Source: Dongia mobilis
GTDB taxonomy: Bacteria > Pseudomonadota > Alphaproteobacteria > Dongiales > Dongiaceae
Length of the DNA: 64,000 nt
Direction of reading: 5' to 3'
NCBI RefSeq assembly: GCF_004363235.1
Contig: NZ_SNYW01000007.1
Coordinates: forward strand, 1-64,000
The notes beneath the pieces are model-generated. The model saw only the letters and a list, made by a program, of their open reading frames with translations, ran no database searches and was not told the origin of the DNA. This document shows, in pieces, positions 1 to 64,000 of this stretch (within the stretch, counting starts at the first letter, position 1; every line of letters starts with the position of its first letter). The position numbers were made by a program, and so were the translations under genes.

Positions 1-3000
1 AATCTGGCGGTGCGCGTCGGCGACATCACGGTGATCCTGCAGGGCTATATCGCGGCGGTGGGCGAAGCCGACGTGACGCTGCTCGACAATACCGGCGAGG
101 AGATCGACGTGGCCGCGGTGGTGGCGGCGACCGATCCCAATCTCGACATCCAGACGGCAGCCGGTCCGGCCGCCGGTGCGCCGGGTGTGGACAATACCGG
201 CGGCGTGTTCGATCCCTTCGCCCCGCAGGCGGGCCTGGGCGGCCTCAATGCGGTGGGCGGCCTCAACCCGACGGCGCTGCAATACGGCCTGATCGAGCGC
301 GAGGGCATCCTCACCGATGCGGAAGAGGAGGAGGAAGAGGATACCTCGCCCAGCCTGGTCAGCCTGACCCCGGGTACCCCAGTCAACGAGGACGATCTCG
401 GCGGCGGCGAGGGCAATGATTCCTTTGTTGCCGCCAAGGCACTCGAGCCGTTCCCCTACCATGTGCTGGACGGCGTCAAGGACGCCCTGGGCGGGCAGAT
501 CTGGGCCTATTGGAGCTATCCGCACGAGACCGGCAACGACCCCTTCGACACCAATGACCACGAGGACGGCTCGCAGCAGCAGCCGGGCTTCCCGGACAAT
601 GCCGGCGGCATCGACCAGGACCGCGAGCCGCTGACCAGCACCGCCATCGCCAGCGTCAATTTCTTCGGCGACGTGCCGGGGCACCTCAGCTTCGAGAATG
701 CCGGCTCGACCCCGATCCTCGACCAGCTGAATGCGATGGGGCTGACCTCGCACAGCCATCCGCTGCAATATTTGATCCTGCCGGGCCAGCCGGACAGCGA
801 TCCCAATGACGGCATCGACGACAGCCGCGGCGAGACGCTGGTGGCCTATTACGTCGTGACCCAGGGCGAAGGCGAACAGAGCTATTCCTACGCCGAAATC
901 GTCTTCACCATCGCCTTCCGCGAGTTCGAGGGCACCGATTCGATCAGCGACTTCAACATCGATTTCACCATCTACGGCGTTATCGACAACGTGCCCGGCA
1001 TCAGCGATGCCGATGGCGACATCACCGAGGCGCTCGACATTGGCGTGCCGTTCTTCATGGTGGATTCCGACGGCTCCGTGACGCCGGCCCCGGACGGCGC
1101 GCTGGTGTTCAAGGACATCGACGACGTGCCGGCCCTGGGCTCGCTCTGCTTCGACTGGGTCGAATACGAAGGCCAGGACGGCGCCTGGCTGCCGGTCGCC
1201 AAGCACCCCAGCGACGACGATATCGGCCATGACGAGACACCGGGCAACCAGGGCGGCGAGGAAGTCAACCTGCCCAGCTATTATGTGCAGCAGGCGCTCG
1301 ACGCCGCCACCCAGGGCGGCTTCGGCAACCTGTCCGATCCGATTGCCGCCTCGCAGACCCATATCACGGTCAGCTTCGGCGCCGACGGGCGCGCCGGCAC
1401 CTATGACGAAAGCGGCTATACCGGCAACAAGGAAGCCGGCAAGACCGTCTTCACCGGCGACGGCGACGCCAATGCCACCGCCTTCCAGCTCTATATGGGG
1501 TCGTCCGCCGATCCGCTGAGCGAGGGTGAGACCAACTGGACCACCAACATCAATGGCGAGCCGCAGACCATCCTGGCGCGCCAGGTCGACGCCCAGACCA
1601 TCGTCGGTTATGTGCTGGGCGAGGCGGAGGGTGACAACCCGGCGCCCGAGATCCCGGTCTTCATCCTGCGCATCGACCCGCAGAACGGCGAGGTCGTGCT
1701 GGTGCAGCTGGCCCAGATCAACCATGCCGATACCGCCGACCACGACGACCTCGTCGACAGCCTGAAGATCTCGCCCGTCGGCGGCGCCCCGACCGAGACG
1801 GTGCTGGAGGACAGTTTCGACAGCCTCGACGGCTGGACCCGCACCAGTTCGCTCCTCAGCCAGGTGGTCGGCGATGTCGGCACGGTCGATCCGCAGCCGG
1901 ATCCCCTCAACCAGGCCCTGCTGGTGAGCGGCGGCGGCAATGATTACCAGGGCGAGGATTCCAGCGTCGAGGATCTCGAGAACTTCTTCGGCCTGCCGGC
2001 TGGCGCCATCGCCGCCGCGGCCGATGACGGCAATGCCGGCAATGGCGCCGAAGAGCCGACCAACGGCACTGCGATCAAGCGTGAGGTCAATGTCCAGGCC
2101 GGCGACACGCTGACCGTCAAATTCAACTTCCTGGAAAATGAAAGCGATAGCGGTGAAGGCGGCCTGACCGAGTACCAGGATTTCGCCTTCATCGTCATTG
2201 GCAGCGAGGTGATCCGCCTCGCCAATGTCGGCGAGCCCGGCACCGCCACCAGCAACAGCTTCGGCTCCTTCTCGTGGGAGGAAGAATCCGGCTATCTCAC
2301 CTTCACCTTCGACTTCACGGTGAGCGGCCCGATCCAGATCGGCTTCGGCGTCATGAACGAGGACGATACCATCGCCAATGCCGGCCTGCTGATCGACCAC
2401 CTCGAGATCAGCCGGGGTGACGGCGATAGCGTCACGGTCCGCGCCACCGATTACGACGGCGATTTCGTCGAGACACCGCTCGGCGTCACCATCCGCGATG
2501 ACGGGCCGAAGGTCACCGGCAAGCTCGACTGGATGGTCGACGAGGACGGCAAGGATGGCGGCGCGGCGCTGCCCGGCGGCCTGCCCGGCGGCCCCGGCGA
2601 CGGCAATGGCGGCACCTGGATCGGCTTTGCCAACCAGTCGCTCGGGATCGATTTCGGCACCGACGGCCCGGCCGCCGATGCCTTCACCTTCGATCCCGCC
2701 AAGATCGTGCTCAAGGACATGACCGGCGCCACCTTCTCGCCGCTGAAATCGGGCGGCGTCGACGTGGTCTTCACCTGGGACGCGACCACCAGCCAGCTCG
2801 TCGGCATGGCCGGCGGCACCGAGGTCATGGTGCTCACCGTCGACCAGGCCAACGGCACGGTCAGCTTCCAGCTGAAGGCGCCCGTCGACCATCCCTATGC
2901 CGACGACCCCTACAGCCAGGGCAAGGAGACCGCGTTCGAGGACGAGATCGCCATCGATTTTGGCTTCACCGCCAAGGATTCCGACGGCGACACCGTCGAA

Positions 3001-6000
3001 CATGCCATCACCATCCGCATCGATGATGACAGCCCAGTGGCGAACGACGATTTCGACAGCGTGGCCAATCTCCAGACGACCGATGGCAACGTCATTACCG
3101 GCCTCGATACCAGCGATCCGGCATCCGGGAAGGATCTGTCCGGCGCCGACGGCGCCGTGGTTTCCGGCGTGGTTTCGCTCGAGACCGCCAACACGGCGAC
3201 GCCGACGACCGACGCGGTGCATGGCGACGGCTTTGTCATCCTGGGCGAGCACGGCACGCTTACCATCTATGCCGACGGATACTATACCTACACCCGCAGC
3301 GATGCGGCGCCCCTCATCGGCGACGACAAGTTCTCCTACACCTTGATGGACGGCGACACCGATGCCGTTACCGCCAACCTCACCATCAACATCTATGATC
3401 AGGGAACGGAGCTTGATACCAATCCGACCGGCGAGGACGCCCAGGAGGTCGATGAGAAAGGCCTGCCGATCCGAACCATCAATGCGGTGATAGAGCCGGC
3501 CGGCACCGGCGAGGCCGCCGATGGCGATGGCACCGACAATGACGATCCGTCGGAAGCCACCACCGGAACCATGTCCTTTGCCGCGCCCGACGGGTTCGCT
3601 TCGCTGACGATATCGGGCAAGGATGGCCCGATCGTGATTGCAAATGGTGTCACCGTACACGGTCTCTATGGTGACCTGTTGATCACGGCCTTCAGCGTCG
3701 ACGGTTCAGGCAACGGGACACTCAGCTATGCCTACACGCTGCTCGACAATGTCGACCATAGCGGCGGTGCGGTCACGGACGACTTCGCAGTCGTGGTCGA
3801 AGATGCCGATGGCGACACGTCAAATGGCAGTCTCAACATCAACATCGTCAACGACACGCCGATCGCCAATGACGATGTCGACAGCCTGGTCGGCATCGAG
3901 ACCAAGGCAACCGGCAACGTGCTGACGGGTGTCGATATCGGCGCCGGCGAGGACGACAACAAATCGGATGGTGTCGCCGACCTGCCGGGTGCGGATGATG
4001 GCGAGGTATCCAAGCTCGAGGGCGAGACCAGCGATGCCGACGGCTCGGATGGTTTCTCGGTTGCCGGCAAGTACGGCACTCTGGTGATGGACAAGGCGGG
4101 CAACTATACCTACACGCTCTCGCCCGACGCCATTGTGCCGGAGGATGCCGAGGAGGTGTTCACCTATACCCTGACCGACGGCGATGACGACAGCGACACG
4201 GCTACCCTTACCATCACTGTGCCGCAGACGGACCAGGCAAGCGGCGTGCTCAGGATCAGTGGCTGTGTGGCCGAAGACAACCAGCCGAACCAGTGGAGCG
4301 GTGATCAGACCGAAATGCCCGAGGCCCTGAGCATCGGCTTTGCGCCCTCGGACAACGAGACCGCAACCGGCGGGTCGATCGACATTCCGACCGGCTGGCA
4401 ACTGCAGGTCTGGGACACGACCGGTGGCGGTTCGGAAGTTGCGCTGTTGGCAGCTGGCGCCGGAGTAAACCTCGACAGCTACATGGCGAATGTCCTCAGC
4501 GGCATCTATGAGCTCCGCCCGGTCCCGCCGGCCAACGCCGATGCCGATGGCCTCTTCACCCTGCATCTCGAGATCGAGGATCCGGATTCCGGCGCCACCT
4601 CGGTCCTCGACCAAGCCTTCACCGTCTATCTCGACGCGGTGGCCGACAAGCCGACCAATGTCACCATCTCGATCACTGATGACGGGTACGAGCAGAACGA
4701 CAAGGGCACCAAGGTCACCGTCGACGCCAATGACGGCATTTTCGTCAAGGACGAAACCGGTACACTGCTCGTGACCGCCAGTTTCAACGATACCGACGGC
4801 TCGGAAGCCCATACGGTCCGGGTGGATCTGCCGGCGCCTTTCGCCTTCCAGAACCTGCCGGCCCAGATTCCGGGCGTTCAAAGCTATGCCTTCGACGGCA
4901 ACGATCTCGTGCTGACGCTACTGCCCGGCACCACTGACTTCTCTTACGAGTTCGACATCGTAGCCAGCGGCCTCGTCGGAAAGGACACTTTCGACGCCTA
5001 TGGCACAACCGATCCGTTCAAGGTCACCGCGACGGCGGTGGAATCCCCCACCGATGGCGGCTGCGGTCCGAACAATACCGATGCCGACCCGAATAGCCCG
5101 GATGGCGCGCTGGACAATCAGTCGACGACCATTGCCACGCTCAACCGGCCGAACATCCTCAACGGCGAGTTTGTGACCAACACCAACGTGCAGAAACAGG
5201 TCGCCCTGGTGACCTTCGTTGACAAGCAGGACCCGCTGCGTGCCTACGCGCAGCTGGTCGTGCGCGGATCGCAGGGGCAGCAGGGCGTTATCCTCAGCAA
5301 TGCGGGTTTCCTGATCGATCCGACGCATGATCATCTGGTCGGCGCCGAGGCAACGGCCGGGACCAAGGTGATCATCACCGATTTCAGCCTGGAGGGTGTG
5401 AGGATCGTCGATCCGGGCAACGCCCAGGTCGAGGTCGACAACAATGCGACCGGCGCCAACGAGGGCACTGCGATCGTGACGACAATCAATCCGGACGGTG
5501 ATGCCGGTCAGTATGTCGGTTTCGAATATTCGAAGGACGACAATGTCGCTGGTGGTAATGCTGGTCTGACCGATTCCGACGCGGGCACGCCGGACTATGT
5601 GTTCGGTGCCGCCGGCGACGACACCATTGTCGCCACCAACAACGGCGTCAACATCCTCAATGGCGGCGATATCCTGGATGCCGCCAACAACGGCGCCGAC
5701 AACATTACCGGCGGGTCCGGTACCGACGTCCTGGTCTATGACCCCCTGGATACGCTGGATGGTGGCGCCGGCTTCGACATTCTGCGCATCGACCAGGGTG
5801 CCATCTTCAATACGATGACGGCCGAAGGGCTGGATACGAGCGGTACCGGGCTCACCAATGCCACAGTGGACCTGACCGGCAAGGCGATCTCGAACATCGA
5901 ATCGATCCTGCTCACCGAGGAGGCAACCCCAGGCGCCGCCGGCACCAAGCTGGTCCTGAGCGCTGCCGACGTGCTCAGCTTCACTGACGATACCGAGGAC

Positions 6001-6201
6001 GCCGACGGGCTCGAGGGCAATACGCTCTACGTGCTTGGCAGCGGTGGCGATACGCTCGAATTGCATCTCGGTGGTGCCACGATTTCATCGCAATCCGTGA
6101 TCAACGACGATGTTCGTGGAATGACCTTTACCCAATACAACCTCGACAATGGCGGCACGTTGATCGTCGACAGCGACGTCGCGGTGACAACCGTGCCCTG
6201 A
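1..6201 (+). CDS. Giant T1SS/VCBS-repeat surface protein, 5' partial
   Basis: The frame is open from the first base with no convincing start, so the gene begins upstream; about 2066 residues are visible. The product is very acidic and Asp/Gly/Thr rich. Near residue 105 there is a run of six Glu. Two VCBS/Ig-like modules are seen, each beginning A-N-D-D-x-D-S and ending in a YTYT..DGD..TATLTI-type strand (about nt 3030-3400 and 3855-4220). Other units end in IRDDGP or IDDDSP, as in T1SS-143 repeat proteins. The C-terminus has degenerate calcium-binding nonapeptides (GAAGDDTI, NGGD, GGSGTDVL, GGAGFD), typical of RTX proteins exported by type I secretion. Likely role: secreted or cell-surface adhesin (inference). 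No secretion ABC transporter genes lie in the window. The antisense strand also has long open frames, which I treat as composition shadows. Confidence 0.85.
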   Translation, partial: NLAVRVGDITVILQGYIAAVGEADVTLLDNTGEEIDVAAVVAATDPNLDIQTAAGPAAGAPGVDNTGGVFDPFAPQAGLGGLNAVGGLNPTALQYGLIEREGILTDAEEEEEEDTSPSLVSLTPGTPVNEDDLGGGEGNDSFVAAKALEPFPYHVLDGVKDALGGQIWAYWSYPHETGNDPFDTNDHEDGSQQQPGFPDNAGGIDQDREPLTSTAIASVNFFGDVPGHLSFENAGSTPILDQLNAMGLTSHSHPLQYLILPGQPDSDPNDGIDDSRGETLVAYYVVTQGEGEQSYSYAEIVFTIAFREFEGTDSISDFNIDFTIYGVIDNVPGISDADGDITEALDIGVPFFMVDSDGSVTPAPDGALVFKDIDDVPALGSLCFDWVEYEGQDGAWLPVAKHPSDDDIGHDETPGNQGGEEVNLPSYYVQQALDAATQGGFGNLSDPIAASQTHITVSFGADGRAGTYDESGYTGNKEAGKTVFTGDGDANATAFQLYMGSSADPLSEGETNWTTNINGEPQTILARQVDAQTIVGYVLGEAEGDNPAPEIPVFILRIDPQNGEVVLVQLAQINHADTADHDDLVDSLKISPVGGAPTETVLEDSFDSLDGWTRTSSLLSQVVGDVGTVDPQPDPLNQALLVSGGGNDYQGEDSSVEDLENFFGLPAGAIAAAADDGNAGNGAEEPTNGTAIKREVNVQAGDTLTVKFNFLENESDSGEGGLTEYQDFAFIVIGSEVIRLANVGEPGTATSNSFGSFSWEEESGYLTFTFDFTVSGPIQIGFGVMNEDDTIANAGLLIDHLEISRGDGDSVTVRATDYDGDFVETPLGVTIRDDGPKVTGKLDWMVDEDGKDGGAALPGGLPGGPGDGNGGTWIGFANQSLGIDFGTDGPAADAFTFDPAKIVLKDMTGATFSPLKSGGVDVVFTWDATTSQLVGMAGGTEVMVLTVDQANGTVSFQLKAPVDHPYADDPYSQGKETAFEDEIAIDFGFTAKDSDGDTVEHAITIRIDDDSPVANDDFDSVANLQTTDGNVITGLDTSDPASGKDLSGADGAVVSGVVSLETANTATPTTDAVHGDGFVILGEHGTLTIYADGYYTYTRSDAAPLIGDDKFSYTLMDGDTDAVTANLTINIYDQGTELDTNPTGEDAQEVDEKGLPIRTINAVIEPAGTGEAADGDGTDNDDPSEATTGTMSFAAPDGFASLTISGKDGPIVIANGVTVHGLYGDLLITAFSVDGSGNGTLSYAYTLLDNVDHSGGAVTDDFAVVVEDADGDTSNGSLNINIVNDTPIANDDVDSLVGIETKATGNVLTGVDIGAGEDDNKSDGVADLPGADDGEVSKLEGETSDADGSDGFSVAGKYGTLVMDKAGNYTYTLSPDAIVPEDAEEVFTYTLTDGDDDSDTATLTITVPQTDQASGVLRISGCVAEDNQPNQWSGDQTEMPEALSIGFAPSDNETATGGSIDIPTGWQLQVWDTTGGGSEVALLAAGAGVNLDSYMANVLSGIYELRPVPPANADADGLFTLHLEIEDPDSGATSVLDQAFTVYLDAVADKPTNVTISITDDGYEQNDKGTKVTVDANDGIFVKDETGTLLVTASFNDTDGSEAHTVRVDLPAPFAFQNLPAQIPGVQSYAFDGNDLVLTLLPGTTDFSYEFDIVASGLVGKDTFDAYGTTDPFKVTATAVESPTDGGCGPNNTDADPNSPDGALDNQSTTIATLNRPNILNGEFVTNTNVQKQVALVTFVDKQDPLRAYAQLVVRGSQGQQGVILSNAGFLIDPTHDHLVGAEATAGTKVIITDFSLEGVRIVDPGNAQVEVDNNATGANEGTAIVTTINPDGDAGQYVGFEYSKDDNVAGGNAGLTDSDAGTPDYVFGAAGDDTIVATNNGVNILNGGDILDAANNGADNITGGSGTDVLVYDPLDTLDGGAGFDILRIDQGAIFNTMTAEGLDTSGTGLTNATVDLTGKAISNIESILLTEEATPGAAGTKLVLSAADVLSFTDDTEDADGLEGNTLYVLGSGGDTLELHLGGATISSQSVINDDVRGMTFTQYNLDNGGTLIVDSDVAVTTVP

Positions 6202-6251
6202 GCACGGGGCGGCCTTCCCGGCGGGTATGCAGCCCCATGTCCCACGGGAAG

Positions 6252-6285
6252 AAGGGGTGCTGCGGCGCAAGCTGCGGCACCCCTT
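6252..6285 (+). terminator. Strong hairpin after the giant secreted protein gene
   Basis: Perfect 9-bp arms (AAGGGGTGC / GCACCCCTT) close a stem that continues inward with G-U pairs around a short loop. It lies 51 nt after the stop codon and before the next gene. There is no U-tract, so it could act as a terminator or as a 3' stabiliser. Confidence 0.6.
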
Positions 6286-6327
6286 GTCCTAGGTGCATGA
6301 ACCGGAACCAATTGGAGTAGTCGACCC

Positions 6328-6864
6328 ATGTCACGATCTAGAACGAGAGAGCTCTGTCTGGCGGGCGCGGTGGTCCTGCCCATCATAGTACTGTCGTCTG
6401 TTGCATTTGCCGGCCTAGCCGCGGCTGGCCAGCAACCGGATGTCGGCATCCCGCCCCTGTTCAGCCACCGAACCCTGTCGAGTGACGTCGATATTGGCGG
6501 GATAGTGATCGGCGAAATTGAGCGCCGGCTGATCCGGAGCTATTACCAGCGGACCTATGAGGAATGGAACCGGGGACCGGGCAAGGGAAAGGGGCGCGGC
6601 AACAAGAATGCCAAGAACCTGCCGCCGGGTCTTGCCAAGCGGGGCGAACTGCCACCCGGCCTCGCGAAGCAGCTGGTTCGCAATGGTCACCTGCCGCCCG
6701 GGCTCGAAGGACGCGACCTGCCGCCGGACCTATTGCGCCAGTTGCCCGCACTGCCTCAGGGCTATCGCTATCTGCAGGCTGGCGACAAGGTAATGTTGGT
6801 CAAGGCTGCTACCAACGCCATCCTGGACGTCCTCACGGTCGCCGCGATCGATCTGATCGATTGA
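6328..6864 (+). CDS. Small exported CigR/RcnB-like protein
   Basis: 178 residues. A signal peptide (hydrophobic residues about 10-33 ending in an AAA-type site) is followed by a basic Gly/Lys/Arg stretch. Three PPGL units (KNLPPGLAKR, ELPPGLAKQ, LPPGLEGR) come next. The C-terminal motif is YRYLQAGDKVMLVKAATN followed by ILDVL. This architecture is that of periplasmic RcnB-like proteins, including those annotated as anti-virulence regulator CigR. A GGAG ribosome-binding site lies 9 nt before the ATG. Role here is unknown; periplasmic location is inferred from the signal peptide. Confidence 0.75.
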   Translation: MSRSRTRELCLAGAVVLPIIVLSSVAFAGLAAAGQQPDVGIPPLFSHRTLSSDVDIGGIVIGEIERRLIRSYYQRTYEEWNRGPGKGKGRGNKNAKNLPPGLAKRGELPPGLAKQLVRNGHLPPGLEGRDLPPDLLRQLPALPQGYRYLQAGDKVMLVKAATNAILDVLTVAAIDLID

Positions 6865-7264
6865 CGCCCGCGCTCTCGTCAAGCGACGTTGCGCGTCATT
6901 GCCGAACTCGAACCAGACCCCCGGGAGATCCTGGTGGACCGATCTAGACAGCCTGCAATGCCGGAGATGGTCGAGATCTCGCCAGAGTTCAAGGACCTTG
7001 GGGTCAAGTGCACAAGGAAGTCCACTGCCGAATGGATGAGCCATGGGGATCAGGTCACGAGGAGACAATCTGTCCACGGCAACCCGGGGCCTTACGCGCC
7101 GAGAAATGCCGCATTTATACCAAAGATGCCCGGCATCAATTCCCATGAGACAGATTGCAGGCTAGGTCATGGCTGATGGAATGCGGGCCCTCCAAATAAG
7201 CCGGGACTTGGTGCGTAAGTGAACGAACAGGTGCCCGTATCGCAGGCGCCTTGAAGTCCGGTGC
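6865..7264. other. Intergenic region, no supported gene
   Basis: About 400 bp between two converging genes. Short open frames on both strands have no recognisable motif, no good ribosome-binding site and overlap each other. I see no RNA gene. Confidence 0.5.
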
Positions 7265-9340
7265 TCACCCGCCAAGTTCCAGTACGTGCTTCACCGTCTT
7301 GAATGGCACACCATCACTATCGCACTCCCGGTCAAACTCCTCAGCGTAACGGCGTCCCTCATAGACAGCGGCCGCGATAGTGGCGGGTCCGTAACAATCG
7401 CCAATGCGACGCACAGACTTGATACCAACGGACATGAGTGAGGACGGCGTTGCGATGAGCGCGTAATACAACTCATCGTTTGGCAAACGCATGGTGACTG
7501 GCACCAGGTGACCGTAGCGTTTGACCGTATCTCCAGTCATGGTGTTGAAGAGTTCGATCACTCCGTCATTGACAGCTCTTACGAGATGTCGCGGCAAGAT
7601 CTCCACTCCCAACTTCAACAGTCTACGTTCAATGTGACCTTGCTCAAGCGAATATTCTGACCAACTGCTGACGCAATTGCCAGGAGTAGCAAGTGTCACC
7701 TTGTAACCTTCGCCTGCAAGCAATTCCGCCATCACACTGCCCATGTAGTAGTGATCATCATCGAACACCACAACGGATCCTAGCGGCGGACGATTGCCGT
7801 CCATGATGTCATCGGGACTAAATGACCGTTCCGCCTCGGTACCCGGAATTGGCTGGCGCAATGCCCGGCCCACGCCGTCACGCCGCCAGGTAGACCCGGT
7901 TGCGAGTACGACATGATCCGCGCCGAAATCGAGGACGAGTTCCTTGGTGAGAGCGCTCTCCAGATACAGCTTCACATTGGTCATGAGTGCGAACTGGCCG
8001 AGGCGGTAGTCGCACACGCGATTCCACGCGCGAAGGTTTGGCAGGGCGCTCTCGCGGGCAACCCGGCCTCCGGGCTCACTCCTTGCGTCGGCGAGAGTGA
8101 CCTCGTAGCCTCGTTTGCCCAGCGCGTGGGCGGCTTCCAAGCCAGCTGGTCCGGCCCCGACAACAAGTATGTGCGCTTGAGATTCCCTGGGCCGTATCCT
8201 TTCGGGATGCCAACCCTTGCGCCACTCCTCACCGAAGGTAGGATTCTGCGTACAGCGGCTTGGAGCGGAAATGTTGTTCCACGCCGCGCATATGTTGCAG
8301 CCGATACACTCGCGAATATCCTCGAGGCGACCCTCCTCGACTTTCTTCGGAAGGAACGGGTCGGCGATGGAGGGGCGCGCAGCACCGATCAGATCAGCTA
8401 TACCGCGCCGGATAACCGATACCATCGTGTCGGGTGACGTATAGCGGCCCACAATAGCGACCGGCTTCGATGAAACCTTCTTCACGAAGCTTACATATTC
8501 CTCCTGGTAGCCCTCGGCTGCGAAGCGAGAAGTCATTGAGTCGTTGTCCCAGTCGGATATGTTCACATCCCACATGTGCGGCAATTCAGCCATCATCTCG
8601 ATGGCGTCATGTCCTTCGTTTCCCCATTCCAGGCCGTCGCTTCCCAGCAGTTCGTCGACAGCAAAACGCGCGACTACACCCATGGTGTCTCCCACTGCTT
8701 CAAGCGTCTCTTCGAGAAGCTCACGGTAGAGGCGCAAGCGGTTTTCGAGACTACCGCCATACTCATCCGTCCGCTGATTGTGGCGCCGTGCAAGGAAATG
8801 CGCCGGCAGCGAACCATCATGACCGGCATAGACGACGACGATGTCGAATCCTGCTGACCTTGCCCGCAAGGCTGCCTTGCGATGCCAGCGGCGATAGGCG
8901 CGAATGTCTTCGATGTCCATCGCGCGGGCCTGAACAGGATGGTTCTTCCAGCTTACCGGACGATGCACTGGCCCAATAGGAACCTCACGGCTGTAGATGT
9001 TACCGGTGTCCTGCCCGTTATGTACAAGTTGCACGGCAGCCAGACCGCCATGTTCATGAACCGCATTGCACATGCCGCCCAGCACCGACGCATCGCCGGC
9101 GTCCCATAGCCTGGCCTCTGTGTAGGGGGTTACGTCCCCTGTCGGATGAAAGTCGACCTGTTCGGTCGAAACTATGCCCCAACCACCTTCGGCCTTTACA
9201 CCGCGCATTGCAATCATGCTGTCAGGATATACCCGCCCCATGCCGTTGCAGTGCGGCACCTGGTAGAAGCGATTCCTTGTTGTCACGGGACCAATCCTGA
9301 CCGGTTCGAACAGGATGTCGTATCGAGAATCTCTGGGCAT
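7265..9340 (-). CDS. Trimethylamine-dehydrogenase-like FMN/4Fe-4S/ADP-binding oxidoreductase
   Basis: About 691 residues, near the 720-730 usual for the family. The N-terminal half is an Old-Yellow-Enzyme-type barrel; the motif VPHCNG holds the Cys at the position that binds FMN covalently in trimethylamine dehydrogenase. In the middle is the cluster motif CxxCxxC-x11-C (CIGCNIC ... CTQN). The C-terminal half begins with a dinucleotide-binding VVGAGPAGLEAA. Around the active site, the Tyr after T-E in Methylophilus TMADH is Gln here (TEQ), so the amine substrate probably differs. Relatives demethylate N-methylated amines or betaines. A GTG two codons upstream (9346) is an alternative start; neither has a strong ribosome-binding site. 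It is transcribed away from a Rieske oxygenase and may share a pathway with it (inference). Confidence 0.8.
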   Translation of the reverse strand: MPRDSRYDILFEPVRIGPVTTRNRFYQVPHCNGMGRVYPDSMIAMRGVKAEGGWGIVSTEQVDFHPTGDVTPYTEARLWDAGDASVLGGMCNAVHEHGGLAAVQLVHNGQDTGNIYSREVPIGPVHRPVSWKNHPVQARAMDIEDIRAYRRWHRKAALRARSAGFDIVVVYAGHDGSLPAHFLARRHNQRTDEYGGSLENRLRLYRELLEETLEAVGDTMGVVARFAVDELLGSDGLEWGNEGHDAIEMMAELPHMWDVNISDWDNDSMTSRFAAEGYQEEYVSFVKKVSSKPVAIVGRYTSPDTMVSVIRRGIADLIGAARPSIADPFLPKKVEEGRLEDIRECIGCNICAAWNNISAPSRCTQNPTFGEEWRKGWHPERIRPRESQAHILVVGAGPAGLEAAHALGKRGYEVTLADARSEPGGRVARESALPNLRAWNRVCDYRLGQFALMTNVKLYLESALTKELVLDFGADHVVLATGSTWRRDGVGRALRQPIPGTEAERSFSPDDIMDGNRPPLGSVVVFDDDHYYMGSVMAELLAGEGYKVTLATPGNCVSSWSEYSLEQGHIERRLLKLGVEILPRHLVRAVNDGVIELFNTMTGDTVKRYGHLVPVTMRLPNDELYYALIATPSSLMSVGIKSVRRIGDCYGPATIAAAVYEGRRYAEEFDRECDSDGVPFKTVKHVLELGG

Positions 9341-10102
9341 TTTCACTCGTCAGGGCAGGTATTTTTGGAGAGGCGTCGCACGCTTCATGGTCGTCTCGCC
9401 ACGAGATGGGAGTATGGTTGAACGAAGAAGTCCCACTATCGTAAGCGCTTCCTTGCTGGACATGAGGGTGTCCGTCATCAAAGTAAGTAAGCCATGCGAA
9501 CCTGCGGTCTAATGGAAGCGTCAGCTCGTTGGCTCTCGAGTGTAGGCAGCGACCTTTTGTTATTGCAAGCGTAGTTGGGTGATGGATTGATGGCTACTGC
9601 CAATGCAAAACCGGCACCGCCCTTCGCATGAGATCCGAGGGCTGCCGGGAGTAGATCGCCTCCATAGCGAACCTTGGCGGAGTGATCATTGCCGCTGCTC
9701 AGGACAACGTTGCGGCGCCAGGATTCATTCTGGTTGCGCGCGCGGCGTATTGAAAAAGGGCTACGCCCTGATCCTCCAGAAGATTGCAGCGGGCGACATC
9801 GCAGGACTCGAGAATCTCTATGCCAAGCCGGACCTGCAGGACCGGCACAAGCTTTCGTTGAAGTCGGAAAATCGCAATGGCGGAGGGTGCACTTCAGTTC
9901 GTCGTGTTCGTTTGGCGGGCTCGCTCCAACTCCTTGGTCCGTGGCACACTCAACCCGATAGCGATTGATGGGCCAAAAAATGGAGTGGCAATTTCTCATT
10001 GGAACAGGATGTTCGGCGGGCTAGGATTCGCCGGCAAGGTCGCGGCATCTCATGACGACAGCGTCGTCCGGGAGCGTCGCAGCATCGTGGAGACGGATTG
10101 CT
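9341..10102. other. Intergenic region, probable gene remnants
   Basis: About 760 bp between divergent genes. Frames of up to about 170 codons occur on both strands but are interrupted or lack starts. One plus-strand stretch near 9740-9880 (KKGYALILQKIAAGDIAGL) looks protein-like but joins nothing recognisable. I read this as decayed sequence plus promoters for the flanking genes. Confidence 0.4.
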
Positions 10103-11221
10103 ATGCCACCGAAGACGCTACCCGGATGGATATACCGCAGTGAGAGCTTCCATGCGCTTGAGCGCGAAGCCATCTTCACGCGCACCTGGCAGTTGGTCGG
10201 ACACCAAAGCGAGATCGCGCTACCTGGCGACTACTTGCGTTTTGATCTTATGGGCGAGAGTGCGATCGTACTGCGCGACCGCGACGGCGAGATTCGTGCC
10301 TTCTACAATGTTTGCCGACACCGCGCCTTCCGACTGCTCGACGGCGCGACTGGCCATTGCGGAAAGGCTATTCGCTGCCGCTATCACGGCTTCACCTACG
10401 GCCTCGACGGCGCGCTGCTCGCCGTGCCTGGAGAGCCAATGTTCGATGGCTTCGACAAAAGCTGCCATGGTCTTCGCTCGATTGAACTGGAGATATTCCT
10501 GGGCCTTATTTTCATTCGCTTCGGCGGCGATGGACCCTCCGTGGCAATGCAGTTATCCCCGTACCTGGAAGCACTTCAACGCTATCGTATCGAGGAAATG
10601 CAGCCCTTGGGGCCGCATGTCACAACGCCTATTCGCGCCGACTGGAAGGTCGCAGTCGAGAACAATATCGAGGGTTACCATATCGCGACGGCGCATCCCG
10701 GTTTGCAACGCCTGTACGGCCGCAACTACCGCTTCGAAACGGCGCCGCTTGGCGTGTCACACGCCGGCGGGGAGTTGCGCGCAATGCCGACGCAGACCTG
10801 GAGCGAACGCCACTATCTGAATCTACTGCCCGAAGTCGAGCATCTCGAGCCGCAGCAGCGCCGGGGCTGGTACTACTATGCAATGTTTCCGAACCTGGCC
10901 TTCGATATCTATCCGGATCAGATCGACTACTTTCAGATCCTGCCGATTGCACCAGGGATGGCGATGAGCAGGTTTCGTGCATTCGCTCTACCGGATCCAA
11001 GGCGCGAGATGCGCGCGGCGCGTTATCTCAATCAGCGTATCAATCGCGAAGTCGGCAAGGAAGACGTTGCCCTGGTGGAGGGTGTCCAGGCCGGTCTGGG
11101 ATCGCGCGGCTATGGTACAGGGATTCTCTCCGGACAAGAATCCAGGGTGAAACAGTTCCACGACATGATTCTGGCTGCCATACCGGAGGCAAGCAGGCAG
11201 ATGCTGCTTGAGCCAAACTGA
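10103..11221 (+). CDS. Rieske non-heme iron oxygenase, alpha subunit
   Basis: 372 residues. The Rieske 2Fe-2S site is C-R-H ... C-R-Y-H (VCRHRAF and IRCRYHGF). The mononuclear iron site is read from NNIEGYHIATAHPG, the N-x-x-E-x-Y-H-x4-H-P pattern. The tail (DVALVEGVQAGL ... YGTGILSGQE) resembles CntA/GbcA-type enzymes that hydroxylate or demethylate quaternary amines, though aromatic substrates cannot be excluded. I chose the ATG at 10103 because GGAG lies 10 nt upstream; an in-frame ATG at 10052 would add 17 residues. No reductase partner gene is next to it. Confidence 0.82.
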   Translation: MPPKTLPGWIYRSESFHALEREAIFTRTWQLVGHQSEIALPGDYLRFDLMGESAIVLRDRDGEIRAFYNVCRHRAFRLLDGATGHCGKAIRCRYHGFTYGLDGALLAVPGEPMFDGFDKSCHGLRSIELEIFLGLIFIRFGGDGPSVAMQLSPYLEALQRYRIEEMQPLGPHVTTPIRADWKVAVENNIEGYHIATAHPGLQRLYGRNYRFETAPLGVSHAGGELRAMPTQTWSERHYLNLLPEVEHLEPQQRRGWYYYAMFPNLAFDIYPDQIDYFQILPIAPGMAMSRFRAFALPDPRREMRAARYLNQRINREVGKEDVALVEGVQAGLGSRGYGTGILSGQESRVKQFHDMILAAIPEASRQMLLEPN

Positions 11222-11482
11222 TATTTTACAAGACATGTCTGACATTCGGACTTGCAGGCTGAATCGTTCGAACCATTGGCTCGCGCCCAGTTCCGGGCCG
11301 TGTCCGGGCCGCGTGCGCTAGGGCGCCAGAGAATTATCTCGCGAGGCACCCTCCTGGTGGCCGGCAATTGCCCTGTTAAGCGGACTATCCGGCGATATCT
11401 TTTCCAGCAACCCGCTTGCGCCTTTTCGTATAGCGGCACCTATGCAGCTTGCGTCGTGACTCTATTTGCTCCGCCCGTATCG
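11222..11482. other. Intergenic region, no supported gene
   Basis: About 260 bp after the Rieske gene. The frame is open but shows no recognisable protein sequence until the MmgE/PrpD-like remnant that follows. Confidence 0.4.
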
Positions 11483-11713
11483 ATTGTTCGGCGTCAGCAA
11501 GGGACTCGGCGGATCGACCAGCCTCACCTGCGGGGCGGCAACCGCGATCCGCTGTCGCGGGAACAATTGCATTACAAATTCATGCAGAATGCCCGCTTTG
11601 GCGGCTGGTCGGACGCACGGTCGCAGGCATTGCTTGCATCCGGCGTGGGGCTTGCCCGGCATACCGATCTGTCGGCATTCGCCACTTTGGGCGGCACACC
11701 CGGAGGGCGATAG
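11483..11713 (+). pseudogene. MmgE/PrpD-family C-terminal remnant
   Basis: An open stretch of about 76 codons resembles the C-terminal tail of MmgE/PrpD (2-methylcitrate dehydratase family) proteins: GGNRDPLSREQLHYKF, then an Ala/Leu helix and a D-L segment. The upstream sequence in this frame shows no family resemblance and there is no credible start. I call it a fragment left by deletion or decay. It ends one base before the ATG of the next gene. Based on remembered family pattern only. Confidence 0.4.
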
Positions 11714-11714
11714 G

Positions 11715-12464
11715 ATGAGGGAATTGGGCAGCAAGATCGCACTTGTTACCGGCGGTGCAAAGAATATCGGTCGGGCGATCTGCTTGGCCTTGGGGCGGGG
11801 CGGAGCCGAGATCCTGGTCAACACGCGCCAATCGGTCGAAATCGCGCAAGAGACGGTGAAACTGGTCGAGGCGGCGGGCGGCGAGGCAATGGTGGTTCAG
11901 GCCGACATCACCGACCCAGGTGACGTCGCGCGAATGGTGGCGACCGGTGTCGACGCCTATGCCGGGATCGACATCCTGGTCAACAATGCCGGCATCCGGA
12001 AGGAGGCGCCGTTGACCGAGGTGAGTTTTGCCGAATGGCGCGAAATCCTGAGCGGCATGCTGGATGGGTCATTCCTGTGCACCCAGGCCTGTGCAAAGGT
12101 CATGCGCAAGCGGGGCGGCGGCTCCATCGTCATGATCGGGGGCATGACTGGACATAGCGGCGCCAAGCAACGAGCGCATGTGGTGACGGCAAGAGCCGGC
12201 CTCGCTGGGTTCACGAAGGCTGCTGCCATGGATCTCGCCGAGTTCGGCATCACGGCGAACTGCGTTGTCCCTGGCCTCATCGATACCCAGCGTGGCGTTC
12301 ACAATCCGTCCAACCCTCACCACCATGCCGGACGTGCTATGCCCCTCGGTCGGCGCGGAACCGCCGACGAAGTGGCCGCCCTTGTGCGTTTCCTCTGCGG
12401 TCCGGAGGCGCGCTACATCACTGGCCAGAGTTTGCATATCAATGGCGGCGCATTGATGATCTGA
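11715..12464 (+). CDS. Short-chain dehydrogenase/reductase with replaced catalytic residues
   Basis: 249 residues, the usual classical SDR length. The cofactor motif TGGAKNIG is near the N-terminus and VNNAG is present. The C-terminus shows VVPGLIDT and ITGQSLHINGG, as in 3-oxoacyl-ACP-reductase-like SDRs. The catalytic S-Y-x-x-x-K triad is not conserved: the Ser segment reads MIGGM, and the Y-x-x-x-K segment reads V-V-T-A-R (RAHVVTARAGL). Substrate is unknown. The start at 11715 agrees with the family N-terminus; the frame is open further upstream but non-homologous. Confidence 0.8.
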   Translation: MRELGSKIALVTGGAKNIGRAICLALGRGGAEILVNTRQSVEIAQETVKLVEAAGGEAMVVQADITDPGDVARMVATGVDAYAGIDILVNNAGIRKEAPLTEVSFAEWREILSGMLDGSFLCTQACAKVMRKRGGGSIVMIGGMTGHSGAKQRAHVVTARAGLAGFTKAAAMDLAEFGITANCVVPGLIDTQRGVHNPSNPHHHAGRAMPLGRRGTADEVAALVRFLCGPEARYITGQSLHINGGALMI

Positions 12465-12487
12465 CCCGCCTAGGTCACGGCGCCGCC

Positions 12488-12502
12488 ACACCGTCCCGGT
12501 GT
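12488..12502. terminator. Small hairpin between convergent genes
   Basis: ACACCG-TCC-CGGTGT forms a 6-bp stem with a 3-nt loop between the converging SDR and giant genes. It could terminate either way; weak on its own. Confidence 0.3.
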
Positions 12503-12527
12503 TCGGACTGAGATCCGGTGCGCCAAT

Positions 12528-15500
12528 TCAGCGCAGGGCGGCGTTGAGCTGATTCTCGTATCGCCGGTTTGGGACGTAGCCGCGCAAGCCATGCACCATC
12601 GGCGTTGTCGTCAGGTTGCTGAGATAGGATCGCCATCGTGTGCCGAAGGGCGACATGGCGGCATTCGCCACCTGGATACTTGGGACCCAGACCCGGCCGT
12701 CAGCCGTGCGCAGGACGACCAGGACGGCCTGTCGGTTTCGCGTCATCACCAACTGCCCGGTGACATCGCCGTAGACATCGTGGCGGAACCGCCATTGTTC
12801 GATCGGCCCTTGTGTCATGTCCGGCAGCAAGCCTTCATGCAGCCCGCGTTCCCGTTGCTCAAAGGGCAGGCGGACATCCTCGAAACCGACGAGCGAGTAG
12901 AATTCCTTCGGTTCCGCAGCGAGGGAGACGTTCTCGACATTGCCGAAGAAGGCGCGCTCCCTGACCGGCACCGGTAAATCGAGTGCCCCTTTTGCCATCA
13001 GCCAGCGGCCAAGGACGGGCTGTAGTTCGGCGGCAAGGTCGACGGCACTTTCGTTGGCGAAGCCGATTTCCATGCTGCCCACCGGAAGATCGCTCAGCGA
13101 ATGACTCCATTGATTGCCTCTGCGGAAAATGCGCGGCCCCTTGAGCAGCAAGGAGTTGTTCTCGATTCCGACGGCGCTGCGCCAGACTCCATGCTCGTTG
13201 CTGAGATAGAAGACCCGCGGGACGACGGTGCCGAACTCTGTTTCCTGGAAGGCAATGACGGCCGGCTTTCCCTCGCGTTCGAGGAAGGGTTGCGAGAGAT
13301 GGAAGACGCGGCCGCCGGCCCTGATGGTGAGCCGCGGTTCGAGGCCATTTTCCAGATAGAAGGCGGCATCACCTGGTTGGTTGCCACGTGGTAGCAGGGC
13401 GAGTTGTTCCATGTCGAGCCGCGCCAGCACCAGATCCGGTTGCGCCAGGTTTTCCGCCTGGACTTTTGGCCGGTAGGAACCAAGCGCCGGTTCCGGCAGG
13501 TCGATCTGCCGGCTACCGAGCGACGCTCGGGCGAGCGACATGGCATCGACGGCCATGCCGCCTGGAATGCGGGCCGCTCCGATCACCGAATCCAGGCTGA
13601 TCCGCGCTTCGGGGCGCTGCAGCCTGACTCCCTCGATGGCGAGGGCCGTGGCGGTCAGCATCTCGCGATGCTGGGTCCCCTGCTCCAGCAACTGGCGGCC
13701 GGCGTTGAGGTTGAGATGCCGCGCGACAGCCAGCAGATCCAGCCCGGCGAGGTCGCTGTTGCCTGCGATCAGGCGCTCGGCCACATACAGCGCGAAATCG
13801 GCCTCGGCGCGTTCGGCGGGCGTTTGCAGGTCGCGCAGATTGCCGATGAGGGCCAGTTTGGCGCGCAAGTCAGGATCGCCCGCCGCCGCCTCGCGCCAGC
13901 GCGCAAAGACGGGATCGTTGGCGATCAGTTCGAAGCCGCGATTGGCGATTTCAGCCTGGATCCGGCGGCCCCTGGCTTCGGCCGCCGCCTGCTCGGCCTC
14001 GTGCATCTCTGCCATCAAGCGGTTGGTGCGCTCCTCGGCCGTCGATTTCGACAAATCCACCGAGGATTTGCTGGGATCGCCGGATGGTGGTACGAACGGC
14101 TCCAGAATGACGGTATCGGTGGTTCGTGCCGTTTCAGCCTCGCCGACCAGCGGGCCTTCAGGCATCTCGAGCGGTTCGAGGATTTCGGTGCGCGTGCCGA
14201 TCTCACCGGGCATTTCGAGCGGTTCGAGGATCTCTGTTCTGGTGCCAATCGCGGGCAGCGCTTCCGGCCCCTCGCCATAGCGCGCCAGGTTGGTGTTCCC
14301 GCGCCCGCCATGCAGATCGAGCATCAGCGTGCCGGAAGCTTCGATCACGCGGCGAACAAAATCGGCGCCGCCTTCCTTGGTGTCGAATTTTCTGAGCGAC
14401 TCGTTCAGTTTCGCCGGGTCGGACCGATTGGCTTCGATGGCGACCGTAGCTTCGACCAGTTCCCGGTAGGACTCCAGCGATACGCCGGCAAAACGCGCCG
14501 CATCGAGGGCGCGAATGAAATATTTGGCGGCCTTGGCAGCCAGCTTGGCATTGTCGCCACCGTGGCTCAGTTCCTTCATCATATTGGCAATCTGCTCGAC
14601 GAAGGATTGCCGGGCCATTTCCGGTGTAAATTCCACAGTGAGCTTCGGCAGGCCATCGCCGAGGAGCGATTCGACCGTGATCTTGCGCTTGGCAGCCTGG
14701 ATCGAGAGTACGACGTGATCGATGGCGGCCTGGGTCTGGTAGGCTTCCTGGGCAAAGTAGAGCGCCTCGGACTGGGCGTTGCGAATGCGCTGGGCAATTT
14801 CGGCGCGTGCGGCCGGGTCGGTGGCCGCCTTGTATTGGTCGATGAGGTCGGCGATGTCGCGGAGCGTCTTCTCATACAGGCGGTTCTGGACAACGATGTC
14901 GTTTTCGCCCTTGGCGCGGTCCTCGACCAGTTGCAGTTCCGCCTTGGTGGCCTTAGGGGCCTGACCGGCCTCCAGCCTGGCGATTTCGGTCTGGATCTGC
15001 TGCTGCAGACGCTGGTGCTGCTGTTCGACCCAGTCGAACATCTCCTTGAGACGGGGGCCGTCGGCACTGCTTTCAAGGCGCTGGCGGTATTCCTTCCAGG
15101 CTGAGTCGCTGAGATATTTGCGTGCGGAAAGCTGGGCATAGGCGTCCTGCAACCAGATGTCGCGCTCGCCGCCGGAATAGTTCTTGTGTTCCGGTGCGGT
15201 GTAGGCGTTGGTATCGAGAATGATGCCCGTTTCGCGGCCGCCGATATCCACCGCGGCACCCCAGCGGTTGAGGAAGCGGGCATTGAACAGGATCACGGCC
15301 AGCTGGGCCTTGGGCCCGACGAAGCTGATGTCGTAATCGCTGGTCAGGTTTTCCGAGCCGAAGGCCTGTACCTCGCCCTTCAGTTCCGCCACGATCTCCG
15401 CGGACAGGCTGTCGACCACCCATTTGCGCAGCTCGACCAGCTTGCGCATGTCGGATTCGCTGAGCTTTCCCGCCTGATAGTCCTTGCGCGCATCCGCCCA

Positions 15501-18500
15501 GGAGCCGCGATAGCGGGTCATCAACTGACGCGCCGGCAGGTGGTAATTGTCCATCCATTCATAGAAGCGTTGCCAGGAGCGGCTGATCTGGCCGGTCTCG
15601 GCGGGGGCTGCCCGCGCCCTGGCCGGATCGCGGGCAATGGATTCGCCGCGGGCCACCGCGGCCGCAATGCCGGCGAGGCGGGAGGTGCCCTCGGGCACGA
15701 CATGCATTGCCCGCAGCAGGCCGACGACGGCCAGGTTCTCGATGAAGTCCTCGCGCGCACGGCCGCCGGCAAGCAGGGGATTGTGCATCAGCGTGAGGAT
15801 GCCGGCTTCAGCCAGCGGGTCACCCTGCCGGATGAGAGAACGTGCCAGTTCGGCCGCCTTGCCGCCCGTACCCGGCCTGCCAAGGACCTGCAAGGCCTTC
15901 GACTGACCGAAGGCCTTCAGCTTCAGCACCCCGATGACGGCATAGTTGCTCAGGAATTCGGAGAGTAGGTTCTTCGGCGACCAGAGCGCGGGATCGGCCA
16001 TCTGCTCGGGGTTGATGGCGGTCTGGGCCGCGCGCGACAGCACGGTGAAGGCGCCCGCCTCGACCCCGAGGCGGATGCCGACGGCACCGAGGCGGGCAAG
16101 GGTGCTGACGCCATATCCCTCCGCCAGCGCGCCCACGGTGACCGCCCGGCTGAAACGCGCGGCGAGGCCGCCCGGCACGACCACTGTCGCCACCAGTTCG
16201 GCAGTCTTGGCTGCGTTGAGGACCTGATCGACGCGACCCAGAACGCCTTCCTTCGTGACCTCGGCGAATTCGCTGGCGACACTGGTCGGCCGCAATTGGA
16301 CGTGTTCGGGCAACTGATACTTGCCGTCCACCAGGAAGCCGTGCCGTGACAGGATCTTGCGATCCGCCTCGCCCAGGGTTTCAGGAGGATTGCTGGCGGC
16401 CCGGATTAGGGCGGCGTGCAATTGGCCTGCTGCTACGGTCAGGCTCTGCAGCGCTTCCCGTGTCGCCGCCTCGCCGACCAGCAGGTTGAAAGCGCGGGCC
16501 GGGCCGGCGCGATACCATTCAACGTTCATGTAGTCGACATAGGCGTCGATCTCACCGGCAAGCGAACGATCGCGCAACTCGACCAGTGCGGAGAAAGCCT
16601 TCTGTATCTCGCCGGCCGCGCGCGCAGATTCAAAGGTCGAAACCAGACCGCGTTCCTCATTGACCAGGAATTCGCCCTGCAGCCGCTGTGCCGTGGCACG
16701 ATTGGCGTCGCCGAAGCCGGAAAGTTGCTGCAGCATTTCCGAGAGCGGGTTGCTGGGTGCCACCAGACCGGTCAGAATTTTGGCTTCGTGGTCCAGCAGC
16801 TTGTTGAGCCGTTCGGCGGCAGCGGTGGGGTCCCTGCGCTCATCCTCCCACACCAGCTGTTCGCGACGCTGCTCATAATACCGCAGCTTGTTCTCGACGA
16901 TCGCGAGATCGAGCCAATAATCGATCTCCCGCGATCCGGGGACCATGTCGCGGCTGCTGGGCACATTGCCGTTCTTCGCAAGGTAGTCCTCGCGCAGGCC
17001 CCGGGCGTGGCGATAATTGCCGAGGTCCTTGCGTTGCTCGGTTATTTCGGCGGCACTCCAGCCGGGGGCGGTGCCGGCCAACGCGCGCTGTGCGCCGCGC
17101 AGTGCCACGTCGCGCGCCGTCTCCGGTGGCAGGAAGCCGACGCGGTCGACGCGAATGTCGAAGGATTCGCCACCGGCATAGCGGAAGCTGATATCCTCGA
17201 TGCCGTCCCGCTCTGTGCGCAGGGCCTCCAGCCCGGCCAGGGCCTTGTCCAGCGCCGCCTTGCGCGCCGGGTCGTCCTTGATCGCGGCGCCGAGATCGGC
17301 GAATTCGCGGCGGATGCGCTGTTCCTCGGCAAAAATTGCTGCATCCATGTTGCGGATGCGCGCTGCCAGTTCGCCGGCCCGCTGCGCGGGGTCGAATTTC
17401 AGCATCTCAGTGCGGGCGCGCAGTTGTGCCAGGGCGCGCAGATCGTAGAGCGCCTTCTGGCGGCGTTTCAGCATTTCGGTTCGCTGCTTTTCGTCCTCGG
17501 GCAGGGAACTGGTGCCGATGGCGGTCCAGCGGCGCTGATCGATCAGTTCGGTGATGGCATCCATCATCTGCGGGACCATGCGGCCCAGTGCCGCCAGCAT
17601 CGGTGCGCGTTGCTCTTCTGTCAGCGCGGGGTCCATGGCGCGCTGGCGGATCATATCGAGCAGGGCGCCGGTCTGGCGCATGTGCCGCATGGCCGACACC
17701 ACATCACCCGATTCCGCCGATTTCAGGAAGTCGCTCTGGCGCGCCATGGCGCGTTCCGCAAGATCGAAGCGCCCCAGCGCCAGGGCCTGGCGCAGGGCAT
17801 TGGCGAAGCCGTCCGCGGGCATCCCCGGATCGGAGAGCAGCGTTTCCAGCCCGGCCTGTGCATCGAGTGCGCCGGAGACGCTGTCGAGAAAGGCTGCGGC
17901 ATTGCGGCGATAGCTCTCGTCGAGGTCGGCCGCCGCGTCGAGCAGGGCGCGGGTGGCGGCGATCTCGGCGCGGAGGGACGCCATGCGCTCCCCGCTGATC
18001 TCACCCAACGTTGCCAGACGGATGTTGCTGACGGCCATGAGGGCGGAATAGGCAGCCGCCCCTTCGCCTTCCACCTTCTGCCCGGCCAGGGCAGTCAGCA
18101 GGGCCTGTGCCGCTGCCCGACGATTGCCGGCGAGGAGGCCGTCCAGGGCGACAAAGGCCGTGGCAAGGCGCACCTCCGCCGGCAGGGCGTCTATCGCCTT
18201 TGCCGCTTCGTCTGGGTTGTCGATCAACTGGATCGCGAGTCGTTCCGCCAGCAGCACCGGATCCGCTTCCTTGGCGTCGGCGAGCGCGCGGTCAAGTATC
18301 CGTGCGGCGGCCTTGAGATCACCGCCGGCCGCGCGGCGCCGTGCCAGTTCCAGTGCGGATGCGCGTGCGAGCATGGGATCGGCACCCCGGGCTATCCCAT
18401 CAAGCAGGGCGTCGATGCGCTTATCAATCTGCTCGATCGTGCCGAGCCGTTCGCGTGTGCCGGGTTCAAGCAATTCGTAGCCGTCGCGAATACGGGTGAG

Positions 18501-21500
18501 CGCTGCCGCCAGGGCGGCATCACGTTGCGCAGCCAAAGCGGGCGACAGCCCGGTGTCGTCCCCGAGGAGGGCAAGGGCCTGGTCGATTTCCCCGGCGGCG
18601 AGACGATGTCCTGCTTCGGCGAGGCGCGCCGCGAGGGCCTGTGCGGGGCGCCCCGGATCCTCGGCTGCATTCGGCACCTGTTCCAGCCAGCGGCGCTGTA
18701 AGGCATAGGCTGCCGCCAGATTGGCCGACAGTTTTTCGGCAAGGAGGGCGCCCCGCGGCGGTGACAGGCGTCCGGGCCAGGCGCTGGCCGCCGCTTCGAG
18801 CGTGCTGATCTGCGCGTCCAGTGTCGAAAGGGCGGCCTTCGGATCGGCCGGCTGCTCGATCCGCTCGAGGCTGCGGAGCGTTTCGGCAATCTCGTTGAGG
18901 AGCGGTGTGGCGTCGACGGCCGCGGCGCCGGCGAGGCCGGTGATGGCAGTAAGACGCGCCAATTGATCCAGTTTCGCAACGGGGTCGTTGGGATGCGCTG
19001 CGATCTCGGCGCCGATCGCCTGCCGCGTCTCGTCGAGGAGCCGGTCGAGGCGCTGCTTCAGTTTTTCGGCATGCGGCGCCGGCTTGCCGGCGGCATCGGT
19101 GAGGGCTTCCGAGAGAATGCGCGCCCGGGCGATGGAAAGATCGAGTGCCGCCGCCTTCTGGCCCTCCGAGGCAATCGCTCCGGCCGTCCGGGCGAGGAGA
19201 TTGTCGAGGAAAGCGACGTCGCTGCCCGCGAGTTCCTGCGCTGGGAGGTCGCCGAGTGAAGCCTCCACGATTCCCCGTGCCGTTTCGGGACCGAATCGGG
19301 CGGCGAGGCCCGACAGCACGGATGGCAGGGCACTCTGCGCCAGGCCCGCTTCCGGGAAATGCGAGAGCACGTCGGCATCGACCCAGGCCACATACTGGCT
19401 GAGCGGGTCCAACGCCGGCGCATTGACCTGGTTCTCCGCGATGACCCGCCGCTCGGCCGCCGCCTGCCCGCCCAGTTTCAGGAAATCCTGCACCATCTCC
19501 GCGCGGCGCTGTTGCAGACCGGCCGCTTCCGGCGACCCGGGCGGAAGTTCGGCCAGTTCGCCGTCGATCCTCAGGATGGCATCGCGCAGCACGCGCATGT
19601 CATCGTCGACACTGGTAGGCGCGCGCTGCAGCGGCGCCGGTTCCGGTTCTTCCTGCTGCTGTTCCTGCTCCTGCTCCTGCTCCTCCTGCGTCGCTTGATC
19701 CAGCTGATTACGCAGCCGGGCATGCTGGTCGGCAAGACCCTGGCGCTGCTCTTCGAGCGCGTTCGCCTGTTCCGATCCCTCGGCCACGCCTTCGAGCGCG
19801 CGGTCGATGGCCATCAGTTGTTGATCGATTTGGTTGAGCTCGGCGCCAATGTCATCGTGCTGGGTTTCGTTGCCGCTCGCCGGGTTCGCGGCGAGATCGG
19901 CCGCCTGCTCCAGTTCCGCGCGATAAGCGGCGTGTGTCTCGACAAGCCGCTGCCGCTGTGCGGACAATGCCGCTTCCTGGGCACTGGTAACGGCACCACT
20001 ATCGAGCTTGATGTCAATCTGGCGGATCTGTTCGTCGATCGAAGCCATCTCGGATTCGAGATGCGACGTCTGTGCCCTCAAGGCGGAGGCCGGCGTGGGC
20101 AGGGCAGGCGCTGTCTCCTCGGCCGCAACGTTGTCCGGGGCAATCTGTCCAGCGACCGAGAGAGCCTGTTCGAATCCCTGCAACTGGGCAACCAGACCGG
20201 CGCGCACCTGCTCCAGCGGTTGTGCCTCGGCCGCGCCATCCGGCATGCCGGCCAGTTGTGTGTCAAGTTGCTCGATTTGCCGCTCGATCATGTCGCGGCC
20301 GCGCGTCAGCGCATCCACGGCTCCCTGGTTCTGGGGAACAACGATCGTCTGGGCCGCCGCGGCGATGCTGCCGGCTGAAGGACTGGGTATCGAAATTGGC
20401 GCAGGTGTGACGTCCGTCGTTGCCACCGCTTCGCCGGCCACGTTGCTTGTGACAATGTCGATGGCCTTGCCGATGGCGGCGCCGGCCTCGGCAACAGCAC
20501 TTCCGGCGGCACTGATGGGATCGGTTTTCTTCTCCGCCTGGGCGATGGCGCCCTGTTGTTTCGCGAGTGCAACCTCGGTCTTGTCGGCAAGCTTGTCGCG
20601 CGTTGCCTCGGACAATTCCTTCGCCTCCAGGGTCTCCAAGGCCTTGTCGACCTGGACATAGGCTGACTCCAGCGCCTTTCTGGTCTCGACCAGCCCGCGC
20701 AGTTCCGGCACCTCGGTGTTCTCGTACTCGGCCAGTGTGTCGTCTATGGCATTGATCTGGGCTTCGAGACCGTCCCGGGCGCGGGAAAGCGATGCCGCCT
20801 CGGCGCTTTGCGGCACCGGCGGTGGCGGCGGCGAGGCGGCATTCTCGACTGCGGCCCGGTTGCTGTCGACCCTATCCTGCAACTGGTCGATCTTGCGTTC
20901 CTCGGTGGTGCGGCCCGCTTCGCCCGGCCGCAGCAGTTTCTGCCCCGCCATGCCGGCCGCGGCGCGATTGCGGTCGATCTCTTCCAGCTGCTTGCCAACC
21001 TGTCCCCTGGCAACATCCCACATGATGCCGACGCCCTCCTGCTGGATCGCCGGCTTGAAGCGATCCTCGACGATTTCGCCGCCGACACCCATGGATTCCA
21101 GATCGCCCTGGATGTCGGCCAACTCACCGCGCAATTGGGCGACGCGGTCGGTTGCTCCGGCCTGCTTGGCGGCGTCAAGTTCGACGCTGGCCTGGACCAG
21201 GCGCATCTGCTGCTGGGCAAGGCCGGAGACGCCGTTGGCCACGGCCTGCCGATCGATATTGCCGGCGGCATCCTTGGGCAGCCCTCCGGCGGCGGAAGCG
21301 TTGGCAATGCCGACATCCTGTTTCAACAGATCCAGCTGCGCATCCGGCAGCACCCCGCGCAATTCGCCGCGCAGTTTCTCGGCCTCGGCCTTCAAACGCT
21401 GCCCTTCCTGATATGAGCTGGAATTCATGGCATAGTTGTTCTTGGCTTCCTGGGCGGTCAGGAAATCCTCGGTCGCCGCCTCGAGTGCCGCCCGCTGTTT

Positions 21501-23897
21501 CATGACCTCATCACGCAGGGCGGCCGGACCAGTGAAGGAGAAGCTGTGGCGGCGCTCGAGTTCGGCCTGCGAGCGCGGCAGCTCGGGGTCGCTGCCAAGA
21601 TTGCTCCAGCGGTCTATCGTGGCATCGCTGTCGCCAAGCTCCTGCAGCTTCCTTTCGCGCATCTCGATCTGTTCGTAGGCCTTGTTCTGCTGCTGCGCGA
21701 GATCACGCCAGGTCGAATCGCTCATGTACTTCTGCCCGTAGGCGACGTCCTTCAGCTTCGCATCGATTTCCTCCAGCTGGCGCGCCAGGTCCAGCGCCTT
21801 GTCGGCAGCGCCGCCTGGCTGTGGCACGACCGCCCCGCCAATGTCTCCGGTCAGCTTGTCCAGATCGTTGATGACGTTGCCAAGGTTCTCGCGTGTCTTG
21901 GCAAGATCCTGATCGCTCATGTTGCGCCAGTAGTCGGCCTCCGCCCGAGCAGCCCGGAGGCTGTTTGGATCTGTTGCCGTGATACCGAGTGACGCCGCCT
22001 CGCTGGCACGCGCCTGCTCTTCCGCCGACTTGGCGGCGTCGGAGAGCTTGTCCCCCAGTCGGTCGAGGCGCTCCATTTCAGAGCGCAGGCGGTCGGCATC
22101 GGCATCGCCTATTCCGCCCTCCGCCTCCATCCATTTGGCCTGCCGGCGCAGATCGTTCTTGGCGCGCTCGACCTCGGCACGCTGTTCCCTGATGGCATCA
22201 ACCCGCTGCTGGTCGGCGCGCGCCTTTCGCTCGGCCTCGTTCATACCGTAGCCACGATCCTTGAGGTCCTCGAGTTCGCGGCCGTCCGCCTGCCAATCGC
22301 GCACCTTGTTGTTGAACTTCTGCGCGTCCTTCTGCAGCTGCGTCTGGTCCTTTTGTAGCTGCGTCCGCTCCTTCTGAAGGTCTGCTCGCATGCGCCGCAC
22401 GTTCTGGCAGCTCGAACTGCGGCAGTTCGGGTCATCCTTCTTCATCTCGTCTTCGATATTGCGCAGATTCTTGTCTTCCGTATCGAGGTCCTTCTCCTGC
22501 TGGCTGAGATCGTCGCCGCGGTTCTTGAGATCGCGCTGCTCGTCGGCCAGGTCCTTGCCGGTCTTCCTGTGTTTTTCCTCGCGCTCTACGCGGTCGCGAT
22601 AGCGCTTGTCGCGCTTGCGGCGCTCCTCCTCTGCGTCTGCTTTTCTCTTCTCCTCTTCTGCCGCCTTCTTCTGGCGTTCGGCTTCCTCGCGCAGAGCCTT
22701 CTCTCGGGCGGCCCGGCGCTTCTCCTCCTCTGCAATGGCGTCATCAACCGCGTTGGGGTCGATCGGAATTTCGATGGTTTCCTTCGGTGGCTTGGCAATG
22801 GCGATCCTGTTGCCGCCCTGGATCATCTGGCCGAGCTGGCCGATCAAGGCCAGGGTCTCCGGCCCCATGATCTGCTTGCTCTGCGTTGCGGTAGCGATGT
22901 CCTCCTCGACCTGGGCATAGCCTAGTTTGCTCTGCGCGCGCTGCTTGGCCGCCTCCATCTCGCCAATCGCGCGCAGGGTCGCCTCGTATTCGATCTGGGC
23001 TTTTGATTTCTCCGGTGGCTTGTGCTCGGCATGACGCTGCTCATTGGCGCCTTTCGCCGCCGCGACTTCGCCGCCTTCCGTGGCCTGCGCTTCGGCCACC
23101 ACCGCCTCGCCTTCGGCGGGTGCGCTCGCACCCTCTTCGACTGGTGCGGCGGCGGCATTGCCACCGCCGCCAGCGGAATCTTCTCCGGTCGTGGTGGCTA
23201 TTTCATTGTCACCACCGGTCGCTGCGGTGGGCGCGCTCGCCGGCGGCGCCATCGGCGGGTCCTCGACCACGCTGACCTCCCCGCCCATGGGCACCAGCAG
23301 GGTTGTGCCGCCCGGGCTGGTCAGCACCTGTGTCGGCAGGGTTGCCACCGGAGTCTCGACCGGTGGCGGGTTGTTCGCAATGCTGACAAAGGGATAGCGC
23401 GATTCAATCAGCGCCGGGGCGGATGGTTGGCTGGGTGCCGTCTCAAGCGGCGCGCCTTGGGTAATCTGGCTGCCGACAACACCCGCCGGCAGGGTGGTCA
23501 GGCTCGGCGCCGGCAGGGGATAGGTCGATACCGTTGGCGTGGGCGAATAGGTCTCGGCCGGGGTCGCAATTTGCGGCGCCAGGGAAAAGGTGCCGGTGAG
23601 GTTGTTCTGATAGACGGGCAAGGATTGCGTCGTGGCCAGTGCGTAAGGGGAAACATAGCCTTGGGCCTGCGTTGCCTGCTGGGCCTGCGTCGCCTGGCTG
23701 GCGAGGCCGCCCGGTGACACGTAGTTGGGTGTCGTCGTGTATATGCCGGGTGATGACGTGCCGCCACCGACATAGATCTCCTGGGCCCAGGCGGAATTGC
23801 CGACCGACGTCATGATGCAGAATGCCAGGGCGGCAGCTAGGCAGCTGCCCGCCGAATCAGGCGCCGGGGGTCCGAGGTGGAAGGATCGGTGAACCAT
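12528..23897 (-). CDS. Giant exported coiled-coil/multidomain protein, 3789 residues
   Basis: Not recognised as a named family. A signal peptide (about residues 1-38, hydrophobic core then A-W-A/Q) indicates export. Regions in order: a Pro/Thr/Gln/Ala-rich stretch (about 40-330); a highly charged Lys/Glu/Arg coiled coil (about 380-1000); five tandem helical hairpins of 60-70 residues (about 1025-1475) with a Gln/Glu run; Ala/Leu-rich helices (about 1500-2530); a hydrophobic patch (about 2560-2665); a segment with FGSENLTSDYDIS (about 2848-2858) that looks like a nucleotidyltransferase-fold G-S ... D-x-D motif; more coiled coil; a tandem ILEPLEMP repeat; and a C-terminal domain of about 350 residues. 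I chose the ATG at 23897 because GGGAG lies 8 nt upstream; an in-frame ATG at 23930 lies inside a palindrome. It is divergent from the small exported and CsgG-like genes. A very large toxin or adhesin delivered to the surface is possible (inference). Confidence 0.8.
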   Translation of the reverse strand: MVHRSFHLGPPAPDSAGSCLAAALAFCIMTSVGNSAWAQEIYVGGGTSSPGIYTTTPNYVSPGGLASQATQAQQATQAQGYVSPYALATTQSLPVYQNNLTGTFSLAPQIATPAETYSPTPTVSTYPLPAPSLTTLPAGVVGSQITQGAPLETAPSQPSAPALIESRYPFVSIANNPPPVETPVATLPTQVLTSPGGTTLLVPMGGEVSVVEDPPMAPPASAPTAATGGDNEIATTTGEDSAGGGGNAAAAPVEEGASAPAEGEAVVAEAQATEGGEVAAAKGANEQRHAEHKPPEKSKAQIEYEATLRAIGEMEAAKQRAQSKLGYAQVEEDIATATQSKQIMGPETLALIGQLGQMIQGGNRIAIAKPPKETIEIPIDPNAVDDAIAEEEKRRAAREKALREEAERQKKAAEEEKRKADAEEERRKRDKRYRDRVEREEKHRKTGKDLADEQRDLKNRGDDLSQQEKDLDTEDKNLRNIEDEMKKDDPNCRSSSCQNVRRMRADLQKERTQLQKDQTQLQKDAQKFNNKVRDWQADGRELEDLKDRGYGMNEAERKARADQQRVDAIREQRAEVERAKNDLRRQAKWMEAEGGIGDADADRLRSEMERLDRLGDKLSDAAKSAEEQARASEAASLGITATDPNSLRAARAEADYWRNMSDQDLAKTRENLGNVINDLDKLTGDIGGAVVPQPGGAADKALDLARQLEEIDAKLKDVAYGQKYMSDSTWRDLAQQQNKAYEQIEMRERKLQELGDSDATIDRWSNLGSDPELPRSQAELERRHSFSFTGPAALRDEVMKQRAALEAATEDFLTAQEAKNNYAMNSSSYQEGQRLKAEAEKLRGELRGVLPDAQLDLLKQDVGIANASAAGGLPKDAAGNIDRQAVANGVSGLAQQQMRLVQASVELDAAKQAGATDRVAQLRGELADIQGDLESMGVGGEIVEDRFKPAIQQEGVGIMWDVARGQVGKQLEEIDRNRAAAGMAGQKLLRPGEAGRTTEERKIDQLQDRVDSNRAAVENAASPPPPPVPQSAEAASLSRARDGLEAQINAIDDTLAEYENTEVPELRGLVETRKALESAYVQVDKALETLEAKELSEATRDKLADKTEVALAKQQGAIAQAEKKTDPISAAGSAVAEAGAAIGKAIDIVTSNVAGEAVATTDVTPAPISIPSPSAGSIAAAAQTIVVPQNQGAVDALTRGRDMIERQIEQLDTQLAGMPDGAAEAQPLEQVRAGLVAQLQGFEQALSVAGQIAPDNVAAEETAPALPTPASALRAQTSHLESEMASIDEQIRQIDIKLDSGAVTSAQEAALSAQRQRLVETHAAYRAELEQAADLAANPASGNETQHDDIGAELNQIDQQLMAIDRALEGVAEGSEQANALEEQRQGLADQHARLRNQLDQATQEEQEQEQEQQQEEPEPAPLQRAPTSVDDDMRVLRDAILRIDGELAELPPGSPEAAGLQQRRAEMVQDFLKLGGQAAAERRVIAENQVNAPALDPLSQYVAWVDADVLSHFPEAGLAQSALPSVLSGLAARFGPETARGIVEASLGDLPAQELAGSDVAFLDNLLARTAGAIASEGQKAAALDLSIARARILSEALTDAAGKPAPHAEKLKQRLDRLLDETRQAIGAEIAAHPNDPVAKLDQLARLTAITGLAGAAAVDATPLLNEIAETLRSLERIEQPADPKAALSTLDAQISTLEAAASAWPGRLSPPRGALLAEKLSANLAAAYALQRRWLEQVPNAAEDPGRPAQALAARLAEAGHRLAAGEIDQALALLGDDTGLSPALAAQRDAALAAALTRIRDGYELLEPGTRERLGTIEQIDKRIDALLDGIARGADPMLARASALELARRRAAGGDLKAAARILDRALADAKEADPVLLAERLAIQLIDNPDEAAKAIDALPAEVRLATAFVALDGLLAGNRRAAAQALLTALAGQKVEGEGAAAYSALMAVSNIRLATLGEISGERMASLRAEIAATRALLDAAADLDESYRRNAAAFLDSVSGALDAQAGLETLLSDPGMPADGFANALRQALALGRFDLAERAMARQSDFLKSAESGDVVSAMRHMRQTGALLDMIRQRAMDPALTEEQRAPMLAALGRMVPQMMDAITELIDQRRWTAIGTSSLPEDEKQRTEMLKRRQKALYDLRALAQLRARTEMLKFDPAQRAGELAARIRNMDAAIFAEEQRIRREFADLGAAIKDDPARKAALDKALAGLEALRTERDGIEDISFRYAGGESFDIRVDRVGFLPPETARDVALRGAQRALAGTAPGWSAAEITEQRKDLGNYRHARGLREDYLAKNGNVPSSRDMVPGSREIDYWLDLAIVENKLRYYEQRREQLVWEDERRDPTAAAERLNKLLDHEAKILTGLVAPSNPLSEMLQQLSGFGDANRATAQRLQGEFLVNEERGLVSTFESARAAGEIQKAFSALVELRDRSLAGEIDAYVDYMNVEWYRAGPARAFNLLVGEAATREALQSLTVAAGQLHAALIRAASNPPETLGEADRKILSRHGFLVDGKYQLPEHVQLRPTSVASEFAEVTKEGVLGRVDQVLNAAKTAELVATVVVPGGLAARFSRAVTVGALAEGYGVSTLARLGAVGIRLGVEAGAFTVLSRAAQTAINPEQMADPALWSPKNLLSEFLSNYAVIGVLKLKAFGQSKALQVLGRPGTGGKAAELARSLIRQGDPLAEAGILTLMHNPLLAGGRAREDFIENLAVVGLLRAMHVVPEGTSRLAGIAAAVARGESIARDPARARAAPAETGQISRSWQRFYEWMDNYHLPARQLMTRYRGSWADARKDYQAGKLSESDMRKLVELRKWVVDSLSAEIVAELKGEVQAFGSENLTSDYDISFVGPKAQLAVILFNARFLNRWGAAVDIGGRETGIILDTNAYTAPEHKNYSGGERDIWLQDAYAQLSARKYLSDSAWKEYRQRLESSADGPRLKEMFDWVEQQHQRLQQQIQTEIARLEAGQAPKATKAELQLVEDRAKGENDIVVQNRLYEKTLRDIADLIDQYKAATDPAARAEIAQRIRNAQSEALYFAQEAYQTQAAIDHVVLSIQAAKRKITVESLLGDGLPKLTVEFTPEMARQSFVEQIANMMKELSHGGDNAKLAAKAAKYFIRALDAARFAGVSLESYRELVEATVAIEANRSDPAKLNESLRKFDTKEGGADFVRRVIEASGTLMLDLHGGRGNTNLARYGEGPEALPAIGTRTEILEPLEMPGEIGTRTEILEPLEMPEGPLVGEAETARTTDTVILEPFVPPSGDPSKSSVDLSKSTAEERTNRLMAEMHEAEQAAAEARGRRIQAEIANRGFELIANDPVFARWREAAAGDPDLRAKLALIGNLRDLQTPAERAEADFALYVAERLIAGNSDLAGLDLLAVARHLNLNAGRQLLEQGTQHREMLTATALAIEGVRLQRPEARISLDSVIGAARIPGGMAVDAMSLARASLGSRQIDLPEPALGSYRPKVQAENLAQPDLVLARLDMEQLALLPRGNQPGDAAFYLENGLEPRLTIRAGGRVFHLSQPFLEREGKPAVIAFQETEFGTVVPRVFYLSNEHGVWRSAVGIENNSLLLKGPRIFRRGNQWSHSLSDLPVGSMEIGFANESAVDLAAELQPVLGRWLMAKGALDLPVPVRERAFFGNVENVSLAAEPKEFYSLVGFEDVRLPFEQRERGLHEGLLPDMTQGPIEQWRFRHDVYGDVTGQLVMTRNRQAVLVVLRTADGRVWVPSIQVANAAMSPFGTRWRSYLSNLTTTPMVHGLRGYVPNRRYENQLNAALR

Positions 23898-23918
23898 CGC
23901 AGTCACTCCCTGCATCGT

Positions 23919-23949
23919 CCGGACGGTCATTGGTGCTATGACCGTCCGG
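23919..23949. promoter_or_regulatory. Perfect 12-bp inverted repeat upstream of the giant gene
   Basis: Arms CCGGACGGTCAT and ATGACCGTCCGG flank a 7-nt loop. It lies directly upstream of the ribosome-binding site of the giant gene. It may be a protein operator or, if transcribed, a hairpin in the 5' leader. Confidence 0.55.
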
Positions 23950-24499
23950 CTGAATTATTGGGAACTCCACTTGATCCCGTCTGCGGCCGATGACGTCTTG
24001 TGCGCGCTGCAATGGCTGCAGCGAAACTACCCCTAGAATGGTGGCGGTCTTTTTGGCGCGGCATCTGCGGCGCTGGCTTGCCCGATGCGCAAACGCTGAT
24101 GGCGCATCGTGGTTCTTGCAAACTCACGGTAGCTGTGACGGCCAAATGGAGCAAGAATTCATCCGGCGGCAGTTGCCAAAGAATGTTAATGATCCCGATA
24201 TCGTTAATTAGTGCGACGAACACGGGCGCCGAGCGGGCCTTGACCCCTTGTGATGAACCGTTGCTCAAGGCAAATCGACACAATGGTGCGAGCCGACTGC
24301 GGCGCGAGCCTATTGGGGCTGGAACCATTGCACCGGATAACTGACTGGAAATGCAGGAAGCAATTCCGGTCGCCGCCGATGCCTGTCTGCGCACTGCTTT
24401 ACAGTCCTTGGTGTCAGGACTATCGTTGCCGCTAGCGCATGATCATCCAGGCCCGCACGTCTCCACCGCCGGCCTTCGCCATCAAAAAAGGGTGACGAC
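23950..24499. other. Divergent intergenic region
   Basis: About 550 bp between the divergent giant gene and the small exported gene. It should hold both promoters. An imperfect dyad TTAATGAT-N6-ATCGTTAA lies at 24186-24207. A frame of 114 codons (24000-24344) has no recognisable features and is not called. Confidence 0.45.
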
Positions 24500-24832
24500 A
24501 TGCATTCGAAACCGGTCTTCGGAATTCTGTTTGTGTCGGTTGCCTTTCTGGCAAGCGCCGGCACTACTCTGGCCGATGGCTGCCTGTCGTCGCAGCTGAG
24601 TGCCACCAATCAGGCTTCACTGCAGCGGGCATTGGCGCAGCAGCGGGCGCAGTCGCAACTTGGCTACCAGCGCGTCACCCATCACTATGACAACGATGAT
24701 GACCATGTGACGGTCGTCGTGTCGCCGCGTTACGACACTATCGATCAGCAGATTGCCGCATTGGCTGCACTGATCAAGGCCCAGAATGCCGCTTATGCGC
24801 AGGCGGTCTCCGAGGAGGCTGTGCTGCCTTAG
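24500..24832 (+). CDS. Small exported protein, unknown
   Basis: 110 residues with a clear signal peptide (hydrophobic residues about 6-22, cleavage near TLADG). The mature part is a Gln/Ala-rich helix (QRALAQQRAQSQLGYQRV), a His/Asp-rich stretch (THHYDNDDDH) and a second Ala-rich helix. The motif Q-x-A-L-x-Q-Q-R-A-Q-S-x-L-G-Y resembles a sequence in the giant protein (AKQRAQSKLGYAQV, about nt 22940), which suggests a shared functional segment. It lies 26 nt before the CsgG-like gene, so the two are probably one operon. Function unknown. Confidence 0.7.
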   Translation: MHSKPVFGILFVSVAFLASAGTTLADGCLSSQLSATNQASLQRALAQQRAQSQLGYQRVTHHYDNDDDHVTVVVSPRYDTIDQQIAALAALIKAQNAAYAQAVSEEAVLP

Positions 24833-24858
24833 GCCCATCATATCTGAGGATGCAACGT

Positions 24859-25953
24859 ATGGATCAGTCTGGCATCGACAAAATGTTCTCCCCAGTGGTT
24901 CCGGGATTGCTGGTTCTGATGCTCGGGTTCGGATCGCCTGTCACGCTGGCCGCTGAACCGGATGCCTCCGGGACCTGGAGCGCGTCGCCGCAGATCGCCG
25001 AGACGCCGCCGAATGACGATGGCTTCATCACCGAGCCGCCGGCGGCGCCCGGCGTCTTGACGGGCTCGGTCGCGGAGATCAGCGGACCAAAGCGCGTGGT
25101 CGCTGTTGCCCGCTTCGACGCGGCCGGTTCCTTCACCGCCGTCTATGGCAATTGGGATGTCGGCGGCGGGCTGGAAGCCATGCTGATCACGGCCTTGCTG
25201 GAATCGAAGCGCTTCATTGTCGTCGAGCGGGCGCAGATCCAGCCCATCCTCGCAGAACAGCAGATGAAGGCGAGTGGTGTCACCAGTCCGACGACGGGGC
25301 CAGGCGTCGGAAACATCACTGGCGTGCATGCCTTCATCATCGGTTCGGTGACATCCTTCGGCGTCGATGAGAGCGGCGGCGGCTTCAGCCTGGGTGCCGG
25401 CGGCAGCGGCGGTCTGCTGGGTGGGGTTGTCGGCGGCTTGTCGCAGCAATCGCAGAGCGGCAAGGTCACGATCGATGTCCGCTATGTCAATGCGACGACC
25501 AGCCAGATCATGCAGACGGTAACGATCAGCGAGGAGATCGAGAATACTTCCTGGGACCTCTCCGCCGGATACAAGGGAATGAGCATCGGTACCAACCAGT
25601 TCTACAAAACGCCACTCGGCGAGGCGACGCGGCGGGCGATTACCCGTGCGGTGCAGCAGCTGGCAACCGAAGTCGGCAAGGTGCCCTGGAGCGGTCTCGT
25701 GGTCGACTATGATGGTGCCGAACTCTACGTCAATGCCGGCAAATCCAGTGGACTCAAGGTCGGAGACCGGATGAAGATCGAACAAATTGCCAAGACACTA
25801 ACCGATCCCGCCACGGGCGAGGTGCTGAGTGTCAAGAAGCAGACTCTCGGCATGGTCACGCTGACCAGCGTCGAGGAGCGGATCAGCTCTGGCAAGTTTG
25901 CGCCGACGGATCTCATCAAACCGCAGCGCGGCGATCTGGTCACTGCGCCCTAG
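24859..25953 (+). CDS. CsgG/HfaB-family curli-export-like protein
   Basis: 364 residues. After a signal peptide (hydrophobic residues about 12-30) the CsgG core is recognisable: RVVAVARFDAAG, GGLEAMLITALLESKRF, VVERAQIQPILAEQ and GVHAFIIGSVTSFG. A Gly-rich insert follows. CsgG proteins form outer-membrane channels that export curli or holdfast components; HfaB is the Caulobacter relative. No lipobox is present and no Cys is seen in the whole protein, unlike acylated CsgG. A C-terminal segment (SSGLKVGDRMKIEQI) looks like a small beta domain. The start at 24859 has GAGG 9 nt upstream; the ATG at 24850 overlaps that site. Confidence 0.8.
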   Translation: MDQSGIDKMFSPVVPGLLVLMLGFGSPVTLAAEPDASGTWSASPQIAETPPNDDGFITEPPAAPGVLTGSVAEISGPKRVVAVARFDAAGSFTAVYGNWDVGGGLEAMLITALLESKRFIVVERAQIQPILAEQQMKASGVTSPTTGPGVGNITGVHAFIIGSVTSFGVDESGGGFSLGAGGSGGLLGGVVGGLSQQSQSGKVTIDVRYVNATTSQIMQTVTISEEIENTSWDLSAGYKGMSIGTNQFYKTPLGEATRRAITRAVQQLATEVGKVPWSGLVVDYDGAELYVNAGKSSGLKVGDRMKIEQIAKTLTDPATGEVLSVKKQTLGMVTLTSVEERISSGKFAPTDLIKPQRGDLVTAP

Positions 25954-26018
25954 GCCGGATGGTCAGCCGTTCGCCGGTCGATGCCGTGGCCGGATTTGCT
26001 CTGCACCTGCCGCCCCTT

Positions 26019-26522
26019 TTAGCCAGAGCCAGGATAGCGTCGCTGGCTTTGCCGCTCGGTTTCTGCCGGATGATCATCGACTCGATCCGTCGAATTCTGA
26101 CCAATGAGCCGGGGCAATGCGGCACGCGGCAGGACAATGTCGGCGAGCGTGTAGCGATCAAGCGTCGCGCCAAAGGCGGCCATGGCCTCGTCCAGGATAA
26201 CCCGCAGGCTGGCCGGAGTGGCGCTGGCGCCTCCTTTGCCGGCACCGCGTCCAGATGTGTGCGTGATATTCGCCTCCGTCCTGCGCAGAATCGCGCCGAG
26301 GCTCATTTCTTTTGGTGCCATGGCCAAAGTGAACCCGCCGGCCCGGCCGCGTACACTGCGAAGGAAGCCTCCGGCAGTCAGGAACGTCACCACCTTGGTC
26401 AGGTGGGAGCGCGACACGTTATAGGCGCGCGCTGTTTCCCCTACAGTGATCAGCCTCTCACTGTTCGCCGCCGCATACATCAGCACCCGCAAGGCGTAGT
26501 CGGAGAATACCGTGATCCTCAT
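26019..26522 (-). CDS. Rrf2/NsrR-family regulator without cysteines
   Basis: 167 residues. The N-terminus (MRITVFSDYALRVLMYAA) and winged helix (NVSRSHLTKVVTFLTAGGF, GRAGGFTLA) are those of Rrf2 regulators, closest in pattern to NsrR. NsrR and IscR use three Cys to bind an Fe-S cluster; here the corresponding segment reads HTSGRGAGKGGASATPASL and the protein has no Cys at all. It therefore probably senses something else or acts without a cofactor. Its position at the end of the nos group, with an NsrR-like dyad upstream of nosR, suggests it regulates nos expression (inference). Confidence 0.85.
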   Translation of the reverse strand: MRITVFSDYALRVLMYAAANSERLITVGETARAYNVSRSHLTKVVTFLTAGGFLRSVRGRAGGFTLAMAPKEMSLGAILRRTEANITHTSGRGAGKGGASATPASLRVILDEAMAAFGATLDRYTLADIVLPRAALPRLIGQNSTDRVDDHPAETERQSQRRYPGSG

Positions 26523-26544
26523 GGCGCGCCCCCGCCCATTCCCG

Positions 26545-27507
26545 TCACGTCCCGGGCGTGCTCGCGTCGTCTATCAGCCGGCGCAGCGAGGCCAGCCGTT
26601 GCAACACGTCCGCCAGATGATTGGCTGCCTTGATCCTGACCTCCTCACTGGCGGATTCCAGAACTGCCCGCTCCAACCTCTCGGCCATTTGCTCAAGCGG
26701 CTTCTGCGCGGCATTGAGCAGGGCGATGCGCCCGGCATCACCGGCGACGTTCTCCGGGGGTGCGATGTTGACCGGTAGTGAAGGTTCGGCGTAGCCACCG
26801 GCTGGTCGAATGAGGCCCCGCAGTACCGCCGCTGCCTCTATGGCACCTATTTCCGTCAGCTGGTGGCTGATCGGAATGAGGCTGCCGGCGGCTTTCTGTT
26901 CGTAACCGGCGATCAACTGGTCCAGGACGCCCGGTGAGGTCACCTCGACGGGCAGGGAATCAACCTCACCCCGTCGATAGGCGGCTCGGCGCCATTTGCG
27001 CAGAAGTGCGGCATGGTTCAGTTCCTCCTGAGCCAATACCTCGGCGAATCTGATTGTTTCTGCATCTTCGGCCTCGGCCGCGATGAAAGTGTAGAAACTG
27101 AAGGCGCGCTGTTCGTTGTCGACGGCGATGGCGAGCGCTCGATAGGCCGTCAGCAAGGCGCTCCCCGCAACGCGATCCCAGGACTCGGCAAATTCCGGCG
27201 GCAGCCGCCAGGCATGAGTTTCCGGTTGGATCGCCGGACAGCCGACTTGTGCCGCCAGCTTTTGAATAGCGCGGATATGGCCATCTTCCTCGAGCGCCAT
27301 ATCGGCGAAGACGGCGGACGTCTCGGCTTCGCCCCGGCGTGCCATCGCCGCAGCCAGTTCCCGGTATCGCCTGACGGCCTCGGTCTCGATGGCGAGCGCT
27401 ATCGACAGCAACTCCGCGAGACTGCGGACATGCGTCGACGGATGCGCGGCGAAATCCATCCGCGGTGGCCGCCTGCCAGACCTTTCACCCTGTGCATCCC
27501 GCACCAT
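26545..27507 (-). CDS. Ferritin-like (rubrerythrin-type) di-iron protein
   Basis: 320 residues. The first half is a four-helix ferritin-like domain with two E/EExxH-type pairs: IETEAVRRYRELA with ALEEDGH, and DNEQRAFSFYTF with AQEELNHAA. These would bind a di-iron centre as in rubrerythrin. The C-terminal part is helical with no clear metal-binding CxxC rubredoxin motif. Rubrerythrin relatives reduce peroxide or handle iron; here a role in protection during denitrification is only inferred from location. GGAGG lies 9 nt before the ATG at 27507. A downstream in-frame ATG at 27459 is possible. Confidence 0.72.
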   Translation of the reverse strand: MVRDAQGERSGRRPPRMDFAAHPSTHVRSLAELLSIALAIETEAVRRYRELAAAMARRGEAETSAVFADMALEEDGHIRAIQKLAAQVGCPAIQPETHAWRLPPEFAESWDRVAGSALLTAYRALAIAVDNEQRAFSFYTFIAAEAEDAETIRFAEVLAQEELNHAALLRKWRRAAYRRGEVDSLPVEVTSPGVLDQLIAGYEQKAAGSLIPISHQLTEIGAIEAAAVLRGLIRPAGGYAEPSLPVNIAPPENVAGDAGRIALLNAAQKPLEQMAERLERAVLESASEEVRIKAANHLADVLQRLASLRRLIDDASTPGT

Positions 27508-27599
27508 CTCCTGCTGCCTCCTTCAGGCCGGAACGGCAGGTGCTGCACCGCATGTCGCGGCACGTTGCGCTGCCCTCCGGCCAATGGTCGTCAAGTCGT

Positions 27600-28040
27600 T
27601 CAATGGGCAAGTTCGCCGAACAACTCTTCGAAGACTTTCTTCGCCTTGCCTTTCTGCGGAACGGCCCTGGCGTCCTCGAAATTGACCTTCGGGTCGCCAA
27701 CTACAACCAGGGCGACCATTCCCATGGCATAGTGCGGCTTGCACTTGATCCCATAGACCCCGTCCTGCGCGAACGTGATCGTTATCGCTTCGTTGATCTT
27801 GCCAACAAAGGGCTGCGCACCCTCCGGCAGCATGCCTTCGATGGATTCGGCGTTGTGGCTCTTGTCAGTCGGCACGAAATGCACGGTATCGCCGGGCGCA
27901 ACCTGCAGCACAGCAGGTTCAAACACCATAACGCCGCGTTCGCCCTTGTTCAGCATCTTGACTTCATGCTCCGCAGCCTGCGCGGTGCCAATCGACAACA
28001 AGGCAAACGTCGCCAGGATCAGGACGGATCTCAAACTCAT
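27600..28040 (-). CDS. Pseudoazurin, periplasmic blue copper protein
   Basis: 146 residues with a signal peptide ending TAQAA. The type 1 copper ligands are visible: His in DKSHNAES, then Cys, His and Met in IKCKPHYAMGM. Pseudoazurins donate electrons to nitrite reductase or nitrous oxide reductase in the periplasm; next to the nos genes, NosZ is the likely acceptor. I chose the ATG at 28040 because AGGAG lies 9 nt upstream and the signal peptide starts there. Confidence 0.9.
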   Translation of the reverse strand: MSLRSVLILATFALLSIGTAQAAEHEVKMLNKGERGVMVFEPAVLQVAPGDTVHFVPTDKSHNAESIEGMLPEGAQPFVGKINEAITITFAQDGVYGIKCKPHYAMGMVALVVVGDPKVNFEDARAVPQKGKAKKVFEELFGELAH

Positions 28041-28148
28041 GATCGCAAACTCCTCTTTCTTTCTTCTTCTAGATGGAGGCCCTGCCAGGGGCCCACCTGA
28101 ATGCCGGCTACGAATCGTGCCGGCCGGCAATCCGATCCCCATCCGGGA

Positions 28149-29126
28149 TCAGCTGCCCTCGACTACCCGGATGCCCGGGTATTGCATCTGCAATCGCCTT
28201 CCCTCACCACGCGGTAGAATGGCCAGCGCCGTGGAAAGTCCATCTGCTAGCGTCGCGGTTGCGGCGGCGACACTGACCAGGCGGCCGGCTACAACGGAGC
28301 AGCCGGTGCGTGGATCAAGCAGGTGGTTGTGCCGGCCGCTCGGTTCGAAGAGGGTGCCCGCAGCGCCCGAGGTGGCCAGTGCGGCAAAGGCGCCCGGCTG
28401 GGTGCCCATATCCAGAACCTGGTCGCTGCCGGCGATGCCGGCCCGCCAGGCGGTGCCATCGGGTGCTCGGCCGAGCGCGGTGATCTCCCCAAGATTGACC
28501 ATGGCATCGGTGATGCCGGCTTCGGCCAGCCGCGCCGTCACCCGATCTGCCAGATAGCCTTGCGCTATGCCGTTGAGCGTCACCGCCATGCCGGCGCGGC
28601 CGAAGGCGATCCTTTCCGGGAGGATCTCCATAGCAGCGTAATCGACCAGGGCCAGGGATCGCGTGATCTCGTGTGGTGATGGGCCAGCCGGATTGGCGTT
28701 GGATACTGCAAAATGCCGAGCATAGAGGGCAAACAGCGGTTGAATGGTGGGATCGAAGGCGCCGCCGCTGCGCCCGGCCAGTCCCTGCGCCTCATTCAGC
28801 AGGATAACGAGATCAAACGGCGGCGACGCCAGGAACCCGTCCCGATTGAGGGCGACCAGCGCCGAATCCGGCCGGTAGAGACTGAAGATGCGCTCCAGCC
28901 GTTCGATCTCGTCCAGCGCCAGTTTGACAAAGTGCCCGGTCCTCATTCCCTCTGGGTGGAGCAGTCGCATCTCTGCGGAAGCGCCGAGCGCGCTGCCACG
29001 CCAGTGCAGCAACTCCGTACCGCCGCGCGGTGCCTTGGCCATTCCGGCCTGGGGCCACTGGCCGGCAAGCGCGAGACCGCCGGCCGCGCCGGTGATCAGC
29101 ATGCCGCGGCGGCTAATGCTGGCCAT
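28149..29126 (-). CDS. nosX: NosX, ApbE-type FAD:protein FMN transferase
   Basis: 325 residues. A twin-arginine signal (SRRGMLITGAAGG) precedes an ApbE domain: IFSLYRPDSALVALN, GGAFDPTIQPLF, VTLNGIAQGYLAD, NLGEITALG, HHLLDP-like HNHLLDPRTG and DGLSTALA. NosX flavinates NosR in the periplasm. The start overlaps nosL by 14 nt, which indicates one operon; an upstream ATG/GTG at 29186 would lie far inside nosL. Confidence 0.9.
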   Translation of the reverse strand: MASISRRGMLITGAAGGLALAGQWPQAGMAKAPRGGTELLHWRGSALGASAEMRLLHPEGMRTGHFVKLALDEIERLERIFSLYRPDSALVALNRDGFLASPPFDLVILLNEAQGLAGRSGGAFDPTIQPLFALYARHFAVSNANPAGPSPHEITRSLALVDYAAMEILPERIAFGRAGMAVTLNGIAQGYLADRVTARLAEAGITDAMVNLGEITALGRAPDGTAWRAGIAGSDQVLDMGTQPGAFAALATSGAAGTLFEPSGRHNHLLDPRTGCSVVAGRLVSVAAATATLADGLSTALAILPRGEGRRLQMQYPGIRVVEGS

Positions 29127-29676
29127 GGTCACCTCCCTCGCCCGACGCATCACCCGCGGGAATCTCGCCGACCCAACCCTCACCAAGGATGAAGTCGCGC
29201 GGCATGTCCGCCAGTGTCACGACGGCGCCGCCGAACCGGCCGCGAAAATCCGCCGCTGATTCGGGATCAGAGAATGGCACCGCTTCCGGAGCGCCCATGC
29301 CGCCGAGGCGCGAGCTTCCGATCACGAAGTAGGCCGCACTGGCGTCGACCCAGGCGCCGGCTTCCGGCTGATCCCAGTTGCGCGCGCGTGCCATGTCGTT
29401 GACATAGACGACCAGGAAGTTCTTCGCCTCATCGGGCAGCAGGGTGAAAGCCAGCGTATCGCGCACCGAGGTGAACCAGATAACCGGCGATCCATCCGCG
29501 AGGTGGATTTGCCCCTTCGGCCCGGCATGTTCCTCGAGGTTCATGCCGCAGAAATAGCCAAGTGATTCGGCTGTCGGCTCCAGCGGTGCTGGCAATGCGC
29601 CGGTTGCGGGCGCGCCGTCGCAGGCGCCGACAAATCCTGCCAGCGCGAGGGCAGCGATCAGACGCAGCAGCCTCAT
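29113..29676 (-). CDS. nosL: NosL, copper chaperone lipoprotein for NosZ
   Basis: 187 residues. A lipoprotein signal with lipobox FVGAC anchors it to the outer membrane. The metal-site motif is YFCGMNL, with further conserved elements GPKGQIHL, WFTSVRD and GAPEAVPF. NosL carries Cu(I) to the CuZ site of NosZ. Its start overlaps the nosY stop by 4 nt. The C-terminus ends in a His/Gly stretch (GGDHGQH). Confidence 0.92.
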   Translation of the reverse strand: MRLLRLIAALALAGFVGACDGAPATGALPAPLEPTAESLGYFCGMNLEEHAGPKGQIHLADGSPVIWFTSVRDTLAFTLLPDEAKNFLVVYVNDMARARNWDQPEAGAWVDASAAYFVIGSSRLGGMGAPEAVPFSDPESAADFRGRFGGAVVTLADMPRDFILGEGWVGEIPAGDASGEGGDHGQH

Positions 29677-30500
29677 GGTTGCCTCCTCGAAAAGACCCGG
29701 ACGGTGAGGGCAAGCGGTGCAACAACCCAGGCCAACAATGCCAGCAATTGCTGAGCATTGCTGCCGCCCTCGGCAGTTGCGGTGCCGGTAAGGCCGGACA
29801 ACATGGCAATGCGCGGGTCGCTGGCAAGATTGTAGAGCCGATAGGCGTCAGTCGGGTTGAGCAACAGCAATGCATCGAGCGTCGCCGTCCCGATAAAGCG
29901 GCCCTGATCCGCGACGAGCAGGGCAAGCAGCGCGCCGTCATAGAGGAGGACGAAAACCAGCCAGATGCCGACCGCTGCTCCCGCCGCCGTGGCCCGTTCG
30001 CGGACGGTGACGCTGACCAGGCCGCCAATAGCAATGAAGACGGCGCCGAGCAGGATCGAACTGGCGATAAGCCGGATAAAGGCCGGCCAGTCGCCCGCAT
30101 CCGAACCGTGCTGAAGCAGCAGCAATAGGCCGGCAGCACCGAAGCCAAGCAGCGTGGCTATCACGAGGATCACGCTCTGCCCCAGGAACTTGCCGGCGAC
30201 GATCTGCCAGCGTGTGACAGGATAGGACAGCAGCAGCAGCAGGGTACCGCGCTCCGCTTCGCCCACCACGGTGTCAAAAGAGAGCATCAGCGCCAGCAAT
30301 GGCACCAGGAAGATGGTCAGGCTGGCTAGGCTGACTACGGTCAGGGAAACCGGATCGGCATCGACGACGCCGACCGGCGCGCTGCCGAGGAAGACGATCG
30401 ACACGGCAAGGGCGGCCAGCACCAGCGTCGTTGCGAGCACAAGGCGATTGCGTATGCCGGCCCGAACCTCCTGCATGGCCATGCGCAGAATGGCTTTCAT
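29673..30500 (-). CDS. nosY: NosY, ABC transporter permease for CuZ maturation
   Basis: 275 residues with about six membrane segments. Family motifs include AMQEVRAGIRNRLVLATT at the N-terminus and FDTVVGEAERGTLLLLLSYP. With NosF and NosD it forms the NosDFY complex that supports sulfur and copper assembly of NosZ. The ATG overlaps the nosF stop (ATGA). Confidence 0.92.
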   Translation of the reverse strand: MKAILRMAMQEVRAGIRNRLVLATTLVLAALAVSIVFLGSAPVGVVDADPVSLTVVSLASLTIFLVPLLALMLSFDTVVGEAERGTLLLLLSYPVTRWQIVAGKFLGQSVILVIATLLGFGAAGLLLLLQHGSDAGDWPAFIRLIASSILLGAVFIAIGGLVSVTVRERATAAGAAVGIWLVFVLLYDGALLALLVADQGRFIGTATLDALLLLNPTDAYRLYNLASDPRIAMLSGLTGTATAEGGSNAQQLLALLAWVVAPLALTVRVFSRRQP

Positions 30501-31423
30501 TGGTCTTCCTCCGCCTGCGCCAGAAGATGCTGATAGAGGCGGTCCAGCGTCGGCGGTTCGATTTCGATGTCCTCGATCCATGATCTCGAAGTGGCCAGAA
30601 TGTCGAGGAATGAAGGCAGATGTCCGGCGGGAATACGAAAGTCCAGCCGATCAGGCGCCGGACGGCTCATCTCGATCCCATTCGCGTCTATGCACGGCAT
30701 GCTGTGCGCTGCATCATGCCGCAACCTGACTTTTGCCATGGTCGGCAGCGCGGCCGCCCCGCGCAATTCTGTCAGGGTTCCGGCCGCAAGGACGCGGCCG
30801 CCATGGATCAGGATCACTTCATCCGCGTGGGACTCGATCTCGGCCAGCGCGTGGGTGGAGGCGACGACGGTCTTTCCCTGCGCCCTCAGCGCATCGATCG
30901 TTTCATACATGCGATGCCGGGAATGCGGGTCAAGTCCCGAGGTGGGCTCGTCCAGCAGCAGCAATTCCGGATCGCCCAGCAATGCCTGTGCCATGCCTAG
31001 TCGTTGCCGCATACCCTTTGAATAGGTGCCGACGCGCCGGCTGCCGGCATCCTCGAGATTGACCTGCGAGAGCAGTTCAACCGCGGCCGCGGCCGCAACA
31101 CCCTTAAGACCGGCGAAGAAGCAGATCAACTCGCGACCGGTCATGGCCCCATGAAAGGTCACCGTCTCCGGCAGAAATCCGATCCGGCGCCGCAGGATTG
31201 ATGCATTCCTGCCGGCCGGGTCGGCACCAAGTACCGCGACCGAACCTGATGTCGGGCGAAGCAGGCCCAGCAGCAGTTTCAGAAATGTCGTCTTGCCGGC
31301 ACCGTTGTGACCGACCAGGGCAACGACCTTGCCGGGCGCCAGCGTAGCGCTGACGTTCTGCAGCGCAGAAATTTGAGCAAAGCGCATCGTGACATCGTCA
31401 AATCTGGCAATCGTCTGGTTCAT
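30497..31423 (-). CDS. nosF: NosF, ABC transporter ATPase
   Basis: 308 residues. The Walker A is GHNGAGKTT, the Q-loop is in FLPE, the signature is YSKGMRQRL and the Walker B is LLLLDEPTSGLD, with the H-loop in STHALAE. It energises the NosDFY transporter. The ATG at 31423 overlaps the nosD stop as ATGA; the frame runs 50 codons further upstream inside nosD and is not used. Confidence 0.93.
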   Translation of the reverse strand: MNQTIARFDDVTMRFAQISALQNVSATLAPGKVVALVGHNGAGKTTFLKLLLGLLRPTSGSVAVLGADPAGRNASILRRRIGFLPETVTFHGAMTGRELICFFAGLKGVAAAAAVELLSQVNLEDAGSRRVGTYSKGMRQRLGMAQALLGDPELLLLDEPTSGLDPHSRHRMYETIDALRAQGKTVVASTHALAEIESHADEVILIHGGRVLAAGTLTELRGAAALPTMAKVRLRHDAAHSMPCIDANGIEMSRPAPDRLDFRIPAGHLPSFLDILATSRSWIEDIEIEPPTLDRLYQHLLAQAEEDQ

Positions 31424-32688
31424 GGTGCCTCGGCTGCTTGGGTGGGCGGCGTCATGAGTGGCGCCGAATCGACGACGCCGCCGGGATAGAGGGCCGGAAA
31501 GCGCGATTGCACCAGGCGCACAAGATCGATGGCGGGACTGTTGAGCAGCAGCTTCGCCGACGGATGGCGCCACAGAATGTCGTCGACCAAATCGTTTGGT
31601 TGGTAGGGACGATCGGAGATGCCGTCGCCATCAAGATCGAACGCCGGATTGTCGCTCCAGTAATTTCCCGATCCCTCATGCGACCACTCGACCAGGCGGG
31701 TGCCGACATATTTCACCTGGGTCCGGTTCCGGATAAAGGCATTGCCGGCAACAGTGTTGCGCTCCGACCCCGCAGTGAAGTGGATGCCGATGCTGCAGCC
31801 TTCGAAACGATTGGCCTCGATCAGGTTGCGGTGGGCGTTGTAGATGAAGAGGCATTTCTCACCACCGTCACGCACCAGGTTGCCGGAGACCACGGAACGA
31901 TTGGCATAGTTCAGCAACAGGCCGTGGTCGCGATCACCGATGCTGACGTTGTCTTCTATGCGCAGATGGTCGGAATACATGATTGCATAGCCGACATCGT
32001 TGCCGGTCGACAGGTTCGCGATAATCTCGCTGTCATGGGTATACATGTAATGGATCGCGAAGCGCAGGCTGGCGAAGCGGTTGTGGAGGAACCTGTTCTT
32101 TCGGCTGTTATTGACGAAGATCCCGTCGCGCACGTCCCTGATGTCATTGCCAGCGACGATGCTGCCCGGTGCGTTCCAGAGCGAGACGCCGTTGCCGCGA
32201 TCGGACAGGCGCAGCCCGACCATGCCGGTGATGAGGTTCCCATCGACTCGCGAGTCGACCGCACCGTGCAGATAGACGCCGAAAAGATTGCCGGCGAGGT
32301 GGTTGTCCTTTACCAGCAACCGACTCGCCGGCCGTTCTGCCAGAATGGCCGCGTCCATGGACGGCACGTCCCGGCCCGAACCTTCAATCGTGAGGCCCTG
32401 AATAGTGACATCGTCGCCGGTTACTGTGACGACGCTGCCAACTCCCCGGCCCCGCAGGATGGCGCCAGGCTCACCCGCAAGCGTGACGGAATGGTCGATC
32501 TTGATCGGTCCAGCGTGGTTCCCGGCGGCAAGCACAACGGTCGCTCCGGCGGCGGCATTGTCGACAGCCGCCTGCAGGTTCTCTCCCGCTTCCACCCGGA
32601 TGCCGCCTTCGTCGGGGGCGGCCGCCGCGGCAAAGGCCGCGACGGCACCCGCCAGCGCGAGCAGGCCGATGATCGACCTTCTGATCAT
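31420..32688 (-). CDS. nosD: NosD, periplasmic beta-helix copper maturation protein
   Basis: 422 residues with a signal peptide ([17 protein letters not shown]). The mature protein is a right-handed parallel beta-helix of CASH/PbH1-type repeats rich in N-x-I/V and G-N ([34 protein letters not shown]). NosD pairs with NosFY in delivering to NosZ. The conserved C-terminal YWSDN ... [13 protein letters not shown] is present. Its ATG overlaps the nosZ stop as ATGA. Confidence 0.93.
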
Positions 32689-34607
32689 GCGGCGCGCGGC
32701 TCCACGATCATGCGCCCGGACATCTCCATATGCAGGGCATGGCAGAACCATTGGCAGTAGTACCAGTAGACGCCCGGGCGGTCGGCCTTGAAGGTAACCG
32801 ATGCCGTTGCCTGCGGGCCCACCTCCATGGCGATGCCGTAGTTGATGATGGTGAAGCCGTGGGTGAGATCCTCGACGTCGTCCATGTTGGTGACATAGAC
32901 AGTGACCTCGTCGCCCTGGCGCACCGTGAAGCTCTCCAGGCTGAAGGCAGGCGCCACGGAGTACATGTAGACGCGCACCTTGCTGGGGTCATCCTTGTCG
33001 CGCACCACATCGGCCGCATATTCCAGTTCGATGCCGTCCGCCTTGGCCTGGACTCTCGCATCCTCGAACATCGGATCGCTGCGGTCCCACACATGGACCG
33101 GGTTGACCTTCGAGCGGTGGATAATGGTGGCGTCGTGCGGCTCGGCAAAGCTGGGTCCGTCATGCACGATCTGCATCGTGTCGCCCGAAATGTCGATCAA
33201 CTGATCGCATTCGGGCTTCAGTGGGCCGACGTTCAGGAAGCGGTCCTTGGAGAACTTGTTGAGAGAGAGAAGCCACTTTCCGTCCGCTTCCTTGGTCTGT
33301 CCCATCGAGGTGTGGTTGTGGCCCGGCTGATAATGGACGTCGAGTTTCTCGATAATCGGGTCAACCTGTTCGCCCTTGTAGGCGCGGATGGCCACATCGA
33401 TGTTCCACTTGCAGACCTGGCTGTCGATGAACAGGGTGGTATAGGCATTGCCTTTGCCGTCATAGGCGGTGTGAAGCGGGCCAAGCCCCAGTTGCGGCTC
33501 GGCAACGACCGTATCGCGCGGTCCGATCTTGTCGGCGAAGAGGTCGTCGAACAGGCGCACGTCGAACACGGTCACGGTCGGTGAAAGCTTGCCGTTGGCG
33601 ACGACGTGCATGCCATCGGGAGCGGTATTGATGCCGTGCGGCGAGTTCGGCACCGGTACGTAGCGCGTGTATTTGGATCCCTTGCGGCCGTCGACTACGG
33701 GCACGCCGCCCATTTCCTGGAAGTCGCCGTTGGCAATGGCGCCTTCGATCGCCTTGAGATCGAAGATGACGATGTGGTCCTGTTCGGCTGCGGTTGTTTC
33801 CGCCAGGGTTACGCCCTCCTCGGAATTGTAGCAGGTGGCGAAGCAATACTTGCCCTGGTAGTCGGCATCGACGTTGTCGAGATTGCCGCTGACCATCACC
33901 TGCCAGGCGACCTTCATGGTTTCGCCGTCGACAGCGCTGAAGATCGAGTGGTACTTGCGGGGCTCGTCCAGGATCTTGCCGTCATTCGGCACGGGCACGC
34001 GGTATTCGCCGTTGGCGAAGACGTAGCCGGTTTTCGGGAATTTCTGCACACGCAGGCCATGCACGGTGTGCTGGTTGGGTAGCTCGATGATCTTGTCGCA
34101 TTTCATGACGTCGCAGCGGATGCGGGCGACGCGGGTGTTGGCCTTGTCGTTGACATAGACAAAGCGCCCGTCGTAGGTCCCATCGGTGAACGACATGTGC
34201 GGGTGGTGGAGATCGCCGTTGAGCCACACGCCGCCCCGGCTTTCCAGGAAGGCGCGGGTCTCCGGGGTGAGGCCTTCGGTCAGAATCTTGCGGCTCTCGT
34301 TGGTCTGACCCCAGCCGGTCGCGCTGCAACGGTTGAACACGGGGATGCGCATCAACTCGCGCATCGAGGGGAGGCCGACGATGCGGACCTCGCCACTCTG
34401 GCCGCTGGAGAAAAAGACGTAGTATTCGTCCAGCTCGCCGGGGCCGACATGCTTGGCATCGTTCTGCGCCGCTGCCCGCCGCGGGGCGATCATGGTGCCA
34501 CCGGCAAGGCCGCCGGCTCCCGCTAGGCCGGCCAGGACCGTGGCCTTTGCGGTGCCTCCCAGCAGGCTGCGGCGGCTGAATTCTTCGCGGATCTCTTTCT
34601 CGGTCAT
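32685..34607 (-). CDS. nosZ: NosZ, nitrous oxide reductase (Tat-exported, clade I type)
   Basis: 640 residues, the normal length. It reduces N2O to N2 in the periplasm. The Tat signal is SRRSLLGG. The propeller carries His residues for CuZ ([12 protein letters not shown], HHxHG-type [17 protein letters not shown] and later His). The C-terminal cupredoxin domain has the CuA site: H in THGFTI, then [12 protein letters not shown] with C-x3-C, His and Met. A Tat signal with nosR and nosX nearby is typical of clade I. GGAG lies 7 nt before the ATG at 34607; longer in-frame starts run into nosR and are rejected. Confidence 0.96.
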
Positions 34608-34648
34608 GGCTGTCTCCATCATTTGGTTAGCCGGTTGATGGCGGGAAG

Positions 34649-36907
34649 TCATTGCGGCGTTCCGCCTGTCGCTGATTTCGGCACGGCCGTCATGCCGGGG
34701 CTGGACAGCGCCGCGCGCTTTTCGCGTTTGAGACGGCGCTGGATGACGACCGGGCATTTCCGGTCGTGGTGATAGAGCACCTGGCAATGCAGGCACGAGA
34801 TACATTCGTTGGGGTTGATGTGGCCTTCCGGATGGATCGCTTCTACCGGGCATTCGTTGTAGCAGCGCCGGCAGGGGTTGCCGCATTCGCGATAGCGCTT
34901 AAGCCAGTCGAACATGCGCATGCGGCCGGGTATCGCCAGCGCCGCGCCGAGCGGGCAGAGATAGCGGCAGAAGAAGCGTTCGACGAAGAGTCCGGCGGCG
35001 ATGAGAAGCAAGGCGAACAAGACGAACCACCATTCCCGCATGAAGCGCAGGATGATCGCCGTCTTGAAGGGTTCGATTTCTGCCAGTTGCTCGGCGAGTG
35101 CCAGCGACGAGAGCGAAATGCCGAACAAGACCAGGAAAATAATGTACTTGATCGGCCAGAGGCGCTCGTGCACGGCCCAGGGCACCTTGATCTGCGGGAT
35201 GCGCACCAGGCGGGCGAAACGGTTGGCGAGTTCCTGCAAAGCGCCGAAGGGGCACAGCCAGCCGCAGAACGGGCCGCGGCCCCAGAAGATCAGCGAGGCC
35301 GCCACCGCAAACCACAGGATGAAGACCAGCGGATCCAGCATGAAATAGGACCACTGGAAGTCGGCGCGCACGGCGCTGGCGAAGGTCAGCACGTTGACCA
35401 CCGAGAGCTGCGCCTGCGCCACCCAACCCAGCCAGAACAGCGTCATGGCGAGGAAGCCGAGGCGAACGCGGTCAAACAGCTTCTCGTGCTTCACCAGGAT
35501 GTCCTGGAAGAAGAAGATGGCGGTGAGCACCAGGACCATGACGACGAGAACACCGATCGAGACGATCTTAGATTGCCAGGCGCGCTGCCAGAGCGGGGGC
35601 GGCTCCACGGCCAGTCCGGGCGTTGCGGACGCGGCATCGGCTGTGGCAGTGGCGTCGGACATCATCGTCGGCACTGTCGCGGCAGAAGGTGGCGGCGGTG
35701 CCGGTTTGGTGTAGAGGTCAGGCAGGCGGTAATCGATCGCGAAGGTGGAGAAAACCTTGCTGAGGGCGCCGGTGGCGCGCGCCACCAGCAACTGCAGCGA
35801 CCACGTATCGGTGACGTTGAACGTCACCTCGCTCGGCACGACAAAGAGTGCGATCTCCTTGAAAGCGGGCGCTCCCGCGGCAGCCACGGCGCCGATCCGC
35901 TCGTGCTGCTTGTCGCGGAAGTGAACGGTTTCGGTGCCCTGTACCAGTTCGACCCGGTCGAATATGCCGCCACGGACATAGCCCGATCCCTTGAAGGAAT
36001 AGCGACCTTCCCCCATGACCAGGATGGCGGATTGCCCGGCGCCCAGGCGTTGCTGGAGGCGTTTGAAACCGGCCTCGCCGAGCAGGCTGCGGCCGATCGC
36101 AGGGTGAGAGGCGAGGCCGACATAAAGGTCGATAAATGTGTCACCGGCGGCGCCTTTTTCCGGTCGCGACTTGCCCTGATGATCACCCAGCTTCTCGAAG
36201 GCCGCGTTGACATCTCCGATGGTCAGGTGGAGGCGCCGGACTGCGCCATTGCCGACAAGTCCCGCCCAATCCATGATTTCGCCGGCATCCGGGTCGATAT
36301 CGCGTGCCTCACCAGCGACCGCCACGTCGGGCGATTTTGTCACGCGCGCAGCCACGCGAGCTGCGGAGCGCATCAGGCTATCGCCAATCACCAGGACCGT
36401 AACCGTGGCGCCCGAGACGATGTCGACGTCCGGTCGCCCGCCGGTGGCGCCGGTTGGGCGCAGGGGATTGAAGCCGATATAGCCGGCGATGTAGTCGGCT
36501 ATTTCGCTCTCCGGAATGCCGATCAGCACGATCGGTTCGTGATGCATGAGCAACCGGGCGCCGATGATCGTTCCCGCCGTGTCGAGGGCAACGACAATGT
36601 CGATCGGCTTTCCCGAATAGCCGACGGTATTGACGAAATCACTCGTGACATAGGCATACCCGACCACCGCGCCTGCCTTGAGGACCGGAGCAATCGGCGG
36701 ATCACCGGTAACGGCGCCGAAGCCGTCTGCATCTGCAATCAGCTCGGCTGCCGTCAAGTCGGGGAGGTACCGGGCAAGCTGCGATTGGGCGGCGGCCTCC
36801 GCAAGGCCGGCAACCAGCAGCAGCACGACGAGAGAAAAAATCCGGATCGCCCCGCCCAAGACTTGGCGCGTGGTTGCCCTGGCGCTTGCCGGGATGGCCG
36901 GACTCAT
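34649..36907 (-). CDS. nosR: NosR, membrane flavo-iron-sulfur protein for N2O respiration
   Basis: 752 residues. A signal/first membrane helix (about 20-40) is followed by a periplasmic FMN-binding domain with the flavinylation motif SGATVT. Several membrane helices follow with the polyferredoxin-type [12 protein letters not shown] and CRYLCPLGA motifs. The C-terminus carries two cytoplasmic 4Fe-4S motifs (CxxCxxxCP-type: CRRCYNECP and CISCLHC). NosR passes electrons to NosZ. It is the first gene of the nos operon, with GGAAGG just upstream of the ATG. Confidence 0.95.
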
Positions 36908-37013
36908 GACCGCCTTCCACTGGAACTGTCACCGCCGGCACGAACGAAGGGGCGCATTGGCTTGCCTTTCCGGGAACTGGCTTGCGTCACCACGCGAACT
37001 ACTGTCTCGGTTT

Positions 37014-37036
37014 AATATTCATATAAAATGTATCTT
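37014..37036 (-). promoter_or_regulatory. NsrR/Rrf2-like operator upstream of nosR
   Basis: On the minus strand the site begins AAGATACAT and ends ATGAATATT around an A/T core; the two 9-nt half sites agree at 7 of 9 positions. It is close to the remembered E. coli NsrR consensus (AAGATGCAT/ATGCATCTT type). It lies 107 nt upstream of the nosR ATG inside an A/T-rich patch of otherwise GC-rich DNA. Regulator identity is inferred. Confidence 0.5.
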
Positions 37037-37508
37037 TTAGAATGTACAGCCCTGCCCACTTGGATCCTCATGTCTGGTGCGGTAGAAAAACATCCGCCAA
37101 CTCGGCAACTATCTGGTTGCGCGGCCGAATTCTGATCGTCGCGGCCATAGGTCGCAGTGGCATTCAGAGCAGTCGACGGACCCCAGTCATTCCGGCGCCT
37201 GGCTAGAGATGTCGCCGATATCGCGCGAATTCCCTTCCCCATGGCTGGCAGATCGCGCCTGACAGGTGCGGGCGCATTTTTCCGGCGCCACCGGCAGATT
37301 GGGTCATACCGCGCGGCGGCGCGACGCACTTCACGGCCCCTGAACTGAGGCGTCTGAGGAAGCGTAGTCGGGCCAGTTCGGGTTCCCGGATATGGACGGA
37401 GCGCGATCATGGCCCCACGGTCGATGCAGCCTTGCAGCGACGTGAGTCCATCAAATTGGACAACAACAAATGTAATGCTAGAGTGACGCTATGATTTGCG
37501 CTACGCTT
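37037..37508. other. Intergenic region, no supported gene
   Basis: About 470 bp between nosR and the end of the hydrolase gene. Short frames lack recognisable motifs. I see no RNA gene and no FNR-type TTGAT-N4-ATCAA site. Confidence 0.45.
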
Positions 37509-38606
37509 TCACCCATGGGGCCGGAGCGCTGCTTCTGGTCCCGACGCGATCCGTGAGCCACCCGGAGCATCCAGTTTCGAGCAGAAGGCGTCGTAGGCAT
37601 GCGCGAACACCTCCAAGCGCTCGAAATGTGGCAGGGCGCCCGTCTCGAGGATATGGATCTCCCAGCCCGGTCGGTCCTTGAATGCCGGGGCGCCGGAATA
37701 GTCGACGAAATCGCCGCGGGTGCCATGCAGCATCCAGACCGGGCAGGAGAGCGCCCGATAGATTGCGCGGATGTCGCGGCTGAAGAGATAGCCGCTGACA
37801 AAGCAATAGGGCGCGTGCTCGGCGCCGGGCTGATGCGCGGTGGCATAGTCATAGGTGACCATGCCCTCGTCGATGGATTTTCCGCCCCATGTCTTTTCCA
37901 GGAAGAAACGGATGCTGGGGCGGCTTGTCAGCGCCGCAAACAGGGCGCGCCGCCAGATCGGCAGGGTGAGGGCGCGGCGCAGGCCTGGCATTGCCCGCGT
38001 GCTGCCGGCGGGAGCTTGCTCCGGCGTGGAGCGGTTGAAGCCGGTTGGACTGACGAAGGCGACCGAGCGAAAAAGGTCCGGTTGCTCCATTGCCGCGCGG
38101 GCCAGGAATTCGCTCGACAGCGACAAAGCGAGGGCGTCCACCGGGACCGTGCCGTCCGGGCCGCCGTGAAGTCTGGTGATTTCCCGCGCCATGGCGATGA
38201 TGGCATCCGTCATCAGCCGGGGCGTATAAGGACGGTTGTCGCGCGCCGAGAATCCGAACCCCGGAAGTTCGAGGGCATAGACCGGCCGGCGGCCGCCATA
38301 TTGGTCGAAGAGCGGCAGTACCTCATAGGCAGAACCGGCGGCATTCACACTATGGATCAGGAGCAGCGGTCGCCCGGCGGGCGGCCCCGCCCGATAGTAG
38401 CTGACGCGGCCCGCTGGCGTATCCAGCTCCTCACGCTTGCCGGAGAGCGCCGGCGGCAAGGGCATTTGGCGCGGGATGAAGATCCCGCAATAGGCAATCC
38501 AGCCAAGAACAACGAGGCCGACAAGCACAGCGAAAGCGGCAAATGCCATCAGGGCCCAGAACATGCAGTCTGCCTCGCGATCGGTGAAGTATGTCGGCAT
38601 CGGCAT
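37509..38606 (-). CDS. Membrane-anchored alpha/beta hydrolase
   Basis: 365 residues. A membrane helix (about 17-45) anchors the protein. The fold motifs are LLLIHSVNAAGSAYE (oxyanion region), LELPGFGFSA and a nucleophile elbow ALSLSSEF with Ser about 162; an Asp in GTRGDFVDY and His in ALPHFE would complete the triad. It is divergent from bchI. It is not one of the standard photosynthesis genes that I know; substrate unknown. The start is uncertain; in-frame ATGs at 38606 and 38600 fit best. Confidence 0.75.
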   Translation of the reverse strand: MPMPTYFTDREADCMFWALMAFAAFAVLVGLVVLGWIAYCGIFIPRQMPLPPALSGKREELDTPAGRVSYYRAGPPAGRPLLLIHSVNAAGSAYEVLPLFDQYGGRRPVYALELPGFGFSARDNRPYTPRLMTDAIIAMAREITRLHGGPDGTVPVDALALSLSSEFLARAAMEQPDLFRSVAFVSPTGFNRSTPEQAPAGSTRAMPGLRRALTLPIWRRALFAALTSRPSIRFFLEKTWGGKSIDEGMVTYDYATAHQPGAEHAPYCFVSGYLFSRDIRAIYRALSCPVWMLHGTRGDFVDYSGAPAFKDRPGWEIHILETGALPHFERLEVFAHAYDAFCSKLDAPGGSRIASGPEAALRPHG

Positions 38607-38722
38607 GGCGCCGCCCGGAGGGAGCCTACAGCAAGTCACATCAGCCAGCACAGGTTATATCAGTGCGGCTGGCGTTCGATGCGCTCCAGTCCCGATGGCA
38701 TGGTGAGAGAGGCCAGTCCGGC

Positions 38723-39751
38723 ATGACGATCGCGTATCCCTTCGCAGCATTGGTCGGGCAGGACGAGATGAAACTGGCGCTGCTGATTGCCGCCATCGAT
38801 CCGGGGATCGGCGGCGTGCTGGTCTTTGGCGATCGTGGCACCGGCAAGTCGACCGCAGTCCGTTCGCTCGCCGCTTTGCTGCCCAAGATGAAGGCGGTCG
38901 CTGGCTGCCGCTACCATTGCGATCCCGACGCGACGCCGGAGGCGCTTTGCGAGGATTGCCGCGCCCTGATGAAAAAGGGCAGGCTCAAGGCGCAATTCAC
39001 CGATGTTCCCGTGGTTGATCTGCCGCTGGGCGCCACGGAAGACCGCGTGATCGGCGCGCTGGACCTGGAGCGCGCACTGTCCCAGGGTGTCAAGGCATTC
39101 GAGCCGGGCCTGCTGGCGCGTGCGCATCGCGGTTTTCTCTATGTCGATGAGGTCAATCTGCTGGAGGACCACCTCGTCGACGTGCTTCTGGACGTCGCTG
39201 CTTCCGGCGAGAATGTGGTCGAGCGCGAAGGCTTGAGTGTACGCCATCCGGCGCGTTTCGTGCTGATCGGCAGCGGCAATCCGGAGGAGGGCGAGTTGCG
39301 TCCGCAGCTGCTTGACCGCTTCGGCCTCTCGGTCGAGGTGAAGACGCCGACCGACTTGCCGACACGTGTCGAGGTGGTACGGCGTCGCGATGCCTTCGAG
39401 CGCGACCGCGCCGGTTTCGTGACGGCTTGGGAAAAGGAACAGGCCGCCCTGCGTCGCCGCATCATCGGTGGGCGCAAGCGGCTGGCGGAGATCGACGTGC
39501 CGGACGCAGCGCTGGAACGCGTCGCGCAGCTCTGCATGTCGCTTGGCACCGACGGCCTGCGCGGCGAACTCACCCTGATCCGTGCCGCACGCGCTCTGGC
39601 CGCACTCGATGGCAACAAGCGCGTCGGCGATGTGCATCTGCGCCGGGTGGCGGCACCGGCCCTGCATCACCGGCTGCGGCGCAATCCACTGGATGAAAGC
39701 GGTGCCGGCGCGCGTGTCGCCCGCGCGATCGAGGAGCTGTTCGGGCCGTGA
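38723..39751 (+). CDS. bchI: BchI, magnesium chelatase ATPase subunit I
   Basis: 342 residues. AAA+ protein that with BchD and BchH inserts Mg into protoporphyrin IX. Walker A is GDRGTGKST, followed by the Cys-rich segment YHCDPDATPEALCEDC; Walker B is FLYVDEVNLLEDHLVD; the sensor region is GSGNPEEGELRPQLLDRFG. GAGAGG precedes the ATG at 38723. bchD starts on its stop codon. Confidence 0.96.
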   Translation: MTIAYPFAALVGQDEMKLALLIAAIDPGIGGVLVFGDRGTGKSTAVRSLAALLPKMKAVAGCRYHCDPDATPEALCEDCRALMKKGRLKAQFTDVPVVDLPLGATEDRVIGALDLERALSQGVKAFEPGLLARAHRGFLYVDEVNLLEDHLVDVLLDVAASGENVVEREGLSVRHPARFVLIGSGNPEEGELRPQLLDRFGLSVEVKTPTDLPTRVEVVRRRDAFERDRAGFVTAWEKEQAALRRRIIGGRKRLAEIDVPDAALERVAQLCMSLGTDGLRGELTLIRAARALAALDGNKRVGDVHLRRVAAPALHHRLRRNPLDESGAGARVARAIEELFGP

Positions 39752-41475
39752 GCGCCAGCGATGCCGTACTCGCCGCCGCGCTCCTCGCGATCGATCCGAG
39801 CGGCCTCGGCGGCATTCGATTGTTGGCCGCACCCGGCCCGGCGCGCGATCGCTGGCTAAGTTCCCTCGACGACATATCACCCGCGGATACACCCTGTTTC
39901 CGCCTGCCCAGCCATGTGGGCGAGGACCGCCTGTTGGGCGGGTTGGATCTTGCGGCAACCTTGCGTGCCGGTCGGCCGATTGCCGAAAGCGGCCTGCTCA
40001 CGCGGGCCAATGGCGGGTTCCTGATCGCGACAATGGCCGAACGAATGCGTCCGGTCATCGCGGCGCATCTCGCCGTCGCGCTTGATCGTGGCGAGGTTGT
40101 GGTTGAGCGGGACGGCTTTTCGCGCCTAGTGCCGACGCGCATCGCCGTCATTGCATTGGATGAGGGAATCGCCGGCGACGAGGCGCCGCCTGAAGCTCTG
40201 ACTGATCGACTTGGCTTGGTGATTTCACTCGATGGCGTGAAGGCGGATGGTCTCACTACATCTGTCGAACGAGCAACGGTCTCAGCGGCGCGCCGGCGGC
40301 TTGTAGGGATAAGGGTGACCGCAGACAACATCGAGATCCTGTGTGCCGCCGCGCTGGCGCTCGGCATCTGGTCGCTGCGCATGCCGGCATTTGCCCTGGC
40401 AGCTGCGCGGGCGCACGCGGCGCTGCGCGATGCGGACAGCATCGAGGAGGCCGACCTCGCGGCGGCCGCGCGGCTGGTGCTGGCGCCGCGCGCGACCACG
40501 GCCCCAGCGGAGGCAACGGAAGTAGACCCGCCCGAGCAACCGGACCGGCAGGAAGAGGAAGTGTCGTCCGACTCGGCAGATGGTGACAGCGCATTGGCCG
40601 ATCGTGTACTTGCCGCGGCTGCGGCGAGCATTCCGCCCGGCCTGCTGGCGCGCCTGACGCAGCGCGGGGTGCAGCAGAAAGCCGGCCCGGGTGGCCGTGC
40701 CGGGGCGCAGATCGCTTCCAGACAACGGGGGAGGCCGGCCGGAATTCTTTCCGGGGTTCCACGTGGCGGGTTGCGCCTCAGCGTTATCGACACCCTGCGC
40801 GCCGCGGCGCCGTGGCAGCGGCTGCGCGAGACCGCCGCCTTGCCGGGCCGGCGCATTGTCGTCAAGCGCGAGGACCTGCGGCTCGTCCGCCGCAGACAGC
40901 GCAGCGAGACGGTGACCATTTTCGCCGTCGATGCCTCGGGTTCCACGGCCTTGCATCGCCTGGCCGAAGCGAAGGGGGCGGTGGAATTGCTGCTGGCCGA
41001 GTGTTACGTGCGGCGCGACGAGGTGGCACTGATCGCCTTCCGGGGCCGCGGCGCAGAGTTGCTGTTGCCGCCGACGCGGTCCCTCGTGCGTGCCCGCCGG
41101 GCATTGGCCGACCTGCCGGGAGGGGGTGGAACTCCCCTTGCCTCAGCAATCGCTGCCATGACTGCACTGGCGGAAAGCTCGCGGCGACGGGGCAAGAGTC
41201 CGTTGGTCGTGCTGCTGACCGATGGCCGCGCCAATGTTGCCCGCGACGGCAGCGGCGGTCGGGCGCAGGCGGAAACGGATGCGCTGGCTGCGGCTCGGAT
41301 GGCGCGTACCGCGGGCTTGAGCGCCCTTTTGGTCGATACCTCGCCCGCCCCGACCCCGGCCGCACAACGCCTTGCATTGGAGGTGGGGGCGCAGTATCTG
41401 CCGCTGCCCTATGCCGACGCCTCGGCCATTGCGCGCACGGTTCAGGCCGCCGCTACGCGGCGCGGCGCGGCATGA
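39748..41475 (+). CDS. bchD: BchD, magnesium chelatase subunit D
   Basis: 575 residues. The N-terminal AAA-like domain lacks a good Walker A (ATPase-inactive in this family). An acidic/Pro linker (PPEQPDRQEEEVSSDSAD) leads to a C-terminal von Willebrand A domain with the MIDAS motif DASGSTA and GGGTPLASAI, DGRANV. BchD bridges BchI and BchH. The start is a GTG that overlaps the bchI stop. Confidence 0.95.
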   Translation: MSASDAVLAAALLAIDPSGLGGIRLLAAPGPARDRWLSSLDDISPADTPCFRLPSHVGEDRLLGGLDLAATLRAGRPIAESGLLTRANGGFLIATMAERMRPVIAAHLAVALDRGEVVVERDGFSRLVPTRIAVIALDEGIAGDEAPPEALTDRLGLVISLDGVKADGLTTSVERATVSAARRRLVGIRVTADNIEILCAAALALGIWSLRMPAFALAAARAHAALRDADSIEEADLAAAARLVLAPRATTAPAEATEVDPPEQPDRQEEEVSSDSADGDSALADRVLAAAAASIPPGLLARLTQRGVQQKAGPGGRAGAQIASRQRGRPAGILSGVPRGGLRLSVIDTLRAAAPWQRLRETAALPGRRIVVKREDLRLVRRRQRSETVTIFAVDASGSTALHRLAEAKGAVELLLAECYVRRDEVALIAFRGRGAELLLPPTRSLVRARRALADLPGGGGTPLASAIAAMTALAESSRRRGKSPLVVLLTDGRANVARDGSGGRAQAETDALAAARMARTAGLSALLVDTSPAPTPAAQRLALEVGAQYLPLPYADASAIARTVQAAATRRGAA

Positions 41476-42398
41476 GCGACCGGCTCGATCGGCGGCTCGA
41501 TCGACGGCTTGACCGGCGCCTTGACCGACGGCTCGATTGGGACCGCGACGGCGGTGACTGGCCCAATCGCGCGCAGAGTCGCTTCGTCGCCGCCGGCGGC
41601 ATTAACTGGCATGTGCAGGAGATGGGGCAGGGACCGCCGCTCCTGTTGGTACATGGTACCGGTGCGACGACACATTCCTGGCGCGGGCTGTTGCCGCTGC
41701 TGGCGCAGCACTTCGCTGTGGTTGGCCCTGACCTGCCAGGTCATGGCTTCACGGCGCAGCCGGCGCCGCACCGCATGTCGCTGCCCGGCATGGCGCATCT
41801 GCTCGGCGAATTGCTGCGTGTGCTGAATATGCGACCGGAGATTGTCGTCGGCCATTCCGCGGGCGCAGCGATCCTTGCTCGCATGTGCCTCGACAGCCTG
41901 ATCGCGCCGCGCTGCCTGATCAGCCTCAACGGCGCCCTGCTGCCGCTGGGTGGCCTGCCGGGCCGCCTGTTCTCGCCGCTCGCCAAGGTGCTGGCCTCGA
42001 ATGCGCTGGCAGCGCAGTTTTTCGCGTGGCGGGCCGGCGACCGCAACATGGTGCAGCGTCTGCTGCGTGGCACCGGCTCGACCATCGATGCGGCGGGCGC
42101 GGAGATTTATCAACGACTTGCGCGCAATCCAGCCCATGTGGGCGCGGCGCTGTCGATGATGGCCAACTGGGATTTGCACGGCCTTGCCCATGATCTGCCG
42201 AAACTGAAGACAAGGCTGGTGCTGGTCGCCGGCTCCAACGACCGCACGATCCCCTCGGCGGACGCCTATCGGCTGCATGCCCTGATGCCGCAGGCAGAGG
42301 TGGTACGCCTGCCGGGTCTCGGCCATCTGGCGCATGAGGAGCAGGCGGAGCGCGTTGCCGACCTCATCTTCAAGGCAGTCAGCACGGCAACTTCATAA
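41472..42398 (+). CDS. bchO: BchO, alpha/beta hydrolase of Mg-chelation locus
   Basis: 308 residues. Fold motifs are LLLVHGTGATTHSW, GPDLPGHGFT, the nucleophile elbow GHSAGAA, SNDRTIP and LGHLAHEEQ. BchO is conserved next to bchID; its exact reaction is not settled. The N-terminus has four LDRR copies before the normal LDWDRDGGDWPNR segment, an unusual expansion. The ATG overlaps the bchD stop as ATGA. Confidence 0.93.
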   Translation: MSDRLDRRLDRRLDRRLDRRLDWDRDGGDWPNRAQSRFVAAGGINWHVQEMGQGPPLLLVHGTGATTHSWRGLLPLLAQHFAVVGPDLPGHGFTAQPAPHRMSLPGMAHLLGELLRVLNMRPEIVVGHSAGAAILARMCLDSLIAPRCLISLNGALLPLGGLPGRLFSPLAKVLASNALAAQFFAWRAGDRNMVQRLLRGTGSTIDAAGAEIYQRLARNPAHVGAALSMMANWDLHGLAHDLPKLKTRLVLVAGSNDRTIPSADAYRLHALMPQAEVVRLPGLGHLAHEEQAERVADLIFKAVSTATS

Positions 42399-42436
42399 GT
42401 CATTCAGTCCAGCGCCACTTGCGCCGAATGACAACA

Positions 42437-42454
42437 TGTGACTACAGTTCGACA
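42437..42454. promoter_or_regulatory. PpsR/CrtJ-type operator 1 before crtI
   Basis: TGT-N12-ACA match (TGTGACTACAGTTCGACA), directly abutting the next box. Confidence 0.65.
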
Positions 42455-42472
42455 TGTCAAAAAAAAGTGACA
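42455..42472. promoter_or_regulatory. PpsR/CrtJ-type operator 2 before crtI
   Basis: TGT-N12-ACA with perfect 5-bp arms TGTCA/TGACA around an A-run. It ends 7 nt before the first crtI ATG. Confidence 0.8.
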
Positions 42473-42479
42473 TAGCGCC

Positions 42480-44006
42480 ATGATGGCCGCGCTTGCCAGG
42501 ACGGCGTCGCAATCGGCGCCCGCGAAGCCACATGCCGTCGTGATCGGCAGCGGCCTCGGCGGTCTCGCCGCGGCGGTGCGGCTGGGTGCCCGCGGCTACC
42601 GCGTGACCGTGCTGGAGCGCCTCGACGCACCGGGTGGTCGCGCCTATGTCCACCGCCAGGACGGCTTCATCTTCGATGCCGGGCCAACCATCGTCACGGC
42701 CCCGTTCCTCCTCGAAGAACTCTGGGCCATGTGCGGCCGTCGCCTGGCCGACGACGTCGAATTGCGCGCCCTCACACCCTTCTATCGCATTCGTTTCGAC
42801 GATGGCGCCGAGTTCTCCTATTCCGGCGATCCCGAGGCGATGCGGGCGGAAGTGGCGCGGTTCTCGCCGGCCGACGTATCCGGCTTCGAACGCTTCATGG
42901 CGACCCGGGAGGAGATCTTCCGCATCGGCTTCGAGGAGCTCGGCCACGTGCCGTTCGGTTCAATCACGGACATGGTGAAGGTGGCGCCCGACCTGCTGCG
43001 TCACCAGGGTTATCGCAGCGTCTATGGGCTGGTCGCGCGTTACATCAAGGACCCGCGCCTGCGCGTGGTATTCAGCTTCCATCCGCTGCTGGTCGGCGGC
43101 AATCCGTTCGACACGACCTCGGTCTACACGCTGATCGCTTTTCTGGAACGGCGCTGGGGCGTGCATTTCGCCATGGGCGGGACGGGGCGCATCGTCGACG
43201 GGCTCGCCGAGCTGATTCGCCGCCAAGGCAATGTGCTGCGTTTCGGCGCCGAAGTACGTGCGATCACCCTCAACGGCAAGCGAGTCACCGGCGTACGCCT
43301 GGCAAGCGGCGAGGAAATCCGCGCCGACATCGTCGTCTCCAACGCCGATGCGGCCTGGACCTATCGCAACCTGCTGCCACAGGAAATCCGCCGCCGCTGG
43401 ACCGACCGCCGCATCGAGCGTGCGCGCTATTCCATGAGCCTCTTCGTCTGGTACTTCGGCACACGGCGGCAATATCCGGCGGTCGGGCATCACACGATTT
43501 TGCTCGGCCCGCGCTACCGCGAACTGCTCTCCGACATTTTCGACCGCAAGGTCCTGGCGCCCGATTTCAGCCTCTATCTGCATCGCCCGACGGCAACTGA
43601 CCCATCGCTGGCCCCCGCGGGCTGCGACGCCTTCTACGTGCTTTCGCCGGTGCCGCATCTGGAGAGCGGGATCGACTGGTCGCAGGCGGCGGAGGGCTTC
43701 CGCAAGGCGGTGGCCGGGCGGCTCTCGTTGACATTGCTGCCGGGCTTCGAGCGCGAGATCGTCACCTCGCGCCTGCTGACACCGCAGGATTTCCAGGATC
43801 GGCTGCTGTCCTATCGTGGTGCCGCCTTCGGCATGGCGCCGACCCTGCTGCAGAGCGCCTGGTTCCGGCCGCACAATCGCAGCGAGGAGGTCGAAAACCT
43901 GTTCCTGGTCGGTGCCGGTACACATCCGGGCGCCGGCCTGCCCGGCGTATTGTCATCCGCCCGCGTGCTCGATTCCGTGGTCCCCGATGCAGCCAGCTTT
44001 GCCTGA
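42480..44006 (+). CDS. crtI: CrtI, phytoene desaturase
   Basis: 508 residues. The N-terminal FAD motif is VVIGSGLGGLAAAVRLGARG followed by VLERLDAPGGRAYV and FDAGPTIVTAP. The family C-terminal motif is FLVGAGTHPGAGLPGVLSSAR. It desaturates phytoene to neurosporene or lycopene at the membrane. Two ATGs in a row start the frame; because the operators end 7 nt upstream, either the message is nearly leaderless or the real start lies further in. crtB begins within its last 20 nt. Confidence 0.95.
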   Translation: MMAALARTASQSAPAKPHAVVIGSGLGGLAAAVRLGARGYRVTVLERLDAPGGRAYVHRQDGFIFDAGPTIVTAPFLLEELWAMCGRRLADDVELRALTPFYRIRFDDGAEFSYSGDPEAMRAEVARFSPADVSGFERFMATREEIFRIGFEELGHVPFGSITDMVKVAPDLLRHQGYRSVYGLVARYIKDPRLRVVFSFHPLLVGGNPFDTTSVYTLIAFLERRWGVHFAMGGTGRIVDGLAELIRRQGNVLRFGAEVRAITLNGKRVTGVRLASGEEIRADIVVSNADAAWTYRNLLPQEIRRRWTDRRIERARYSMSLFVWYFGTRRQYPAVGHHTILLGPRYRELLSDIFDRKVLAPDFSLYLHRPTATDPSLAPAGCDAFYVLSPVPHLESGIDWSQAAEGFRKAVAGRLSLTLLPGFEREIVTSRLLTPQDFQDRLLSYRGAAFGMAPTLLQSAWFRPHNRSEEVENLFLVGAGTHPGAGLPGVLSSARVLDSVVPDAASFA

Positions 44007-45045
44007 CGCCCTTGATGCCGACATCGTCGCCTGCGCGCGGCTGATTCGCGGCGGCTCACGCTCGTTCCATGCGGCCTCCCTGCTGCTGCCGCGCCGCGTG
44101 CGCGCGCCGGCCTATGCGCTCTATGCCTTCTGCCGGCTGGCGGACGACGCGGTCGATCTGGGTGGCGGCAGCGCGGCGCTCGATGCGTTGCGGCGGCGTC
44201 TCGATGACCTTTATGCCGGGCGTCCGGCACCCATCGCCGCCGACCGTGCCATGGCGGCCGTGGTGCGCGAATTCGCGATTCCGATCGACCTGCCGGCGGC
44301 ACTGCTGGAGGGTTTCGCCTGGGACCTCGCGGGGCGTCGCTATGCCGATTTGCCGCAACTGCGCGCCTATGCGGCGCGGGTTGCCGGTTCGGTCGGGGCG
44401 ATGATGGCGCTGCTGATGGAGACGCGGGATGAGGATTCGCTGGCCCGTGCCGGCGACCTCGGCATGGCCATGCAGCTCTCCAACATCGTCCGCGACGTCG
44501 GCGAGGATGCGGCGGCAGGTCGGCTTTATCTGCCATTGGACTGGCTGGCTGCGGCGGGGATCGATGCCGAGAGATTCCTGGCACGGCCGGTCTTCGATGC
44601 ACGCCTCGCGGGGATCGTGTCCCGCCTGGTGCAGGCGGCCGATCAGCATTACCGCCGCGCCGACCCGGCCATCACGCGGCTGCCCTTTGCCTGTCGGCCC
44701 GGAATCGCGGCGGCGCGTTGGCTCTATGCCGAGATCGGCAACGAGGTGCTGCGTCAGGGCGGCGATTCGGTCACCCGCCGGGCCGTGGTGAGCGGCCGGC
44801 GCAAGGTGTGGCGCCTGACGCAAGCGGTTGGCGTGCAGCTTGCGCTGACGGTGCTGGCCGGAAGGAGCGGAAGCGATGATGTACCGACGCATGAACTGCG
44901 CTTCCTGGTCGAGGCCGTCCGTTGCAGCCCCGTCGCAGCGCCGCGCAAGGCGCGCAGCTTCGACGAGGAGGCCGGCTGGGTCATCGACCTGTTCCACCGT
45001 CTGGAGCGGGAGGCGCGGCTGGAGCAGCAACGCTCCCGCGCCTGA
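43987..45045 (+). CDS. crtB: CrtB, phytoene synthase
   Basis: 352 residues. It condenses two geranylgeranyl diphosphates to phytoene. Both Asp-rich motifs are present: FCRLADDAVD and NIVRDVGEDA. RRYADLPQLRAYAARVAGSVG is also conserved. The ATG at 43987 overlaps the 3' end of crtI, so the two are translationally coupled. Confidence 0.95.
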   Translation: MQPALPDALDADIVACARLIRGGSRSFHAASLLLPRRVRAPAYALYAFCRLADDAVDLGGGSAALDALRRRLDDLYAGRPAPIAADRAMAAVVREFAIPIDLPAALLEGFAWDLAGRRYADLPQLRAYAARVAGSVGAMMALLMETRDEDSLARAGDLGMAMQLSNIVRDVGEDAAAGRLYLPLDWLAAAGIDAERFLARPVFDARLAGIVSRLVQAADQHYRRADPAITRLPFACRPGIAAARWLYAEIGNEVLRQGGDSVTRRAVVSGRRKVWRLTQAVGVQLALTVLAGRSGSDDVPTHELRFLVEAVRCSPVAAPRKARSFDEEAGWVIDLFHRLEREARLEQQRSRA

Positions 45046-45054
45046 GGGCTCGCC

Positions 45055-45222
45055 ATGAGCGGAAACTGGCTGGGTCTGATCGAGCTTCTGCTGGTCGGTG
45101 GTCTGGTGCTCGGCTGGGCCGTCTACGAGTTGCGCGCGACGCCGAAGCCCGGTGAACGCGGGAAATCTGAGGGTGGGTCAAGTTCCCGGTCAGGAGGATC
45201 GTCGCGGCATCCGGAAGGGTAG
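45055..45222 (+). CDS. Small single-span membrane protein, orf55
   Basis: 55 residues: MSGNWLGLIELLLVGGLVLG then WAVYELRAT and a charged Ser/Gly/Arg tail. One membrane helix covers about residues 5-24. It lies 9 nt after crtB, in the same direction, and its last 33 nt overlap the 3' end of convergent crtC. Short proteins with the pattern LIELLLV-x-G-LVLG-W-x-x-YE after crtB are familiar to me from other purple bacterial clusters. Function unknown. Confidence 0.65.
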   Translation: MSGNWLGLIELLLVGGLVLGWAVYELRATPKPGERGKSEGGSSSRSGGSSRHPEG

Positions 45223-46332
45223 CATCAACTGCACCAACGGATTGGCGAAGCGGTCGAGCGACAGGCTTTCATGCATGGCGATCATCCGGCGCCCCAGCAA
45301 CTGCGTCTCCATCAGTGAACGGGCGTAGAAGGGCGTATCCTCGTAGGTGCGCAGCACGCGCGCATCGAAGGGATTGTCGGCGCGCGTCGCCCGCCCGATG
45401 CGCCACAGGGTGGCGGGCAAGGCGACGCGCTGCGGCGCCTCAATGTGATGAAACCGCCCGGCAGCGTCGCAGGCGATGGCAAAGCCGAAGGTGTCCCGAT
45501 CCCGCTTTTCGCCGTGATAGAGAATGGCGGTGGTACCGTCGCCATGCGCCCGCGACCAATCCCAGGCAATGAAGCCCTTCTCGAGTGGCTCGTCACCCCA
45601 GTTGCTGTCCAAATAGCCGGTTCCCCGCCAGCGCAGCGCGGGCTGCTCCATCACGACCTCGACAGCGGCGCTGGGGGCGATGGGGCGCCAGTGATGTCGT
45701 TCCGCACCGTCTAGGTTGATCGCGAATTCGGGCAGGACATGGGGTGTCAGTCGGACCTCGCCACGCAGCCTCAACGGCAGTGGGACGCCGATCTCGTCGA
45801 TCCGGATGACGAGGCGGCCCTGGTCCCAGTGCAACGCGCTCGGCCCGACGGCGAAGCTGGTGGCATCGCGGGAGAGGGACCTCGCGCCGCGCTCGGTCAT
45901 CGCCCAGCGCTTGGCGCGCGGACCGTAGAGCACGACATTGATGGCGCAGTGATTTGCCGGGTCGGCGTTGCCGCGCCGCCGCGCCCGGGCGTAATAGGGC
46001 GAGAAGACGCTGCCGACGAAAGCGATGACGGTGAGGGCGTGCCGCCCGTCTTCACTCAGGGCGTCGACATACCACCAGGCATAGCCGTTCGGACCGACTC
46101 TCTGGTCGAAGCGAGGTCCGCCAGCAGGGCATCCGCCGCCAGCCGGCCAGAGAGCGCCGCCATCGGCACACCCGGCCCCGGATGCGTCCCGCCCCCCGCC
46201 AGATAGAGGCCCCGCAGGCGGCTGCGTGCCGCCTCGCGCCTGAAGGTCGCCGCCCAGCCATGCGAGGCCCGGCCGTAGAGCGCCCCCCCCGTCGCCGGAA
46301 AGAGCCGGTTGAATTCCCGCGGTCCGGTCCAT
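45190..46332 (-). CDS. crtC: CrtC, carotenoid 1,2-hydratase (hydroxyneurosporene synthase)
   Basis: The conserved domain starts at about 46113 with FDQRVGPNGYAWWYVDALSEDG and continues with IAFVGSVFSPYYARARR, GYLDSNWGDEPLE and WDWSRAHGD. It adds water to the end double bond of acyclic carotenoids. No ATG, GTG or TTG lies in frame close to the conserved start. The nearest ATG is at 46332, with GGGAG 8 nt upstream; this adds about 73 Gly/Ala/Arg-rich residues that overlap crtD. I use it provisionally. Confidence 0.85.
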   Translation of the reverse strand: MDRTAGIQPALSGDGGGALRPGLAWLGGDLQARGGTQPPAGPLSGGGRDASGAGCADGGALWPAGGGCPAGGPRFDQRVGPNGYAWWYVDALSEDGRHALTVIAFVGSVFSPYYARARRRGNADPANHCAINVVLYGPRAKRWAMTERGARSLSRDATSFAVGPSALHWDQGRLVIRIDEIGVPLPLRLRGEVRLTPHVLPEFAINLDGAERHHWRPIAPSAAVEVVMEQPALRWRGTGYLDSNWGDEPLEKGFIAWDWSRAHGDGTTAILYHGEKRDRDTFGFAIACDAAGRFHHIEAPQRVALPATLWRIGRATRADNPFDARVLRTYEDTPFYARSLMETQLLGRRMIAMHESLSLDRFANPLVQLMLPFRMPRRSS

Positions 46333-47594
46333 TGGCCGTTCTCCCATTTGGTGATCCTGAGGCCGCATTGCGCCAGCCGGTGTGCGATCCTGGCTTGCCA
46401 TGTCGTTTCCCCCGAAGGCGCCGGGGCCCTCGTGTCGCCACCGGGCGGCGCATTGATCAGGCAGAAGAGCCGCTCAGCCTCGCCGGGCGCGGGAACGTCC
46501 GCGTCGCCGTCGCCTCGGTCCTGGGCGCAGAGATAGACGGTCGGATCGTCCGGCAGCCGACCGGCGCGGAAGATTGAGTCGAACTCGGCCTGGTAATCCG
46601 GCGAGAAGAAGACGTTGTGCCGCAGCAAGGGGAAGCCGTCACAGGGGGCCAAATTCGCGATAGTCACGGCCGAGAGCGAGCGCGCCGCCGGCGGCACCGC
46701 CGCAACGGCGCCGCGCAAGGCGGCGCCGAAACACCCGGCAGCGAGCGCCGCCACATCGGCGTTCATGACGATTGCGTCCGCAGGCAAACGGATGCCATCG
46801 GCGAGGGTGAGGCCGGTGGCTCGGCCACGGGTGATCTCGATCTCTTTCACCTCGGCATTAAGGTGGATCTCGGCGCCGTGGGTGCGCGCCAGTGTGGCGA
46901 GTGCGCGCGCGATGCTGTGCATGCCGCCGTCGACCAGCCAGACCCCTTCGCGTTCGACATGGGCGACCAGCATCAGCGTGGCCGGCGCCTGAAAGGGGGA
47001 TGACCCGCAATAGGTGGCATAACGCCCGAAGAGCTGGCGCAGCCGCGGATCGTTGAAATGCTCGCCAAGCGCATCCCACAGCGTGGCGAAGGGCGATATG
47101 CGCAGCAACTCCGGCAGCCGCTGCGGTCCGACACGGAACATCAGCGAGACCGGGCTTGGCCGGCTCGCGCGCAGGAAGCTGTGCTCGAGCGTCCGGTAGA
47201 TCTCCGCTGCCCGTGTAGAGAAACTGCGATAGGCACGCGCCTCGGCCGCACCGCAGAACGTGCCGATTGCATCGGCGGAGCGATCCAAGTCCGGGTAGAG
47301 ATCGAGATGGCCGCGATCGTCCCAGGCGTGGCGGGCAAGGATCTCGACCGGCCGCGCCGCAACGGCGGCGGCAAAATCACCGCCGGCATCGGCAAAGAGC
47401 TCGTCGAATACCCAGCGCATGGTAAAGACGGTCGGCCCGCAATCGATCGCCCGCCCGCCGATCGTCGCCAGGCGCATTTTTCCCCCGATTTCCGCGGCGC
47501 GCTCGACGACCGTCACGTCGAGGCCGCGAGCTGCCAGCAGCGCCGCCGCCGCCAGGCCGCCGATGCCGGCACCGATGATGATGACCCGCGCCAT
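46056..47594 (-). CDS. crtD: CrtD, hydroxyneurosporene/methoxyneurosporene desaturase
   Basis: 512 residues. The FAD motif is VIIIGAGIGGLAAAALLAARG, with VVERAAEIGGKMR and CGPTVFTMRWVFDELF. The C-terminal CrtI-family motif is LYLAGGGTHPGPGVPMAALSG. It introduces the 3,4 double bond. The ATG at 47594 was chosen because it fits the FAD fold start and lies downstream of the predicted promoter; the upstream start at 47669 would lie in the promoter. Divergent from crtE. Confidence 0.93.
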   Translation of the reverse strand: MARVIIIGAGIGGLAAAALLAARGLDVTVVERAAEIGGKMRLATIGGRAIDCGPTVFTMRWVFDELFADAGGDFAAAVAARPVEILARHAWDDRGHLDLYPDLDRSADAIGTFCGAAEARAYRSFSTRAAEIYRTLEHSFLRASRPSPVSLMFRVGPQRLPELLRISPFATLWDALGEHFNDPRLRQLFGRYATYCGSSPFQAPATLMLVAHVEREGVWLVDGGMHSIARALATLARTHGAEIHLNAEVKEIEITRGRATGLTLADGIRLPADAIVMNADVAALAAGCFGAALRGAVAAVPPAARSLSAVTIANLAPCDGFPLLRHNVFFSPDYQAEFDSIFRAGRLPDDPTVYLCAQDRGDGDADVPAPGEAERLFCLINAPPGGDTRAPAPSGETTWQARIAHRLAQCGLRITKWENGQWTGPREFNRLFPATGGALYGRASHGWAATFRREAARSRLRGLYLAGGGTHPGPGVPMAALSGRLAADALLADLASTRESVRTAMPGGMSTP

Positions 47595-47647
47595 GGCTCC
47601 GTCCGTGGTTCCCTGAGACCGAATGAATGTCCGGGGTGACTGCCCGG

Positions 47648-47696
47648 TTGACTGTTTTATGAGTGTCAAGTATACATGACACTATAAAATGACCAA
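47648..47696. promoter_or_regulatory. Overlapping divergent promoters crtD/crtE with PpsR box
   Basis: Rightward: TTGACT (47648-47653), 17-nt spacer, TATACA (47671-47676). Leftward: TTGGTC (complement of 47691-47696), 16-nt spacer, TATACT (complement of 47669-47674). The PpsR/CrtJ-type box TGTCAAGTATACATGACA (47664-47681) covers both -10 elements. One bound dimer pair would block both directions (inference). Confidence 0.7.
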
Positions 47697-47731
47697 ACAA
47701 ATTGACAGTCGGTCGGACGCGGGAGGCCCCC

Positions 47732-48601
47732 ATGGTTGCCATGACGCGCATTGAGCGGGCGATGAACGAGGCGATCGCCGCCTCGGATGGATCGGGATGT
47801 CCCCCAAGATTGATGGCCGCGGTGCGCTATGCCGTTTTTCCGGGCGGTGCGCGTATTCGGCCTCGCCTTTGCCTTGCGGTCGCGGAAGCCTGCGGTGACG
47901 ACCAACCGGCCGTTGCCGACGCGGCGGCCTGCGCCATCGAGATGCTGCATTGCGCCTCGCTGGTGCACGACGACCTGCCCTGCTTCGACAATGCCGACGA
48001 ACGGCGCGGCAAACCTTCGGTGCATCGCGCCTTCGACGAACGCCTGGCGGTGCTCGCCGGCGACGCCCTGATCGTGCTCGCCTTCCAGACCATCGCACGG
48101 CAGACGATGCTGGCGCCGCCGCGCTGCGGTGCGCTGCAATTGGTCGTCGCGCGCTCGGTCGGCATGCCGCTCGGCATCGTCGCGGGCCAGGCCTGGGAAT
48201 GCGAGCCGGAGGCCGATCTTTCCGCCTATCACCGCGCCAAGACCGGCGCTCTGTTTGCCTCGGCGACGGTCGCCGGTGCTGCCGCGGCAGGTGCCGAAGC
48301 GGCGCCCTGGCAATTGCTCGGTGAGCGCATCGGCGAGGCCTATCAGGTGGCGGACGACATCCGCGATGCGGCTGGCGACAGCGTAGATTTGGGCAAGCCC
48401 GTGGGGCAGGATGCCCTGCTCGGCCGCCCCAGCGCAGTGCTCCAACTTGGCCTAGACGGTGCCATCCGACGGCTCAAATGCCTGGTCGCCGAGGCGGTCG
48501 AGGGCATTCCCGCTTGTCCCGGCGCCGAGGATCTGAAGGCGCATATTCTCTCCGAGTCCGGGCGGTTGCTGCCAAAAGGGCTGGCGCTGCGGGCGGCGTG
48601 A
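47732..48601 (+). CDS. crtE: CrtE, geranylgeranyl diphosphate synthase
   Basis: 289 residues. Polyprenyl synthase with the first Asp-rich motif DDLPCFDNADERRG and the second ADDIRDAAGD. KPSVH and YHRAKTGALF are conserved. It supplies the C20 unit for carotenoids and for the bacteriochlorophyll tail. GGGAGG lies 5 nt before the ATG at 47732; an in-frame TTG at 47702 is less likely. Confidence 0.94.
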   Translation: MVAMTRIERAMNEAIAASDGSGCPPRLMAAVRYAVFPGGARIRPRLCLAVAEACGDDQPAVADAAACAIEMLHCASLVHDDLPCFDNADERRGKPSVHRAFDERLAVLAGDALIVLAFQTIARQTMLAPPRCGALQLVVARSVGMPLGIVAGQAWECEPEADLSAYHRAKTGALFASATVAGAAAAGAEAAPWQLLGERIGEAYQVADDIRDAAGDSVDLGKPVGQDALLGRPSAVLQLGLDGAIRRLKCLVAEAVEGIPACPGAEDLKAHILSESGRLLPKGLALRAA

Positions 48602-48611
48602 GCGCCGGACA

Positions 48612-49751
48612 ATGCATGTGCTGATGCCGGATGCTCCGGCGCAAGCGGTAACCCTGCGTGACCGGCTGCTGACCTGGCGCGACCAATTGCTGGCCAGCCA
48701 GCGGTTCCAGCGATGGGCCGCCGCGTTTCCGATGACCCGTGGCATTGCCGAGCGGCGGACACGGGAATTGTTCGATCTCTGCGCGGGCTTCGTCTATACG
48801 CAGGTTCTCGCCGCTTGCGTCGAACTCGATCTCTTTGCGATCCTGAAGCATGGCCCTTGCGACGCGGCGGAACTGGCAAGGCGGCTCAATCTGCCGCTGG
48901 CAGCGATGACCCGTCTGCTGCGCGCGGCGCAATCACTCCAACTGGTGGAAGGCCGCAGCGCCGGGCGGGTGGGGCTCGGCCCGCTGGGTGCTGCCCTGGT
49001 CGGCAACCCGGCCATCGCGGCGATGGTACGACATCACCGGCTGTTTTATGACGATCTGCGCAATCCGGTTGCCCTCTTGCGCGGGGCGCAGCCGTCGACC
49101 GGGTTGGGCACGTTCTGGCCCTATGCGGGGGCAACTGAGCCCACCGCTGTTTCCGTCGCCCCCTATTCGGCGCTGATGGCGGCGTCGTTGCCGCTACTGG
49201 TCGAGGATGTGCTGGAGGCCTATTCCTTCGCCCAGCACCGTTGCGTCCTGGATGTCGGTGGTGGCCTCGGCGGTTTCGTCTCCGCGGTACTCGATCGCGT
49301 CCCGCATCTCACCGGCATGCTGTTCGATCTTCCGGCGGTCGCGGAATCCGCCGGTCGTCAATTGCCTGACGCCCTCCAGGACCGGCTGGCAATCCACGGC
49401 GGCAGCTTCCTCACCGATCGGCTGCCCGGCGGCGCCGATCTCATCACCCTCGTCCGCGTGGTGCATGACCATGAGGATGCCGCCGTGCGGCACCTGCTGC
49501 GGGCGGCCTGGGCGGCCCTGCCGCCCGGCGGTGTGCTGCTGATCGCCGAGCCGATGGCTGCGGCGGACGCCACCGATCCGGTCGGGGACGCCTATTTTGG
49601 GTTCTATCTCGCTGCCATGGGTAGCGGGCGGGCCCGCCCGCCCGAGACGCTTGCCGGCTTGCTGGCCGAGGCCGGTTTCGTTGCGCCGAAACTGCGCCGC
49701 ACAAGGCGCCCCGTGCTGGTTCGCGTGATGACCGGCCAAAGGCCGCTTTGA
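48612..49751 (+). CDS. crtF: CrtF, demethylspheroidene O-methyltransferase
   Basis: 379 residues. The SAM-binding motif is VLDVGGGLGGF, with DRVPHLTGMLFDLPAV, and the C-terminal HDHEDAAVRHLLRAA segment holds the catalytic His region. It methylates the 1-hydroxyl of the carotenoid. It begins 10 nt after crtE. A second in-frame ATG lies 12 nt inside. Confidence 0.93.
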   Translation: MHVLMPDAPAQAVTLRDRLLTWRDQLLASQRFQRWAAAFPMTRGIAERRTRELFDLCAGFVYTQVLAACVELDLFAILKHGPCDAAELARRLNLPLAAMTRLLRAAQSLQLVEGRSAGRVGLGPLGAALVGNPAIAAMVRHHRLFYDDLRNPVALLRGAQPSTGLGTFWPYAGATEPTAVSVAPYSALMAASLPLLVEDVLEAYSFAQHRCVLDVGGGLGGFVSAVLDRVPHLTGMLFDLPAVAESAGRQLPDALQDRLAIHGGSFLTDRLPGGADLITLVRVVHDHEDAAVRHLLRAAWAALPPGGVLLIAEPMAAADATDPVGDAYFGFYLAAMGSGRARPPETLAGLLAEAGFVAPKLRRTRRPVLVRVMTGQRPL

Positions 49752-49756
49752 AAAAG

Positions 49757-49800
49757 TGTACATCTCAATTGACACTCATAATTGTCACGTTATAGTGACA
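49757..49800 (+). promoter_or_regulatory. bchC promoter with two PpsR/CrtJ boxes
   Basis: Boxes at 49757-49774 (TGTACATCTCAATTGACA) and 49783-49800 (TGTCACGTTATAGTGACA, 6-bp arms). A sigma70-like promoter is embedded: TTGACA (49769-49774), 16-nt spacer, TATAGT (49791-49796). The -35 is in the first box and the -10 in the second. Confidence 0.75.
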
Positions 49801-49847
49801 CACAGGGTTCATGCTTCTTTGCCGGCGTCGGCGGAATGCGAGCTACG

Positions 49848-50786
49848 ATGAACACCACCGCTGTTGTCCTCGAACGTCCCCAGGATCTGAAGCTGATGCG
49901 CCTTGATCTGGCCCAGCCAGGTGCGGCGGATGTCGTGGTCGACGTGGAATGGAGCGGGATCAGCACCGGGACCGAAAAGCTGTTGTGGTATGGGCGGATG
50001 CCGTCCTTCCCCGGCCTCGGTTACCCATTGGTACCCGGTTACGAATCGGTCGGTCGCGTGGTCCAGGCCGGGCCCGACGCCACTCTGCCACTCGGCACCC
50101 GCGTCTTCGTCCCTGGCGCCCGCTGTTTTGGCGAGATCCGCGGCCTCTTCGGCGGTGCCGCCTCCCGGCTCGTGGTGCCGGCGGAAAAGGTCGTTGCCGT
50201 CCCGGAATCACTCGAGGAACGCGCTGTTCTCTTGGCGCTTGCCGCCACGGCGCATCACGCCGTCGCGGGGGGGAACCGCCAACTGCCGGATCTCGTCGTC
50301 GGCCACGGCGTCCTCGGCCGGCTCATCGCGCGTGTCACCCGGATGTTGGGTGGCGACCCTGTCGTCTGGGAATGCGACCCGCAACGGGCGCAAGCCTCCG
50401 ATGGCTATCGGGTTAGCGATGCCGCATCCGACCCGCGCCGCGACTATCCCGTGATCTGCGATGTGACCGGCGACGCGGCGCTGCTTGACCAACTGATCTC
50501 CCGGCTTGCCCCTGGCGGCGAAATCATCCTGGCCGGCTTCTATGCCGAGCCCCTCAGCTTCGCCTTCCCGCCCGCTTTCATGCGCGAGGCGCGCCTGCGC
50601 GTCGCGGCGGAATGGCGTGCGCCGGACCTGGTGGCCGTCAGACAAGCTGTGGAGACGGGAAGATTATCGCTTGATGGCTTGATCACCCACCGCGCCGAAG
50701 CGAGCGGGGCCGAGAATGCCTATCGCACCGCCTTCGGCGATTCCGCCTGTCTCAAGATGGTTCTGGATTGGAGAGGCCACGCATGA
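49848..50786 (+). CDS. bchC: BchC, hydroxyethyl bacteriochlorophyllide a dehydrogenase
   Basis: 312 residues. Medium-chain dehydrogenase-like protein with SGISTGTEKLLWYGRMP, PGYESVGRV and VVGHGVLGRLIARV as the cofactor site. It oxidises the C3 hydroxyethyl group. The ATG at 49848 lies 47 nt after the last PpsR box. bchX starts on its stop codon. Confidence 0.94.
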   Translation: MNTTAVVLERPQDLKLMRLDLAQPGAADVVVDVEWSGISTGTEKLLWYGRMPSFPGLGYPLVPGYESVGRVVQAGPDATLPLGTRVFVPGARCFGEIRGLFGGAASRLVVPAEKVVAVPESLEERAVLLALAATAHHAVAGGNRQLPDLVVGHGVLGRLIARVTRMLGGDPVVWECDPQRAQASDGYRVSDAASDPRRDYPVICDVTGDAALLDQLISRLAPGGEIILAGFYAEPLSFAFPPAFMREARLRVAAEWRAPDLVAVRQAVETGRLSLDGLITHRAEASGAENAYRTAFGDSACLKMVLDWRGHA

Positions 50787-51781
50787 ACTCGCTCGCCCCA
50801 CGTACCGCCGCCATGACGGAACAATTGCGCGCCGAAGCTGCCATCGAACCCGATCCGGTGCCGGTCTCCGCCACCAAGGAAACGCAGATCATTGCCATCT
50901 ACGGCAAGGGCGGCATCGGCAAGAGCTTCACCCTTGCCAACCTCTCCTACATGATGGCGCAGCAGGGCAAGCGCGTGCTCCTGATCGGCTGCGACCCGAA
51001 GAGCGACACCACGTCTCTGCTGTTCGGCGGTCGCGCCTGCCCGACCATCATCGAAACCTCGTCCAAGCGCAAACTGGCTGGCGAGCAGGTGAAAATCGGC
51101 GATGTCTGCTTCAAGCGCGACGGCGTCTTCGCCATGGAACTGGGCGGGCCGGAAGTCGGTCGCGGTTGCGGCGGACGCGGCATCATCCACGGTTTCGAAC
51201 TGATGGAGAAGCTCGGCTTCCATGAATGGGGGTTCGATTACGTTCTGCTCGATTTCCTCGGCGATGTGGTCTGTGGCGGGTTCGGCCTGCCGATCGCCCG
51301 CGACATGTGCCAGAAGGTGATCGTGGTCGGTTCCAACGACCTGCAGTCGCTTTACGTCGCCAACAATGTCTGCTCGGCCGTGGAGTACTTCCGCAAGCTC
51401 GGCGGCAATGTCGGAGTCGCCGGTCTGGTGGTCAACAAGGATGACGCCACCGGCGAGGCCCAGGCCTTTGCCGACTCGGTCGGGATCCCGGTGCTGGCGT
51501 CGATCCCGGCGCACGAGGACATCCGGCGCAAGAGCGCCAATTACGAGATCATCGGCAAGCCTGACGGCGAATGGGGTCCGCTCTTCGCCGACCTGGCGCG
51601 CAATGTGGCAGAGGCGCCGCCCAAGCATCCGACGCCGCTGACTCACGAGCAACTGCTCGGCCTGTTCAAGGGTGACGCGGTCGGTCGCGGCGTGGTGCTG
51701 GAGCCGGCCTCGGCCGAGGACATGTGCGGCGGCACGCTGGTGCAGAAGCCGTCGCTCGAAGTCATCTACGAATCCGTCTGA
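50783..51781 (+). CDS. bchX: BchX, chlorophyllide reductase iron protein
   Basis: 332 residues. NifH-like ATPase with P-loop YGKGGIGKSFT, CDPKSDTT and cluster-ligating Cys in GRGCGGRG and DVVCGGFGLP. It delivers electrons to BchYZ. The ATG at 50783 overlaps the bchC stop as ATGA; an in-frame ATG at 50768 is inside bchC. Confidence 0.96.
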   Translation: MNSLAPRTAAMTEQLRAEAAIEPDPVPVSATKETQIIAIYGKGGIGKSFTLANLSYMMAQQGKRVLLIGCDPKSDTTSLLFGGRACPTIIETSSKRKLAGEQVKIGDVCFKRDGVFAMELGGPEVGRGCGGRGIIHGFELMEKLGFHEWGFDYVLLDFLGDVVCGGFGLPIARDMCQKVIVVGSNDLQSLYVANNVCSAVEYFRKLGGNVGVAGLVVNKDDATGEAQAFADSVGIPVLASIPAHEDIRRKSANYEIIGKPDGEWGPLFADLARNVAEAPPKHPTPLTHEQLLGLFKGDAVGRGVVLEPASAEDMCGGTLVQKPSLEVIYESV

Positions 51782-51798
51782 GGAGCGCCCGAAACGTC

Positions 51799-53385
51799 AT
51801 GCCCGGCAGCGACCAGTACAGCGACGACAGGATGCGGCCAAGCGCCGAGGTTGCCTGCGATTCGCTCGGTGACGCAACAGCGATGGCAGGTCCGGACGCG
51901 CCGGACGCGCCTGACGGCGGCTGCCATGGCGGCAAGGCGGAGCTGCTTCATGCGGCCGAGGCAGCCGGCAAGAGCGAGACGCTCGCCCGCTATGCCGAGG
52001 ATTATCCCGTCGGCCCCCATGACAAGCCACAGAGCATGTGCCCCGCATTCGGCTCGCTGCGAGTGGGCCTCCGCATGCGCCGCACAGCGACCGTCCTCAG
52101 CGGCTCGGCCTGCTGTGTCTACGGCCTTACCTTCACCGCGCATTTCTATGGAGCGCGCCGCACGGTCGGCTATGTGCCGTTCAATTCCGAGACCCTGGTC
52201 ACCGGCAAGCTGTTCGAGGATATCCGCGACGCGGTCTTCAAGCTGGCCGATCCGGCACTCTATGACGCCATCGTGGTAACCAACCTGTGCGTACCGACTG
52301 CTTCCGGTGTGCCGCTGCAGTTGCTGCCGAAGGAAATCAACGGCGTCCGGATTATCGGTATCGATGTGCCCGGCTTTGGCGTTCCTACCCATGCCGAGGC
52401 GAAGGACGTGCTGGCCGGCGCGATGCTGAAATACGCCCGCAACGAGGCAGAGCAGGGCGCTGTGCAGGCGCCGCGCGGGGGACGCAGCGAGCGCCCGACG
52501 GTGACATTGCTTGGCGAAATGTTTCCGGCCGATCCAGTCGGCATCGGCATGATGCTGGAGCCGCTCGGCCTCGCCGCCGGGCCCGTGGTGCCGACGCGCG
52601 AATGGCGCGAACTCTATGCGGCGCTCGATTGTGCTGCCGTGGCGGCGATCCATCCATTCTATACCGCTGCGATCCGCGAGTTCGAGTCGGCGGGCCGCAA
52701 GGTCATCGGCTCGGCCCCGGTCGGTGCCGAAGGCACCGTCGCCTGGATTGAGGCGGTGGGTGAAACTTGTGGCGTCGCACGCGCCAGGATCGATGCGGTG
52801 AAGAACCGCCTGCATGCTGCCGTCGCCGGCGCGCTTGCGGCCGCACCCATCGCCGGGCGGATCACGCTCTCGGGTTATGAAGGCTCGGAACTGCTGGTGG
52901 CGCGGCTGCTGGTCGAAAGCGGCGCGGACCTGCGCTATGTCGGCACGGCCTGCCCGAAGACGCCCTGGTCGGATCCTGACCGGGAATGGCTCGAGGCACA
53001 TGGCGTCCAGGTACAGTATCGTGCCTCGCTGGAGCAGGACATCGCCGCAGTCGAGGAGTTCAAGCCGGACCTCGCCATCGGCACGACGCCCGTCGTGCAG
53101 CATGCCAAGGAGCGAGCCATTCCGGCGCTCTACTTCACCAACCTGATTTCGGCGCGACCGTTGATGGGCCCGGCCGGCGCCGGCTCCCTCCCGCAGGTGA
53201 TCAATGCCGCAATCGGCCGCAAGGGGAAGTTCGACGCGATGCGCGACTTCTTCGAGGGCGTCGGTACCGGTCATGCCGCCGGGGTGTGGACAGCGCAGCC
53301 GAAGGATCGCCCGGAATTCCGCGAACGCCTGAAGCGCCAGGCCGAGCGCGCTGCCTCCCGCAAATCCGTCGAGGAGCCCGTCTGA
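51799..53385 (+). CDS. bchY: BchY, chlorophyllide reductase subunit
   Basis: 528 residues. NifD/BchN-like component. Cluster Cys candidates are in [19 protein letters not shown] and [11 protein letters not shown]. It has an extra N-terminal stretch of about 50 residues with [15 protein letters not shown]. With BchZ it reduces ring B. The start at 51799 follows bchX by 17 nt. The bchZ ATG uses its last base. Confidence 0.95.
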
Positions 53386-54830
53386 TGCTGGTCCTCGATC
53401 ACGATCGCGCCGGGGGCTATTGGGGCTCCGTCTACGTTTTCACTGCCATCAAGGGCCTGCAGGTGATTATCGACGGCCCGGTGGGGTGCGAGAATCTGCC
53501 GGTCACCTCGGTGCTGCACTATACCGACGCCCTGCCGCCGCATGAGTTGCCGATCGTTGTCACCGGTCTCGCCGAGGAAGAACTCGGCCAGCACGGCACC
53601 GAACAGGCGATGCGACGCGCGCATCGCGTCCTCGACCCGCATCTGCCGAGCGTCGTGGTTACCGGCTCCATCGCCGAGATGATCGGCGGCGGCGTGACGC
53701 CGGAAGGCACCAATATCCAGCGCTTCCTGCCCCGCACCATCGACGAGGATCAGTGGCAGAGTGCCGACCGCGCGCTCTTCTGGCTGTGGAGTGAATATGG
53801 AATCAAGAAAAGCATTCCGCCACGCAAGCCGGGTGCCAGGCCAAAGGTCAACATCATTGGTCCGATCTACGGCCACTTCAATACCTGGTCAGACCTGGCA
53901 GAGATACGCCGGCTGGTCGAAGGGATCGGCGCTGAAATCAACATGGAGTTTCCGCTCGGCAGCCATCTGGCCGATGTGCCGAAGCTGATCGATGCCGATG
54001 TCAACATCTGCCTCTATCGCGAGTTCGGCCGCCTGCTGTGCGAAGCGCTGGACCGACCCTATCTGCAGGCACCGATCGGGCTCCACAGCACGACCAAGTT
54101 CCTGCGCACCCTTGGCGAACTTCTCGGGCTCGATCCGGAACCCTTCATCGCGCGGGAGAAGCATACCACCATCAAGCCGCTCTGGGATCTTTGGCGTTCG
54201 GTCACTCAGGATTTCTTTGCCACCGCCAATTTCGCTGTTGTCGCGAACGAGACCTATACACGCGGCCTGCGCAACTTCCTGGAAGACGAACTGGGTCTGC
54301 CCTGCACCTTTGCAGTGGCCCGGCGGCCCGGGGAAAAGACCGACAATGAGGCGATCCGCCGCCAGGTGCGCGAGAACACCCCGCTCATTCTTTTCGGCAG
54401 CTACAACGAACGCATGTACCTGGCCGAAATCGGCTCCAGATCGATCTACATTCCGGCCTCGTTCCCCGGCACCGTCATACGGCGGCACACGGGCACGCCT
54501 TTCATGGGCTATGCCGGTGCCACCTACGTGCTGCAGGAGGTCTGCAACGCGCTGTTCGACGCGTTGTTCAACATTCTCCCGCTCGGCACTGAAATGGATA
54601 AGGTCGAGGCAACGCCGTCCCGACTTCACCGCGAATTGCCCTGGGACGACGAGGCCATGGAATCGCTCGACCGCCTGGTCGCCGCCGAACCCGTCGTCGT
54701 GCGCATTTCCGCCGCCAAAAGGCTGCGCGATGCGGCCGAACGCGAAGCCCTCAGGGCGGGCGCCGAGCGGGTCTCGACCGAACAACTGGAGCTGGCGCGG
54801 CACGCGCTGGCGGAAGGCAGGGCGGCATGA
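53385..54830 (+). CDS. bchZ: BchZ, chlorophyllide reductase subunit
   Basis: 481 residues. NifK/BchB-like component; Cys in [13 protein letters not shown]. Conserved [13 protein letters not shown] and [13 protein letters not shown]. It ends with a basic helix. Upstream of pufBA, as in other purple bacteria, where the puf promoter can lie in bchZ. No pufQ follows. Confidence 0.95.
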
Positions 54831-54857
54831 ACCGCCGTGCCGCACAAGATGGCATTC

Positions 54858-54934
54858 GCCCGGTCGCTCCGGGCAACGAGTTCACCACTCTCCTTGTGGG
54901 TGTGGTGATCCCGGCCGCGCGGGGGTTGCGCGGC
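54858..54934 (+). other. Two hairpins between bchZ and pufB
   Basis: GCCCGG-N5-CCGGGC (54858-54874) and GCCGCGC-N7-GCGCGGC (54914-54934) lie in the 141-bp bchZ-pufB gap. They could form mRNA processing or attenuation structures. Confidence 0.4.
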
Positions 54935-54971
54935 GAACGTCGAAACGTCCCACCATACGGAGGATCCAGAA

Positions 54972-55205
54972 ATGGCAGCTGATGGGAGAGGGAGCGGTTC
55001 GCTTTCGGGATTGACGGAAGGAGAGGCACAGGAGTTCCACGGCATTTTCATGCGGAGCTTCATCCTCTTCGTCGCCGTCGCCATCGTCGCGCATGTACTT
55101 GCGTGGATGTGGCGCCCGTGGCTACCCGGCCCGGAAGGGTACACGACGTCGATGATCGACGGCGCTCAAGGAGCGGTCAGCAACCTGCTGACCATGCTCA
55201 CTTAA
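54972..55205 (+). CDS. pufB: PufB, LH1 beta polypeptide with C-terminal extension
   Basis: 77 residues. The core [14 protein letters not shown], membrane helix with bacteriochlorophyll His in IVAHVLAW, and [13 protein letters not shown] match the R. rubrum beta chain. About 19 further residues follow; the R. rubrum precursor has a similar tail that is removed. GGAGG lies 8 nt upstream of the ATG. Confidence 0.95.
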
Positions 55206-55224
55206 CGAACCGGAGGAGAGTACA

Positions 55225-55419
55225 ATGTGGCGTATATGGCTTCTCTTCGATCCAAGGAGAGCATTGGTCGCTTTGTTCACCTTCCTGTTCGTGCTGGCAA
55301 TCGTGATTCATTTCATCTTGCTGAGCACGGACCGGTTCAATTGGCTGGAAGGTCCCGGCCATGGAGCAGCGACCGGACAATCATCGATTGTCACGATGCA
55401 GCCGACACAGGTCGGCTGA
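55225..55419 (+). CDS. pufA: PufA, LH1 alpha polypeptide
   Basis: 64 residues. [17 protein letters not shown], the helix with ligand His in [10 protein letters not shown], and RFNWLEG are very like R. rubrum LH1 alpha. GGAGGAG precedes the ATG; 19 nt after pufB. Confidence 0.96.
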
Positions 55420-55434
55420 CGTCACCCGGCCAGG

Positions 55435-55468
55435 CATGCGGCCGGAGCCTAAGGGCTTCTGCCGCATG
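55435..55468 (+). other. Hairpin between pufA and pufL
   Basis: CATGCGGC ... GCCGCATG closes an inner 6-bp stem (GGAGCC/GGCTTC, with one G-U) and a TAAG loop, with one mismatch between the stems. Comparable hairpins in other species protect the upstream pufBA message from 3' decay. Confidence 0.7.
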
Positions 55469-55529
55469 TCGACCGGATGGCCGCCCGGCGATCCAACGCC
55501 GGGGGGCCTTTCGAGGGGAGTAGGCGGCG

Positions 55530-56354
55530 ATGGCATTGCTGAACTTCGAGCGCAAGTACCGGGTCCGGGGCGGAACGCTGCTTGGCGGCGATCTGTTCGA
55601 CTTCTGGGTTGGACCCTTTTATGTCGGCTTCTTCGGCGTGACGACGATCTTCTTCGCCGCCGTCGGCACGGCGCTCATCGTCTGGGGGGCGGCACTCGGG
55701 CCGACCTGGAACCTCTGGCAGATCAGCATCGCGCCGCCAGATATTGAGTACGGACTTGCCTTGGCGCCGCTCAGGGAGGGCGGACTCTGGCAGATCATCA
55801 CGGTATGCGCGCTCGGTGCCTTCATTTCCTGGGCGCTGCGCGAGGTCGAGATCTGCCGCAAGCTCGGTATCGGTTTCCATGTCCCGATCGCCTTCGGCGT
55901 GGCCATATTCGCATACTTCTCGCTGGTGGTGATACGCCCGCTGCTGCTGGGCGCATGGGGGCACGGCTTTCCCTATGGCATCATCTCGCATCTCGACTGG
56001 GTGTCGAACACCGGCTACCAGTACCTGCACTTTCATTACAATCCGGCGCATATGCTGGGGGTCAGCTTCTTCTTCGCCACCGTGTTCGCACTGTCCCTGC
56101 ATGGCGGCCTAATCCTCTCGGCGCTCAATCCCGCGCCAGGCGAGCGGGTAAAGACGGTCGAGCACGAGAACACCTTCTTCCGTGACGCCATCGGCTACTC
56201 GATCGGGACGCTCGGCATCCACCGACTCGGCCTCTTCCTGGCGCTGTCGGCGGGCTTCTGGAGCGCGGTCTGCATCATCATCAGCGGGCCGTTCTGGACC
56301 CGCGGCTGGCCGGAATGGTGGGATTGGTGGCTCAGCCTGCCGATCTGGTCGTAG
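55530..56354 (+). CDS. pufL: PufL, reaction centre L subunit
   Basis: 274 residues, five membrane helices. N-terminus [17 protein letters not shown] and [17 protein letters not shown]. Ligand region [22 protein letters not shown] holds the His ligands for bacteriochlorophyll, and later HENTFFRD contains the iron-side His. GGGGAG precedes the ATG. Confidence 0.97.
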
Positions 56355-56383
56355 GCCGATCCGGGCAAGGGAAGGGCAAGGTC

Positions 56384-57364
56384 ATGGCGCAGTATCAGAA
56401 CATTTTCACCCAGGTCCAGGTTCATGGGCCGGCGGATTTTGGTGTCGCACTGCCGCGTGCGGACATGCCGCGCATCGGTCAACCCTGGTTCTCGCATCTG
56501 CTGGGCAAGATCGGCGACGCGCAGATCGGGCCGATCTATCTCGGTTGGCTCGGCGTCGCCTCGCTGATGTGCGGCTTCGCCGCGATCGAGATCATCGGCC
56601 TCAACATGCTGGCCTCGGTGAACTGGGACCCGATCCAGTTCGTACGCCAGCTCCCCTGGTTGGCGCTGGAGCCACCGGGTCCGGAATGGGGCCTCAAGGT
56701 GCTGCCACCGCTGCGCGAAGGCGGCTGGTGGCTGATGGCCGGCTTCTTCCTTACCGCATCGATCATCCTCTGGTGGGTGCGCATGTACCGTCGCGCCCGT
56801 GCGCTCGGTATGGGGACGCATATCGCATGGGCCTTTGCTGCGGCGATCTGGCTGTACCTGGTGCTGGGCTTCATCCGGCCGTTGCTGATGGGCAGTTGGA
56901 GCGAGGCGGTGCCCTTCGGCATCTTCCCGCATCTCGACTGGACGGCGGCCTTCTCAATCCGCTACGGCAACCTGTTCTACAACCCATTCCACATGCTCTC
57001 GATCGTGTTCCTTTATGGCGCGACGCTGCTCTTTGCCATGCACGGCGCCACCATCCTGGCGGTAAGTCGCTATGGCGGCGAGCGCGAACTGGAGCAATCG
57101 GTCGACCGCGGCACGGCCGCGGAACGCGCCGCCCTGTTCTGGCGCTGGACCATGGGCTTCAATGCCACGATGGAATCGATCCACCGTTGGGCGTGGTGGT
57201 TTGCGGTGCTCTGCCCGTTGACCGGCGGCATCGGCATCCTGCTGACCGGTACCGTGGTCGATGATTGGTATCTGTGGGCGGTGAAGCACGGCGTTGCCCC
57301 GGCCTATCCGTCGGTGTTTCCGCCGGTGACCGACCCGGCTGTCGGAGCGGGAGGTGGATCATGA
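56384..57364 (+). CDS. pufM: PufM, reaction centre M subunit
   Basis: 326 residues. [16 protein letters not shown] start; [22 protein letters not shown] and [18 protein letters not shown] carry ligands for pigments, quinone and iron. It runs a little past the usual WY..H end with a Pro/Gly tail. The start at 56384 is 29 nt after pufL. Confidence 0.97.
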
Positions 57365-58380
57365 GCGCGCCCTTGAAGTCCACCGCAGCCATCGCCATCA
57401 TCGGCGCCACCGTCGCTGCGGCGATCATCTTCGGCACTTTCGAACGGCCGCCCGTCATGACCGCGCAGAACGGCTATCGCGGCACCGGCATGGAGCAGGT
57501 TCAGAACCCGCGCACCTATGCCGAGCTGCAGCAGGCGAATGTGCTGCCACCGCCGCTGGATCCGGTGGAGCCGGGCGAGCCATCCTCCACGGTCTACGAG
57601 AACGTGCAGGTGCTGGGGCATGTCGGATCGGACGAGTTCATTCGTGTGATGTCGGCGATCACCGAATGGGTATCGCCGGAACAGGGCTGTAATTATTGCC
57701 ACAGCGAAGAAAATCTCGCCCTCGATTCTGTCTACACCAAGATTGTTGCCCGGCGCATGCTGGAGATGACCCAGCACATCAACAGCGCCTGGTCCGACCA
57801 TGTCGGCCAGACGGGCGTGACATGCCTCACCTGCCATCGCGGCAATCCGGTGCCGGAGAATGTCTGGTTCCTGGATAGCGGCTTCAAATATGCCGGCGGC
57901 TTCGCAGCGGACCTGCAGGGACAGAATCGCCCGGCGCCGATCGCAGGGCTCACCTCGCTGCCGGCGGATCCGCTGTTGCCATTGCTCAAATCAGACATGG
58001 CAATCCGCGTGGTCTCGACGACGGCGCTGCCGACGGGACCCGGAGCCAGCATCAAGAAGGCGGAGGAGACCTACAGCCTTATGATGCATATGTCCGACGG
58101 TCTCGGCGTCAATTGCACGTTCTGCCACAATGCCCAGGCCTTTTCGACCTGGGAGACCAGTACGCCGCAGCGCGTGACGGCCTGGCACGGCATCCAGATG
58201 GTTCGCGATCTCAACGCCAACTTTCTGGAACCTTTGACATCCACGTTCCCGGCCAATCGCCTGGGCAAGCAGGGCGACGTGGCCAAGATCAACTGCAGCA
58301 CCTGTCACCAGGGCGTGAACAAGCCGTTCTTCGGTCAAAGCATGCTGGGCGACTATCCGGTGCTGGCCGCACCTCAATAG
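57361..58380 (+). CDS. pufC: PufC, tetraheme reaction-centre cytochrome c
   Basis: 339 residues with four C-x-x-C-H sites (CNYCH, CLTCH, CTFCH, CSTCH). An N-terminal helix (about 8-24) anchors it; no lipobox Cys is present. It feeds electrons to the special pair. GGAGG precedes the ATG, which overlaps the pufM stop as ATGA. Confidence 0.96.
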
Positions 58381-58407
58381 GCGACCCGGCGAGGGAGGGC
58401 CAGCCGG

Positions 58408-59193
58408 ATGGGTCTGCGGCCGGCCGCAATACAGGCTTCGTTTCCGGCTCTTGTCCCCAGACCACCATTGACGCAGAATTGCCGCATCATGGTGATCGAA
58501 ACCTCTCCCGGGCGGGTGGCCGACGGCGCAACGGCCGCAGCCGGGCTATGCGACCTGATGCGCCAACATACCCGCGAACTGCATATGCAGGCTGAGCGCA
58601 GCGGCATCATTCGCGAGCTGCTGCAACGCCGAGCGGACCGTCTCGGGCATGGCCTGCATCTTCGCAACCTGCTGCCGGCATATAAGGCGCTTGAGGCGAA
58701 CCTGGAGCGGCACAGCGGGCATCCCGTGTTGGGGGAAGTCCGTCAACCGGCCCTATATCGCGGGGCGGCGATCCTCAGCGACCTGGTCCAGCTGTTCGGT
58801 CCAGACTGGGAGGATCGCCTGCCACTGCTGGACGAAGCAGTCGCGTATGCAAAGCGGATCGATGCGGCGACGGAAGCCGACCCGGCCCGCCTCCTCGCCC
58901 ATGCCTATGTCCGTTACCTCGGTGACCTCAATGGCGGCCGGATCCTCCGCGACCTGATGGCTAAGGCCCTGGAACTGGACGATTCGGCGCTAAGCTACTT
59001 CGCGTTTCCGCAGCTTGGGAATTCGATCGCTGCGGCTGCTGATCTCCGTGCGATCCTCGACCAGGCCGGCTCCCGGCTTCCCGATCAAACCTCCGTGATC
59101 GACGAAGCAGCCGTCGCCTTTCGCCTTAGTATTGGTGTGTCCGAGGCGGTCAAAGCCGCTGCAATACAGTTAGCTGCACGGGCGGGTGAGTGA
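58408..59193 (+). CDS. Heme oxygenase (biliverdin-forming)
   Basis: 261 residues. The proximal-His helix is MRQHTRELHMQAER and the distal helix is YVRYLGDLNGGRIL, the HO-family GDL-x-GG. It opens heme to biliverdin, CO and iron. It starts 27 nt after pufC with GGGAGGG just upstream of the ATG at 58408, so it is likely in the puf message. An internal ATG at 58489 is an alternative. It may supply biliverdin for a bacteriophytochrome (inference). Confidence 0.87.
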   Translation: MGLRPAAIQASFPALVPRPPLTQNCRIMVIETSPGRVADGATAAAGLCDLMRQHTRELHMQAERSGIIRELLQRRADRLGHGLHLRNLLPAYKALEANLERHSGHPVLGEVRQPALYRGAAILSDLVQLFGPDWEDRLPLLDEAVAYAKRIDAATEADPARLLAHAYVRYLGDLNGGRILRDLMAKALELDDSALSYFAFPQLGNSIAAAADLRAILDQAGSRLPDQTSVIDEAAVAFRLSIGVSEAVKAAAIQLAARAGE

Positions 59194-59343
59194 TCCGAAT
59201 CTGGCCGCGGGGCGTATCCGGTACTGCAGCCACTTCGTTTGGCGCGAGGCTCCCCGCCGGGCGCACCGCTTCCATGGCGAAGACCATATTACGAAATCGG
59301 CCGGTTTCGGGCCGATAGACAACCGAACTGGGAGAGAATGACC

Positions 59344-59736
59344 ATGCGTACAGCGAAGCTGCTGCCGGTACTAACGGCAGTCTGCGCCTTGACCCTGGCT
59401 CTTGCGCAAGGAGCCGCCGCCGCTGATCCGGCGAGCGGAGAGAAGGTCTTCAACAAGTGCAAGGCCTGCCATACACTGGAAGCCGGCAAGAACAAGATCG
59501 GGCCGAGCCTGCAGGGCATCATTGGCCGAACCGCGGGCACCGTCGAGGGGTTCAAGTATTCCGAGGCGATGAAGGCTGCCGGCACTGGCGGGCTGGTCTG
59601 GAATGATGAGACGCTCGACAAATATCTCGAGAATACCAAGGGTTTCGTACCCGGCAACAAGATGCCGTTCCCCGGTTTGAAGAAACCGGAGGAGCGCGCC
59701 GACGTCATCGCCTATATCAAAAGCATGATGAAATAA
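59344..59736 (+). CDS. cycA: Cytochrome c2
   Basis: 130 residues. Signal peptide ends GAAAAD; heme site CKACH; axial Met in GNKMPFPG; C-terminal RADVIAYIKSM. Soluble periplasmic carrier between the bc1 complex and the reaction centre or PufC. The ATG at 59344 has GGGAG 9 nt upstream; an ATG 6 nt earlier is possible. Confidence 0.9.
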   Translation: MRTAKLLPVLTAVCALTLALAQGAAAADPASGEKVFNKCKACHTLEAGKNKIGPSLQGIIGRTAGTVEGFKYSEAMKAAGTGGLVWNDETLDKYLENTKGFVPGNKMPFPGLKKPEERADVIAYIKSMMK

Positions 59737-59755
59737 CAGCTCGGTGCCGCAGTCG

Positions 59756-59796
59756 GGGCGCGCGACCATCGCCTGTATGGCGATCGCCGCGCGCCC
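59756..59796. terminator. Strong hairpin terminator between convergent genes
   Basis: Arms GGGCGCGCG..ATCGCC and GGCGAT..CGCGCGCCC pair at 15 of 18 positions around a 5-nt loop. It follows cytochrome c2 by 20 nt and precedes the convergent small membrane gene, so it may work both ways. Confidence 0.65.
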
Positions 59797-59829
59797 GGCG
59801 CCCCGTCTGCCTGACTTTCGTGGTCATGC

Positions 59830-60096
59830 CTATCGCCGCCAGCGTACCGCAAGGTCGGCGATATGGGCCATCAGGCCGATGACGAGCCATAGGCCGATCG
59901 ACTCCCAGGCGGCATCGACAAGGGCACCATGCAGGGCCAGCAGCAATGCCGCCCCGGCGGCGAGATTGAACAGGATTTCGCCTGGCCAAGGACCCCGGCG
60001 CATCCGCCAGCAGTAGAGGCCGAGAAAGATCGCTTCCACGGCTACCAGTGCCAGAATCCAGATGACGATGGATCCATCTGCGAAAAGCTCGTCCAT
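59830..60096 (-). CDS. Small membrane protein, orf88
   Basis: 88 residues with two to three membrane helices (SIVIWILALVAVEAIFLGLY; AAGAALLLALHGALVDAAW; IGLWLVIGLMAHIADLA). A WRMRRGPWPG turn lies between. It follows tspO by 29 nt in the same direction. Function unknown; probably with TspO or pigment enzymes (inference). Confidence 0.65.
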   Translation of the reverse strand: MDELFADGSIVIWILALVAVEAIFLGLYCWRMRRGPWPGEILFNLAAGAALLLALHGALVDAAWESIGLWLVIGLMAHIADLAVRWRR

Positions 60097-60125
60097 TATC
60101 CTGACTTCGTCCTCCACCCGCCGAC

Positions 60126-60620
60126 TCAGCCACCGAAGGGCGCATTGAGCTGCACAATAGTCCAGTTGAGATAGGCGGCGAACGATACCCACAGCAGGTA
60201 GGGCAGGAGCAGCCAGCCTGCAACGCGGGAATACCGCCGCAGCAGAATTATTAGTGCCAGGATCGACAGCCACAGGGCCATCACTTCGACCAATGCCCAG
60301 TCCGGCCGCTGCAATCGGAAGAACAACAGGCTCCACAGAACATTGAGGAAGCCGTTGACCAGGAAGAGCAGCAGAACCGTCTGGCGGTCACGCTCCCGGC
60401 GCGTCCGGCGCCATGCGCTGACGCCGGCGAGCGAGACGAGGGCGAAGATCAGGGTCCAGACGGGACCGAACAGCCAGCCGGGCGGTTGCCAGCTTGCCTT
60501 GGCAAGCGACTGGTACCAGGGCCCGATATCGGTCATCAATCCGCCGAGAAACGCAACGGCGAGCGCCGCAACCGCCGCCACCAGGATCATGCGCCAGAGT
60601 GGGGTGTCGACAACGGTCAT
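60126..60620 (-). CDS. tspO: TspO, tryptophan-rich sensory/porphyrin-binding membrane protein
   Basis: 164 residues, five membrane helices. Motifs WYQSLAKASWQPPGWLFGPVW, NGFLNVLWSLLFF and LPYLLWVSFAAYLN are those of TspO/MBR. In Rhodobacter TspO responds to oxygen and tunes photosynthesis genes; it binds tetrapyrroles. Its ATG overlaps the bchP stop as ATGA. Confidence 0.94.
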   Translation of the reverse strand: MTVVDTPLWRMILVAAVAALAVAFLGGLMTDIGPWYQSLAKASWQPPGWLFGPVWTLIFALVSLAGVSAWRRTRRERDRQTVLLLFLVNGFLNVLWSLLFFRLQRPDWALVEVMALWLSILALIILLRRYSRVAGWLLLPYLLWVSFAAYLNWTIVQLNAPFGG

Positions 60621-61819
60621 GGTGCGACGAGTCCAAGCAGATGGGCTAGGTCCTTGAAGAAGATGCGGACATGCGCGATCGGGTTGCTGCGCACCAGCTT
60701 CTTGTGCATGTAGGACTGCCAGGTTAGCCGCTGCACGTCCGGGTCGCGACAAATACTGACAAAGCGCTCGCGCCGCCGGTCGCTCGCATACCAGAATCGC
60801 TGCATCATCCCGAGCACCCAGAAGACACGGCCGTGCGCCCGCATGAAATTCCGGCGAGCCTCTTTCAATGCCGCTGAATTGCCGGTCGCCAGATAGACAT
60901 CGACGGCCTGAGCGGCGAGCCGACCCCCGGTCATCGCATAGTAGATGCCTTCTCCGGAAGCCGGTGCGACCACTCCAGCGGCGTCTCCGGCCAGCAGGAC
61001 ATCGCGGCCGTTCTCCCACCGGGGCAGGGGCCGCATCGGAATAGGCGCTCCCTCGCGCCGGACAGTCTCGGCCTGATCCAGGCCGAGGGATTGTCGCAGT
61101 AGGGCTGTCGCCGGGCGGATGGCAAATCCCTTGTGAGCAGAACCGGTGCCGATGCTGGTGGTCGCTCCATGCGGAAAAACCCAGCCGTAGAAGTCGGGCG
61201 AGACGGTTCCGCGATAGATGACGTCGCAGCGTGTGGGGTCGAAGCCATCGCCCGGATCCGGCGATCGGACGATCTCGTGATAGGCGAAAACGTGGCGGAC
61301 CTTCTCCGCACCCGGGATCGCCTGTTTCGCCACTGCCGAATTGGCGCCGTCGGCACCAATGACAGCGCGGGCGCGGACCAGGCACGCCCTTGTACCTTCA
61401 TCATCGCGGATGGCGTAGCGGACCAGACTGATGCCGCCGCCATCGCGGTCCAGCGCTTGGAAGGTTCCCGTTCGCCGCCGGGCGCCGGCTGTCTCGGCCC
61501 GCCGCCGCAGCCACTCGTCAAAATGCTCACGATCAACCATGCCGACGAACCCGCCCTCGATCGGCATATCCACGGCACGATTGCCTGGAGAGATCATGCG
61601 GGCGGCACGGGCGCGGGCGACCAGCAAAGCATCCGGAATCGCGAACTCGGCAATCAGGGCCGGCGGAATGGCACCGCCGCACGGCTTGATACGCCCACCT
61701 CGTTCCAGCAACAGAACGGAGCGACCGGCACGCGCCAGATCCAGCGCAGCTGTGCTACCGGCTGGCCCGCCGCCGACCACGACCACGTCATACGTCTCGG
61801 TAGTATCGGTCATGCTCAT
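60617..61819 (-). CDS. bchP: BchP, geranylgeranyl reductase
   Basis: 400 residues. FAD motif VVVVGGGPAGSTAALDLA, then CGGAIPPALI and a middle GDAAGVVAPASGEGIYYAM. It reduces the geranylgeranyl tail to phytyl. Its start overlaps the stop of the upstream pucC-like gene. Confidence 0.95.
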   Translation of the reverse strand: MSMTDTTETYDVVVVGGGPAGSTAALDLARAGRSVLLLERGGRIKPCGGAIPPALIAEFAIPDALLVARARAARMISPGNRAVDMPIEGGFVGMVDREHFDEWLRRRAETAGARRRTGTFQALDRDGGGISLVRYAIRDDEGTRACLVRARAVIGADGANSAVAKQAIPGAEKVRHVFAYHEIVRSPDPGDGFDPTRCDVIYRGTVSPDFYGWVFPHGATTSIGTGSAHKGFAIRPATALLRQSLGLDQAETVRREGAPIPMRPLPRWENGRDVLLAGDAAGVVAPASGEGIYYAMTGGRLAAQAVDVYLATGNSAALKEARRNFMRAHGRVFWVLGMMQRFWYASDRRRERFVSICRDPDVQRLTWQSYMHKKLVRSNPIAHVRIFFKDLAHLLGLVAP

Positions 61820-63162
61820 CTCCCGTCATAGGCCAGGTATCCGCGGGTCGCACCGCTGGCTGCCTCGGTGCCGTCGCGGGCCAGGCCATAGGCCAGCACG
61901 GCCGCTATCAGGAAGAGGGCCGCCTCGCCAACGAAAACGATCGCATAGGCGTGCTGCGCGTCACCCAGTGTCGCGCGCGCGAGATCGACGATGACTGTCC
62001 CGAGAAAGCCGCCGAGGCCGAAGGCAATTGCCTGCCCCGCCCCCCACAATCCCATGCGCACGCCGGCCCGTGACGGGCCGCCGGCGCTGGCAAGGTCCAT
62101 CATGCAGGCGATGGCTGCGGCGGCAAAGACGCCATTCGCGACACCGAGCAGGAAAACCGTTTCGCGCAGCGGCCAGCCTGACGGAGCGGAGGCAGCGGCC
62201 CCGAGTCCGGCGAGGGTGAAGGCGGAAGCGATACACCCGATCAGGGTCCAGCGAGTCATGGAACCAAAGCGCGCTACGCCGCAGGCGCTGCCGCCGAGCG
62301 CGATCAGGACCATGCCGAGGAAAACGCCGGCATTCTGCACTCCGGCAAGCTGCGTGGTCTCGCCGGGCGTCAGACCGAAAAGCATGCCTGCGAAGGGCTC
62401 AAGGATCAGGTCTTGACCGCTGAAGGCCAGCATGGAGACGAAGATGAAGAGGGTGAAGCGGCGCGTCTTCGGTTCGTCCCAGACCTGGGCAAGGGCAGCA
62501 CGGAAACTGCTTGCGGTGGCGGTCGCATCATCCGTTGTGGTGCCTGCCGATACCGGCCCCCGTTCAATGCCGATGACGCCAGCGAGTGCCAGCAGGAAAG
62601 CCAATCCGCAGACGATGCCGACGACAGCGACCAGGCGCAGGGGAGAGAAGGGGTCAAGAAAGTGCCCGGCGCCGCCGGCGGTGGCGACGAAGCCCGCAAT
62701 CATCATCAGCCAGACAATCGTCGCGGCCGCGGGCCGGCGACGAGGTGCCACACGTGCGGCGAGCAGGGCCAGCAGCGAGACGCCGGCGGCACCGACGCCG
62801 AGACCAATCAGGACAAAACTTGTCAAGGCAAGTGCCAAACCCGCGCTTGTATTGCTGCTCATCCAGGCGGTTGCGATGGCCGCGCCGAGGCCGCCGAGCG
62901 TAAGGGTCGCCATGCCGCTGATAATCCAGGGCGTGCGTCGCCGGCTGCGATCCGAGCCATGGCCGAAGCCCGGCCGCGAGAGCTGGATGGCATAGTGCAG
63001 ACCGACCAGCGCGCCAGGAACCATGGCCGGCAAGGCCAGTTCGACCACCATCACGCGATTGAGGGTCGATGTGGTGAGGACGACGACAGCACCGAGCGCT
63101 GTCTGCACCAGGCCCAGACGCAGAATGGTCAGCCAGCCGAAGGTGGCGGGTTCGCCGCTCAC
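61816..63162 (-). CDS. PucC/LhaA-family MFS protein of the bchG-bchP operon
   Basis: 448 residues with about 12 membrane helices. LGLVQTALGAVVVLTTSTLNRVMVVELALPA and RRRTPWIISGM are typical of the PucC/BCD transporter family (the gene between bchG and bchP in many clusters). These proteins help LH assembly or pigment delivery. The start is GTG at 63162 overlapping the bchG stop (GTGA). Confidence 0.9.
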   Translation of the reverse strand: MSGEPATFGWLTILRLGLVQTALGAVVVLTTSTLNRVMVVELALPAMVPGALVGLHYAIQLSRPGFGHGSDRSRRRTPWIISGMATLTLGGLGAAIATAWMSSNTSAGLALALTSFVLIGLGVGAAGVSLLALLAARVAPRRRPAAATIVWLMMIAGFVATAGGAGHFLDPFSPLRLVAVVGIVCGLAFLLALAGVIGIERGPVSAGTTTDDATATASSFRAALAQVWDEPKTRRFTLFIFVSMLAFSGQDLILEPFAGMLFGLTPGETTQLAGVQNAGVFLGMVLIALGGSACGVARFGSMTRWTLIGCIASAFTLAGLGAAASAPSGWPLRETVFLLGVANGVFAAAAIACMMDLASAGGPSRAGVRMGLWGAGQAIAFGLGGFLGTVIVDLARATLGDAQHAYAIVFVGEAALFLIAAVLAYGLARDGTEAASGATRGYLAYDGR

Positions 63163-64000
63163 GCCGCACCGGCCAAGGCATGGGCCGTGGCCAGCATACC
63201 CAGAACATAAAGCGTGGTGCCGGTCGCATTGTACCAGGGTGCGCGCACGCGGGGGCTGTCCAGCAGCCGGATCATCAGGCCGAGTTGCACGATGAGCAGG
63301 GCGACGACCGCGCCCGCATGCCAGGGAGCGCCCCAGGCGACAAGCAGCCCGATGACGATGCATTGGGGCAGCGCCATCACCGCGCAGGCCACCCGCGCCG
63401 CTCGTTCCACGCCGAGAAGCACGGGCAGCGAGTCGATTCCCATCGCGCGATCGCCGTCGACTGACTTGAAGTCGTTCAGGGTCATGATTCCGTGCGCCCC
63501 CAGGCTGTAGAGGGCGGCGACCAGCAGGATGTGCGGTGCGGGCATGGCCGTCGCTATGACCGCAGCGCCGGTGATCCAGGGCAGGCCCTCGTAGCAGACG
63601 CCGACGGCGCTATTGCCCCACCAGCCATTTCGCTTCAGGCGGAAGGGCGGCGCGCTATAGGCCCAAGCCAATGCGAGCCCGACCAGCGTCGCGCCGAATC
63701 CCCAGGGACCGAGCAGCATCGCCAACATCATGGATGCGGCCGTCCAGGCAATCGCAATGAACAAGCCCCATCGTCCAGGAATGCGTCCGGAGGGAATCGG
63801 GCGCTGTGGCTCGTTGATCGCATCGACATGGCGATCGAACCAGTCGTTCACGGCCTGGCTGGTGCCGCAGACAAACGGACCGCAGAGCAGAACTCCCGCA
63901 ATGAACTCGACCCAGCGTCCCTCGATCGACTGCCCCGACGAGACGATGCCGCAGCCATAGGCCCACATTGGCGCGAACCAGGTAATGGGTTTCAGCAGTT
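63159..64000 (-). CDS. bchG: BchG, bacteriochlorophyll synthase, 5' partial
   Basis: About 280 residues visible; the first residues lie beyond the right edge (in-frame LLKPITWFAPMW at the edge). Prenyltransferase Asp-rich motif NDWFDRHVDAINEPQRPIPSG and second LNDFKSVDGDR. It esterifies bacteriochlorophyllide with geranylgeranyl diphosphate in the membrane. Confidence 0.94.
   Translation of the reverse strand, partial: LLKPITWFAPMWAYGCGIVSSGQSIEGRWVEFIAGVLLCGPFVCGTSQAVNDWFDRHVDAINEPQRPIPSGRIPGRWGLFIAIAWTAASMMLAMLLGPWGFGATLVGLALAWAYSAPPFRLKRNGWWGNSAVGVCYEGLPWITGAAVIATAMPAPHILLVAALYSLGAHGIMTLNDFKSVDGDRAMGIDSLPVLLGVERAARVACAVMALPQCIVIGLLVAWGAPWHAGAVVALLIVQLGLMIRLLDSPRVRAPWYNATGTTLYVLGMLATAHALAGAA

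Follow-up and report, generated by a model that had tools for sequence, protein, structure and literature searches.

A cysteine-free NsrR-like Rrf2 protein at the nos locus of Dongia mobilis and a predicted NsrR-type box upstream of nosR

The window, that is the whole stretch of 64,000 nucleotides that was analysed (Dongia mobilis, contig NZ_SNYW01000007.1, positions 1 to 64,000), carries on its minus strand a nos gene array in the order nosR, nosZ, nosD, nosF, nosY, nosL, nosX/apbE, pseudoazurin gene, rubrerythrin-like gene and, as the last gene, rrf2, the product of which is called P0002 here. The genes of the array are as follows:

34649 to 36907, minus strand: nosR (45-71% identical to its counterparts in other nos clusters; PF12801)
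32685 to 34886, minus strand: nosZ, TAT-type, open reading frame with a probably internal true start (TIGR04244, 1116.7 bits)
31420 to 32751, minus strand: nosD (TIGR04247)
30497 to 31573, minus strand: nosF (PF00005; comparison with other nos clusters)
29673 to 30581, minus strand: nosY (PF12679; similarity to nosY of other clusters)
29113 to 29676, minus strand: nosL (PF05573)
28149 to 29186, minus strand: ApbE-like FMN transferase, nosX (PF02424)
27600 to 28142, minus strand: pseudoazurin, open reading frame with a probably internal true start (TIGR02375)
26545 to 27507, minus strand: rubrerythrin/ferritin-like protein, separated by 22 bp from rrf2 downstream (PF02915)
26019 to 26522, minus strand: rrf2, cysteine-free NsrR-like Rrf2 regulator P0002 (504-bp open reading frame with ATG start, 167 amino acids)

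Gene order and spacing suggest that the array from nosR to rrf2 is co-transcribed.

P0002 does not contain a single cysteine in its 167 residues. It scores well above the cutoffs of the Rrf2 profiles PF02082 (90.4 bits, cutoff 30) and TIGR00738 (82.8 bits, cutoff 73.3), and a comparison by sequence with the PDB places S. coelicolor NsrR chains at the top. The original prediction of a cysteine-free Rrf2/NsrR-like regulator beside nos genes is thus borne out by the open reading frame, the cysteine count, the profiles and the neighbours, the strand being minus. P0002 remained under the NCBIfam cutoffs for RirA (NF008886, 90.1 versus 193 bits), IscR (TIGR02010, 34.9 versus 207.55 bits) and CymR (NF047409, 42.8 versus 195 bits) as well as for NsrR (NF008240, 77.3 versus 182 bits), the latter being weak evidence, as the three-cysteine homologues are without scores for this profile. 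Since the defining cluster cysteines were tested for and are absent, the membership rule places P0002 among the Rrf2 proteins as a derivative of NsrR and not as NsrR itself. The reading frame agrees with that of the homologues on either side of the former cluster loop, and therefore a frameshift does not explain the loss of the cysteines; an assembly error was likewise rejected as its cause (genome 100% complete, 0.03% contamination).

The two regions of the protein that matter most for its interpretation lie at:

26208 to 26267, minus strand: former Fe-S loop ITHTSGRGAGKGGASATPAS, residues 86-105 (alignments; AlphaFold2 pLDDT below 50 at residues 87-99)
26373 to 26447, minus strand: helix-turn-helix region, residues 26-50, conserved, with S37, H40, L41 and K43 retained (alignment, model)

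In the alignment with the closest relatives, the columns of the ligand cysteines are occupied by Gly91 (26250-26252), Ala99 (26226-26228) and Ala104 (26211-26213), and in a gap-free alignment the second column falls on Gly98 instead of Ala99; replacement by Ser, Gly and Ala, as had been proposed, is therefore correct in substance. Cluster ligation of the NsrR/IscR type would be impossible in P0002 because all three cysteines are missing, as can be deduced from the ScNsrR work (PMC5411485). Cluster-based NO sensing, which the original prediction had ruled out altogether, can accordingly be described as very unlikely in the known way. When positions with the same residue in at least 80% of the homologues were taken as conserved, P0002 was found to retain 26 of 30 such positions in the N-terminal part and 12 of 12 in the C-terminal helix (38 of 42 outside the loop), versus 1 of 6 in the loop. 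The four N-terminal changes (L3I, I27V, I36V and I73M) are all conservative. Asp8, Arg12, H40, K43 and Glu83 are retained; Asp8 and Arg12 connect the cluster and the recognition helix in ScNsrR (PMC5411485). The glycine content of the P0002 loop (25%) is the family maximum, and one histidine is present. An unusually positive loop that would replace the DNA-binding function was considered and rejected, the loop charge of +2 being inside the family range (maximum +4).

Homologues were sought in the order, the class, plasmid records and genome contigs, and 132 proteins, up to about 57% identical, were aligned; an initial genome scan, with P0002 alone as query, had yielded no relative. All three cluster cysteines are present in 132 of 132 aligned homologues, several of which are encoded beside nos genes, and a conserved cysteine-free subfamily was therefore discarded. 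Close homologues at nos loci with the complete set of cysteines, which the original prediction had named as evidence against itself, do exist: they occur in G314 (L101), G081 (L100), L176, L181, L185, L190 and Mesorhizobium (L040), and G314 even has the identical rubrerythrin-rrf2 order adjoining nosR. On this alignment, the cysteine-free state is a loss specific to the P0002 lineage, seen in one genome, and not a trait of nos-linked Rrf2 regulators. An apparent second cysteine-free homologue at L147:14947 in Oricola nitratireducens was rejected: it is an 83-aa NsrR-like open reading frame that stops before the cysteine loop, and an intact, near-identical copy with three cysteines lies on contig L149. 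A literature search, mostly without subscription papers, did not find a cysteine-free NsrR at a nos locus.

In a tree calculated with the loop masked, and in which no experimentally studied NsrR is included, P0002 belongs to the NsrR branch, as sister (support 0.83) to 84 three-cysteine homologues that are alphaproteobacterial, NsrR-like and linked to denitrification and NO-defence genes. Its terminal branch is long (0.42 versus a median of 0.11). Among the neighbours of many homologues are nnrS, nnrU, DUF2249, a SufT-like factor, fdxA, truncated haemoglobin and nos genes.

An alignment-based AlphaFold2 model of P0002 predicts the Rrf2 fold, with a confident winged helix-turn-helix and a long dimerisation helix and with a disordered loop. 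This model was used for the structure comparison, the single-sequence model being poor (pLDDT 49). In the comparison (VIA-align 2), the model lies as near to operator-bound NsrR (7b0c; Z 16.2, rmsd 2.5, 137 residues aligned) as to cluster-free CymR (2y75; Z 16.1, rmsd 2.8, 127 residues aligned).

A palindromic motif finder, applied to the upstream regions of the homologues with the window excluded from training, returned the palindrome AAGATatATtgacaATatATCTT, which agrees with the published NsrR motif gATGyAT-N5-ATrCATc (PMC1274295). With similar regions removed, the motif was present in 57 of 71 non-redundant upstream regions, with a log-likelihood of 669 versus 51-62 in shuffles. The scan of the window with this motif revealed one outstanding site, located in the gap of 600 bp that precedes nosR:

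37014 to 37036, no strand assigned: predicted NsrR box AATATTCATATAAAATGTATCTT, 107-129 bp before the nosR ATG (29.8 bits; 29.6 bits after retraining)

The next site in the window reaches 11.9 bits, and 95% of the shuffle maxima lie below 13.5. In a search of the 4.19-Mb genome, carried out by patterns with mismatches and not by weight matrix, the box upstream of nosR was the sole site with 0 mismatches, and the reversed-pattern control gave 0. A second strong box of 29.2 bits was observed at G000 C6:22020-22042 (L196:9521-9543), directly upstream of sirB2-nnrS. The nos clusters that have no rrf2 linked to them (L096-L099, L102-L106) gave no such box, and G314, which has a linked rrf2, carries weaker boxes. 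FnrP and NNR activate nosZ in Paracoccus (PMC3541799). An FNR/NNR-type dyad was not found upstream of nosR here, whereas at a loose threshold it is present at 10 of 12 other loci; a simple sigma-70 scan gave no promoter-like site for nosR.

Four more Rrf2 genes above the cutoff are found in the same genome, one of which (G000 C2:621925, L003) encodes a canonical three-cysteine NsrR-like protein common to the congeners. Two congeners, in which the canonical type is the only NsrR, carry tandem NsrR-like boxes of 16-22 bits upstream of a truncated haemoglobin gene (L236:5018-5063 and L237:5041-5086). Searches of the genome for nitrite and NO reductases did not find NirK above the cutoff (best match a multicopper oxidase), NirS (match to a short beta-propeller protein) or NorB (a cbb3-type oxidase subunit came closest, at 24%), and the organism thus appears to lack both enzymes and to make no nitric oxide. 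NorB is present in G314 and G219, both of which have nos genes and three-cysteine NsrR-like proteins. The nosZ of the window is of the clade I type, and nor was reported from 89% of clade I nosZ genomes (PMC4250227), so that clade I nosZ without nor is a minority pattern. One nnrS is retained in the genome, and exposure to NO from outside is therefore still likely.

The explanation that we tentatively prefer, with a probability of about 0.45, is the loss of the Fe-S sensor from a regulator of the NsrR type: P0002 would now act as a cluster-free, NO-blind DNA binder local to its operon. It is suggested by a loss confined to the loop together with the retention of D8, R12, H40, K43 and E83, by the position of the best NsrR box of the genome upstream of nosR with rrf2 last in the array, by the lack of the box at nos clusters without linked rrf2 and of an FNR/NNR-type dyad here, by the failure to find NirK, NirS and NorB, and by the closeness of the model to both 7b0c and 2y75. 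NsrR proteins mostly act as repressors. P0002 would probably be a feedback repressor of nos, for which we infer both DNA binding and the direction of regulation: the apo protein would bind the box upstream of nosR and repress nos, as most NsrR proteins do, and because P0002 would be made from the operon that it represses, a negative feedback loop would cap nos expression at any NO level. Loss of NO sensing may be tolerated in an organism without nitrite and NO reductases, where NO would be no useful cue for N2O respiration.

Known systems bear on this proposal from both sides. P0002 resembles NsrR (S. coelicolor 5n07/7b0c, Magnetospirillum) in its fold, helix-turn-helix, Asp8/Arg12/Glu83, upstream NsrR-type box and link to denitrification genes, but differs in having no cysteine at the three cluster positions and in falling under the NCBIfam NsrR cutoff. 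The Magnetospirillum NsrR directly represses nosZ (PMC11014258). With CymR, a cluster-free Rrf2 regulator of cysteine metabolism, it shares the lack of Fe-S cluster ligands and an equally close fold (2y75); yet it lies on a different branch and its neighbours are nos genes instead of cysteine metabolism genes. It is also comparable to apo IscR and to engineered Cys-to-Ala Rrf2 variants (e.g., 5n08) as Rrf2 proteins without cluster ligands, from which it differs by an NsrR-like sequence and a natural loss. The main doubt comes from apo ScNsrR, which, with its three cysteines changed to alanine, fails to bind its operator because the recognition helix shifts (PMC5411485); a cysteine-free NsrR may therefore not bind DNA either. 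Operator DNA is bound by apo IscR (PMC5411485; PMC9338935) and CymR functions without a cluster (PMC9338935), so that the Rrf2 family permits both outcomes.

If P0002 followed apo ScNsrR (PMC5411485), it might be a decaying protein, with a sensor no longer under selection where NO is not produced and an apo form without DNA binding, and the canonical NsrR would serve the boxes of both nosR and sirB2-nnrS. The presence of that three-cysteine paralogue, the missing nir and nor genes and the long terminal branch are in line with decay. Moreover, both boxes could be in use by the canonical NsrR itself, which counts against P0002 as the binder; the boxes of the two congeners with only that type are weaker (16-22 bits). 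We nevertheless regard decay as rather unlikely, as the open reading frame is intact, the conserved positions are kept at 12 of 12 in the C-terminal and 26 of 30 in the N-terminal part with four conservative changes, and the sparing of all but the loop is unexpected under uniform decay.

It seems improbable that the loop of P0002 has been remodelled to sense something else, be it copper, a metabolite or a partner protein. Cluster-free Rrf2 sensors are known, the CymR of B. subtilis sensing via a thiol-lyase partner (PMC9338935), and the glycine-rich loop with its histidine would fit such a role, but the loop is predicted to be disordered and without a recognisable binding motif, and the searches gave no relative carrying this loop for comparison. 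That P0002 acts via the canonical NsrR, by competing for boxes or by forming heterodimers that lack one cluster and make the regulon less NO-sensitive, is quite improbable: the genome does have a second protein of the NsrR type as well as two strong boxes, D8 and R12 are retained, and in ScNsrR both subunits take part in holding the cluster, one by its cysteines and the other by Asp8 (PMC5411485), but the identity of 37% between P0002 and its paralogue and their differing recognition helices (SRSHL versus SESHL) make heterodimers uncertain.

Should P0002 indeed be a cluster-free operon-local DNA binder, it would be an example of an Fe-S regulator turned sensor-free, whose predicted operator lies in the promoter from which it would itself be expressed, in contrast to the abolished DNA binding upon cluster removal from NsrR, at least in S. 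coelicolor. It would also illustrate how organisms restricted to N2O consumption can free N2O reduction from NO signals, a point that bears on the understanding of N2O sinks. With the odds leaning against it, one may further speculate that, after NO production was lost, a repressor that once responded to NO turned into a constitutive feedback governor of N2O respiration, which kept its DNA target, had its Fe-S sensor erased and replaced the usual FNR/NNR control.

Some minor observations concern the surroundings of rrf2. A 3800-aa open reading frame with many charged helical stretches, without a Pfam match at E 1e-5, extends over 12528-23930 on the minus strand, and a gene for a CsgG-family protein (24850-25953, plus strand) adjoins the nos array. 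The rubrerythrin/ferritin-like gene (26545-27507) recurs beside nosR in alphaproteobacteria, including Sinorhizobium, Azospirillum, Shinella, Mesorhizobium and others, mostly in divergent orientation.

Follow-up and report, generated by a model that had tools for sequence, protein, structure and literature searches.

Genes and operators at the crtD-crtE locus

In the window, by which we mean the whole 64,000-nucleotide stretch of Dongia mobilis DNA that was analyzed, crtD and crtE are transcribed away from each other, crtD to the left and crtE to the right, across a gap of 137 bp (Table 1). The crtD product scored 673.8 bits with the CrtD model in a protein-family search (cut-off 580). The crtE product is a relative of GGPP/FPP synthases that reached 163 bits with the CrtE model, and since this is below the cut-off of 460, the name crtE rests on the position of the gene ahead of crtF and bchC. 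Protein families also back crtI, crtB-like, crtC-like, bchC and bchX genes nearby, as they do crtD, several of these matches (CrtE included) lying under the curated cut-offs. Six out of six further genomes in the genus gave no CrtD match at 1e-40, so the photosynthesis cluster is patchy there, through either one gain or frequent loss.

The gap contains a PpsR box (box 1, TGTCAAGTATACATGACA) that fits the TGT-N12-ACA palindrome of the PpsR/CrtJ operator. Three copies of the pattern TGTCA-N8-TGACA lie in the window, where 0.01 would be expected, and exact matches number three in the whole 4.19 Mb genome, all of them in the photosynthesis cluster; the reversed pattern, used as a control, had no match genome-wide. 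The other two exact boxes lie ahead of crtI (42455) and bchC (49783), so that all three precede pigment genes. A preliminary description of the locus had placed one PpsR box between crtD and crtE, but a degenerate second box (TGACCAAACAAATTGACA) lies 8 bp away; it reads TGA-N12-ACA and has a single intact half only. The bchC promoter in the window is also composed of two boxes (49757-49774 and 49783-49800) with the same 8 bp spacing as at crtD/crtE. Ahead of crtI (42437-42472), two TGT-N12-ACA boxes abut with zero spacing, as against 8 bp at the other two promoters.

The genome has two PpsR genes, both above the family cut-off and each encoding PAS and Fis-type HTH domains. These paralogues, which are 40 percent identical, lie just beyond the end of the window (G000:C2:64107-65438, minus strand, and 82762-84075, plus strand). 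The first follows a gene for a B12-binding, AerR-like protein, and its HTH region includes a cysteine (ERMCIEAAL) where the second paralogue has a tyrosine (ERHYVEAAL). The gene ahead of the second is presumably hemA-like.

Table 1. Genes, operator boxes and candidate promoter elements of the crtD-crtE region (positions in the window)
Feature	Position	Strand	Remarks
crtD, 1-hydroxycarotenoid 3,4-desaturase	46056..47594	-	512 aa from ATG at 47594
crtE, geranylgeranyl diphosphate synthase	47732..48601	+	289 aa; name partly from place before crtF and bchC
PpsR box 1, TGTCA-N8-TGACA, TGTCAAGTATACATGACA	47664..47681		spans both proposed -10s; counterpart in 76/76 divergent crtD/crtE regions
Degenerate PpsR box 2, TGACC-N8-TGACA, TGACCAAACAAATTGACA	47690..47707		8 bp from box 1
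crtE candidate -35, TTGACT	47648..47653	+	read from the letters
crtE candidate -10, TATACA	47671..47676	+	17 bp spacer; predicted start about 47683
crtD candidate -10, TATACT (complement of AGTATA)	47669..47674	-	register conserved; predicted start about 47662
crtD candidate -35	47690..47696	-	TTGGTC 47696-47691, 16 bp spacer; or family register TGGTCA 47695-47690, 15 bp
Rival crtD promoter, CTGTCA-N16-TATAGT	47681..47708	-	-10 at 47686-47681; not conserved as preferred register

Candidate promoter elements within the operator

Direct reading of the letters confirmed the elements that had been described, namely TTGACT-N17-TATACA on the plus strand, TTGGTC-N16-TATACT on the minus strand and the operator, and both -10 elements (47669-47676) do lie inside box 1 (47664-47681). 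On the minus strand TTGGTC is the reverse complement of GACCAA at 47691-47696. The two -10 elements had been said to share TATAC, and this holds in part: the base pairs common to both hexamers are TATA (47671-47674), readable as a -10 on both strands, whereas TATAC is shared only as the reading of each strand. The promoters had also been called face-to-face, which is the wrong word because transcription runs outward in both directions from one centre. The predicted spacing of the two starts, projected from the elements, is 21 bp in the register of the window and 18 bp in the register of the family described below.

Neither of these promoters is strong. The plus strand candidate matches 9/12 consensus positions, without the T at the last -10 position, and the minus strand candidate 8/12. 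A simple sigma-70 scan prefers other sites such as CTGTCA-N16-TATAGT on the minus strand. By a simple score, which takes its base frequencies and spacer penalties from E. coli with no fitting, this site reaches 9.1 versus 8.3 for the crtD site first described; on the plus strand a site with its -10 at 47685 ties with the crtE site first described (8.9 each). The scan showed no excess of sigma-70-like sites between 40 and 56 kb, with 3 found versus 2.0 expected from shuffles. This would be in keeping with a plain PpsR operator in which the promoter-like letters occur by chance, a reading that we nevertheless hold to be highly improbable in view of the asymmetry within the two-fold symmetric site, which is missing from the bchC boxes of the same loci.

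Conservation of the two boxes in divergent crtD/crtE regions

We compared the region across loci gathered in two collections. The first set (n = 85) comprised the window, four further loci and the best 80 of 378 relatives found with the CrtD query, these 80 being taken as named loci with no Rhodobacter named among them. A class-wide draw supplied 23 other genomes with CrtD (24/385 counting the window's own genome). Loci L001-L003, L008 and L009 were excluded as own-genome, regulator or paralogue loci, and three records from a plasmid search were left out of the comparison. Divergent crtD and crtE with projected starts less than 400 bp apart were present in 57/85 loci of the first set and 19/22 of the second, a total of 76 regions with the window included. 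After dropping regions at least 65 percent identical to one kept, 57 remained, a figure that equals the 57 of 85 by coincidence. Some genomes are in both collections (L038 and L096, for example, read alike), and the 65 percent dereplication was meant to remove them. Loci with no divergent crtE within 400 bp (28/85 and 3/22, 31 in all) were dropped and viewed separately; 7 of the 31 have a box with 7-8 of 8 letters no more than about 260 bp from where crtD begins. By record title the loci span Alpha-, Beta- and Gammaproteobacteria. Contigs titled Anaerolineae and Frankia (L012 and L015) bear proteobacterial-type crtD/crtE regions, L012 giving a near-identical reading to L090, and these two are probably mis-binned or mislabelled.

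The best site had at least 6 of the 8 half-site letters in every one of the 76 regions, with 8 letters in 50, 7 in 22 and 6 in 4. A counterpart of box 2 follows 8 bp on, with the family consensus TGACAA-N7-TTACA. The third base of box 2 (position 28) is A in 35/57 dereplicated regions and T in 9/57, which gives TGACA for TGTCA; this conserved deviation agrees neither with the consensus for PpsR nor with a -35 of the form TTGACA.

Asymmetry inside box 1

The interior of the box departs from its two-fold symmetry. Among the dereplicated regions A5 is present in 52/57 and its mirror T12 in 26/57 (p 2.6e-6), T9 in 40/57 and its mirror A8 in 17/57 (p 1.2e-4), and the pair A5+T9 in 38/57 versus 8/57 for the mirror-image pair. 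We rejected an artefact of box finding as the source. When the eight symmetric letters alone were used to choose the box, the choice was unique and agreeing in 59/76 regions, with 16 ties and 1 differing choice. In the 44 dereplicated regions where these letters choose the box uniquely, the asymmetry persists (A5+T9 in 32, the mirror pair in 6). A preference of PpsR itself was rejected by means of the bchC promoters of the same loci. This control covered 49/57 loci (52 scored at least 15 of 20, and 49 of those have the 8 bp spacing), and their lower boxes have A5+T9 in 0/49 while carrying a -10 of their own in the register T8A9..T13 in 46/49. Because the bchC boxes never show the pair and have their own -10 elsewhere, the asymmetry of box 1 is attributable, on the sequence comparison, to the crtD/crtE promoter and not to PpsR. 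In four loci (L004, L045, L101 and L106) crtF is divergent from crtD and crtE was not found; these have a box of 8 of 8 letters with A5 in 4/4 and T9 in 0/4, a count that covers four loci only.

The crtD side

A5 and T9 correspond to the -7 T and the -11 A of a minus strand crtD -10 at box positions 10 to 5, and the asymmetry fits a crtD -10 in that place. This is the register that had been read in the window, and it is the one conserved in relatives, the best-scoring crtD -10 being at box position 10 in 20/57 regions and at position 9 in 8/57. The rival CTGTCA-N16-TATAGT, despite its top minus strand score in the window, is the best register in 3/57 versus these 20/57 and was rejected. We also rejected a conserved minus strand -35 at 16-17 bp, since the profile peaks at a 15 bp spacer (3.56 of 6 letters at position 31, 1.26 at position 32); the conserved crtD -35 is TTGTCA in box 2.

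A close model for this half is the two-box bchC promoter, for which the box positions in R. capsulatus are those given in PMC5362033. The boxes are likewise 8 bp apart, with the -35 in the upper and the -10 in the lower box, a likeness of the crtD side that holds for the family and is weak in the window. The bchC promoter differs in having TTGACA, a 16 bp spacer and a single direction, whereas crtD has TTGTCA, a 15 bp spacer and a -10 that is one base nearer: with box positions counted in the direction of each promoter, that of bchC starts from position 8 and that of crtD from position 7. As judged from these letters, the crtD side looks like a bchC promoter with its -10 shifted by one base.

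The crtE side

A -35 with at least 4 of 6 letters at crtE spacing (16-18 bp) was found in 30/57 regions versus 5/57 at a control offset. In 27/57 such a -35 is at -19/-20, which suits a -10 at box positions 4-9, and A5+T9 is retained in 23/27 of these regions versus 15/30 of the others (p 0.006). T4, which is expected of a crtE -10, was not significantly tied to the crtE -35 (12/27 versus 8/30, p 0.18). The -35 of the window is at -16 and so calls for TATACA at box positions 7-12; the letters of this crtE register are present in the window as described, but a -35 at -16 is rare among relatives (3/57). Sites resembling a -35 at -8 to -10 are present in 18/57 and would pair with a -10 at positions 14-19; these groups overlap. 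The top-scoring -10s of the two strands overlap in 18/57 regions, versus 7.5 in shuffles (sd 2.5, maximum 14, 60 rounds), an overlap of predicted elements that exceeds chance yet is confined to a minority of regions. Taken together, the predicted elements indicate that promoter overlap is general, that strict sharing of a -10 is common and that the crtE register of the window is unusual. The Bradyrhizobium regions are a poor fit to a shared -10 for crtE. Across the family, A5+T9 alone is no proof of a crtE -10 in the box because the crtD promoter by itself explains the pair.

The same consideration applies to an alternative in which only the crtD -10 lies in the box and crtE is transcribed from a separate downstream promoter, giving overlapping promoters with no shared -10, for A5 and T9 require the crtD promoter alone. 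Such a crtE promoter could for example be bchC-like, with the TTGACA of box 1 as its -35, just as the bchC -35 TTGACA sits in the upper box, and with its -10 in box 2; the plus strand indeed scores best at registers 33-35 in 17/57 regions and at register 14 in 10/57. That score is partly free, however, because the TTGACA of box 1 is present anyway as a half-site, and the enriched TTGAC-like -35s are located left of box 1, outside the boxes. In regions whose crtE begins 38 bp beyond box 1 (L034, for example), transcripts from register 34 would moreover have leaders of some 10 nt, and the register-34 site scores only 5.6 in the window. On balance we consider a separate crtE promoter unlikely, though a serious contender.

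Proposed regulation by PpsR

The most probable explanation, and one that we hold with reasonable confidence, is a PpsR-co-repressed, overlapping pair of divergent sigma-70 promoters with both -10s in the same PpsR box. The basis for it here is the sequence, the rarity of the operator in the genome, its conservation and its interior asymmetry; from these we infer PpsR binding in this organism, the start sites and any competition between polymerases. The 137 bp gap would hold a compact divergent promoter pair in which the crtD side is bchC-like, the degenerate upstream box carrying the -35 and box 1 the -10, while the crtE side would have its -35 left of and outside the boxes and borrow box 1 for its -10. 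Under oxic conditions PpsR on both boxes would cover the -10 of each promoter as well as the -35 of crtD, and both directions would thereby be silenced together. Once repression is relieved, polymerase could bind in either orientation and never in both at once. The two promoters would thus be co-repressed and might hinder each other when highly active, but would form no toggle.

Published work on relatives is consistent with this arrangement. CrtJ occupies crtED in R. capsulatus as a ChIP-seq peak that is comparable aerobically and photosynthetically (PMC5362033), and in R. sphaeroides a PpsR ChIP-seq peak is attributed to crtEF as well as to crtCD, the two operons being repressed (PMC4344238). 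This occupancy, together with the conservation reported above, bears out the initial placement of overlapping promoter elements for crtD and crtE beneath a PpsR operator, and the repression of both sides in R. sphaeroides is the ground for co-repression. In the ppsR mutant comparison the reported values were -8.98 for crtEF, -2.65 for crtCD and -36.61 for bchCXYZ (PMC4344238); the smaller change of crtCD would suit a weaker crtD promoter. Two further papers describe PpsR binding over -10 and -35 in Rubrivivax, with a redox response that depends on spacing (PMC4452267), and two PpsR proteins that oppose each other in Bradyrhizobium, whereas in R. palustris both repress (PMC10569730).

It had been proposed that only one direction can be open at a time, as an economical switch. 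The steric part of this stands, inasmuch as two polymerases cannot sit simultaneously on a shared -10 in E. coli (PMC12825309), but the switch does not follow. A true switch would have polymerase competition at the shared -10 produce reciprocal crtD and crtE output and so tune the branching of carotenoid synthesis between its early and late steps. Either polymerase would melt the same base pairs, and competition is described in E. coli when one direction of a bidirectional promoter is strongly activated. The same source reports no competition in 5/5 promoters tested at basal activity (PMC12825309). Neither promoter of the window comes close to consensus, and loss of PpsR raises both operons in R. 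sphaeroides (PMC4344238). We consider a true switch improbable.

Relation to known systems and significance

Our literature search found no mapped start site for crtD or crtE, and its results for bidirectional promoters together with PpsR were two synthetic-biology papers. Older papers on the Rhodobacter carotenoid cluster are said to describe palindromes and promoters at this region.

Among the closest known systems is the PpsR/CrtJ operator of Rhodobacter crtD-crtE (crtED), with the same gene pair and the same TGT-N12-ACA (PMC5362033 and PMC4344238). The R. sphaeroides motif published in the latter, TGTAAGAAAAAGTTGACA, differs in that it resembles an upper box and is without A5/T9; the available text describes no register of start sites. 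The bacterial bidirectional promoters described by Warman, Grainger and colleagues are similar in having divergent starts around a shared -10, with start spacings of 18, 10 or 23 bp, 18 being the commonest (PMC12825309). For the -10s of the family (positions 4-9 and 10-5) a spacing of 18 bp is predicted, unlike the 21 bp of the window, and here a symmetric repressor box overlies the shared -10. In Dinoroseobacter shibae the divergent bchF/ppaA pair likewise has PpsR motifs over -10 and -35, but with four motifs, other genes and no shared -10 described in the available part of the source (PMC10890935).

The shared control region is real, conserved in many purple bacteria and mostly as first read, and it is essentially of a known kind and no new type of switch. 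The novelty lies in the comparative case for a promoter core within the operator and for its one-base offset from bchC; our search of one open library found no paper on either. As a tentative extension, to which we attach rather little confidence, a bidirectional sigma-70 core in a PpsR operator may have persisted in the photosynthesis clusters of alpha-, beta- and gammaproteobacteria. Its crtD half would derive from a bchC-like two-box promoter whose -10 moved by one base, so that TAnnnTA in the core could be read on two strands, and the conserved weak crtD half (TTGTCA, 15 bp) may fix a low crtD:crtE ratio.

The region is a natural and conserved setting in which to address a recently opened question, that of a repressor and polymerase competition acting jointly at a shared -10. 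Such promoters can also be found cheaply by comparison, from asymmetry in a symmetric repressor site set against another operator of the same repressor. For carotenoid regulation, the finding means that crtD and crtE are to be treated as a single regulated unit.
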